From an uncultured Verrucomicrobiota bacterium (GTDB lineage: Bacteria; Verrucomicrobiota; Verrucomicrobiia; Limisphaerales; UBA9464), in NCBI GenBank assembly GCA_903842505.1, contig CAIMMI010000078.1:1-36853 (forward strand): a stretch of DNA of 36,853 nucleotides, given 5' to 3'. The translations under genes and the position numbers were made by a program. How positions within the stretch are numbered: position 1 is the stretch's first letter; every line of letters starts with the position of its first letter. Positions 1 through 36,853 of the stretch are shown here, one piece after another. The notes under the pieces were generated by a model. It did not search any database. It was not told where the DNA came from and saw only the letters and a list, made by a program, of their open reading frames with translations.

Positions 1-17
1 CCGGCTTCGTCCGATGT

Positions 18-959
18 TCAGAGTTCGGTCTCGCGGGCGACGACGTAGAGGGGGCGCCCCTGAACCTGCTGGTAGATGCGTCCGATGTATTCGCCGACGA
101 TCCCGATGCAGATCAGTTGGATCCCTCCGAAGAAGGCGACCAGCAGGGCGAGGGAAGCCCACCCGGGCGGGGGGGCCTGGCCACCCAGCTTCGTGACGAT
201 CACGTAGAGCCCATAGATCAAGGCGGAGGCGGCAGCGAGCAGGCCCAGCCAGGTGGCCAGGCGGAGAGGAAGGGTCGAGTATCCGAAGAACCCGGCGGCG
301 GCGAGGCGGATGAGCTTGGCGAGGGTGTACTTCGTCTCGCCGGCATCGCGTTCGGGGCGGTCGTAGGGGACGCCCGTCTGGCGGAAGCCGACCCAGGTCC
401 TGAGCCCCCGCACGAGGACATCCCGTTCGGGCATGGTGATGATCTGGTCGCGAACGGCGCGGGAGATCAGGCCGAAGTCACCGGCGTCGAGAGGGACCTC
501 GACATCCGCGAAGCGGCGGAAGATCCGGTAGAACGAGCCGTAGGCGACCCGTTTCCAGAGGGATTCCTTCCGGTTCTGGCGGACCGCGTAGACGACTTCG
601 AAGCCTTCCCGGAATTTTTCGAGGAAGGCGGGGAAGACGGAGGGCGGGTCCTGCAGGTCGGCGTCCAGGATGATGCTGGCGTCGCCGCGGCAGGCGCGGA
701 GCCCGGCCATGACGGCGGGTTGGTGGCCGAAGTTGCGAGCGAGTTGGACGAGTCGGACGGTGCCGGGGAAGCTGCTGCGGTGGCGACGGATGGCCTGGTG
801 GCTTCCGTCGGTGGACCCGTCATCGACGAGGATGAGTTCCCAATGGTAGCCGGGGATGCGGGCAAGTTCTTCCGAGAGGCGGAGGAAGAGTTTTGGGAGC
901 ACGGCCTCCTCGTTGAGGAAGGGGATGACCAGCGAGATGATGGGAGGCGTTGAGTGCAT
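18..959 (-). CDS. Polyprenyl-phosphate glycosyltransferase, GT2 family (DPM1/GtrB-like)
   Basis: A 313-residue GT-A fold family 2 glycosyltransferase of the kind that moves a sugar from a nucleotide donor onto a polyisoprenyl phosphate at the inner membrane face. Visible motifs are DDGSTDGS at residues 46-53 (nucleotide binding), the metal-binding DADLQDPP at 99-106, and NFGHQPA at 76-82, which is typical of the DPM1/GtrB/ArnC branch. Two hydrophobic segments near residues 235-260 and 265-292 give the C-terminal membrane anchor seen in GtrB-type enzymes. The ATG lies 3 nt after the stop of the upstream membrane-protein gene, so the two are almost certainly co-transcribed. The family and polyprenyl-phosphate acceptor are well supported. 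The sugar and the final glycan cannot be read from the sequence. Confidence 0.9.
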   Translation of the reverse strand: MHSTPPIISLVIPFLNEEAVLPKLFLRLSEELARIPGYHWELILVDDGSTDGSHQAIRRHRSSFPGTVRLVQLARNFGHQPAVMAGLRACRGDASIILDADLQDPPSVFPAFLEKFREGFEVVYAVRQNRKESLWKRVAYGSFYRIFRRFADVEVPLDAGDFGLISRAVRDQIITMPERDVLVRGLRTWVGFRQTGVPYDRPERDAGETKYTLAKLIRLAAAGFFGYSTLPLRLATWLGLLAAASALIYGLYVIVTKLGGQAPPPGWASLALLVAFFGGIQLICIGIVGEYIGRIYQQVQGRPLYVVARETEL

Positions 960-962
960 GGG

Positions 963-2699
963 TCACTGCGTGCATTCCCAGAGGTGCCATTGGTCGGATC
1001 GGGCGAGTTGCCGCCACCGGGGGCTCTTTTCCAGGGGGAAGGGGGTGGTGATGGGGAGGATGCAATAGCGGACGGAGAAGGCGTCAATCCAGTGCTGGGG
1101 GGCAGACGCGATCCTGGCCCATTCGGCTTGCAGTTGTTGGGTCTCCTCGGCGGTCTGCGTTGGGTTGAGGCTGGCGAGGTGGAACCAGACGCCGTACTCG
1201 GCGAAGGCGGAGGTGGTGACGTTGGTCTGGGTGAAGCCTCGGAGGTAGGCGTTGAGGGCGCGTCGTCGGGCCCACTGCTCATTATTGACGGAGGGGGAGA
1301 GGGCGACGGTGCCCGTGAGGGGGCGCAGAGCGTGGGAGATGACGGCCCAGTCGGAGACCTGAGTTTCGCCCGCGATCACTGCGTTGGTGGCGAGGGAGAG
1401 GTTGGGAGCGTCCTGGAGGAAGCGCTTCCAGGATTGGCGATTCGACTCCATGGCGGCCGTCTCGCGATTGTTGTTCGTAGCCCAGCTTCGGAGGATCCAG
1501 GCGCCCGACAAGTGCAGGGCGGTGATGGATACGATGGCTGCAGTCACCAGTCGGCCCTTGGGAGCCCAGCGTTCCCATGCGTCGGCGCCGGCATGGAAAA
1601 GCAGCACGATGCCCATGGGAGCAGCGACGAAGAGCCAATGGGCGGGCTGGATGTAGATGCCGGTGAAGAAGTGGAACTCGGTGTAGGCGAGGGCTGCTGC
1701 CCCGGCGAGCCAGACGGGGAGGAGCGTGCGCCGGACGAACCAGACGTATGCGGCTCCAAGGCCGTAGAGGACGAACAGCTTTCCGTGCATCCAGAAGACC
1801 GGGTTGGCGCGGTGGGTGAAGTACTCATTCCGTGTGAGCCACTCGTCTCCGTACTGGGCCTTGGTGAGGAAGTTCTGGAGCAGTGCCGGGCTGCCAATGA
1901 TACCCCCGAGCACAAGGACGAGGAGGTAGGACTTCCAGCGGGGGCGATCCAGGATGGCCATGCCGACGAGGACTGCGGCGATGCAGGTCCAGAAGTAGAG
2001 GTAGCTCGCGATGCAGAAACCGAAGGACAGGGCAGCCCAGATGATGGCGCGTCGTCGGGAATCCTCTTGGAGACGGATGATCGTGAAGAGGGAAAGGCCG
2101 AGGGAAATGAAGCTGACGCCGGGCGAGATGATGCGGAACTGGCGCAGGGGCGAGCTCCATTGGTGAAGGTCCTGCGAGGTTGTCCCGCGCAGCACTTCGA
2201 CCGTGGCGGCCAGGTGTCGGAGGATCGGGATGCCCTCCGTCATCTGGTGATCCCCCAGGAACAGGAGGGCGAGACAGGCGCCCAGCCAGAGCCGTCGGGT
2301 TCGTCGAAGCAGCAGGTAGCTGGCGATCGGCAGGGTCAGGCCTACCCAGACGCGGAGGAGGAAGGTGGTGCCCCAGGTTCCGCCGCCCACCAGTTTGCTG
2401 GCGAGGATTGCCGGAACGAACTGCAGCCAAGGATACATGGATGAACCATCGGAGGGCTGTGCTGGGTCACCGAGTTTCCAGGGATGCTGATGGTACGAGT
2501 GGGAGATGACCTGACCGTACGGAACCAGTTCATCCGTATCACAGACCCAGATTGGATCGCCGGTCTGGAACCAGCGCACTCCATAGGGCAACAGCGCCAG
2601 CACCAGCCCCATGACGATCAGGGCGACGAGGAAGATCGAGTCCTGACGACTCCAGGAGCCTGGGTGGGCCTGTCCTTTCTCGGTCGCGTCCTGGGTCAT
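963..2699 (-). CDS. Polytopic membrane protein, probable GT-C type glycosyltransferase
   Basis: A 578-residue integral membrane protein with about ten hydrophobic segments and a soluble C-terminal third (from about residue 400). I do not recognise a named family. The first large loop after the N-terminal membrane segment carries an acidic CDTDE motif near residue 54, where GT-C glycosyltransferases keep their catalytic acidic residue. The next gene makes a polyprenyl-phosphate sugar, the donor type used by GT-C enzymes, and starts 3 nt after this stop. That supports a donor-maker and donor-user pair, which is inference. purH ends 22 nt upstream. It could instead be an O-antigen or exopolysaccharide membrane protein without transferase activity. 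Confidence 0.7.
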   Translation of the reverse strand: MTQDATEKGQAHPGSWSRQDSIFLVALIVMGLVLALLPYGVRWFQTGDPIWVCDTDELVPYGQVISHSYHQHPWKLGDPAQPSDGSSMYPWLQFVPAILASKLVGGGTWGTTFLLRVWVGLTLPIASYLLLRRTRRLWLGACLALLFLGDHQMTEGIPILRHLAATVEVLRGTTSQDLHQWSSPLRQFRIISPGVSFISLGLSLFTIIRLQEDSRRRAIIWAALSFGFCIASYLYFWTCIAAVLVGMAILDRPRWKSYLLVLVLGGIIGSPALLQNFLTKAQYGDEWLTRNEYFTHRANPVFWMHGKLFVLYGLGAAYVWFVRRTLLPVWLAGAAALAYTEFHFFTGIYIQPAHWLFVAAPMGIVLLFHAGADAWERWAPKGRLVTAAIVSITALHLSGAWILRSWATNNNRETAAMESNRQSWKRFLQDAPNLSLATNAVIAGETQVSDWAVISHALRPLTGTVALSPSVNNEQWARRRALNAYLRGFTQTNVTTSAFAEYGVWFHLASLNPTQTAEETQQLQAEWARIASAPQHWIDAFSVRYCILPITTPFPLEKSPRWRQLARSDQWHLWECTQ

Positions 2700-2721
2700 G
2701 GGGCGGGAATCGGCGGGCTAA

Positions 2722-4269
2722 TCAATGCCGGAAGTGGCGATGGCCGGTGAAGACCATCGCGATGTTCCGTTCGTCAGCGGCGCGGATGACCTCGGCGTCG
2801 CGCATCGATCCGCCGGGTTGGATCGCGGCGGTGGCTCCGGCTTCAGCGGCGGCGATCAGGCCGTCGGGGAAGGGGAAGAAGGCATCGGAACAGACGACGC
2901 TGTCGCGAAGGCTGAGTCCGGCTTCACCGGCCTTCCAGACGGCGATGCGGCTGGAGTCGACGCGGCTCATCTGGCCGGCGCCGATGCCGAGGGTCTGTTG
3001 GTTGTTGGCGTACACGATGGCGTTGGACTTCACGTGCTTCACGACGTGCCAGCCGAAGAGGAGGGCTTCCAGTTCGGTCGCGGTGGGAGCGCGACGGGTG
3101 ACGACCTTGAGGTCTGCGGCGGTGGTGGAGTGGAGATCGCGTTCCTGCCAGAGGAAGGACTCGGCCCCGACGGACCGGAGGTCGAAGGGAGACGCCTTGC
3201 CGGGGTGCTTCAGGACCTTGAGGAGGCGCAGGTTCTTCTTCTGCTGCAGGAGGGCGAGGGCGTCCGGGGTGAAGTCCGGCGCGACGATGACCTCGCTGAA
3301 GATTTCGGCGATGGCCTTGGCGCAGTTGAGGTCGAGGGCCTGGTTGACGGCGATGATGCCGCCGAAGGGGGCTTGGCGATCGGTGGCGTAGGCGCGGTCC
3401 CAGGCCTCGCGGAGGGAAGATCCGCGACCGACGCCGCACGGGTTGGTGTGCTTGAGGATGGCGAGGGTGGGATCGTTCGCGGGGAACTCCGCGATCAGGG
3501 CCGCGGCGGCCGTGAGATCGAGGATATTGTTGTAGGAAAGTTCCTTCCCGTGCAGTTGGGAGAAGTACTCGCCGAACTTGCCGTAGAGGGCGGCGCGCTG
3601 GTGCGGGTTTTCGCCGTAGCGGAGGGGTTGGACGAGGGGAGCGCCGACCGAAAGGACCGGGACGTGTTCAGTGGCGGGGGTGAACTCGCGGCTGAGATGG
3701 GCGGCGATCGCGGCGTCGTAGGCGGCGGTGCGGGCGTAGACCTTGGCCGCGAGCTTCTGGCGGAGTTCGAGGGTGGTATCGCCGGAAGTGCGGATCTGCT
3801 CCGCGACGAGGGTGTAGTCGGCGGGATCCACGATCACGGTGACGCTGCCGTGATTCTTGGCGGCGCTGCGGAGCATCGAAGGCCCGCCGATGTCGATGTT
3901 CTCGATCGCGTCGTGGAGGGTGACGCCGGGTTTCGCGACGGTGGCCTCGAAGGGGTAGAGGTTCACGACGACGAGGTCGATCGGGGCGATGCCGTGTTCG
4001 GCGACCGTGCGTTCGTGCTCGGCGTTTCCGCGCAGGTAAAGGAGACCGCCGTGGACGAGGGGATGGAGCGTCTTGACCCGGCCGTCGAGCATCTCGGGGA
4101 AGCCGGTGTGCTCGGAGATATCCTTCACGGGCAGGCCGGCATCGCGGATGGCCTTGGCCGTGCCTCCGGTCGAGAGGAGTTCGACTCCAGCCGCCATCAG
4201 CGTGCGGGCTAGGTCGACGAGACCGGTCTTGTCGGAAACGGAAAGAAGGGCGCGTTGAATCTTGGACAT
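2722..4269 (-). CDS. purH: Bifunctional AICAR formyltransferase/IMP cyclohydrolase PurH
   Basis: Catalyses the last two steps of de novo purine synthesis, formylating AICAR with 10-formyl-tetrahydrofolate and then closing the ring to IMP, in the cytoplasm. The 515-residue length is normal for the family. The N-terminal IMP cyclohydrolase (MGS-like) domain covers roughly residues 1-190, with SDKTGL at 12-17, STGGT at 33-37 and GRVKTLHP at 63-70. The transformylase domain follows, with RYGENPHQ at 217-224 and the catalytic Lys-His pair in KHTNPCG at 273-279. The C-terminus ends in FTGHRHFRH, as is usual for PurH. An ATG start and an unbroken frame indicate a functional gene. The two downstream sugar-transfer genes follow closely and may share its transcript. 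Confidence 0.97.
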
Positions 4270-4609
4270 GGAACAGTGACTCAGAAACGTGGGAGGGGAG
4301 TTTGACCGCGTGGACGGGTGAAGGACAGGGGGATTTTGAGGGCGCTGGCTGGGTGGGCGTACCTTGACACTGCCTCCGAAACGGGTGGGGCGAGACTCCG
4401 TCGAGCCGTTGCAGAGTCCGAAGTTTTCAGTTTCAAGTTTTGAAGCGGGAGCCGGGCTTGAAACTTGAATCTTGAAACTCGGGACTCCCCAGCGGCTCGT
4501 GGGGACACTCGCCCCACCCCTCGCTGGGGGCAGGGCGCCGTGGTCAGGGGGCTCGCGGTTGTGGGCGCGGGGATCTGGCGTTTTGTTCCAGATGGCCGCG
4601 CATGGTGGC
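4270..4609. other. 340-base intergenic gap between purH and the membrane cassette
   Basis: No convincing gene is present. The open frame covering 4281-5042 on the minus strand is proline/arginine-rich and runs antisense-frame through a real gene, so it is a GC-bias shadow. The gap holds a hairpin-forming set of repeated short words at about 4429-4479 (annotated separately) and a GC-rich hairpin at about 4499-4517 (GTGGGG, six-base loop, CCCCAC). Neither is followed by a clear T-tract on either strand. Transcription of the upstream cassette must end here, and the purH promoter must lie here, but I cannot place either with confidence. Confidence 0.5.
4429..4479. repeat. Imperfect inverted repeat of the word AGTTTCAAG/CTTGAAACT
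   Basis: AGTTTCAAG at 4429-4437 is complementary to CTTGAAACT at 4457-4465 and again to CTTGAAACT at 4471-4479, so one left arm can pair with either of two right arms. Adjacent bases extend the pairing imperfectly. The local AT-rich composition differs from the surrounding coding DNA. It could be a small dispersed intergenic repeat or an mRNA-end structure. The repeat words are plain, but the function is unknown. Confidence 0.6.
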
Positions 4610-6115
4610 CTAGTTCTTCTTCGCCTCTTCCTTGGGCTTTGGAGCGGGCGGATTCGTCACGGCTGGCGGGGCATTGGTGGCAGCTCCGGCGGGGACGCCG
4701 AAATTGGCGGGGAGGCTGAGTTCGGTGCGGAGGCGGGCCTGGAACTCGGCGTTCACGCCGGAGGCGGGGTCGAGGAGACGCATGAGGACCTCGCGCTTGA
4801 GTTCTGCGAACGGACCGAGAGGCAGACGGACGACAGCGGATTTGTGGGTGGTACGCTGCTGGAAGTTCGAGTGGACCTTCTCGGCGAAGAGCATGAGACC
4901 CTGAGCCTGTTCGGCGTCGCCTCCGACGAGGTTGCCGTAGGCGGATTCGATGGAGCCCTCGACGATGGCCTTGATGCGGTCGCGGGAGGTTTCTCCGGCG
5001 TCCTCCTCGATGCGGGAGAGGGCGTAGTCCTCGAGGGTCCACTCGGGCTTGATGTTGGCGTTGGGCCCGTAGGTCTGTTTGCAGAACTCGAACCAGCGCC
5101 GGGCCTCGCGGAGGCGGTTGTACGTGTAAAGGAAGTAAACGGCATCCTTGAGGAAGTTGCGGTGGGCGCGGGCGAAGCTGTCGCGCATGCCTTCTTCCTC
5201 CTCGGCCTGGATCTGGTCGATGTAGGCCTTCGACGTGTTGTCGACCATGTCGAGGTTCGGGCCGAACTGGATCCGCTGGGTGTAGTTGTTGGTGATGAGG
5301 CGTCCGCGGTGGAAGGCCATCATCATCGGCTGAAAAATGTTTCGGCGGAGCATCCGGACGTCACCGGCGCCGCGTCCCTCGCGGAGTCCGCGCGTGGCCC
5401 AGTAGATGGCGTGGGTTTCGGGGAGGCGCCATTCGAGGGGACCGTAGGTGTCGTCGACCAGCTTCATCAGGGCTGGTTCGAGCTTGTACCGTTCAACGAG
5501 ATTCTTGACGCGGGCGACGGCCTCCGGGGTCTTGGGGTTGAGGAGGGAATCGTAATCCGGGCGTCCACCGCCGATGGCTTCGTCCATGGCCTCCGCCCAA
5601 TGAGCTTTGTAGGTGAGGTGGGCGTCGTCGAGGTTCGCGCCCATCTTGTGGTGGAAGTGGCGGGCGAGCTCGGAGTGGATGTCGATGGCGTGGGGATTGT
5701 ACTTCAGGCCTTCGTCGCGGAGCAGTTCGATGCCGCGCTGGACCCAGAGCCAACGATCCTCGGGATCGGGGAACTTGACCGAGATGTTGTAGGACAGATT
5801 CCAGGCGAGGTGGACCCAGACGGCGGAGAAGTGCGGCTGGAGCTTGGTGATCCAGTCGGAGAGTTGGACGGCTTCGAAGTGCTTTCCTTCGTCCTGGAGT
5901 TCGGAGGAGCGGATCCAGAGGGCGTTGGCGATGATGCCGCGGAATCCGCCGAGTGCGACCGTGGTGAAGGCGAGGACGGGCGGGGCGTTGGAAAGGACGG
6001 TCGACTTCGTGAGGCCGAGTTGGTCGCGGTCGCGATTGAGCCGGACCTGGAAGAAATGGCCCGCAACCAGGGCGAGGACGGCGATGGCGATGAGGCCGGT
6101 CTTGCGGAGGTTCAT
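4610..6115 (-). CDS. Membrane-anchored protein of unknown function, repeat-like helical
   Basis: A 501-residue protein with one hydrophobic segment at about residues 7-24 (signal anchor), then a long soluble, Trp- and Arg-rich region that should lie outside the cytoplasmic membrane. The region with [20 protein letters not shown] and a following W-rich stretch (about residues 65-110) looks TPR-like, with alternating helices, but I cannot name a family. The last 25 residues are rich in Pro, Ala and Lys, like a flexible tail. The ATG overlaps the stop of the ABC permease gene by 4 nt (ATGA), implying translational coupling and a shared role with the transporter, for example as a periplasmic partner. 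That role is inference. It is the last gene of the eight-gene cassette. Confidence 0.85.
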
Positions 6116-7911
6116 GTGGGCAGGGCGATTTCGCGGCGGGTGAGGATGATCATCCCTGCGGCTCCGAGGGAGCCACCGGCGATGCCGACGACGACGATGA
6201 AGGCGCGGGCGAGATCCGACCAGGTGACGGACCGGCCGGTGGAAAGGGCGTCGACGGGTGAGAAGCTGGAGACCTGATTGAGGACCCAGTAGGCGCTTCC
6301 GTAGACGATGACGGACGCCTGGTTGAGGAGCGTGGGTTGGGTGATGGTCCCAGTCTCGGTGTTCACGCCGATGATGCCGCCTTGTTCCACGACCTGCTTG
6401 AGGGTGCCGGAAGAGAGTCCGACGACGAGCAAGGCGAGCGAGACGAAGGAGGCGACAGGGAACGAGAGGAACGACGCGGAGAACAGGCCGATGGCGGTAA
6501 GGAGACCGAGCCAGCAGACGATCACGCCGAGGCCGCGGGCGAAGTTCACGGCGAAGGGGGCTTCGGGCGTGAGGATCTGGATGCCGTCGGTGAGCGGGAG
6601 GACGACGGTGAGGCGACCGAGGTTGGCGTAGCGGATCACGAGCGAACCGTCGTCATTGATCTGGTCGGCGGAGATCGCGAACTCGCTGGGGACGTCGGGG
6701 CCGAAGTTGTTCACGAGTCGTTCCGGGGCGCGTTGGCGGGCCCCGCCAATTTCCCAGCCGTGATCGAACGAAGCGTCCATGCCCACGTACTCCGGGGTGA
6801 AGAACTTGACGCGGACGAAGATCGGCTTGCCCTTGAAACGTTCACGGGCGCCTGAGCCGAGTTGGAAGGTGTAGGGCAGCGGACGGAACTGGCCGGCGGG
6901 GACGGCCTGGAGGCGTCCTTCGAGTTGGGCGCGGACCTGCTTCTTCACGAAGAGCGGATCCATGGACGAGAGGGACGGATCGCGTCGGCGCTTCTCGAAC
7001 TCGGCCTCGACGTCCGGGTCGATGTTCAGGATCGCGGCTGGGACGGTTTCGCGGGCGACGAGGATCTCGTTCTGGAGCTTGGCGAGTTGGGCTGGGGGCA
7101 GTTGCTGGGCGCGCGCGAGCAGGAGGCCGAAGACGATGGCCCCGGAGACGGCCACCATGCTGGCGTTGAGGACCATGATGCCAATCCATTTGCCGAGCCA
7201 GATCTGCCAGCGGGGAATGGGTTTGACGGTGACGAGGAAGAGGGACATGTCCTCGATGTCGCGGGCCAGGGTGCCGCAGGCGAGCCAGAGCGAGGAGAAG
7301 CCGAGGAGTCCCGTGATGGCGGTGAGGGTGTAGGCCAGGAGGATCTGGGAGAATCCGGTGGCGGTGCCGTCATGCTTGATGATGCCGGGAAGGATGAAGA
7401 CCGCGGCGATGAGGAGGGCGAGAAGGACGACGACGAACCGGTACCGGATGGCGGCCTTCAGGGTGAGGATCGCCACGGCGAATACGGCGCGAAGGTTCTT
7501 CGGTGCGATGTCCGGGACGCCGGCGAGGTAACGGGCCCGCCATTCGGGAAGGGGTTGCCCACCGACCTGCGCCAGCATGGCGATGGCCGTGGCTCCATCC
7601 CGGGCCTGGATCGTGCAGACGTATCCGAAGCCGCGGCGTTCGGCGGAGAGCTCCCGGAAGTGGCGGGCGTAGAATCCGACGGCCAGGCCGAAGAGGGCGT
7701 TGATCCCGAGGTGGAGGGTCCAGGGGACCTGATTCACGTAGAGGACACCGGCGAGGATCGATTGGGCGATCAGGACGGTGGCTCCTTCGATCCAGAGGCG
7801 TTGGAGCAGGATCCAGATCGGTCCGAGCAGGAACGCAATCGGCGAGAAGCCCGTGGACACGGCGATCCGTGTCCCGGCTTCATCGGCGTAGATTTCGAAG
7901 CGGCGCTTCAT
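6112..7911 (-). CDS. ABC-2 type transporter permease, large
   Basis: A 599-residue membrane protein. After N-terminal hydrophobic segments, the part around residues 155-275 resembles NosY-type ABC-2 permeases, including the pattern CGTLARDIEDMSLFLVTVKP and a following W-x-G-K-W helix. A large hydrophilic domain of about 190 residues (about 275-465) then sits between membrane segments. The C-terminus has several more helices (about 470-530 and 565-595). The large inter-helix domain is reminiscent of permeases in the NatB/YhgE style. It lies 12 nt downstream of the ABC ATPase gene, so the two probably form one exporter or membrane-remodelling complex. The substrate is unknown. Confidence 0.85.
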   Translation of the reverse strand: MKRRFEIYADEAGTRIAVSTGFSPIAFLLGPIWILLQRLWIEGATVLIAQSILAGVLYVNQVPWTLHLGINALFGLAVGFYARHFRELSAERRGFGYVCTIQARDGATAIAMLAQVGGQPLPEWRARYLAGVPDIAPKNLRAVFAVAILTLKAAIRYRFVVVLLALLIAAVFILPGIIKHDGTATGFSQILLAYTLTAITGLLGFSSLWLACGTLARDIEDMSLFLVTVKPIPRWQIWLGKWIGIMVLNASMVAVSGAIVFGLLLARAQQLPPAQLAKLQNEILVARETVPAAILNIDPDVEAEFEKRRRDPSLSSMDPLFVKKQVRAQLEGRLQAVPAGQFRPLPYTFQLGSGARERFKGKPIFVRVKFFTPEYVGMDASFDHGWEIGGARQRAPERLVNNFGPDVPSEFAISADQINDDGSLVIRYANLGRLTVVLPLTDGIQILTPEAPFAVNFARGLGVIVCWLGLLTAIGLFSASFLSFPVASFVSLALLVVGLSSGTLKQVVEQGGIIGVNTETGTITQPTLLNQASVIVYGSAYWVLNQVSSFSPVDALSTGRSVTWSDLARAFIVVVGIAGGSLGAAGMIILTRREIALPT

Positions 7912-7923
7912 GTCGGGTGCCGG

Positions 7924-9186
7924 CTATTTGCGTCCGCCGAGGAGTCCGGAGAGCTTGTCGTTCGCCTTGGAGAGGTCAACAGGGGCCTTGGGCTGAGCCG
8001 GGGAGGCTGGATCTGCGGCGGTGGGTGCTGTCGGCGCGGGTGCGGGTGCCGGAGTCGGTGCGGGTGTTGGTTCCGCGGCCTTGGTCAGGGCGGCGAGACG
8101 GGATTGGTCGACCGCAGCGGTCGGAGTGGGCGTGGCGACGACGGGTTCGGTGGAAGAAGCCGCTGTCGTGGGACGCGTGAGGCGGTCGAGGACGGCATCG
8201 GTCTGGTTGGAAGCAGCCTCAGCGGAACCGCCGCGGATGAACTGGGCGACCTGGTTGCCGGAGGTGGCGCCGCTGGTCTTGGCCTGGGCGCGGGCCCGTT
8301 CGACGACGTCGAGGAAGTAGCTCTCGAGGTTCTGGGTCGGGTTGTCGAGGCGGACCTTGTCGCCGACCTCGGCGCGGAGGGTGGCCAGGACCTTCTCGGT
8401 GGTTTCGCGCGACACGATGGGGCTCGTGATGCGGACCTGGTCGGGGCGGGCGAGCAGTTCGTGGAGAGTGCCCTGGGCCTGGATGCGGCCGCCGTAATAG
8501 ATGACGACTCGGTCGCAGAGGTCCTCGACATCGGCGAGGAGGTGGGAGGAAAGGATGACGGTCTTGCCGCGGCGGGCGAGGGCGACGATGAGGTCCTTGA
8601 CTTCGCGACAGCCGAGCGGGTCGAGGCCTGCGGTGGGTTCGTCGAGGATGATGAGGTCGGGATCGTTGATCAGGGCCTGAGCGATGCCGATGCGGCGCTG
8701 CATGCCCTTGGAGAACTCGCCGACGGTGCGGGAACGGGCCTGACTGAGGCCGACCATCTCGATGAGCTGTTCGGTGCGTTGGCGCCGTTCGGCGGCGTCG
8801 AGTTGGAACAGGGATCCGAAGAAGTCGAGCGTCTCGCCGGGGTTTAGGTAGCGGTAGAGGTAGGACTCCTCGGGGAGGTAGCCGATGCGGGCCTTGGTAC
8901 GGACGTCGCGGGGGGATTGATTGAAGACAGTGATGGCCCCCTTGGTTGGGTAGAGGAGGCCGAGCATCATCTTGATGGTCGTGGATTTTCCGGAACCGTT
9001 GGGTCCGAGCAGACCGAAGATCTCGCCGCGACGGATCTCGAAGTCGACGTTGTCGACGGCGCGGGCCTTCGGCCGACCCCAGAAGTCCTTGAAGACCTTG
9101 GTGAGGCCTGCGGCGCGGACGACGACCTCATCCGAGGGCGCGGGGCGCGAGGAGGCGGGGGAGGTGAGGGTCTGGGAGTTCGCCAT
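7924..9186 (-). CDS. ABC transporter ATP-binding protein with Pro/Ala-rich C-terminal tail
   Basis: A 420-residue ATPase subunit of an ABC-2 (NatA/CcmA/NosF-like) transporter. Walker A is GPNGSGKS at 61-68, the ABC signature FSKGM at 158-162, Walker B LIILDE at 178-183 followed by the D-loop PTAGLD, and the switch His in SSHLL at 213-217. All are intact, so it should hydrolyse ATP. The usual nucleotide-binding domain ends near residue 300. Beyond it lies an unusual extension of about 120 residues, with a Pro/Ala/Thr-rich linker at about 372-402 and a short basic end. The tail may tether a partner, but this is unproven. It sits just before the large permease gene. A second candidate permease (15316-16275) lies in the same cassette. 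Confidence 0.93.
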   Translation of the reverse strand: MANSQTLTSPASSRPAPSDEVVVRAAGLTKVFKDFWGRPKARAVDNVDFEIRRGEIFGLLGPNGSGKSTTIKMMLGLLYPTKGAITVFNQSPRDVRTKARIGYLPEESYLYRYLNPGETLDFFGSLFQLDAAERRQRTEQLIEMVGLSQARSRTVGEFSKGMQRRIGIAQALINDPDLIILDEPTAGLDPLGCREVKDLIVALARRGKTVILSSHLLADVEDLCDRVVIYYGGRIQAQGTLHELLARPDQVRITSPIVSRETTEKVLATLRAEVGDKVRLDNPTQNLESYFLDVVERARAQAKTSGATSGNQVAQFIRGGSAEAASNQTDAVLDRLTRPTTAASSTEPVVATPTPTAAVDQSRLAALTKAAEPTPAPTPAPAPAPTAPTAADPASPAQPKAPVDLSKANDKLSGLLGGRK

Positions 9187-9242
9187 GGTCTGGAAGGGGT
9201 GTAGGTCCGGCCGGGGTTCCGGCGGCGTACGACGGATCGGGA

Positions 9243-11276
9243 TCAGGCCGGGACCAGTGAGGGCTTGGGCGCGGTGCGGCCGGTGCTGGGGGTGGAGTCC
9301 GAGCCGGCATCGGCCTGGGTCGGAGCGTGGAAGGGTTCGAGTTCCTCGCCCATGCGCACGAGTCGCGCGGAGTTGAACACGACGATCAGGGAGCCGGCGT
9401 TGTGCATGATGGCGGCGACGATGGGATTGAGGTAGCCCATGGCGGCTGCGGCGAGGCCGCCAATGATGAAGAAGACGCCGAAGAGGAAGTTCTGGTTGAT
9501 GACCGAGCGGGCCATGCGGCTGAGCTTCACGAGGAAGGGCAGTCGGCGGAGGTCGCTGTTCATGAGCGCGATGGTCGCGGAGTTGATGGCGACCTCGGAA
9601 CCGGCGGCGCCCATGGCGATGGAGATGTCGCCCGCGGCGAGGGCTGGAGCGTCATTGACGCCGTCGCCGATGACGGCGACACGGTGGCCCTTGGCCTTGG
9701 TGGCGCGGACGTACTCGACCTTGTCCTGCGGAAGGCACTCCGCGACGACCTCGGTAATGCCGATCTCGAGGGCGACGCGTTCAGCGACGGGCTTACGGTC
9801 GCCGGAGACCATCGCGATGCGGCGGATGCCGGTTTCCTGAAGTTCCTTCAAGGCGGTGGCGGCTTCGGCGCGGGTTTGGTCCTGAAGGCCGACCCAGCCG
9901 ATGCACTTGCCATCCCGCGCCACGAACAGGAGCGAGAAGCCAGCGGTCTCATCGAGGTCGACGGAGGCCATGAAGTCCTCGCGGACGCCCTGGTCGCGGA
10001 GGAAGGCGGCTCGGCCAATGACAACGCGGGTTCCGTCGACGGTGGCGGCGACGCCCTTGCCGGCGGTTTCCTTGAAGTCGGAGACGTCGGCGAGGGGAAC
10101 GCCGGCTTCCTCGGCGAGGTTGACGACCGCCTTGGCGGTGGGGTGATTGGAGAACCGTTCCGCGGAGGCGGCGGCGCGGAGGAGATCGGCCGGGGCGACG
10201 TCGTTGAGCGGGTTGAGGCGTGAGACGACGAGCTTTCCGGTGGTGAGCGTGCCGGTCTTGTCGAAGACGAATGCGGTGATGCGGGCGGCGGCTTCGAGGT
10301 CGGCGAGGTTCTTGACGAGGATTCCGAGGCGCGCGGCAGCGGAGAGCGCGGCCACCATGGCAGTGGGGGTGGCCAGGATGAATGCGCAGGGGCAGGCGAC
10401 AACGAGGACGGCGATGACGCGGTTCAGGTCGCGGGTGAAGGCCCAGACGAGGGCGGCGATGACCAGGACGAGGGGCGTGTAGTAGCCCATGTACTGGTCG
10501 ATGATCCGCATGAAGGGGAGCTTGGTCTTTTCGGCGGCGAGGATCAGTTCGCGGACGCGACCAATGGTGGTGTCCTGGCCGGCCTTGGTGACTTTCACTT
10601 CGAGGGCGCCGTTCAGGTTGATCGTTCCGGCGAACACCTGATCACCGGGGCCCTTGTCCACGGGCAGGGATTCACCGGTGATGTTGGCTTGGTTGATCGA
10701 ACCCTGGCCGGAGACAATCTGGCCGTCGGCGGCGATGTTGTCACCGGGACGGATCCGGATCGTGTCGCCGACGCGGAGGTCGGCGGCGGCGATTTCTTCC
10801 TCACGGCCCTCCGAGAGGCGGCGGGCCTTGGTGGGGGTCAGCTTGATGAGGGACTGGATCGATGCGCGGGCGCCGGCGGCGGTGCGGGTCTCGATGAGTT
10901 CCCCGAGCAGCATGAAGAACGCGACAATGCCGGCGGTCTTGAAGTCGCCGGTGGCGGCCGAGGCGAGGACGCCGAGTGCGACGAGTTCGTTGATTGAGAG
11001 ACGGCCGAGGCGGAGATCCTTGAAGGCGACAACCAGGATGGGCCAGCCGAGGACGACGGCGCCGAGTAGGGCGGAGAGTTCGGCAACGGTCGTTCCCTTG
11101 GTGAAGAACCAGTCGATCGCGAAGGAGTTCACGATGCAGACGGCACCGAGAAGCGTCTGCCAGAGCTTGACGTTGGTGTGCGAGTGGTCGAGCCCGCCGT
11201 GGTCGTGGCCACAGTCGCAGTCATTCGGGTGCTTTTTCGGATCCTCGTCGAGGCTGAGCAGGGAGGTGACTTGCAT
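9243..11276 (-). CDS. P1B-type heavy-metal transporting ATPase
   Basis: A 677-residue metal-translocating P-type ATPase of the inner membrane. The catalytic set is complete: TGES at 200-203 (actuator), phosphorylated Asp339 in DKTGT, the P1B-specific HP dipeptide at 378-379, and GDGVND at 537-542. The transmembrane metal-site motif CPC is at 295-297. There is no HMA domain. Instead, residues 16-33 form a short His/Cys/Asp-rich stretch that could bind metal. The C-terminal helices lack the Asn-Tyr and Met-x-x-Ser signatures of copper pumps. They also lack the Lys/Asp signature of zinc/cadmium pumps, carrying HNAGS at 625-629 where ZntA has its aspartate. Metal specificity is therefore open; Mn, Zn or another divalent ion are possible. 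It lies between the SPFH genes and the ABC genes. Confidence 0.93.
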   Translation of the reverse strand: MQVTSLLSLDEDPKKHPNDCDCGHDHGGLDHSHTNVKLWQTLLGAVCIVNSFAIDWFFTKGTTVAELSALLGAVVLGWPILVVAFKDLRLGRLSINELVALGVLASAATGDFKTAGIVAFFMLLGELIETRTAAGARASIQSLIKLTPTKARRLSEGREEEIAAADLRVGDTIRIRPGDNIAADGQIVSGQGSINQANITGESLPVDKGPGDQVFAGTINLNGALEVKVTKAGQDTTIGRVRELILAAEKTKLPFMRIIDQYMGYYTPLVLVIAALVWAFTRDLNRVIAVLVVACPCAFILATPTAMVAALSAAARLGILVKNLADLEAAARITAFVFDKTGTLTTGKLVVSRLNPLNDVAPADLLRAAASAERFSNHPTAKAVVNLAEEAGVPLADVSDFKETAGKGVAATVDGTRVVIGRAAFLRDQGVREDFMASVDLDETAGFSLLFVARDGKCIGWVGLQDQTRAEAATALKELQETGIRRIAMVSGDRKPVAERVALEIGITEVVAECLPQDKVEYVRATKAKGHRVAVIGDGVNDAPALAAGDISIAMGAAGSEVAINSATIALMNSDLRRLPFLVKLSRMARSVINQNFLFGVFFIIGGLAAAAMGYLNPIVAAIMHNAGSLIVVFNSARLVRMGEELEPFHAPTQADAGSDSTPSTGRTAPKPSLVPA

Positions 11277-11342
11277 GGCGGCAGGATTGGACGGTTGGGA
11301 AGAAAGGCTGGAGTGAGGGAGCGGTGGGGTGGCGCGAGAAAC

Positions 11343-12422
11343 TCAGCGGTTGGCGTCTTCGCGCTTGCGGGGCGTTTCGGGTTCGCGGCTGAGGTTCAGG
11401 CGGAGTTCCTCGACGCGGCCGGGTTGGAAGAACTTGTCCTGGGCGTTGGTCAGCACGCGGCCGACAGTCGCGATGCGAAGGCGCTCGCGGAGCAGGGACG
11501 GGTTCTTTTTGTATTCCACGAGTTGCTGCTGGAAGAACTGGGCGTCCGCGGAGACGGCCTGGACGAGTTGGTTCGACATGCCGAGGCCGACGTCGCGGGC
11601 GCGCTTGGCTTCACCCTCGGCTTCGCGGGTGATGCGGTCGTATTCGCCCTGGGCCTCGTTGATCTTCCGGGAGCGGTCCTGTTCGGCAGCGATGACCTGA
11701 TCGAAGTAGGTCTTCACGAATGCCGGAGCGGCGACCTCGACATCAAGCGTGTCGAGGGACACGCCGATCTGGTGACGCTGGATGAGGTCGGCAGCGCGCT
11801 GGCGGATGGTGTCGCGGAAGGCGACGCGGTCCTTGTAGAGGGCAGCGTCCGCGGAGTACCGGACGGCGGCCCAGTGAATCGCATTGTCGAGGGTATCGCG
11901 GAGCAGGTTGGTGACGTTGGAGAACTGGAAGGTGTAGGCGACGGGATTGTCGATCTTGTACCGGAGGGTGGCGCGGACGTGGAGGATGTTTCCGTCGGCA
12001 GTGAGCACGTGGCCGTCGACGCCCGGGGTCAGGGCCGCGTTGGCCTGAGGTTGGAGACCGGCCGCCTCGTCCTCCGGCGAGATGGCATACCAGGCGCCGG
12101 TGGCACGGATGACCTTGGACTCGCCGATCTGGACCTTGACGATTTCGTCGATGGGATAGGGGAAGGCCCAGTGGAGGCCCTGACGCTTGATCTGGCTGGA
12201 GCCTTCGCCGACCGGGCGGCCGAAGCGGAGGACGATGGCGACCTCGTTCGGATTGACGGTGAAGACGCAGGAAAAGAGGAACGCGCCGGCGAGGACGATG
12301 GCCAGGATCCGGATGAGCAGGAGCGAACTGCCGAGCGCCTCGTTCAGGGCCTGGGATGACGCGTCATCCGAGGGGACGGGCGAGTTCGTCGGTTGGAGAT
12401 TGCCTGAGGAAGGGGCGGCCAT
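11343..12422 (-). CDS. SPFH/band 7 protein, HflK-like
   Basis: A 359-residue stomatin/prohibitin-family protein. It has a hydrophilic N-terminus, one membrane segment at about residues 32-52, then the SPFH domain starting with NPNEVAIVLRFGRPVG and a GLHWAFPYPID segment, both typical of HflK. A long charged helix (about 250-320) should form the coiled coil through which these proteins assemble into rings. Classical HflK pairs with HflC around the FtsH protease. The gene immediately upstream, 5 nt away, is HflC-like, so a heteromeric ring is likely. No ftsH is in the window, so a role as an FtsH modulator is not established. The domain could instead organise the neighbouring pump and transporter in a membrane microdomain. 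Confidence 0.88.
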   Translation of the reverse strand: MAAPSSGNLQPTNSPVPSDDASSQALNEALGSSLLLIRILAIVLAGAFLFSCVFTVNPNEVAIVLRFGRPVGEGSSQIKRQGLHWAFPYPIDEIVKVQIGESKVIRATGAWYAISPEDEAAGLQPQANAALTPGVDGHVLTADGNILHVRATLRYKIDNPVAYTFQFSNVTNLLRDTLDNAIHWAAVRYSADAALYKDRVAFRDTIRQRAADLIQRHQIGVSLDTLDVEVAAPAFVKTYFDQVIAAEQDRSRKINEAQGEYDRITREAEGEAKRARDVGLGMSNQLVQAVSADAQFFQQQLVEYKKNPSLLRERLRIATVGRVLTNAQDKFFQPGRVEELRLNLSREPETPRKREDANR

Positions 12423-12427
12423 GGGGT

Positions 12428-13348
12428 TCAGCGGTTGGCCGGGACGCGGAGCCCGGGGAAGTTCGAGGTAGAGTCACCCTTGAGCAGGTTGAAGGGCGGG
12501 GTGCGCTCGTCGAGGATGAGCGTGGAACGTTCCTTCAGGGAACCCTCGAGGGATCGCAGCGACAGGAGGAACACCGCGAGTTCAGGATCCTGCTGAAGCG
12601 TCTGGTAGTGCTTGCTGGCTTCCTGTTCGGCGCCACCCAGGATGCGTTGGGCCTCGTTCTCGGCCTGGGCGATGAGTTCCTTCCGGCGGAGTTCCGCTTC
12701 GGAGCGGATGCGATCGGCCTCGGCATTGCCTTCGCCCTGGTACTTCTTCACGAGTTTTTCGCGCTCGCTCTTCATGCGTTCGAAGACCTTGGCGGTGAGG
12801 GCCTCGGGCAGGCCCAGTTCCTTGATGCCGACGAGGTCGATCGCGACTCCGTAGGCGGAGAGGGTGGTGGCGGCCATGACCGCCTTCATCTCGCCCTCGA
12901 TGACGTCGAATCGCACCTTGGAGGGGTCGGGAGAAATGAGTTCGGAGAAATCATGGTTGCCGATGACGGAGTTCTTGGCGTCGCGGACGACGTTTTCGAG
13001 GGTCTGCTCGGCCTTGAGCAGGTCTCCGTTGAAGGATTCGAGGAATCGCTTGGGATCGGCGATTCGCCATCCGACGTACACGCTCAGGATGGGCGACTTC
13101 TTGTCGCGGGTGAACTGCTGCTCGTACTTCCGTTCGAAGGTCTGCAGGCGTTTGTCGAACTTGTAGACCTTCTGGATGGGAAGGGGTGCGCGGAGGTAGA
13201 TTCCGGCATTGGTCTGGCTGCTGGAATAGCGGCCGAAGGTGGTGACGACGGCGACCTCGGTGGTGCGGACCTGGTAGCAGAACAGGAGCGCCAGGAACAC
13301 CAGGAGCAGGAGGGAGCCGACCAGCAGCGTGAGCGGATTCTTCTTCAT
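12428..13348 (-). CDS. SPFH/band 7 protein, HflC-like
   Basis: A 306-residue protein, close to HflC length. The N-terminus MKKNPLTLLVG leads into a single membrane segment (about 7-26), then an SPFH domain with VRTTEVAVVTTFGRY, GIYLRAPLPIQKVYKFDKR and YVGWRIADPKRFL, all HflC-like. A charged helix around residues 190-260 follows, rich in E, R, K and A with the AEADRIRSEAELRRKELIAQ type of heptad pattern, and then a short C-terminal tail. Topology is expected to be N-in with the SPFH domain periplasmic, as in HflC. It lies between the polytopic SPFH gene (60 nt upstream) and the HflK-like gene (5 nt downstream). The family call is firm, the partner assignment is inferred from context. Confidence 0.88.
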   Translation of the reverse strand: MKKNPLTLLVGSLLLLVFLALLFCYQVRTTEVAVVTTFGRYSSSQTNAGIYLRAPLPIQKVYKFDKRLQTFERKYEQQFTRDKKSPILSVYVGWRIADPKRFLESFNGDLLKAEQTLENVVRDAKNSVIGNHDFSELISPDPSKVRFDVIEGEMKAVMAATTLSAYGVAIDLVGIKELGLPEALTAKVFERMKSEREKLVKKYQGEGNAEADRIRSEAELRRKELIAQAENEAQRILGGAEQEASKHYQTLQQDPELAVFLLSLRSLEGSLKERSTLILDERTPPFNLLKGDSTSNFPGLRVPANR

Positions 13349-13408
13349 CGGTTGAGAGTGTCGGGTGGAATGAAAGTGCTTTGAGGGATTGGGATCGGTG
13401 CGCGGAGA

Positions 13409-15295
13409 CTACTTCTTCTCGTCCTTGCCCTTCACGGGGTCGAGGGGGATGTCGAGGACGTCCCGGCGCAGTTTCTCGGTGAGATCCAGGATGACGACAT
13501 CGTGGGTATTGGTGGGCATGACCACGTACTTGCGGGTGTTCCCAAGGGCCGACCGCAGGGTTTCGAGGTAGTTGCGGGCGGGAAAGACGTCGGGAGCGGC
13601 CCGGAAACTGGCGACCTGATGGGCGAAGCGTGCGGCACGGCCGGAGGCGTCATTCACATAAACGACGTTGTCTGCCTTTGCCTGATTGACGGTCCTCGCC
13701 GCCAACGCCCGCGCTGCGGGCAGGGTTTCGTTGGCGAAACCTTCTGCTTCGAGGATCCGGGCTTCCTTCTCCTGTTCGGCCCCGATGACCTGCTCATACG
13801 CGGCGGCAACCTTGATCTCCTTGTTGCCGATGGGAGGGTGGATGTCCTGGAGACCAATGAAGGTGATTTCGGTGCCGAGCCCGGCTTGGACGGCCGATTC
13901 CTGGATCCGGCGGCGGAGTTCGCGAGAAGCGTCGGCTCGCCCGCTGGACATGATCAGGTCGACGTCCACGGAGGCGAGGTACCGGACGACCTCGCGATTG
14001 GCGATCTGTTCGAGGAGGCGTGCGGGTTGGGCGTGGTTGTATCCCCACGCGGCAGCATTGGTGACGACGAACTGGACCGGGATCGAGACGGTCAGGAGGT
14101 TGGCCGGGACCGTCTGGTCCGCGTCAGCGGCGTTGGTGGATTGTTCGCGGGAGGCGACGAGCAGGTTGAACTCGGTCTTGTAGTGCGAGCGGGTCCAGAG
14201 AACGGTGTTTTCCCTCTCGAGGGTTGGGTCCGGAACGAAGCCGACGTTGAAGGTCTGGACTGCCCGGGTGTTGATGCGTTCGACCGCGTCCATCGGCCAC
14301 GGGAACTTGAAATGGAGGCCGGAATCGAGCGTGGCGACGGGTCGCCCGAAGCGTTCGTGGAGTCCCTGTTCACCGGGTTCGATCACGACAAGGGTGGTCG
14401 AGAGGAATAGGGCCCCAGCCTGGGCAAGGATGATCCAAGCGATGGCGCTCTCGAGGAACCGGTAGAACCAGGTTTCACTGACCTTGAAGCCGAACTGGTA
14501 ATCGAGCGCCTGGGCGGCGGTCGAAAAAAGTCCGGTGGGCTGGCCGAGGATTCCCACGAGACGGCTTTCGTAAATCAGCCTCTCTTCGCGGTCCTTCACC
14601 CGCGGGCGGTAGGCCTCAAACACCAGGGCGAAGAGGCTTTCGAGGGCAACCAGTCCAAAGATGGCAATGCCAACCAACGCGATGTGGCGGTCCCAGTTGG
14701 GGTAGCCGGCGTAGACGGCAATCTCAGTCCCCGCGGTGATGAAGCAGAACAGTCCGCCAAGCACCAGGTGGGCAGCGCCCGGTCGGAGCAGGCGGACGTT
14801 GGCGTAGCGGGCGAGCTTGGCTGCGTAAAGGCCCAGCAGGAGCAGGAAGAGGCCCAGACCAGCGAACGAGGCGCTGGCGAGGGTGGAAGGCTCCACCCGC
14901 GGCATGGGCCATTCCTTGAAGCGGAGGTAGAACCAGTAGGTGGCACCTGCCTGGGCGGCGAAGAGCAGGATCGTGAAGGTCGGAACGATCCAACGCTCGA
15001 AGGAAAGCCGGGCGCGTTGGGCAGGGAAGGCGTCCGCGGCGGATTCGGCAAAGAGGGAGGAATCCGCTCGCCGACGGGCGAGGTCCTCCATTTCGAGGCG
15101 CTCGGCGTCTTCCCGGCTTGCAAGCCGCATCTGGAACCACGCCATCAGGGCGATCAACGCTCCGATGAACAGGTTGGCGGCCGCGATCTCACCCATCGTG
15201 GAGACGGCAATCCGGGAGAGCGCCTCCGCACCGAGTGCAGCGACGATGAGCGCAAGCCAGTTGACGAGGCCGGTCCGATTGAAGTTCTGGTCCAT
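13409..15295 (-). CDS. Polytopic SPFH protein, HflK-like domain fused to a multi-helix membrane domain
   Basis: A 628-residue protein, much longer than standard HflK (about 400). Hydrophobic segments fall near residues 11-31, 35-55, 100-122, 142-163, 173-195, 203-225 and 281-303. The first six form an extra membrane domain, and the seventh is the usual pre-SPFH anchor. The SPFH domain starts at about 303 (VVIEPGEQGLHERFGRPVA), with GLHFKFPWPMDAVE at 326-339, and continues into a charged helix at about 495-545. The long linker at 385-395 is Ala/Asp-rich. I know the HflK family but not a function for this architecture. It is the third SPFH gene in a row, 20 nt downstream of an ABC-2 permease, so it likely belongs to the same complex. 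Confidence 0.85.
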   Translation of the reverse strand: MDQNFNRTGLVNWLALIVAALGAEALSRIAVSTMGEIAAANLFIGALIALMAWFQMRLASREDAERLEMEDLARRRADSSLFAESAADAFPAQRARLSFERWIVPTFTILLFAAQAGATYWFYLRFKEWPMPRVEPSTLASASFAGLGLFLLLLGLYAAKLARYANVRLLRPGAAHLVLGGLFCFITAGTEIAVYAGYPNWDRHIALVGIAIFGLVALESLFALVFEAYRPRVKDREERLIYESRLVGILGQPTGLFSTAAQALDYQFGFKVSETWFYRFLESAIAWIILAQAGALFLSTTLVVIEPGEQGLHERFGRPVATLDSGLHFKFPWPMDAVERINTRAVQTFNVGFVPDPTLERENTVLWTRSHYKTEFNLLVASREQSTNAADADQTVPANLLTVSIPVQFVVTNAAAWGYNHAQPARLLEQIANREVVRYLASVDVDLIMSSGRADASRELRRRIQESAVQAGLGTEITFIGLQDIHPPIGNKEIKVAAAYEQVIGAEQEKEARILEAEGFANETLPAARALAARTVNQAKADNVVYVNDASGRAARFAHQVASFRAAPDVFPARNYLETLRSALGNTRKYVVMPTNTHDVVILDLTEKLRRDVLDIPLDPVKGKDEKK

Positions 15296-15315
15296 GGAAA
15301 GTGATTTGCGGGGGA

Positions 15316-16275
15316 TCAGCCAAGTTCTCGGTCTTCGAACAGGATCAGCGCGACAGAAAGTGCGGCCACGACCAGCGAGGCCGAGTACCCCGCCGCCCTT
15401 CCGACGTAGGCCCAGGGAATGGTTCCCTTGTCTTCGAGCGCTTCCGCGAGATAGAGCTGCTGCCAGTTCGGCGTCAGGTCATAAAGGATCTGAGCCCACC
15501 ATTGGCCAGTGCTCGCCGGCCGACCGAAGAGGTAGTCCGAGACCAACCCCAAGGCGAACAGGCCGGTGCAGACCGCCAGCGTCGGGATGGTGTCGAGTCG
15601 CGTGGAACACGCCAACGCCAGCGCCGCCAGCACGAACAAAGCGAAGAGGATCAGGACCGCCGCAGGGAGGATCCGCCAGTCCGCCGTGGCGGCCTCACCG
15701 AATGGAAGCTGCTTCTGGGTGAAGAAGACGAGGTAACCCGCAGCAAGCGCCGTCGCCAACGCGAAGCCCAGGACGGCATCGGCAACGAACGGACGGCGCA
15801 GAAAGAAATTGAGGAACCCGGCGGTTGCATAGCCTGCGATTCCAGCTCCGTAGTAGAGGGCCAGCGCCTGGATGTCGGCGGAGCCGTAAGCGTCGAAGGC
15901 CATCCAGCTGGCCAGCAGGGTAGCGACGAGGTTGGACGCCGTCAGGAGGGTGAGGGTCGCGGCCAGTCCGGCATACTTGCCAAGAATGAACACCGACCTG
16001 CCCACGGGTTTGGCGAGCACGGTCAGGGCTGTACCCGTGCGGATCTCCTGCGCTACGGACGAAGAAGCACAAAGCACGGCGCCGAGCAGGCCCGAGAGCA
16101 GCGTCACGGCGAGGGACATGTCCTTGACCAACTTCGGGTCCTCACCCAGTCCGAAGTAAGGGACGGCTGCCAGGAAGACGATGAAGGCGCCCGAACTCGA
16201 CAGCAGCAGCAGGTAGATTGGTTGGCGGACCAATTCCAGGAAGGCGTTGACTGCGATGGTGACGAAGGGACGCAT
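15316..16275 (-). CDS. ABC-2 type transporter permease (NosY-like)
   Basis: A 319-residue, almost wholly hydrophobic protein with six to eight membrane segments. The N-terminus FVTIAVNAFLELVRQPIYLL and the loop with GTALTVLAKPVGRSVFILGKYAG (about residues 85-108) are the standard pattern of ABC-2 permeases of the NosY/YhfP type. It has no ATPase domain. The nearest ABC ATPase is six genes downstream in the same cassette (7924-9186), and the two could form one transporter together with the larger permease. No ATPase gene lies upstream within the window. This appears to be the first gene of the cassette. An in-frame ATG gives the expected start. Confidence 0.85.
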   Translation of the reverse strand: MRPFVTIAVNAFLELVRQPIYLLLLSSSGAFIVFLAAVPYFGLGEDPKLVKDMSLAVTLLSGLLGAVLCASSSVAQEIRTGTALTVLAKPVGRSVFILGKYAGLAATLTLLTASNLVATLLASWMAFDAYGSADIQALALYYGAGIAGYATAGFLNFFLRRPFVADAVLGFALATALAAGYLVFFTQKQLPFGEAATADWRILPAAVLILFALFVLAALALACSTRLDTIPTLAVCTGLFALGLVSDYLFGRPASTGQWWAQILYDLTPNWQQLYLAEALEDKGTIPWAYVGRAAGYSASLVVAALSVALILFEDRELG

Positions 16276-16343
16276 TCAGCGTTTAGTTGACTGTGTGAGG
16301 GGAATCATACAGATGGATTCGCTCTGGTCAATCAGCGGAACCA

Positions 16344-18077
16344 TCAAGGATTGGGGACGGAGTCGAACCAGTTGGTGATGAGGATGCGCTCGGCGGTCCG
16401 GAGCTTTTGGGACGAAAGAGGGCGTGCCACCCGGCGAGCCGCTTCGCGTTGGCCGGCATTTCCGAGTGCGGCGGCGTAGGCCATGCGGGCGCGGGAAGGG
16501 GGATTGGTGGAGCCGAGGAAAGGAAGTTCGATCACCTGGATTGCGCGATCCGCATTGCCTACGCGGAGGTGGGCGAGTGAAAGGGTGGCCAGATATCGGA
16601 GATCGGACGGGGAATCCTTGAGCAACTCCTCGGCCACGGCCCGGGACTCCTCAATGCGTTGTCCGGTGATCAGAAGCCACCATGCGCGCTCATTCCGGAG
16701 CTTGGCATCGCCTGGATTGACCTGAACCAAACGTTCGAGTGCCTGAAGCAGGGGTTGGGTGTCATCGACTCGATTGAGCAGGCGGAGAACCTTGGGGCCG
16801 GTCCGGGCGATCCGGCCGGGATCCGCCATGAGGTTCTGGAGTGCTTCGGCAGCGATGGCGGGTTGGTCGAAGGCCTCTGCGTAGCCGGCGACCACGCCTG
16901 CCAGGCTGGGATCGTTGCGCGTGCCTGAGGCAGCGCTCGCCAGATGCGCCGTGACCTCCTGTTCGGTGCCCAACCGGCTGGCAACCAGGGCGCGATAGAC
17001 ATCCCGCAGCACGGAGGGCAGGGGAAGCGAGGGGTCTTCGACGAGCTTCGCTGCCTCTTCCCATCGGTTGAGGTTGCCAAGTCCTTGAAGTTGGCGCTGG
17101 AGGACAGCGAGATTGGTCCTCGCCGCGGGTTCAGGGATCAACCCTAGACCTTCCGTGTGAAAACCTTGGGCGAACATCCAGTCGCAAAGGGTCAGGCGGG
17201 CACCCAGATCGGCATCGGCCGGCAGAGCCCTCAGGGCCGCCGCCGCTATTTCCGGACGAGGGGTGTTGGTCTGGACCCGCATCCCGACTTCCAGTCGAAC
17301 GAGCCCAAGGGCGAGTTGATTGGTGTGTGTGGATGGAATTCGACGGAGCAGCAATTTCAGTTCTGCAGGAGAAAGACTGTCCTGCGAGGAGAGCGATTGG
17401 ATGGAAGGCAGGAGAAATGGGTTATCGCGCAGGGCCAACCCCCAGAGGATCGTCTGTCCTTTTCGTTTGAGGTCGGCATCCCTTTGGGCGAGCAGGGTCC
17501 GGGCGAGGTGGAACTGGCCCTTGTCATTGTCCGGGAACTGTTCCGTCAGGGTCTTGGCTGCGACCAAGGCGTCCCGGGTCCTGCCCTCCATCAGGAGGGC
17601 TTTCATGCTCAATTCGAGGCAATCGAAGTCGTGGATGTCCTCCTGAAGCAGTCCGATCAGCAGTTGCCGGGCCTGTTCAGGTCGGTCGAGGCTGAGCAGG
17701 GAACGAACATATTCGATCCGGTCGGCGCGGGTTGCCCGTCCTGACTCCAGAAGGATCTGCCAGTACTGGATGGAGGTGGGGCTGCCCAGTTCCTGACAAA
17801 ACCTTGCGGTGGCGCGATGGACGTCGGGATCTTCGGACGCCAACGACAGGGCAAGCCGAATCCGCATCCCGGCCTTCTGGATGTTGCCCGACGCCATGTC
17901 GGAATCGATCCCGGCAAGGGCCTTGTGCGCCCGGGTGACCTTGTGCTTCCGGTAGATCGGGGGCACCGCAAAGCACGCCCCGATGACCAGGGCGAGCAAC
18001 AACCCCAACGCCACGGGAACCCGTCGCGTCGCGTCGGGCATCTGCGGCAGTCCCAGAGTGGGAGGGGGTGAACTCAC
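16344..18077 (-). CDS. Membrane-anchored TPR-like protein, hypothetical
   Basis: A 577-residue protein with one hydrophobic segment (about residues 20-40, VPVALGLLLALVIGACFAVPP), followed by a long stretch of alternating helices rich in Ala, Leu, Arg and Glu. It resembles degenerate tetratricopeptide repeats, for example VNPGDAKLRNERAWWLLITG and the segment after it near residues 460-510. The start codon here is GTG. An ATG twelve codons in, at 18041, would give a shorter N-terminus (MPDATRR) and an equally good signal anchor, and neither start has a clear ribosome binding site. It probably lies on the periplasmic face. It sits 68 nt upstream of the ABC-2 permease and may lead the cassette or be separate. 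No function can be assigned. Confidence 0.75.
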   Translation of the reverse strand: MSSPPPTLGLPQMPDATRRVPVALGLLLALVIGACFAVPPIYRKHKVTRAHKALAGIDSDMASGNIQKAGMRIRLALSLASEDPDVHRATARFCQELGSPTSIQYWQILLESGRATRADRIEYVRSLLSLDRPEQARQLLIGLLQEDIHDFDCLELSMKALLMEGRTRDALVAAKTLTEQFPDNDKGQFHLARTLLAQRDADLKRKGQTILWGLALRDNPFLLPSIQSLSSQDSLSPAELKLLLRRIPSTHTNQLALGLVRLEVGMRVQTNTPRPEIAAAALRALPADADLGARLTLCDWMFAQGFHTEGLGLIPEPAARTNLAVLQRQLQGLGNLNRWEEAAKLVEDPSLPLPSVLRDVYRALVASRLGTEQEVTAHLASAASGTRNDPSLAGVVAGYAEAFDQPAIAAEALQNLMADPGRIARTGPKVLRLLNRVDDTQPLLQALERLVQVNPGDAKLRNERAWWLLITGQRIEESRAVAEELLKDSPSDLRYLATLSLAHLRVGNADRAIQVIELPFLGSTNPPSRARMAYAAALGNAGQREAARRVARPLSSQKLRTAERILITNWFDSVPNP

Positions 18078-18236
18078 GAGCGTGAGAGGAGAAATGGCTT
18101 TGGCGCCCGGTACAAGTGCGGAAATTGGCCAGTATCCGTGGCGGACAGGGGTGATTCGCGGGGGGACGCAGATTCCGTGGTCAGTCGCCGCTCAAGGCTG
18201 GCGTTGCCGATTCCGGATCCTGCACTGTCTGTCCCC

Positions 18237-18629
18237 GTGAAGATCGCATTGACCTGGTTGGTGGCGGCCATGACGGCCTGTTTGGCGATGACGGTGGTCG
18301 CATCCTCTCCCAAGAAGGGGAAATCGAAGCTCCGGCATGTTGTCGCGTTCAAGTTCAAGGAATCGGCAAGTGCTCAGGACATCCGACGCGTCGAGGATGC
18401 GTTCGCGGCTTTGAAGGGAAAGATTCCCCAGATCCAAGCCTTTGAATCGGGCGTCAACAACAGCCCGGAAGGGCTCAACAAGGGCTGCACCCACGGCTAC
18501 ATCCTGACCTTCAACACGGAGAAGGACCGGGATGTGTACCTGGTGCACCCCGATCACGTTGAGTTCGGCAAGTTGGTCAAGCCCCTGCTGGCGGACGTCT
18601 TCGTGATCGATTTCTGGAATCGGGACTGA
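18237..18629 (+). CDS. Secreted Dabb-family (stress-responsive alpha/beta-barrel) protein
   Basis: A protein of about 130 residues with an N-terminal signal-like hydrophobic stretch (MKIALTWLVAAMTACLAM) and then a Dabb domain beginning LRHVVAFKFKESAS and ending DVFVIDFW. The domain has the usual strand pattern and the conserved HPDHVEF segment. Dabb proteins are small dimeric ferredoxin-like barrels, often of unknown substrate. I chose the GTG at 18237 because it starts right at the signal peptide. The open frame extends upstream to an ATG at 18138, but that extension is Arg/Ser-rich and unlike a leader, and a later ATG at 18270 is also possible. It is convergent with the Nudix gene, whose stop lies 14 nt away. 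Confidence 0.8.
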   Translation: MKIALTWLVAAMTACLAMTVVASSPKKGKSKLRHVVAFKFKESASAQDIRRVEDAFAALKGKIPQIQAFESGVNNSPEGLNKGCTHGYILTFNTEKDRDVYLVHPDHVEFGKLVKPLLADVFVIDFWNRD

Positions 18630-18645
18630 CCCCGGGCCGGGGTCA
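18627..18645. terminator. Palindromic hairpin shared by two convergent genes
   Basis: TGACCCCGGGCCGGGGTCA is a perfect inverted repeat with a single central base. Its first three bases are the stop codon of the Dabb gene, and its last three are, on the other strand, the stop codon of the Nudix gene. It can fold in transcripts from either side. No T-run follows on either strand, so it is not a canonical intrinsic terminator. It may act as a bidirectional mRNA 3'-end or pausing hairpin. The structure is certain, the role inferred. Confidence 0.6.
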
Positions 18646-19158
18646 GGAGTGGGAGGCCAGCTTGCCAACCAGGGATCCGGTGAGGCGGTCCAGCAGCGGG
18701 TGCTGTGAGATCTTCAGCCGCTCACGGGCTGCCGCGAGGGTGAAAAATCCGGCTCGGTCAATCTCCGGCCAGTCAGCCCAGTTTCCCGAGCCGGGCGGCC
18801 ATTCAATCTGGACCAGATTGCTCTGGATCGGTCGGTCGGCGTCGTAGTCTCCGGCAAACGCCCAGGCGTGGACGGTTTTTCCACCCTTTTGCCGGATCGA
18901 CCCCAACTCCGTGTAGGGGCCCGTCGGCTTGATGCCGACTTCCTCCTCGAATTCTCGGATCGCTGCGGCCAAAAGATCCTCGCCGTGCTCCAATTCGCCC
19001 TTGGGAATGGTCCAGACATCGTAATCCCGATTCGGGAACCAAGGCCCGCCGGGGTGCGCAATGAAGACTTCCACCTCTCCACCGGTGATCCTGTACATCA
19101 ACAGGCCCGCGCTGACGCGAGCCCTGCGGTGTCGGTTACTGGCGGTGTAGACGGCCAT
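18643..19158 (-). CDS. Nudix hydrolase, COG4119-like
   Basis: A 171-residue cytoplasmic hydrolase of nucleoside diphosphates linked to another moiety. The complete Nudix box runs from Gly54 to Ile76 with all key residues: G54, E60, the REFEEE core at 68-73 and the closing VGI. The N-terminal pattern SAGLLMYR and HPGGPWF with WTIPKGE matches the COG4119 group of predicted NTP pyrophosphohydrolases. The substrate is unknown. The ATG at 19158 is supported by the conserved N-terminus. It is transcribed away from ribBA, with 161 nt between the two starts, so any promoters there are divergent. Confidence 0.92.
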
Positions 19159-19319
19159 GGAATGAGTTGGCGCGGCTCCGGGAACTGAACCGGATCACGC
19201 CCTTCTCCGATACCTTACCAGAATCAGGCGAAAGGGTGCAACCGCTGCGGCCTCGGCTTGGCTGGAGTTCCAGCGATTCCCTTGGCACTCGCGGGTCGGC
19301 CTTCTTACTCTCGCCAAGG

Positions 19320-20522
19320 ATGCGTACGGAGGCTTTCGATAAAATTGAGGCAGTGATTGCCGACCTCAAGAAGGGGCGGATGGTCATCGTGGTCGATGAT
19401 GAGGATCGCGAGAACGAGGGGGATCTGTTGATGGCCGGAGAGGCGGCCACGCCCGAGGCTGTCAATTTCATGGCGCGGTTCGGACGGGGTTTGATCTGTG
19501 TGCCGGCAACGAGCGAGCGACTCCAGCAGTTGGGAATCGAGGAGATGGTCTCGCGGAATCAGGACTCCCTGAAGACCGACTTTCAGGTCAGTGTCGACGC
19601 GGCTGTAGGTGTTGGGACCGGCATCAGTGCGGGCGATCGAGCGCGGACGATTCAGGTCATGTGTGACCCGACAGCCACCCCCGCGGATCTCCGGAAACCT
19701 GGGCATGTATTCCCCCTCCGCGCCAAGTCCGGCGGTGTCTTGCGGCGGGCTGGGCATACGGAGGCGGCCGTGGATCTGGCGCGTCTCGCCGGGTTTCGAC
19801 CGGTGGGAGTGATCTGCGAGATCATGAACGATGACGGGACGATGGCCCGGCTCCCGGAGCTTCGAAAGTTTGCAAAACGGCACCGGTTGAAGCTCTGCGC
19901 CATCGCGGATCTGATCCGTTTCCGGAGAACTCGCGAAAAGTTGGTGGAACGGATTGAAACCATCCGGATGCCGACGGATTACGGCGATTTCTCGCTTCAC
20001 CTTTATGAGTCCAAGTCGGAGGGCCAGAGCCATCTGGCGTTGGTGAAGGGCGATCCCAAGGGCAAGGAAGGAGTGCTTGTCCGGGTTCACAGCGAGTGCC
20101 TGACCGGGGATGTCTTCGGGTCAAGACGATGTGATTGCGGACCCCAGTTGCACGCGGCCATGGAGAGGGTCGCGAAGGAGGGTTGCGGGGTAATCCTCTA
20201 CATGCGGCAGGAGGGACGGGGGATTGGCCTGGCTCCCAAGATCAAGGCGTACAAGCTTCAGGAACAGGGATTGGACACGGTGGATGCCAACCTCCGGTTG
20301 GGATTTGGAATGGACCTCCGGGACTACGGGATCGGGGCCCAGATGCTCGTTGACCTTGGCCTGAAGTCCATCCGCCTCCTGACCAACAATCCCAAGAAGG
20401 TTGTCGGATTGCAGGGATACGGCCTTGAGATCTTGGAGCAACTTCCGATTCGGGTTCGATCTAACCCTCACAATGAGAGCTACTTGAAAACGAAGCGGGA
20501 TCGCATGGGCCATTCCTTGTAG
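19320..20522 (+). CDS. ribBA: Bifunctional DHBP synthase/GTP cyclohydrolase II RibBA
   Basis: Supplies both precursors of riboflavin: 3,4-dihydroxy-2-butanone 4-phosphate from ribulose 5-phosphate, and the pyrimidine from GTP. The 400-residue length is standard. The N-terminal RibB domain has [11 protein letters not shown] near residues 24-34 and RAGHTEA near 143. The RibA domain has the zinc cysteines in [17 protein letters not shown] near 260-275, RQEGRGIGL near 297-305 and TNNPKK near 355. The open frame extends 51 codons upstream of the ATG at 19320, but family alignment begins at [16 protein letters not shown], so the upstream part is rejected. ribH follows 9 nt downstream. No FMN riboswitch is visible upstream. 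Confidence 0.96.
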
Positions 20523-20531
20523 GGTAATCGC

Positions 20532-21011
20532 ATGCTGAAGATCCAGAAGCCCCGGAAGAAGTCGGGAGCAGGTTTGCGGATTGCCATCGTGGCGTCCCGG
20601 TACAACGAACTCTATGTGGACGGGATGCTCGACGCGGCACGTGGGCACCTCGCCAAGGCTGGGGCCACGGTGGAAGAGGTTCGTGTTCCGGGAGCGTTTG
20701 AAATCCCTGTCGCGGTCTCATGCTTGCTGAAGCGGGGGGAAGGGCGGCCTGACGCCGTTCTCTGCCTGGGGTTGATCTGGGTGGGGGAGACGTTTCACGC
20801 GCAGCACATTGGGGAGGCCGTAACCTCGGCCTTGATGGCCTTGCAGGTGGAAGCAGCGGTGCCCTGCATCCACGAGGTCCTCACTGTCCGCAGCGAGGAA
20901 CAGGCCCGGGCGCGGTGTCTGGATCCCAAAACCAACCGCGGCTTGGAGGCTGCAGCGACCGCGCTCGAAATGGGGAGGTTGGTGAAGGACCTTGGAATGG
21001 GAGGGAAGTGA
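20532..21011 (+). CDS. ribH: 6,7-dimethyl-8-ribityllumazine synthase RibH
   Basis: Condenses the butanone phosphate made by RibB with the ribitylamino-pyrimidine to give lumazine, the penultimate step of riboflavin synthesis. At 159 residues it is family length. Visible signatures are VASRYNELYVDGMLDAA (about 17-33) for substrate binding, VPGAFEIPVA (about 56-65), the active-site loop GETFHAQHIGEAV, and ARCLDPKTNRGLEAA at the end. It starts 9 nt after ribBA, forming a two-gene riboflavin operon. RibD and RibE are not in the window. The enzyme should form a 60-subunit or pentameric shell, which the sequence alone cannot resolve. Confidence 0.95.
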   Translation: MLKIQKPRKKSGAGLRIAIVASRYNELYVDGMLDAARGHLAKAGATVEEVRVPGAFEIPVAVSCLLKRGEGRPDAVLCLGLIWVGETFHAQHIGEAVTSALMALQVEAAVPCIHEVLTVRSEEQARARCLDPKTNRGLEAAATALEMGRLVKDLGMGGK

Positions 21012-21047
21012 ATTCAGGAGGGCGGAATGCCGTCCTTGGATGAGCTT

Positions 21048-21061
21048 GTGAAAATTTTCAC
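21048..21061. promoter_or_regulatory. Perfect 14-bp palindrome, possible operator
   Basis: GTGAAAATTTTCAC is a perfect palindrome with an AT-rich centre, 76 bases upstream of the cupredoxin start and after the ribH stop. Its half-site TTTTCAC recurs in the hairpin at 21104-21121. Two-fold symmetric sites like this are typical targets of dimeric repressors. The regulator is unknown, and chance is not excluded. Confidence 0.4.
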
Positions 21062-21072
21062 GCAATACTTGC

Positions 21073-21087
21073 CGCTCTTTCAGAGCG
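21073..21087. terminator. Short hairpin between ribH and the cupredoxin gene
   Basis: CGCTCT, loop TTC, AGAGCG is a perfect six-base-pair stem. It lies 62 bases after the ribH stop. No T-run follows, so termination is weakly supported. It could instead be a leader hairpin of the next gene. Confidence 0.35.
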
Positions 21088-21103
21088 ACAGTAGCGTTCA
21101 CTG

Positions 21104-21121
21104 GATTTTCACCGGAAAATC
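21104..21121 (+). promoter_or_regulatory. Leader hairpin just before the cupredoxin ribosome binding region
   Basis: GATTTTC, loop ACCG, GAAAATC is a perfect seven-base-pair stem ending 15 bases before the ATG at 21137. The purine-rich AGAGAGAAG stretch that likely serves as ribosome binding site follows directly. A stem here could modulate translation or protect the mRNA 5' end. It also repeats the TTTTCAC word of the palindrome at 21048-21061. Confidence 0.4.
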
Positions 21122-21136
21122 AACAAGAGAGAAGCC

Positions 21137-21835
21137 ATGAAGCAATTGATTCACCTTGCCGCCCTGGTTGCCGGGTCGGCCTCCGTCCTCGCGGGCGACG
21201 TCACGGGCATCGTTACCCTCAAAGGCACGCCACCGGCCGAGAAGCCGATTGCGCCGCTCGCAGCCGATCCCAACTGCGGCAAGGCCGCAAAGGGGCCGGT
21301 CAACACCCGCCACTACGTCGTGGGTTCCGGCGGTGGACTTGGAAACGTGTTTGTCTACGTCAAGGGCGGTCTGGAAGGGAAGAAGTTCGAGGCCCCGGCG
21401 ACGAAGGCGGTCATTGATCAGGTGGCCTGCCTGTATGAGCCCTACATGATCGGAGCCCAGGCTGGCCAGGCGGTCGAGATCCGTAACAGCGACGCGTTCC
21501 TGCACAACGTCAACTTCATGAAGTCTGAAGCTGGCAACACCACGTTCAACTTTGCCCAAGGGGCCGGGGCGAAGCCTGTCGAAAAGACCTTTGTCAACCA
21601 GGAGGTCTTCGCAAAGCTGCAGTGCAATGTGCATCCTTGGATGTTTGGCTACGTGGGCGTGTCGGCCACTCCGTACTTTGCTGTGACGGACAAGGATGGA
21701 AAGTTCACCCTCAAGGGCCTGCCTGCCGGCAAGTATACCGTGGCCTTCAAGCACCTGAAGGCCGGTGAAGTGACCCAGGAGCTCGAGGTCAAGGATTCGG
21801 GCGCCGAGGTCAAGGCCACGCTCGAGGTCAAGTAG
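21137..21835 (+). CDS. Periplasmic cupredoxin with C-terminal carboxypeptidase-regulatory-like domain
   Basis: A 232-residue exported protein. The signal peptide ends near residue 20 (SVLAG/D). The middle has a plastocyanin-like type 1 copper site with His123 (FLHNV), Cys163, His166 and Met169 in CNVHPWM. The short C-x2-H-x2-M loop is the amicyanin spacing. Residues 176-232 (YFAVTDKDGKFTLKGLPAGKYTV) form a transthyretin-like beta-sandwich, as in carboxypeptidase regulatory domains. Cupredoxins carry single electrons, so this one may feed or interact with the oxidase encoded downstream, or help deliver copper; neither is proven. It lies between ribH and heme A synthase, with its own leader structures and a strong hairpin after it, so it is probably a separate transcription unit. 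Confidence 0.85.
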   Translation: MKQLIHLAALVAGSASVLAGDVTGIVTLKGTPPAEKPIAPLAADPNCGKAAKGPVNTRHYVVGSGGGLGNVFVYVKGGLEGKKFEAPATKAVIDQVACLYEPYMIGAQAGQAVEIRNSDAFLHNVNFMKSEAGNTTFNFAQGAGAKPVEKTFVNQEVFAKLQCNVHPWMFGYVGVSATPYFAVTDKDGKFTLKGLPAGKYTVAFKHLKAGEVTQELEVKDSGAEVKATLEVK

Positions 21836-21858
21836 CCTCTGTTTCGTAGTCAACGTTG

Positions 21859-21899
21859 TGCCGCCGCGGGTCCTCCCGCGGCGGGCATCCTATATTGTT
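21859..21899 (+). terminator. Likely terminator after the cupredoxin gene
   Basis: CCGCCGCGGG (21861-21870), loop TCCT, CCCGCGGCGG (21875-21884) is a perfect ten-base-pair GC-rich stem starting 25 bases after the stop codon. It is followed by TATATTGTTT, a weak T-rich stretch. The stem is strong, the tail imperfect, so partial termination is possible. Confidence 0.6.
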
Positions 21900-21928
21900 T
21901 CGGCGATGGATGTGGTTTGAGGTGGGTC

Positions 21929-21943
21929 AATTTCCCTGAAATT
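21929..21943 (+). promoter_or_regulatory. Small inverted repeat abutting the ctaA start
   Basis: AATTTC, loop CCT, GAAATT ends two bases before the ATG at 21946. It occupies the place where a ribosome binding site would be, and no clear Shine-Dalgarno sequence is seen. It could be an operator half-pair or an mRNA structure affecting translation of the oxidase genes. The stem is short and AT-rich, so this is tentative. Confidence 0.3.
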
Positions 21944-21945
21944 CC

Positions 21946-23040
21946 ATGGGGTCGCGAGTGAACCAGCTTGCTGTTGGGACGGGTGTCCACGCTTTCGCCG
22001 TGTTTACTGCGATGTGGGCCCTGCTGGTCATTTCGATCGGGGGCTTGGTGACGTCGAAGGGGGTGGGAATGTCCGTGCCCGATTGGCCCACGACCTACGG
22101 TTACAACATGTTCTTCTTCCCCGTCCGACTTTGGGAGGGTGGAATCTTTCATGAGCATCTGCATCGGTTGGTCGCGAGCGCTCTAGGTCTGTGGACCGTC
22201 ATCCTTGCCGCGTGGATCACCGCGGTTCGGGCTGATCGGTCGGTGAGGTTGCTTGGGTGGGCCGCGGTCGTGGCGGTGGTTATCCAAGGGTTGTTGGGCG
22301 GAAAGCGGGTTCTGCTGAATAGCGTGGATGTTCTGGGCATACCCGGATCTGTCTTCTTCGGTGTGCTTCACGCCATGCTGGCACAGTTGTTTTTTGCCCT
22401 CCTTTGCACGATCGCCTTGATGACCGGTCGGGGATGGAAGCAATTGGTAGCAAAGGTCGCAGAGGCTCCGCCGGGCCGGGGTTGGATATATCTGATGCTG
22501 GTCGCGGGGGTAATCCTGCAATTGGCAGTCGCTGCGTCGATGCGACACCAGCACGCAGGTCTTGCAATCCCGGATTTCCCCTTGGCCTACGGTCGGGTTT
22601 TGCCTCCAACCGATCCGTCTTTCCTCGACCAGGTGAACCAGCGCCGACTGGGCGTCGTCGACGATGCACCCATCACGGCGTTTCAGGTCTGGCTGCAAAT
22701 GGGGCACCGGGGATTGGCCGTGCTTTTGGTTGGTCTCGTGGGGTTCCTGGCGTTTGCATCGCCTCACGAGCCGCGTGTTTGGAGGCTTTCCATCCGTTGG
22801 TTGTCAGCGCTTTTTGGAATCCAGTTTTGCCTGGGAGCCGCCACCATTTGGTCCAACAAGGCGGCCGATATCGCCACGGCCCATGTCGCTACTGGGGCAT
22901 CGATACTGGCGGGATGCTTCGTTATGGCTTTTGCCCGGTTCTCGGGCGAACGCCAAAGGAAGAAGAGATTCCAACCTTGCCCCAAGTCCTCCTGCCTTCT
23001 AAAAAGCCCCGCCGAGCCGGCAGGTGGCCAGCTCGTGTAG
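21946..23040 (+). CDS. ctaA: Heme A synthase, COX15/CtaA family
   Basis: Oxidises the C8 methyl of heme O to a formyl group to make heme A for the aa3-type oxidase, in the cytoplasmic membrane. The 364-residue protein has eight hydrophobic segments. The conserved heme-ligand histidines are visible in HEHLHR (69-74), MRHQHAG in the middle, GHRGLAV and TAHVATG near the C-terminus. The pattern GGLVTSKGVGMSVPDWPTTYG is diagnostic of COX15/CtaA. The C-terminal tail is basic. It heads the oxidase cluster, and ctaB starts within a few bases of its stop. The ATG at 21946 fits the conserved N-terminus. Confidence 0.93.
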   Translation: MGSRVNQLAVGTGVHAFAVFTAMWALLVISIGGLVTSKGVGMSVPDWPTTYGYNMFFFPVRLWEGGIFHEHLHRLVASALGLWTVILAAWITAVRADRSVRLLGWAAVVAVVIQGLLGGKRVLLNSVDVLGIPGSVFFGVLHAMLAQLFFALLCTIALMTGRGWKQLVAKVAEAPPGRGWIYLMLVAGVILQLAVAASMRHQHAGLAIPDFPLAYGRVLPPTDPSFLDQVNQRRLGVVDDAPITAFQVWLQMGHRGLAVLLVGLVGFLAFASPHEPRVWRLSIRWLSALFGIQFCLGAATIWSNKAADIATAHVATGASILAGCFVMAFARFSGERQRKKRFQPCPKSSCLLKSPAEPAGGQLV

Positions 23041-23044
23041 CAAG

Positions 23045-24112
23045 ATGTCGATCAAGTCTCCCATTGAAGCGGTCCAGCAGGTTGCAGAACCCATGTCTGC
23101 ACGTGCATCCGTGGGTACTTGGTGCGAGCTCTTCAAGGCTAGGCTCACCACCCTTGTTCTCCTGACCACTGCGGTAGGATACTGGTTCGCAAACCATGAG
23201 TCTGCCCTGGGATCGGGATTCTGGCTCGCTTTGGTTGGAACCGGGCTTCTCGCTGCGGGTGCCGCTGCGCTCAATCAGTACTGGGAAAGGGCCTCCGATG
23301 CGCTCATGCAGCGAACGGCCTCCCGTCCCATACCCAGTGGAGCGATCGAGCCTGCCTTGGCCTTGGCGGTTGGCGTGGTGCTGTCGATGGTTGGCATGCT
23401 GGAGCTCACTTTCCTCATAAATCCCCTGACCGGACTGCTGGGGATGCTGACACTGGCCAGTTATGTGTTCGTCTACACGCCCCTCAAGCGTCGGACGACC
23501 CTGAACACGCTGGTTGGGGCTGTGCCGGGAGCTTTGCCCCCGTTGATGGGTTGGACAGCCGCAACGGGTGAGTTTGGAACCGGTGGCTGGGTTCTGTTCA
23601 CCATCCTCTTCTTCTGGCAATTGCCCCACTTCATGGCGATCGCGTGGCTTTACCGCGAGGACTACGCCCGCGCGGGATTCCGGATGCTTCCGGTTGAGGA
23701 CGAGACCGGGCTGAGGACTGGTGCCACCGCCGTCCGACATACGGTTGCCCTGATCGCCTTCAGCCTCGCTCCCGTTGCTCTTGGATTGGCTGGGCGATGG
23801 TACGCCGCCTTTGCGGTGGTGGGCGGGATTGCCTTTCTCGGTTGTGCCATCGTCTTCGCGAGTCACCTCAGTCGCCAATCCGCCAGACGGCTGTTCTTCG
23901 CCAGCATCCTCTACCTGCCCATGATTCTGGGGGCTTTGGTAGCCGACAAGGCCAAGCAAGTCACACCCCTCGCCACTCGACAGACTGTTATGGCCTCCCG
24001 CCAGCGCGTCCCGTTCGAGCAGGCCTCCATTTCAACACCCTCAGCGAGCTCGAGTAGCCCTGAATCGAGAACCAAGAAGCCACGTTTTGAATTTCTGAAC
24101 ACCACTCCATGA
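23045..24112 (+). CDS. ctaB: Protoheme IX farnesyltransferase (heme O synthase)
   Basis: Attaches farnesyl to the heme B vinyl group to give heme O, the substrate of CtaA. The 355-residue membrane protein has about nine helices. The first polyprenyl-binding motif is N-x3-E-R-A-S-D-x-x-M-Q-R-T-A-S-R-P (about residues 77-93 from this start). The second loop holds HFMAIAWLYREDYARAGFRMLP. I chose the ATG at 23045. An in-frame GTG at 23024 would overlap ctaA by 17 bases, and another ATG at 23092 is possible. A Ser-rich tail of about 40 residues after the last helix is not typical. The stop overlaps the ctaD ATG by 4 nt. Confidence 0.93.
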   Translation: MSIKSPIEAVQQVAEPMSARASVGTWCELFKARLTTLVLLTTAVGYWFANHESALGSGFWLALVGTGLLAAGAAALNQYWERASDALMQRTASRPIPSGAIEPALALAVGVVLSMVGMLELTFLINPLTGLLGMLTLASYVFVYTPLKRRTTLNTLVGAVPGALPPLMGWTAATGEFGTGGWVLFTILFFWQLPHFMAIAWLYREDYARAGFRMLPVEDETGLRTGATAVRHTVALIAFSLAPVALGLAGRWYAAFAVVGGIAFLGCAIVFASHLSRQSARRLFFASILYLPMILGALVADKAKQVTPLATRQTVMASRQRVPFEQASISTPSASSSSPESRTKKPRFEFLNTTP

Positions 24113-25905
24113 GCACAGCTACCAGTCATCCGAACAGTGCTGCGCACGAGCACGCTGTGGAACATCACCACGAGCCAGGCTTCTGGCAGAAGTACATCTT
24201 CAGCACGGATCACAAGATGATCGGCATCCAGTACGGGCTGACGTCGTTGGGTTTCCTGCTTTTCGGCTTCTTCCTGGTGATGTGTATGCGATTCCAGTTG
24301 GCCAATCCAGGAGCGCCCATTCCGGTCTTCGGACGCCTCCTGGAAGCCATTCTTGGCGACACGGCCAAGGGCGGTGTGATCTCAGGCGACCTTTATAATT
24401 CGTTCGGCGCCATGCACGGGACCATCATGGTCTTCCTCGCGGTGGTGCCCCTCGCCTTCGGAGCGTTTGGCAACTACGTGACACCTTTGCAGATCGGTGC
24501 TCCGGACATGGCCTTCCCCCGGCTCAATATGGCGAGCTATCACCTCTTCTTCTGGGGTGGGGTTCTGATGCTCGCCTCGTTCTTCGTTCCGGGCGGCACC
24601 GCGAAGTCGGGTTGGACCTCATACTCTCCGCTAGCCACGATCGCCGAGTTCGAGAAGCCCTTCAACGGGCAGACCATGTGGCTTATCGGCATGGTTACCC
24701 TGATCACCTCCTCGTTGCTCGGTGCGGTCAACTTCATCACCACCATCATCCAGTTGCGGGCGCGTGGGATGAGCTGGATGCGGCTGCCATTCTTTGTGTG
24801 GGCTCAGTTTGTGACCGGATTCCTGCTGCTGCTGGCATTCCCCCCCTTGGAGGCTGCAGGTGTGCTTCAGTTGGCGGATAACCTTTTCCACACATCATTC
24901 TTCCTGCCTAACGGGTTGGTCATCTCGGGGCAGCAGCTCCCCGTCAGTGGCGGCGGAAGCCCCTTGCTCTGGCAGCACCTCTTCTGGTTCCTGGGTCACC
25001 CTGAGGTTTACGTCCTGATCCTCCCAGCCATGGGCGTGGTCTCCGAGATCATCGCGAACAACACACGCAAGCCGCTCTGGGGCTACAAGTCGATGGTGTA
25101 TGCGACGATGAGCATTGGCTTCCTGAGCTTCATCGTGTGGGCGCATCACATGTATCTGACGGGAATGGGGACAAAGGTTTCCACCTTCTTCCAAACGACG
25201 ACCATGATGATCTCGATCCCCTCGGTGATGATCCTCACGGCACTGTTCGTTTCCCTGTGGGGTGGATCCATCCGCTTCAACACACCGATGCTGTTCGCTT
25301 TGGCGTTCCTCCCCATGTTTGGCATTGGCGGGCTCACGGGGCTTCCTCTGGGATTCAATGCTTCGGACATCTACCTGCATGACTCCTACTATGTTATCGG
25401 GCACTTCCACTACGTTGTGGCGCCCGGGACAATCTTCGGACTCTTTGCGGGAATCTACTTCTGGTATCCCAAGATGACCGGACGGTACATGAGTGAGATC
25501 CTGGGCAAGATACACTTCTGGTTCTCGCTCATCGGGATGAACCTCATCTTCGCTCCGATGTTCATTCAGGGCATCAAGGGCATGTCGCGGCGGATGGCGG
25601 ACGGCGGTACCACGTACTTCGGGGCGGATGACATCGCGCTCACGCTGAACAAGTCCATCACCCATGCTGGCGTATTGCTCGCGTTGGCTCAGATCCCGTT
25701 CATCATCAACATCTTCATGAGTATTCGCACAGGCAAGAAGGTTGAAAATGACAACCCTTGGGGTGCGACGACTCTGGACTGGGCAACTCCCACTCCGCCG
25801 CCACACGGGAACTTCACATCAGAACCCGTCGTGTACCGTGGGCCCTACGAATACAGCGCTCCTGGAGCCAAGCTCGACTACCTGCCGCAGGACAAGAAGC
25901 CCTGA
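24109..25905 (+). CDS. ctaD: Cytochrome c oxidase subunit I (A-type heme-copper oxidase)
   Basis: The catalytic subunit that reduces O2 at a heme a3-CuB centre and pumps protons. At 598 residues it has the usual 12 helices plus a C-terminal tail. Metal ligands are all present: His103 and His434 for heme a, His432 for heme a3, His297, His346 and His347 for CuB, with Tyr301 for the His-Tyr crosslink. The D-channel residues Asp133 and Asn140 and the pathway Glu299 (HPEVY) are present, an A1-type set. The K-channel lysine is not: the usual P-T-G-x-K is IPSVMI, with Ile375 in its place (see findings). The N-terminus is His-rich. The start overlaps ctaB by 4 nt. Confidence 0.97.
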   Translation: MSTATSHPNSAAHEHAVEHHHEPGFWQKYIFSTDHKMIGIQYGLTSLGFLLFGFFLVMCMRFQLANPGAPIPVFGRLLEAILGDTAKGGVISGDLYNSFGAMHGTIMVFLAVVPLAFGAFGNYVTPLQIGAPDMAFPRLNMASYHLFFWGGVLMLASFFVPGGTAKSGWTSYSPLATIAEFEKPFNGQTMWLIGMVTLITSSLLGAVNFITTIIQLRARGMSWMRLPFFVWAQFVTGFLLLLAFPPLEAAGVLQLADNLFHTSFFLPNGLVISGQQLPVSGGGSPLLWQHLFWFLGHPEVYVLILPAMGVVSEIIANNTRKPLWGYKSMVYATMSIGFLSFIVWAHHMYLTGMGTKVSTFFQTTTMMISIPSVMILTALFVSLWGGSIRFNTPMLFALAFLPMFGIGGLTGLPLGFNASDIYLHDSYYVIGHFHYVVAPGTIFGLFAGIYFWYPKMTGRYMSEILGKIHFWFSLIGMNLIFAPMFIQGIKGMSRRMADGGTTYFGADDIALTLNKSITHAGVLLALAQIPFIINIFMSIRTGKKVENDNPWGATTLDWATPTPPPHGNFTSEPVVYRGPYEYSAPGAKLDYLPQDKKP

Positions 25906-25931
25906 GTTCGTCATCCTGAAATTCCAATAAT

Positions 25932-26786
25932 ATGGAAATACCCTATACATACAAACCGCGTCCGGACACAGGCCTGTACAATGCCAAGGTTGGCATTTGG
26001 TTGTTCCTCGCCTCCGAGATCATGCTGTTCGGGGCTTTGTTCTCATCGTACATCCTTCTCCGGGTCCAGGCACCGATGGGCGAGTGGCCCAAGGTGGCTG
26101 GTGCTTGGCCCCAAGGTCTCCTCAACATTCCGATCGGCACCTTCAATACCGCGGTGCTCATCACCTCGTCGGTGACTGTTGTCTTGGCCTGGGCGGCGCT
26201 TAAAATGAACAACTTCAAGGCCTTTCGAAGGTACATGGTTGTTACGTTGGTTTGTGCCTTCGGCTTCCTCGGGATCAAGTCCTATGAATACAACGAGAAG
26301 TTCACGCACTACGAACTTCGGTTGAAGAGCGGTGAGGCGATGACGGGGCACCTGGAGGTAAACGGCAAGCACCCGGGCTTTTGGGACTTTGGCTCGATCT
26401 ACAACCTGGCAAGGCTTGAGAAGGAAAAGGTCACCGAGATCAAGTTTACTGCGGACCCGGTCAAGCCGAAGTCGGGGGAAAAGCATGCTGATTCGGCTTC
26501 GCATGCGCACGAGGCGAAGACCTACGCTCTGGGTGACATTGCCAAGTTGGATGCGTTCGTTCTGAGGAACCATACCTTCTTCGCCATCTATTTTGTGATC
26601 ACCGCCCTCCACGGGTTGCATGTTTTGGGTGGAGCTTTGGTATTGGGCTATTTCGCCTTCCCCGGGTCTTCGATGTGGAAATCGAACCCGGAACAGTTCA
26701 CCAACCGCATCGAGGTAGCTGGCCTGTTCTGGCACTTTGTTGACTTGGTCTGGATCTTCCTCTTCCCAGTTGTTTACCTCCTCTGA
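25932..26786 (+). CDS. ctaE: Cytochrome c oxidase subunit III with hydrophilic insertion
   Basis: A 284-residue membrane subunit with the short five-helix form typical of bacterial A-type oxidases. Conserved parts are GIWLFLASEIMLFGALFSSY (21-40, with the buried Glu29), KSYEY (116-120), ALHGLHVLGG (225-234) and the C-terminal HFVDLVWIFLFPVVY. Between the helix ending near residue 118 and the next starting near 212 lies a hydrophilic stretch of about 90 residues. Most relatives have a loop of some 15 residues there. The insert includes a His-rich patch (HADSASHAHE, 185-194). It begins 26 nt after ctaD. The start has no clear ribosome binding site. Subunit III stabilises proton uptake and turnover in known oxidases. 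Confidence 0.93.
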   Translation: MEIPYTYKPRPDTGLYNAKVGIWLFLASEIMLFGALFSSYILLRVQAPMGEWPKVAGAWPQGLLNIPIGTFNTAVLITSSVTVVLAWAALKMNNFKAFRRYMVVTLVCAFGFLGIKSYEYNEKFTHYELRLKSGEAMTGHLEVNGKHPGFWDFGSIYNLARLEKEKVTEIKFTADPVKPKSGEKHADSASHAHEAKTYALGDIAKLDAFVLRNHTFFAIYFVITALHGLHVLGGALVLGYFAFPGSSMWKSNPEQFTNRIEVAGLFWHFVDLVWIFLFPVVYLL

Positions 26787-26796
26787 ATCTATAGTC

Positions 26797-27177
26797 ATGA
26801 GCGACCATACCCACGCAGCGGCCGGTTCTGATGCGGATTCAACGTCCGGATCACACGACCACCACGATATCGGGGCCCATATCAAGACGTACCTCATTGT
26901 TTTTGGGGCGCTTTTGGTTGGCACGCTTATCACGGTGGGAATGTACTTCGTGCACTTTGAAAGCATGGCCGTAACCATCGCAGTTGCCTTGTTCATTGCT
27001 TCGATCAAGGCGTTTTTGGTGGCAGGTTACTTCATGCACCTGCTCTCTGAGAAAAAGATGATCTACAGCCTTTTGGCCATTACGGTCGTTTTCTTCTTTG
27101 CCCTTGGGACACTCACGATCTGGAGCAGCAATGATCTGCCCAAGAACTCCGAGATGAAGACGATCTATGTCCCTTAA
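26797..27177 (+). CDS. Cytochrome c oxidase subunit IV, prokaryotic COX4 family
   Basis: A 126-residue protein with a His/Asp-rich N-terminus (HTHAAAGSDADS, HDHHD), then three hydrophobic segments: IKTYLIVFGALLVGTLITVGMYF, MAVTIAVALFIASIKAFLVAGYFMHL and a third near the end. The KAFLVAGYFMHL pattern with a following LSEKKM marks the prokaryotic COX4 (CtaF/CyoD-like) family, which stabilises subunits I and III. The open frame begins upstream at 26737, inside ctaE. The ATG at 26797, 10 nt after the ctaE stop, is the natural start. Its stop overlaps the start of the next small gene by 11 nt. Confidence 0.88.
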   Translation: MSDHTHAAAGSDADSTSGSHDHHDIGAHIKTYLIVFGALLVGTLITVGMYFVHFESMAVTIAVALFIASIKAFLVAGYFMHLLSEKKMIYSLLAITVVFFFALGTLTIWSSNDLPKNSEMKTIYVP

Positions 27178-27373
27178 AGCATTCCATCTGGTGTTTGTTG
27201 TGGCGTCAGTTGGGCTTTGCCTTCTGATGGCTGGGTGGTCTTGGGGCAACTATCGTTCGGGCGGTACATCAGGGGACTTGATGTGGACGGTAGGTTCGGC
27301 TTTTGGGGCCGTGATTCTTTTGGTCTATGGGCGGTACTTCTTGGTGAAGCTGCGAAACATCAGCTACTTGTGA
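27167..27373 (+). CDS. Small two-helix membrane protein in the oxidase operon
   Basis: A 68-residue protein with two hydrophobic segments (about residues 5-24 and 38-57), separated by a short loop with WGNYRSGGTSGDL, and a basic C-terminus. I do not recognise a family. Its frame overlaps the COX4 gene by 11 nt, and the next gene starts 1 nt after its stop, so it is tightly embedded in the oxidase operon and probably real. Likely roles are an accessory subunit or assembly factor, by position only. Confidence 0.7.
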   Translation: MSLKAFHLVFVVASVGLCLLMAGWSWGNYRSGGTSGDLMWTVGSAFGAVILLVYGRYFLVKLRNISYL

Positions 27374-27374
27374 A

Positions 27375-27629
27375 ATGAAGCCGATCATTCGGATCCTCTT
27401 GCTGGTGAGTATTCTGGCCTCTGGCCATCGTGCGTTGGCTTGCGCTTCCTGTTTCGGGAAGTCGGACTCTGCGATGGCGCAGGGTATGAATGCTGGCATC
27501 TACGTCCTTCTGGGCTTCGTGCTCTTGTTCTGGATCGCTTTTGGCAGTTTCTTCGTTTTTATCGTCCGCCGAGCGCGGCTAAGCGGGGAGACGGTCCCCG
27601 GAGATCAGGATGATCCTCAGCATAATTGA
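27375..27629 (+). CDS. Small exported membrane protein with CASCFG motif
   Basis: An 84-residue protein with a cleavable-looking signal (MKPIIRILLLVSILASGHRALA), then CASCFGKSDSAMAQGMN, a single hydrophobic helix (about residues 43-66) and a short charged tail. The two cysteines directly after the signal are spaced C-x2-C. They could bind a metal such as copper or form a disulfide, but there is no known family assignment I can give. Its position between subunits IV and II suggests a role in oxidase assembly. The start is 1 nt after the preceding stop. Confidence 0.72.
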   Translation: MKPIIRILLLVSILASGHRALACASCFGKSDSAMAQGMNAGIYVLLGFVLLFWIAFGSFFVFIVRRARLSGETVPGDQDDPQHN

Positions 27630-27650
27630 TACATTTTTATCGTTCTGAAC

Positions 27651-28433
27651 ATGACTCAAATCCTACAGAAGCTGGGAATGCCGGCGCCTGCATCCGCGCA
27701 CGCCCCGGGAATTGATGACTTCATCGGGTACGTTCACCTCCTGATGCTGATATTGTTCGTCGGGTGGCTCGGATACTACCTGCTCGCGCTGGTGCGCTTT
27801 CGGAAGTCGGCGAGTCCGAAGGCCGATTATACCGGAGTGAAGAGCAACATGTCCACGTACCTTGAGATTGGGGTTGCCGTCGTGGAGGCGGTTTTGTTGG
27901 TGGGTTTTGCCGTACCCCTGTGGGCTAGAGCCGTGGAAGATTTCCCTGTGGTCAAAGGGGACCCGAAGACAGACCCCATTGAGGTGCAGATCATCGGGCA
28001 ACAGTTCAAATGGAGCGGACACTACGCAGGTCCGGATAACAAGTGGGGTAAGCAGGAGGTTGCGAGTGCATCGGCCACGAATCCGTTCGGCTTGGTTGCC
28101 GACGATGCTGCAGGCAAGGACGATGTGGTGTGCGCATTGGGTGAACCATTCAAGCTTCCTGTTGGCCGGGCGGTCATTTGCCGGATTTCGAGCATGGATG
28201 TAATCCATAGCTTCAAGATTCCCAGCATGCGCGTTACTCAGGACGCCATTCCTGGAATGACAATTCCCGCTCACTTCATTCCGACCAAGACGGGCAAGTA
28301 CTCCATCACGTGTGCTCAGCTCTGTGGGAGCGGTCATTCTGTAATGAGGGGGGATTTTGAGGTTGTTACCGCGGCTGAATATGAAGCCTGGTACGCCGAG
28401 AAGGCGAAATCGGGTGCCGGTGGGTTTGAATAG
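27651..28433 (+). CDS. ctaC: Cytochrome c oxidase subunit II (CuA)
   Basis: Accepts electrons from a cytochrome c or cupredoxin through the binuclear CuA site and passes them to heme a. The 260-residue protein has two membrane helices (about 27-48 and 73-93) and a periplasmic cupredoxin domain. CuA ligands are His186, Cys221, Cys225, His229 and Met232, in CAQLCGSGHSVM. The residue between the cysteines that usually is Glu is Gln223. Only its backbone carbonyl binds copper, so the site can still form. No cytochrome c domain is fused at the C-terminus, so a separate electron donor is needed. Unusually for cox operons, the gene follows those for subunits I, III and IV. Confidence 0.95.
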   Translation: MTQILQKLGMPAPASAHAPGIDDFIGYVHLLMLILFVGWLGYYLLALVRFRKSASPKADYTGVKSNMSTYLEIGVAVVEAVLLVGFAVPLWARAVEDFPVVKGDPKTDPIEVQIIGQQFKWSGHYAGPDNKWGKQEVASASATNPFGLVADDAAGKDDVVCALGEPFKLPVGRAVICRISSMDVIHSFKIPSMRVTQDAIPGMTIPAHFIPTKTGKYSITCAQLCGSGHSVMRGDFEVVTAAEYEAWYAEKAKSGAGGFE

Positions 28434-28454
28434 TGGGTTCGCGCATCATTATGG

Positions 28455-28493
28455 ACCGGCCGCTGGCCTGAGCCGGCGGCCGGTTTTGTTTTT
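28455..28493 (+). terminator. Intrinsic terminator between ctaC and the Sco gene
   Basis: ACCGGCCGC at 28455-28463 pairs perfectly with GCGGCCGGT at 28476-28484, followed by TTTTGTTTTT through 28493. This is a textbook rho-independent terminator shape. It ends three bases before the ATG of the Sco gene, so it terminates or attenuates expression of the two downstream assembly genes. Confidence 0.85.
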
Positions 28494-28496
28494 ACC

Positions 28497-29126
28497 ATGA
28501 GGATGATTCGATGGCAGAATCTGGCGTGGGTCGCCTTGGCCAGTATCATGGTGCTGGTCGTTCTGGTTTATGTGCGCGAGTTGCGTCGCCGGGAAGTAAA
28601 CCTGCCCGTTCTCGCTCCAGGTGGGATGTTCGAATTGACCAACCAGTTTGGGATTCGAGTTCGAAATTCTGACTTGGAAGGATACGTCGTGGTTGTTGAC
28701 GTCATTTTTTCCCGTTGTCCTGGCCAGTGTCATCGATTGAGCCAACAGATGCGGCGTCTTCAACAATCGGTTCGGCCGGGCATGCCGGTCCGGTTCGTGT
28801 CGCTCACAGCAGATCCGGATTATGATACCGCTGGCGTCTTGAGCCGGTATGCCGAGCGGTACGGAGCGGATGGAGCCTCATGGTGGTTTCTGACTGGGGC
28901 GAAGGCGGAGATCTATCGGTGGGCTCAATCCGATTTGAAGTTCTCGGTGTTGGAGAATGATCCATCGAAGATCAAAGGGTTGGAGGATCTGTTCATCCAT
29001 TCCGCCTCTTTCGCCATTCTGGATCGAAGGGGGCGATTGCGTGCGATGATTCAAGCCGAGGACCCAGACTCAAATGAGCGTCTGTTGGGTTGCGTTAAAA
29101 TGCTAAGCGAGGAGAGTGTCAAATGA
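28497..29126 (+). CDS. Sco1/SenC/PrrC family copper chaperone
   Basis: A 209-residue membrane-anchored thioredoxin-fold protein that delivers copper to the CuA site of subunit II. One hydrophobic segment lies at about residues 8-26. The copper-binding set is complete: Cys74 and Cys78 in CPGQC, and His168 in FIHSASF. The ATG used here is only three bases past the terminator T-run. A second ATG at 28503 has GAGG just upstream, so the true start could be two codons later. Its stop overlaps the next gene by 4 nt. Expression would depend on read-through of the terminator at 28455-28493. Confidence 0.93.
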   Translation: MRMIRWQNLAWVALASIMVLVVLVYVRELRRREVNLPVLAPGGMFELTNQFGIRVRNSDLEGYVVVVDVIFSRCPGQCHRLSQQMRRLQQSVRPGMPVRFVSLTADPDYDTAGVLSRYAERYGADGASWWFLTGAKAEIYRWAQSDLKFSVLENDPSKIKGLEDLFIHSASFAILDRRGRLRAMIQAEDPDSNERLLGCVKMLSEESVK

Positions 29127-29551
29127 GTCTGAGCAATCTTCCATTGATCAATGCTGGCCTTAACGCCACGTCGGGGGTGCTTCTGGTGGTCGGCTTGATC
29201 TTGATCCGACTTGGGCGTCGCGACGCACACCGGCGTTGCATGCTCTTGGCGTTCGGCGTTTCCTGTCTTTTTCTTGTTCTGTACCTTGTGCACAAGTTTT
29301 GGGTGCTCAAGGGAGTACATACCGCGTTTCCCGGTCCGGCTTATTGGCGCGGATGGTATCTGGGCATGTTGGTCAGTCACATTGTCCTGGCAATTGCGGT
29401 GGTTCCTTTGGCCCTCGTCAGCATCCATCGCGGTCTTAGCGAGCGGTTTGACGCCCACCGGAGGGTGGCGCGTTGGGCTTGGCCCATTTGGATGTACGTG
29501 AGTGTGACCGGCGTTCTGGTATATCTGGCTTTGTACGTGATTTGGGCGTGA
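29123..29551 (+). CDS. DUF420 membrane protein (CtaM/YozB-like oxidase assembly factor)
   Basis: A 142-residue integral membrane protein with four helices. The pattern LPLINAGLNATSGVLLVVG, the DAHRRCML loop, LVHKFW and a FDAHRRVARWAWPIWMYVSVTG stretch near the end identify the DUF420 family. The Gram-positive members CtaM/YozB are needed for cytochrome aa3 maturation. The gene is translationally coupled to the Sco gene by an ATGA overlap, consistent with such a role here. It is the last gene of the oxidase cluster, and no convincing terminator follows. Confidence 0.9.
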   Translation: MSLSNLPLINAGLNATSGVLLVVGLILIRLGRRDAHRRCMLLAFGVSCLFLVLYLVHKFWVLKGVHTAFPGPAYWRGWYLGMLVSHIVLAIAVVPLALVSIHRGLSERFDAHRRVARWAWPIWMYVSVTGVLVYLALYVIWA

Positions 29552-30172
29552 GGTCGCAGGAAGCGATCCCTCAGGTGCCTATTAGGAAGGATCCAGCTCG
29601 GTTGATTGAGTTGGTCCCCGCCGCAAGTTTTCAGTCTAAAACCTGCAGTTCATTCAACCGCAGATGTTGCCGATTGCGCAGATGGAGGGGCTGCACCACC
29701 CAATCCGTGCTGGGTTTGGGCGTCACCTCGAAGGTGCGCGGGCGTTTCCCTTCAAGTCCCTGTCTATCTGCGTCGTTGGCGTTATCGGCGGTATCAACAG
29801 CCTTTTCCAGGTTCAGCATCAGGTGTCTGCCCAATGGATCGGAGCCTTAACAATCGATTCCGACATAAGCTCCGTGAGCAGCCGGGGTGGAGCGTCCGGA
29901 TTGACGGAGTAGACGAGTGTCAGCGCGACGCGGGATCTTCGACCCGCTCTCCGTTGGGCTGCGATTGAGGGGGTTCGAGAGGGGGAGTTTCCTGTCAGCG
30001 GTGCAACTTGCCTGATTCCGTGGGATGGCCCCCTTGGTCGGGGCTTTGGCAAAGCCGCGATGCGAGGACAAGGGGTTCAGAATGAGGCGCAGCTGAGTAG
30101 GGTCGGCAAGGCTTGAGGGAATCTGGCGGGTCGGTCCGAGCGAATCGGAGCCCACGATGGCTTCCAGTATAC
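29552..30172. other. 620-base intergenic region without a supported gene
   Basis: Several short open frames cross this stretch on both strands, but none has a recognisable domain, a ribosome binding site or consistent composition. Region contents: an inverted-repeat pair at 29654-29798 annotated separately, a small hairpin at about 29935-29952 (GCGGG, eight-base loop, CCCGC), and another at about 30040-30060 (GGCTTT, GGC, AAAGCC). None has a T-run. The mixed, partly AT-rich composition suggests intergenic or decayed sequence. Confidence 0.5.
29654..29798. repeat. Inverted-repeat element with CCGCAGAT-type arms
   Basis: The left arm (29654-29685, starting TCAACCGCAGATG and ending GCGCAGATGG) and the right arm (29763-29798, containing TATCTGCGTCG and ATCGGCGGTATCAAC) are imperfect reverse complements. 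About 80 bases lie between them. Arms built from repeated CAGAT words resemble small dispersed, non-autonomous intergenic repeats. Only one copy is visible in this window, so dispersion is unproven. Confidence 0.5.
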
Positions 30173-30204
30173 AAAAAAGGGGGACGCAATAATGCGCCCC
30201 CCTT
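30173..30204 (-). terminator. Intrinsic terminator of the PEP-CTERM gene
   Basis: Read on the minus strand, AAGGGGGGCGCA, loop TTAT, TGCGTCCCCCTT forms a twelve-pair stem with one G-U pair, followed by six T residues in all (complement of 30173-30178). It starts 27 bases after the stop of the PEP-CTERM gene. It is a canonical rho-independent terminator. Confidence 0.88.
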
Positions 30205-30230
30205 GGAAGACGAGTTGAAACAGCCAGATC

Positions 30231-30875
30231 TTACTTGCGGCGGAGGGCAACCAAGATCATGCCGACGCCGGCAGCCATCATCGCCACCGTGCTCGGCTCA
30301 GGAACGGCCGTCACCGTTGCAATGAAATTGGCGCTGGGACCATTGATCGCCTTCAGAGCCCAATCGTTCGCGCCAGGACCGGTCTTCTCCCAAAAGTCAC
30401 TGGCACTGAGGCCGATCACAGGGTTGCCGCCCGGAGCGATCAAGCCTGCGGTGTTGCCGGGGAGCAGTCCGGAGAACTTGACCGTGTAGGTCAACCGATC
30501 CGGGATCAGGTTGGCCAGATTGGTGGGATCGTTGCCGAAGTCGATGCTGACGACGCCGCCGCCGTTCTGGATATCGAGGACGGTCTCGTAGAGGACTCCA
30601 CCCGGCGAGGCCGCGCCGCCGATGACAGGTCCGGTCTGGTCGTAGATCCGGAAAGTCAGTCCGCCGGAGAGTGCGTAGTTGGCAGCGTACTCAAACGAGA
30701 AACCCGAAATGACCCGCTCCCAGCCTTGCAGCAGGATTTCGTCGCCGTACTCGGATCCGCTCGTGTAGCTGAAGTTACCGGATCCGCTGTGCTGATAGAC
30801 CGTTGCTGCCGATGCAGACGTGGCTGTGGCGACCAAGGCCAACAACCCCACGATTTTGAATGCTCCAGAAGCCAT
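30231..30875 (-). CDS. PEP-CTERM sorting-domain exported protein
   Basis: A 214-residue secreted protein. The N-terminus has a signal peptide ending near Ala24 (ATSASAATVY). The C-terminus is a complete PEP-CTERM signal: VPEPST at 191-196, a hydrophobic segment to about 210, and the basic tail RRK. In known systems this tail is cut by an exosortase and marks cell-surface or exopolysaccharide-associated proteins. The body is Gly/Ser-rich with beta-sandwich character and has no domain I can name. I chose the ATG at 30875, preceded by GGAAG about nine bases upstream; the TTG at 30890 further upstream lies inside that signal. No exosortase gene is in the window. It is monocistronic with its own terminator. 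Confidence 0.88.
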   Translation of the reverse strand: MASGAFKIVGLLALVATATSASAATVYQHSGSGNFSYTSGSEYGDEILLQGWERVISGFSFEYAANYALSGGLTFRIYDQTGPVIGGAASPGGVLYETVLDIQNGGGVVSIDFGNDPTNLANLIPDRLTYTVKFSGLLPGNTAGLIAPGGNPVIGLSASDFWEKTGPGANDWALKAINGPSANFIATVTAVPEPSTVAMMAAGVGMILVALRRK

Positions 30876-31015
30876 AAATTCGTCTTCCAAAAAGGGTTAG
30901 CGCTATTTCAACAATCCCGCTATTCGAGATCGGGCCTATTTAGCCTGCGGGACTGGGTTTCGGTCAAGGTGAATTTCCCGGCTGTTGCGGTGGAGTTGTC
31001 GATCGATTCGGTGGT

Positions 31016-32269
31016 TCAGGGTTGGGTCCATTGGTTCCAGTATTCGGTAAACTTCTCGGCACGTCGGGCCAGTCCTACAGAGTCCTGTTCCGCCCACCAG
31101 ACCTCGCACAATCCATGAGAAAAGCGGGTTTCCCAGGGTAGGTGGTAGGCTCCGGCCTCGGTCCATAGCAGTACATCTCCCACCTTGAGGTTGTTGGGAA
31201 GTTCGACGCGCCCCAACTGATCGAAGGCCATGCAGGTTGGACCGTGGACGGTGACCGGGGAGGTGGCTGAACGGGATCGACGAAGCGGGATGAGATCGTG
31301 GGATTCCCAGAGTGAGACGAGGGCGTGCAGGGTTCGCCCCCCATCGCATATGGCGCTTCGGCCCTTGTCGTGGGACTTGAGGTCCAGAACGCGGATCGCC
31401 AGGACGCCAGCGCCGGCCGAGAGATGCCGGCCGTGTTCGAGCCAGAGTTGCCGACATCCAGTGAACTGTCGCAGGGCGGCCTTGAGGTGAGCGGCGTAGG
31501 ATCGGAGGTCGTTGTCATAGGAGGCGGTGAGAGACCCTCCGCCTCGGTTCCGAGTATGGAATGCGGGTAGGCCGCCACCGGCATCGAGGATCTCGGGTTG
31601 CCAAGCGGATTGGGCGCACACCTCGTGGACAAAGGACAATGCGCGGGACCAGAACGACGGGTCCGGAAGGTTGGTCCGGATGTGGGTGTGTGCGCAGCTT
31701 GGTTCCAGGCTGTGTTTGCGCAACAACTGGACCGCTTCTTTGAGCTCCGTTCGGCCGAGCCCGAACTGCGCGGGGCAGCCTGGGTTCTCGGAATCGACTT
31801 CCTCGGGTGTCCGGATTCGGAGACCGACCTTCCATCCGTCCCGTTTGGCGATGGGGAGGAGTGCGCGGATTTCGTTCAGCGAGTCGAAATTGACGCGAAG
31901 CCCCGGGACCGAAAATTGGGGAAGCCATCGCTGCTTGGCGGGGCCGTTGACCAAGAGGCGGTCTACCGGGCAGTTTTCGTGGAGGGCGGCCCGGAGTTCG
32001 AATTCGCTGACCACCTCGACGGGTCGGCCCAAATGGATCCACCGGGAGAGGAGAGCCCTCAGAGGCTGGGTCTTGAGCGACAGGAAGCACGAAGTGGGGA
32101 GCCCGAAATCGAGCGACTCGAGGGCCGAGGCCCGCTCCAGGACAGGTTCGGGTGAGAAAACGTAGAAGGGCGTTGTGCCTCCGGCCTGTAGGACCTTCCG
32201 CACTTGTTGCCGCCAATGTTCCTGTTTGGCGGTGCGATCGATGGCGATTCCGCGCGGCTTGGGCTTCAT
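31016..32269 (-). CDS. PLP-dependent decarboxylase, fold type III (Orn/DAP/Arg decarboxylase group 2)
   Basis: A 417-residue enzyme with an alanine-racemase-like barrel followed by a beta domain. PLP Lys66 sits in FLSLKTQ. Further marks are HTH at 194-196, the phosphate-binding GGG at 231-233, EHGR at 278-281, Cys346 and Asp350 in GPTCMAFDQL, and Tyr375 in AGAYHLP. The lysine motif differs from the usual Y-x-x-K-A-N, so the substrate may be unusual. Candidates include amino acids such as ornithine, diaminopimelate or carboxynorspermidine; I cannot choose. The ATG at 32269 overlaps the stop of the radical SAM gene by 4 nt (ATGA), so the two are translationally coupled. The longer frame to 32356 would overlap that gene by about 90 nt and is not used. 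Confidence 0.88.
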   Translation of the reverse strand: MKPKPRGIAIDRTAKQEHWRQQVRKVLQAGGTTPFYVFSPEPVLERASALESLDFGLPTSCFLSLKTQPLRALLSRWIHLGRPVEVVSEFELRAALHENCPVDRLLVNGPAKQRWLPQFSVPGLRVNFDSLNEIRALLPIAKRDGWKVGLRIRTPEEVDSENPGCPAQFGLGRTELKEAVQLLRKHSLEPSCAHTHIRTNLPDPSFWSRALSFVHEVCAQSAWQPEILDAGGGLPAFHTRNRGGGSLTASYDNDLRSYAAHLKAALRQFTGCRQLWLEHGRHLSAGAGVLAIRVLDLKSHDKGRSAICDGGRTLHALVSLWESHDLIPLRRSRSATSPVTVHGPTCMAFDQLGRVELPNNLKVGDVLLWTEAGAYHLPWETRFSHGLCEVWWAEQDSVGLARRAEKFTEYWNQWTQP

Positions 32270-33162
32270 GCGAAGGTGGCAACCGGCAGTCCGGTTCTCT
32301 GGCGGATCTTCTCGGCGATGGATTCGAGGATCGGGCCTTCCAAGCGGGTAGCCCACTTTTCCGGCGTGGGACGGGCGACCGTATAGAGGTGGACTTCCTG
32401 GATTTTTCCGCCGGCTTCCGTGATGCCGGTCAGTCGGTCGCAGTACGCGCCGAGTTCGGTATCGGGCATGATGCCGCCGTAGAGGCGCAGGAACAGGGAC
32501 TGGATGACGATCGGGCGTTCCTGGGCGGTGAGGGTCAGGTTGGCGACAATCCGTTCAAAGCGGATGGCGCTTCGGTTGACCTGTGCGAAGTACTCTGCCG
32601 TTCCGGCATCCAGTTTGGCCCAGATTTCGCCGTTGTTCCGGTCCATGATCTCCAGTCCGCGCCGGACCGACTGCTTGTCGAGTCCAGCGGCGTCCGTGAT
32701 CAGCACGAGTTTCGTTGCGTCCAGATGGTGGGCGCGTCGGATGTCAGCGGCCATTTGGGCGCATTCGTCAAAGTTGTGGACCATGGTGGGTTCACCGTCA
32801 CCGCTGAATGCGATGTCGCGGATCTCGCGGGTCAGGGAGCCGGTTTCGGAGAACTTTGGATCGCGGGCAAGTTCTCCGGACGAGGCAATGGCGATCAAGG
32901 CAGCCAATTCGGCACGCACCTGAAGCAGGTTGACGGTGCGGGTGAGCGGGGGTGTCTTGCGATCGACCTCGCAGTAGACACAGTCAAAGTTGCAGACCTT
33001 GTCCGGGTTCAGGTTGATCCCGATGGACAAACCCCGGGAGCGCCGGGAGACGACCGGATAGACGTAGGTGAAGTCTGAGTAGGACCTGGAGTGGTCCAGC
33101 ACGCTTCGCCAGTGGCTCTCGATGGGCAGTTCGCTCACGGGACCATCGTAAGGCACACGCAT
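32266..33162 (-). CDS. Radical SAM protein, COG0731-like
   Basis: A 298-residue radical SAM enzyme. The [4Fe-4S] cysteines are Cys57, Cys61 and Cys64, in CNFDCVYC (C-x3-C-x2-C). The pattern AFSGDGEPTMVHNF, the counterpart of SGEGEPT, matches the COG0731 Fe-S oxidoreductase group related to TYW1. It has no recognisable extra Fe-S or substrate domain. The reaction is unknown. It is coupled to the PLP decarboxylase by a 4-nt overlap. The pair is divergent from the UbiD-type gene. The ATG at 33162 has no strong ribosome binding site. Alternative functions such as a tRNA-modifying or anaerobic-type enzyme cannot be ruled out. Confidence 0.88.
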   Translation of the reverse strand: MRVPYDGPVSELPIESHWRSVLDHSRSYSDFTYVYPVVSRRSRGLSIGINLNPDKVCNFDCVYCEVDRKTPPLTRTVNLLQVRAELAALIAIASSGELARDPKFSETGSLTREIRDIAFSGDGEPTMVHNFDECAQMAADIRRAHHLDATKLVLITDAAGLDKQSVRRGLEIMDRNNGEIWAKLDAGTAEYFAQVNRSAIRFERIVANLTLTAQERPIVIQSLFLRLYGGIMPDTELGAYCDRLTGITEAGGKIQEVHLYTVARPTPEKWATRLEGPILESIAEKIRQRTGLPVATFA

Positions 33163-33275
33163 GGAAATGGCGAGTCGGTGGACGTGGATGCTGTCCGGAG
33201 GGCTGCAGGTGGTCCGGGTAGTGGCGTCGTCCGCTCAGAATTGGCGCTATCCCGCGTCGATGGTAGCCTGCGCGC

Positions 33276-34799
33276 ATGGCATTCGGTTCGTTTCGGGAAT
33301 GGGTTGAGCAACTGGAGAGGGCGGGGGAACTGAGGCGCATTAGCGAACCGGTGGCCACGGAGTTGGAGATCACGGCACTGGCTGACCGGGAGATGAAGCA
33401 GCCGGGCGGCGGAAAGGCCCTGCTGATCGAACGACCCACTGTGGCCGGACGAATCAGTTCGTTCCCGGTGGCAATCAATACCCTGGGCTCCTGGCGACGT
33501 CTTGCCTTGGCTCTGGGCACCGAGTCGGTGGATGCGGCCGCCCGCGAGTTGGGGGCCCTCCTGCATGCCAAGCCGCCCACCTCGATCCGCGAGACGGTCA
33601 CCCTCCTCACGAACGCGCTGGAGATCCGGCACGCCCGTCCCCGTCGTGTCGCCGACGGCCCCTGCAAGGAGGTCATCCGACGTTTTGAGACGCCATCGGC
33701 ACGCATGGAAGCCTGGCCCCCTGCGCCCGATATCCTGAAGGGGGAGCGCGGTCTGGATGCACCCCCGACACTCCTCGACCTGCCAATCCTCAAGTGCTGG
33801 CCGCTGGATGGTGGCAGGTTTGTGACCCTGCCATGCGTCGTTACGAAGGATCCGGATACCGGGGCCCGGAACCTGGGAATGTACCGGGTTCAGGTTTATG
33901 ACGACCGCACCACCGGGGTTCACTGGCAGTTGCAGAAGGTGGCAGCCCGGCATGGTCGACGGTACTACGAAACCGGGACCCGAATGCCGGTGGCGATCTT
34001 CCTTGGCGGGGATCCCATGTATCCCTTTGCAGCAACCGCTCCCCTTCCGGACGGGGTCGATGAGTTCCTCCTGGCGGGTTACCTGAGGAAGCGATCGGTG
34101 GACTTGGTGAAGTGTGAGACCAACGACCTCGAGGTGCCGGCTGATGCCGACGTGGTGATCGAGGGGTTTGTCGACCCCAAGGAGCCCCTTCGGATGGAGG
34201 GGCCGTTCGGGGATCACACGGGCTTCTACACCTTGCCGGAGCCGTATCCGGTGTTTCACGTCACGGCGATCACGCATCGCCGGGACGCGGTTTATCCGGC
34301 GACCATCGTGGGCATCCCGCCCATGGAGGATTTCTACATCGGGGCGGCTTCGGTGAAGCTGTTCCTGCCGGTGTTCCGGATGAACTTTCCGGAGATCGTG
34401 GACATTGCGCTGCCTGCGGAGGGGGTTTTCCACAACCTGGTCGTGGTGAGCATCCGCAAGACGTATCCGATGCAGGCCTACAAGATCATGCACGGACTGT
34501 GGGGCATGGGGCAGATGATGTTCACCAAGTACATCATCGTGGTGGACGACGACGTGGATGTGCACAACACCAGCGACGTGCTTTTCCGGTTGTTGTCGAA
34601 TACGGATCCGCAGCGGGACAGCCTGCTCACCCGAGGGCCTGCGGATGTGCTGGATCATGCGACGCCGGAGGTAGGGGTTGGTTCGAAGATGGGATTCGAC
34701 GCGACGCGGAAGCTTGCGGGGGAGGGATTCCGGCGGTCTTGGCCGCCAATGATCCGGATGGATGAGTCGGTGGTTCGACGGGTGGCGGGGCTTGGATGA
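33276..34799 (+). CDS. UbiD-family prenyl-FMN-dependent decarboxylase
   Basis: A 507-residue protein of the UbiD family, which uses prenylated FMN to remove or add carboxyl groups on aromatic or unsaturated acids. Typical parts are the N-terminal FREWVEQLERAGELRRI, the prFMN/metal segment RNLGMYRVQVYD (about 198-209), CETNDLEVPADADVVIEG (280-297) and EGPFGDHTGFYT (308-319). Likely roles are ubiquinone or menaquinone synthesis, or an unrelated aromatic acid. The UbiX-type flavin prenyltransferase it needs is not in the window. It is transcribed away from the radical SAM gene, and a tRNA gene follows downstream on the same strand. Confidence 0.93.
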   Translation: MAFGSFREWVEQLERAGELRRISEPVATELEITALADREMKQPGGGKALLIERPTVAGRISSFPVAINTLGSWRRLALALGTESVDAAARELGALLHAKPPTSIRETVTLLTNALEIRHARPRRVADGPCKEVIRRFETPSARMEAWPPAPDILKGERGLDAPPTLLDLPILKCWPLDGGRFVTLPCVVTKDPDTGARNLGMYRVQVYDDRTTGVHWQLQKVAARHGRRYYETGTRMPVAIFLGGDPMYPFAATAPLPDGVDEFLLAGYLRKRSVDLVKCETNDLEVPADADVVIEGFVDPKEPLRMEGPFGDHTGFYTLPEPYPVFHVTAITHRRDAVYPATIVGIPPMEDFYIGAASVKLFLPVFRMNFPEIVDIALPAEGVFHNLVVVSIRKTYPMQAYKIMHGLWGMGQMMFTKYIIVVDDDVDVHNTSDVLFRLLSNTDPQRDSLLTRGPADVLDHATPEVGVGSKMGFDATRKLAGEGFRRSWPPMIRMDESVVRRVAGLG

Positions 34800-34844
34800 G
34801 GTGGGGTGGAGATCGATGAAATTGACGAAGTTCAAAAACTCCCC

Positions 34845-34873
34845 TTGCCTTCGGGCGTCAGGTTCCTTATTCA
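34845..34873 (+). promoter_or_regulatory. Probable promoter of tRNA-Gly
   Basis: TTGCCT at 34845-34850, a 17-base spacer and TATTCA at 34868-34873 match the sigma-70 pattern at four of six positions each. Transcription would start near 34880, about a dozen bases before the mature tRNA. Placement is plausible but untested, and promoter rules in this group are less well known. Confidence 0.45.
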
Positions 34874-34891
34874 AGACGGCGTTGTTGAGAC

Positions 34892-34968
34892 GCGAGTGTA
34901 GCTCAGCCTGGTAGAGCGTCACCTTGCCAAGGTGAATGTCGAGGGTTCGAATCCCTTCACTCGCTCCA
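34892..34968 (+). tRNA. tRNA-Gly (anticodon GCC), CCA encoded
   Basis: The cloverleaf is complete. The acceptor stem GCGAGTG pairs with CACTCGC, the D-arm is GCTC...GAGC, and the anticodon stem TCACC/GGTGA carries the loop TTGCCAA with anticodon GCC at 34926-34928. The T-arm GAGGG/CCCTT holds TTCGAAT. The discriminator is T, followed by CCA encoded in the DNA. It decodes GGC and GGU glycine codons. Confidence 0.97.
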
Positions 34969-35009
34969 CCTCCTGGCCTTCAAAAGAGGGTGATGGAGGG
35001 GCGACTCAG

Positions 35010-35033
35010 AACCCCGGATTTCCGGGGTTTTTT
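35010..35033 (+). terminator. Intrinsic terminator after tRNA-Gly
   Basis: AACCCCGG, loop ATTT, CCGGGGTT followed by TTTT gives an eight-pair stem with a T-run of six in total. It begins 41 bases after the tRNA. It is a classic rho-independent terminator, separating the tRNA from the acetyltransferase gene. Confidence 0.9.
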
Positions 35034-35056
35034 CGTTTCAGCACCCGTTTTCGCCC

Positions 35057-35605
35057 ATGTCTTCTGAACTTCAGCTTCCCCAAGTCCAAATCCGGAGGGC
35101 GAGGCGCGAGGATTGCGATGCCATCCTTGGCATTTATAACCATGCCGTCCTGCACACCACGGCCTCGTATGATTATGAACCCCGAACGTTGGCGCATCGA
35201 TTGGAGTGGTTTGACGTCCACGGGCGGGAAGACCTGGCGATCTTCGTAGCGGAGGCGGAATCGGTTGGCGTGGTGGGGTGGAGCGCCTTGAACCGGTACC
35301 ACGATCGTGTGGGCTTCCGCTTTACCGCCGAGAACTCCATTTATGTGGCCGAATCCTGGCGGGGGCGTGGATTGGGTGGTCGACTTCTGGAACCGTTGAT
35401 CGCGGCTGCCGAGGTGAGGGGACTTCACGCCATTCTTGCGGCCATTGACGCCGACAACCAGTCCAGCATCCGCCTTCATGCCAGATTCGGTTTTGAGAAA
35501 GTCGGCCAGTTTCGTCAGGTGGGGTACAAGTTTGGGCGCTGGCTCGATGTGATTTACATGGAACGGCTGATCCATTCGCCGATTCCGGGTGCCCAAGGGT
35601 CCTGA
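35057..35605 (+). CDS. GNAT N-acetyltransferase, phosphinothricin/methionine-sulfone type
   Basis: A 182-residue cytoplasmic acetyl-CoA-dependent acyltransferase. The N-terminus IRRARREDCDAILGIYNHAV and the internal TTASYDYEPRTLAHRLEWF resemble Pat/YncA/MnaT enzymes. The acetyl-CoA binding loop is WRGRGLGGRLLEPLI (about 112-126), and ADNQSSIRLHARFGFEKVGQ with a following GYKFGRWLDV matches the same group. Such enzymes acetylate L-amino acid analogues, for example methionine sulfone or phosphinothricin. The precise substrate is not resolved. The next gene starts 6 nt after its stop. Confidence 0.92.
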   Translation: MSSELQLPQVQIRRARREDCDAILGIYNHAVLHTTASYDYEPRTLAHRLEWFDVHGREDLAIFVAEAESVGVVGWSALNRYHDRVGFRFTAENSIYVAESWRGRGLGGRLLEPLIAAAEVRGLHAILAAIDADNQSSIRLHARFGFEKVGQFRQVGYKFGRWLDVIYMERLIHSPIPGAQGS

Positions 35606-35611
35606 ATTGCC

Positions 35612-36853
35612 GTGCAAAGCGCAGAAGCCAACAGTCGGCGTCGGTTTGCGATCCTGACGGCTGTTTTGCTGGCTGTGGTTGGGCTCTGGCTATTGGCTCC
35701 GGCGGGATCCCAGGAGGGATTACTGACGCGGGCCAGTTACGATGCCTCCTTTCGGGTTGCCGGTTCTGCGGGTGCGTCGAAGGGCGCTGTCCCGGTGGTT
35801 CTTGTCTATCTGGATCTGGACTCCCACTTGCGCGAGCGGCATTCGCCGTCGGAGCCCTGGCCTCGACTCCTGCACGCCCAGTTGGTGCGGCGGATGACGG
35901 CAGCCGGGGCCCGAGCCGTGGTCTTCGACATCGTGTTCTCCGGGCCCGGGTCGGATCCCTCGGCTGACCGGGAACTTGCGGAAGCCTTTCGGGAAAATGG
36001 GCGTGTCTGGTTGGCAGCGGAGCGGAATCAGTGGGACCGGGAGACCGAGTCCTCGGCCATCGCGGCGCAATCGGTGGTCCTTCCCTATGAGCCCCTGCTT
36101 CGGGCTGCGGCGGGGTGGGGCGTGGCCGTGGTGCGTCCGGAGGACGACTTCATGATCCGTCGTTCCTGGCTGGGGCCGGCGGCGGATGGAGCCCCTGCGC
36201 TCACCTGGGCCGTTGCAGAAGGGGTTGGACTTCGGCCGGCCCGACGGGAGTGGCTCCGATATCTGGGAGGCCCCCTGGCGCTCCCGCACGTAGGATTCAG
36301 CGCTGCGCTCCGGGCGGATGAGGTTCCTGATGGATTCTTCCGGGATCGGGTGGTGGTGGTGGGAGCCCGGCCGATGGTTGGAGGCTTCGTTGAACGGCGC
36401 GATGAATTCCGGAATCCTCTTGGCCGGTTTGCTTTTGGGCGGGTCTTCATGCCGGCCGTGGAAGTGCATGCCACCCAGATGGTGAATCTGATCCGGGGCG
36501 ATGGACTCCGCCGACCAGGTCCGATCACCGAGGCGGTGGTGGTCTTTCTGGTTTCGGTGGTCGCGGCGTTGGGTTTTGGCCGGATGCGGCCCCTACCGAT
36601 CCTCGGAGGGTTGCTGGCTTCGGAGGGATTATTGCTGGCCTCGGTGGCCTACGGAATGTCGAAAGATCTGTGGTTTCCCTGGATGATCCTTGGCCTTGTC
36701 CAGCTGCCGGGGGCGGCGATTGCATCCATAGCCCACCACTCGATTCCGGCATGGATCCATCGACGGAGGTTGGAGGCTGAGAAGCGAGCGTCTGCTGAAC
36801 GGATCCGCGAACAGGCGGCGCTGATCGATGCGGCATCCGATGCGATCGTCGTC
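35612..36853 (+). CDS. CHASE2-domain sensor protein, 3' truncated by the window edge
   Basis: An open frame of 414 codons with no stop before the edge, so the protein is incomplete. The proposed start is GTG at 35612. After one N-terminal membrane segment (FAILTAVLLAVVGLWLLAPAG), a CHASE2-like extracytoplasmic domain follows: LTRASYDASFRVAG, VVLVYLDLDS, PWPRLLHAQLV, GARAVVFDIVFSG and, near the end, GRVFMPAVEVHATQMVNLI. Three more hydrophobic segments come next. A charged helix then leads into REQAALIDAASDAIVV, the usual first line of a PAS domain. CHASE2 sensors commonly continue into histidine kinase, adenylate cyclase or GGDEF domains; which one applies here lies outside the window. It is 6 nt from the acetyltransferase gene. 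Confidence 0.85.
   Translation, partial: MQSAEANSRRRFAILTAVLLAVVGLWLLAPAGSQEGLLTRASYDASFRVAGSAGASKGAVPVVLVYLDLDSHLRERHSPSEPWPRLLHAQLVRRMTAAGARAVVFDIVFSGPGSDPSADRELAEAFRENGRVWLAAERNQWDRETESSAIAAQSVVLPYEPLLRAAAGWGVAVVRPEDDFMIRRSWLGPAADGAPALTWAVAEGVGLRPARREWLRYLGGPLALPHVGFSAALRADEVPDGFFRDRVVVVGARPMVGGFVERRDEFRNPLGRFAFGRVFMPAVEVHATQMVNLIRGDGLRRPGPITEAVVVFLVSVVAALGFGRMRPLPILGGLLASEGLLLASVAYGMSKDLWFPWMILGLVQLPGAAIASIAHHSIPAWIHRRRLEAEKRASAERIREQAALIDAASDAIVV

What the first reader, a model, noticed from the sequence alone, without database searches (positions are those of the whole stretch)
13409..15295. HflK-like protein with an extra six-helix membrane domain
Standard HflK has one membrane helix. 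Here about 280 residues with six predicted helices precede the SPFH anchor. It is the third SPFH gene in tandem, beside a regular HflK-like and HflC-like pair. The extra domain could recruit a transporter or change how the ring sits in the membrane.
Basis: partly seen in the sequence, partly recalled or inferred. Interest (0 to 1): 0.55.

Follow-up and report, generated by a model that had tools for sequence, protein, structure and literature searches.

The report
Metal-pump operon's HflK with transporter-like domain
This gene encodes a cage-forming membrane protein (HflK type) fused to a six-helix domain shaped like a metal transporter that has lost its metal-binding site, and it is found together with two other cage proteins and a metal pump, which suggests a protein cage built around that pump.

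Summary
The 628-aa gene at 13409-15295 (-) has six membrane helices ahead of the HflK-type anchor and SPFH domain, and it is the first of three tandem SPFH genes. No Pfam family covers residues 1-285. The predicted fold of that part is the cation diffusion facilitator (CDF/ZnT/YiiP) membrane domain: Z 19.4 over 198 residues, first unrelated row 7.7. Profile-profile comparison supports distant kinship over all six helices (E 8e-6; controls at 2.2% or less). The CDF metal-site columns are erased: 0, 0, 6 and 0 of 139 sequences keep Asp/Glu/His, against 36-46 of 46 real CDFs. The gene is widespread in Verrucomicrobiota. HflK(6TM)-HflC-HflK2-P1B-type metal ATPase is intact in 108 of 120 loci, the other 12 ending at a contig edge, and the same four genes stand on 10 proteobacterial plasmid records. 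In the tree each SPFH gene forms its own clade, with the plasmid copies inside. Best explanation: an SPFH cage dedicated to a transition-metal P-ATPase, with the metal-dead CDF-like domain as its in-membrane docking or gating part. The module and its linkage are shown; cage-around-pump is inferred. I found no description of it in the papers searched.

The parts
13409..15295 (-). HflK6: HflK-type SPFH protein with N-terminal six-helix domain, 628 aa
14606..15295 (-). residues 1-230: six-helix membrane domain with CDF/ZnT/YiiP-like predicted fold, metal-site columns lost
14438..14605 (-). residues 231-286: predicted cytoplasmic linker with the most conserved motif of the family (YESRL..LLGQ...LDYQFGFKVSETW)
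   Evidence: low pLDDT
14381..14437 (-). residues 287-305: HflK-type membrane anchor
13739..14386 (-). SPFH/Band 7 domain, residues 304-519
12428..13348 (-). HflC-like SPFH protein (over the TIGR01932 cut-off), core module gene 2
11343..12422 (-). second HflK-like SPFH protein (HflK2) with a single anchor, core module gene 3
9243..11276 (-). P1B-type metal-translocating ATPase (His/Cys-rich N-terminus, CPC, DKTGT, HN in the last helix), core module gene 4
7924..9186 (-). ABC transporter ATP-binding protein, extended module
   Evidence: next to the P-ATPase in 90 of 98 loci with enough contig
6112..7911 (-). permease 2, extended module
4610..6115 (-). 501-aa protein of unknown family, overlapping permease 2 by 4 bases, conserved last gene of the extended module
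15316..16275 (-). ABC-2-like permease 1, 20 bases upstream of HflK6
   Evidence: upstream in 104 of 120 loci

Best explanation
The gene is the polytopic HflK subunit of a dedicated SPFH - metal-pump module. Shown by computation: (1) six helices with a CDF-like predicted fold precede an HflK-type anchor and SPFH domain; (2) the CDF metal site is gone; (3) HflK6, HflC, the second HflK and a P1B-type ATPase form an invariant four-gene unit across Verrucomicrobiota and on proteobacterial plasmids. Inferred: the three SPFH proteins co-assemble into a periplasm-facing ring or dome on the inner membrane, as HflK/C does around FtsH, and the ring encloses or fences the P-ATPase. The CDF-like domain lies in the membrane inside or along the ring and acts as a non-transporting docking or gating piece for the pump. 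The pump moves a transition metal from cytosol to periplasm, so the metal would emerge inside the periplasmic chamber, for controlled release, hand-over to a client or protection of the pump. The metal is not identified.
For: Fold: the first 26 VIA rows are all CDFs, Z 19.4 to 8.0; the first non-CDF row has Z 7.7. Sequence: hhalign of 139 N-domains against 46 CDFs gives E 8.3e-6, probability 83.5%, 195 columns over all six helices; controls perm1, perm2, P-ATPase, HflC, ctaA, ctaB and cox3 stay at 2.2% or less over the three N-domain profiles. True helix order scores 45.7 against at most 38.1 in 60 permuted orders and 20.8 reversed. Metal site: Asp/Glu/His in 0, 0, 6, 0 of 139 against 36, 46, 46, 46 of 46 CDFs. 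Linkage: quartet in 108 of 120 loci (103 of 114 distinct); the other 12 run into the contig end. Of 24 genomes taken as lacking the domain, the only two with a close P-ATPase turned out to carry all four genes, one of them in another order. 10 of 10 plasmid records with the long HflK have the P-ATPase beside it. Each SPFH member is one clade holding the plasmid copies. Precedents, passages read: stomatin domes enclose AQP1 and UT-B (PMC12407830); PacL1 assembles CtpC P-ATPase platforms (PMC9374683).
Against: No physical contact was tested; gene linkage does not prove a complex. Foldseek gave no CDF match at E 0.001 or better (best 0.057, TM about 0.5), and the model is of moderate confidence. 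The CDF link for the proteobacterial N-domains alone is not visible: hhalign 0.4% with 7 sequences, although they match the verrucomicrobial N-domains over the last helices and linker at 96%. FtsH is present in the genome (one copy, unlinked), so a classical FtsH role is not excluded. In 7 of 20 distinct distant P-ATPases the CPC motif is altered, so the pumped ion may differ or those members may be degenerate.
Confidence: 0.52

Rival explanations
1. FtsH-modulator variant. The three SPFH proteins are this lineage's HflKC and control FtsH turnover of the co-encoded P-ATPase; the CDF-like domain senses or presents the pump as a substrate.
For: HflK/C are FtsH partners, and E. coli mgtA, a P-type ATPase, is named a known FtsH substrate in PMC13220708 (passage). 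G000 has FtsH, and no other Band_7 protein of G000 passes the HflK or HflC cut-off.
Against: ftsH is unlinked. Classical HflK-HflC pairs exist in other Verrucomicrobiota as separate two-gene units without a P-ATPase beside them and form their own clades. A plasmid cassette of only these four genes points to the pump, not to a housekeeping protease.
Confidence: 0.22
2. Active but repurposed transporter. The CDF-like domain still moves an ion, perhaps protons or another cation, using the invariant intramembrane Glu219, and the P-ATPase and the domain form a two-step transport path.
For: Glu219 in helix 6 is invariant in 139 of 139 N-domains and is also seen in the 7 plasmid copies aligned. The fold is that of a transporter.
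Against: Helices 2 and 5, which carry the CDF metal site, hold no conserved Asp/Glu/His in any register. I know of no transport mechanism that uses such a Glu alone.
Confidence: 0.13
3. Unrelated membrane spacer. The likeness to CDF is convergence of a six-helix bundle; the domain only widens the ring in the membrane.
For: Foldseek E-values are weak. Residues 1-285 match no Pfam family over its cut-off (member scan). The proteobacterial N-domains show no CDF signal.
Against: Z 19.4 against 7.7 for the first unrelated row, and a collinear profile match over all six helices well above the controls.
Confidence: 0.1

Closest known systems
E. coli HflK/HflC cage around FtsH (PDB 7vhq, 7wi3, 9cz2)
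   Same: SPFH domain, anchor next to it, long C-terminal helix; best Foldseek hits of the full-length model (E 5e-15); periplasmic orientation expected
   Different: HflK and HflC are single-transmembrane proteins (PMC13220708, passage); here six extra helices, three SPFH genes and a co-encoded P-ATPase, with ftsH elsewhere
CDF / ZnT / YiiP transporters
   Same: six-helix predicted fold, collinear profile match
   Different: metal-site columns erased, no cytoplasmic CTD, fused to an SPFH protein
Stomatin domes enclosing AQP1 or UT-B
   Same: SPFH ring that encloses transporters (PMC12407830, passages)
   Different: cytosolic dome, eukaryotic, no co-encoded metal pump, no polytopic subunit
PacL1-CtpC metal efflux platform of mycobacteria
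   Same: scaffold protein co-encoded with a P1B6-like ATPase having CPC and HN motifs (PMC9374683, passages)
   Different: PacL is a small DUF1490 protein; those foci do not require flotillin, and 'SPFH' does not occur in that paper's main text

Membership tests
SPFH / Band 7 superfamily | Band_7 domain over the curated cut-off | tested here: met
   63.4 bits against 23.6
HflK (NCBIfam TIGR01933 equivalog) | score over the curated cut-off | tested here: not met
   135.9 against 159.4 bits; three plasmid relatives 66-71 bits
HflK | single transmembrane anchor | tested here: not met
   six further helices
HflK | binds FtsH and modulates it | not testable with these tools
   FtsH present but unlinked
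CDF (PF01545) | six-helix CDF fold | tested here: met
   predicted model only: Z 19.4, rmsd 2.6, 198 residues
CDF (PF01545) | family model over its cut-off | tested here: not met
   no Cation_efflux hit for the window domain up to E 10; weak hits in 4 of 80 members, best E 0.0067
CDF (PF01545) | Asp/His metal site in helices 2 and 5 | tested here: not met
   0, 0, 6, 0 of 139 sequences keep Asp/Glu/His
P1B6-like ATPase (co-encoded pump) | CPC motif plus HN in the last helices | tested here: met
   window: CPC at 295 and HNAGS at 625; over the set CPC in 93 of 103 and Asn after that His position in 55 of 103 distinct P-ATPases; 7 of 7 plasmid copies have CPC and HN

The most novel reading that the evidence does not exclude
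A previously undescribed, horizontally mobile four-gene system in which a hetero-oligomeric SPFH vault encloses a transition-metal P-type ATPase, and a CDF transporter that lost its metal site was fused to HflK as the in-membrane docking or gating part, so that metal is released into a closed periplasmic chamber.
Probability: 0.35. Interest if true: 0.85.

Novelty: new variant of a known kind. Interest (0 to 1): 0.7.

Why it matters
What bacterial SPFH cages hold besides FtsH is an open question. A cassette that carries its own cage subunits and its own metal pump makes 'SPFH cage around a transporter' directly testable in culturable Proteobacteria. It would also be a case of a transporter fold turned into a scaffold by loss of its metal site.

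Tried and rejected
Copper or cytochrome-oxidase role: the window has a cox/cta/sco cluster on the + strand, but cox or cta genes occur near the module in only 2 of 120 loci, so I dropped it. Link to ftsH: unlinked in G000. ABC genes as part of the core: next to the P-ATPase in 90 of 98 Verrucomicrobiota loci but not among the annotated neighbours in the plasmid stretches L264, L265, L267 and L269, so extended module only. The 577-aa TPR gene at 16344-18077 gave hits in 6 of 100 loci, so it is not part of the module. Metal identity: motifs allow no assignment. E. coli genomes: no match to the Klebsiella cassette DNA. Phages: no match to the N-domain. Other phyla could not be reached with the genome search; the plasmid collection was the only window on them. 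The count of 145 of 387 genomes with the N-domain is a lower bound: two genomes it missed carry the module.

Results against my reading: one genome of the same genus (G007) gave no match and has no close HflC or P-ATPase. hhalign also paired the N-domain profile with 25 columns of HflK2, a shared pre-anchor stretch. Permuted-helix controls reached 38.1 of 45.7, so single helices carry part of the CDF signal. The first CDF extraction picked wrong frames for some loci and was redone; the first motif count used a wrong pattern and was redone on an alignment.

Literature searches: all ten allowed. (CDF with SPFH domain; HflK with cation efflux and domain fusion) returned nothing. The library misses most subscription journals, so 'no description found' holds only for those searches. 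Seen only as listings: PMC12005517, PMC12048511. Passages read: PMC9374683, PMC12407830, PMC2636767, PMC13220708. Recalled, from no call: which CDF positions are the metal ligands (YiiP D45, D49, H153, D157), the N-in/C-in topology of CDFs, and P1B pumps moving metal from cytosol to periplasm.

Full report
The gene. ORF 13409-15295 (-) encodes 628 aa. Pfam finds one family, Band_7 at 304-519. NCBIfam HflK scores 135.9 bits, below its cut-off of 159.4. Residues 1-284 scanned alone against Pfam to E 10 gave only two hits far below cut-off. AlphaFold2 on 80 sequences gives six long helices in residues 3-229 (pLDDT 79, pTM 0.74). The full-length model adds the anchor and the SPFH fold (pLDDT 76, pTM 0.42) and finds E. 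coli HflK first in the PDB (E 5e-15). Lys/Arg counts beside the helices mostly fit N-in with SPFH outside; this is weak evidence.

What the extra domain is. Foldseek's first seven PDB rows are CDF transporters, but at E 0.057-0.13. The second look by VIA-align puts CDFs in ranks 1-26 (Z 19.4 down to 8.0, rmsd 2.6 over 198 residues for the best) and the first other protein at 7.7. The tool warns that helical bundles can reach about 13 by common arrangement alone; fifteen rows lie above that and all are CDFs.

Independent sequence evidence. I took 46 CDFs from related genomes. The alignment of the 80 close N-domains against them gives E 3.3e-5 over 109 columns. An alignment of 139 N-domains, 41 of them distant, gives E 8.3e-6, probability 83.5%, over 195 columns from helix 1 to helix 6. 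Seven control membrane or neighbour families stay at 2.2% or less. HflK2 matched only in about 25 columns before the anchor. True helix order scores above all 60 permuted orders tried (45.7 against 38.1 at most) and far above the reversed profile (20.8).

The metal site is gone. In the columns aligned to the CDF metal ligands of helices 2 and 5, 36, 46, 46 and 46 of 46 CDFs carry Asp, Glu or His. The HflK6 family has 0, 0, 6 and 0 of 139. No other Asp/Glu/His is conserved in those helices. Residues 45 and 180, opposite the two aspartates, are Gly in 93 and 83 of the 98 closer sequences. What is invariant instead is Glu219 in helix 6 and Arg230 just after it (139 of 139 each), and the cytoplasmic motif around LDYQFGFKVSETW is the most conserved stretch.

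Neighbours. The window carries, in one direction with gaps of -4 to 68 bases: TPR577, permease 1, HflK6, HflC, HflK2, P1B-type ATPase, ABC ATPase, permease 2, 501-aa protein. I compared 120 loci: 80 found by name, 20 from unnamed close relatives and 20 from elsewhere in the phylum; six pairs are the same locus fetched twice. HflK6-HflC-HflK2-P-ATPase is intact in 108 of 120 (103 of 114 distinct). The other 12 end at the contig edge, within 1.7 kb of HflK6, with what is present in order. Permease 1 is upstream in 104 of 120, and the ABC ATPase follows in 90 of 98 with enough contig.

Co-occurrence. The N-domain was found in 145 of 387 Verrucomicrobiota genomes. I then took 24 genomes with no N-domain hit or 19 and searched them for HflC and the P-ATPase. 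Only G080 and G125 had close matches to both. Both carry the module; in G125 the order is P-ATPase-HflK6-HflC-HflK2, so linkage outlived a rearrangement. Five others (G070, G072, G116, G123, G128) have ordinary single-anchor HflK-HflC-like pairs; no match to the module's P-ATPase lay in the stretches of 10-18 kb read around them.

Beyond the phylum. A protein search of plasmids hit longer-than-usual HflK genes in Rhizobium, Paraburkholderia and Burkholderia. The annotated ones, of 607-673 codons or 569 in Klebsiella, are followed by two SPFH genes and a P-type ATPase: Paraburkholderia sprentiae, Rhizobium tumorigenes twice, Burkholderia ubonensis on a conjugative plasmid with insertion sequences on both sides, Klebsiella aerogenes on a conjugative plasmid. 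In the unannotated Rhizobium records the P-ATPase lies at the matching distance and strand. In all, 10 of 10 plasmid records with the long form have it; the 8 other records match only the anchor and SPFH part. The plasmid N-domains match the verrucomicrobial ones at 96% probability over the last helices and linker, but not CDFs (0.4%). In P. sprentiae the neighbours include a zinc ABC importer, a GTP-binding protein and a copper chaperone.

Tree. A tree of 76 SPFH proteins (42 of 73 inner branches with strong support) gives one clade for HflK6 (22 rows, 100/97), one for the module HflC (22 rows, 99/84) and one for HflK2 (22 rows, 98/92). The plasmid copies lie inside each, and the classical pairs stand beside HflK2 (92/78) and HflC. 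So the module looks old, and the long HflK arose beside HflK2 and classical HflK; several rows have long branches, and the root is only the midpoint.

The pump. The co-encoded ATPase passes the heavy-metal P-type cut-off. Among 103 distinct proteins 102 keep DKTGT, 93 keep CPC, 93 keep the His of the last helices and 55 the following Asn; all 7 plasmid copies have CPC and HN. These are the marks given for CtpC as a 'P1B6-like' ATPase (PMC9374683, passage). The metal cannot be named from this.

How it most likely works. HflK/C cages enclose FtsH, and stomatin domes enclose AQP1 and UT-B (PMC12407830, passages). A P-ATPase can need a co-encoded scaffold to form efflux platforms (PMC9374683). I infer that here the three SPFH proteins form the cage, the P-ATPase is the guest, and the metal-dead CDF-like domain is the docking or gating piece in the membrane. 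Steps shown: architecture, predicted fold, lost site, invariant module. Steps inferred: cage assembly, pump inside, docking, release of metal into the chamber. The FtsH-modulator and active-transporter rivals remain open.

Known or new. The 2009 survey of prokaryotic SPFH proteins names HflK/C as SPFH3; its main text holds no 'ATPase', 'cation' or 'Verrucomicrob', and the passages I read mention no such fusion (PMC2636767). Ten library searches found no description (listed in Tried and rejected). The plasmid annotation calls these genes 'protease modulator HflK', 'protease modulator HflC' or 'SPFH domain-containing protein'. I file it as a new variant of a known kind.

Noticed in passing
window 14639-14641 (Glu219) and 14438-14605: One intramembrane Glu, invariant in 139 of 139 N-domains, and a highly conserved cytoplasmic pre-anchor motif; part of the pre-anchor stretch matches HflK2.
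   Followed up: partly
L181/L182, L183/L184, L179/L180 (genomes G251, G103, G286): Some genomes carry two complete copies of the module with diverged members.
   Followed up: no
L263 100-7694: In Paraburkholderia sprentiae the cassette lies beside a zinc ABC importer, a GTP-binding protein, a DUF2946 protein and a PCu(A)C copper chaperone, a metal-homeostasis neighbourhood.
   Followed up: no
window 21137-29126: Cupredoxin-like, ctaA, ctaB, cox1, cox3, cox2 and sco-like genes (names from reading the translations) on the + strand; near the module only in L058 and L059 of 120 loci.
   Followed up: yes
L004 (G000:C163): A second pair of tandem SPFH genes (353 and 315 aa) that fits neither the HflK nor the HflC model.
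   Followed up: no
L059, L065, L067, L069 and others: Contig titles say Akkermansia muciniphila, but their HflK6 sequences group with uncultured Verrucomicrobia and Pedosphaera genomes; possibly mislabelled MAGs.
   Followed up: no
P-ATPases of L168-L187 and L256-L257: Some distant module P-ATPases have lost the CPC motif (7 of 20 distinct) while keeping DKTGT.
   Followed up: no
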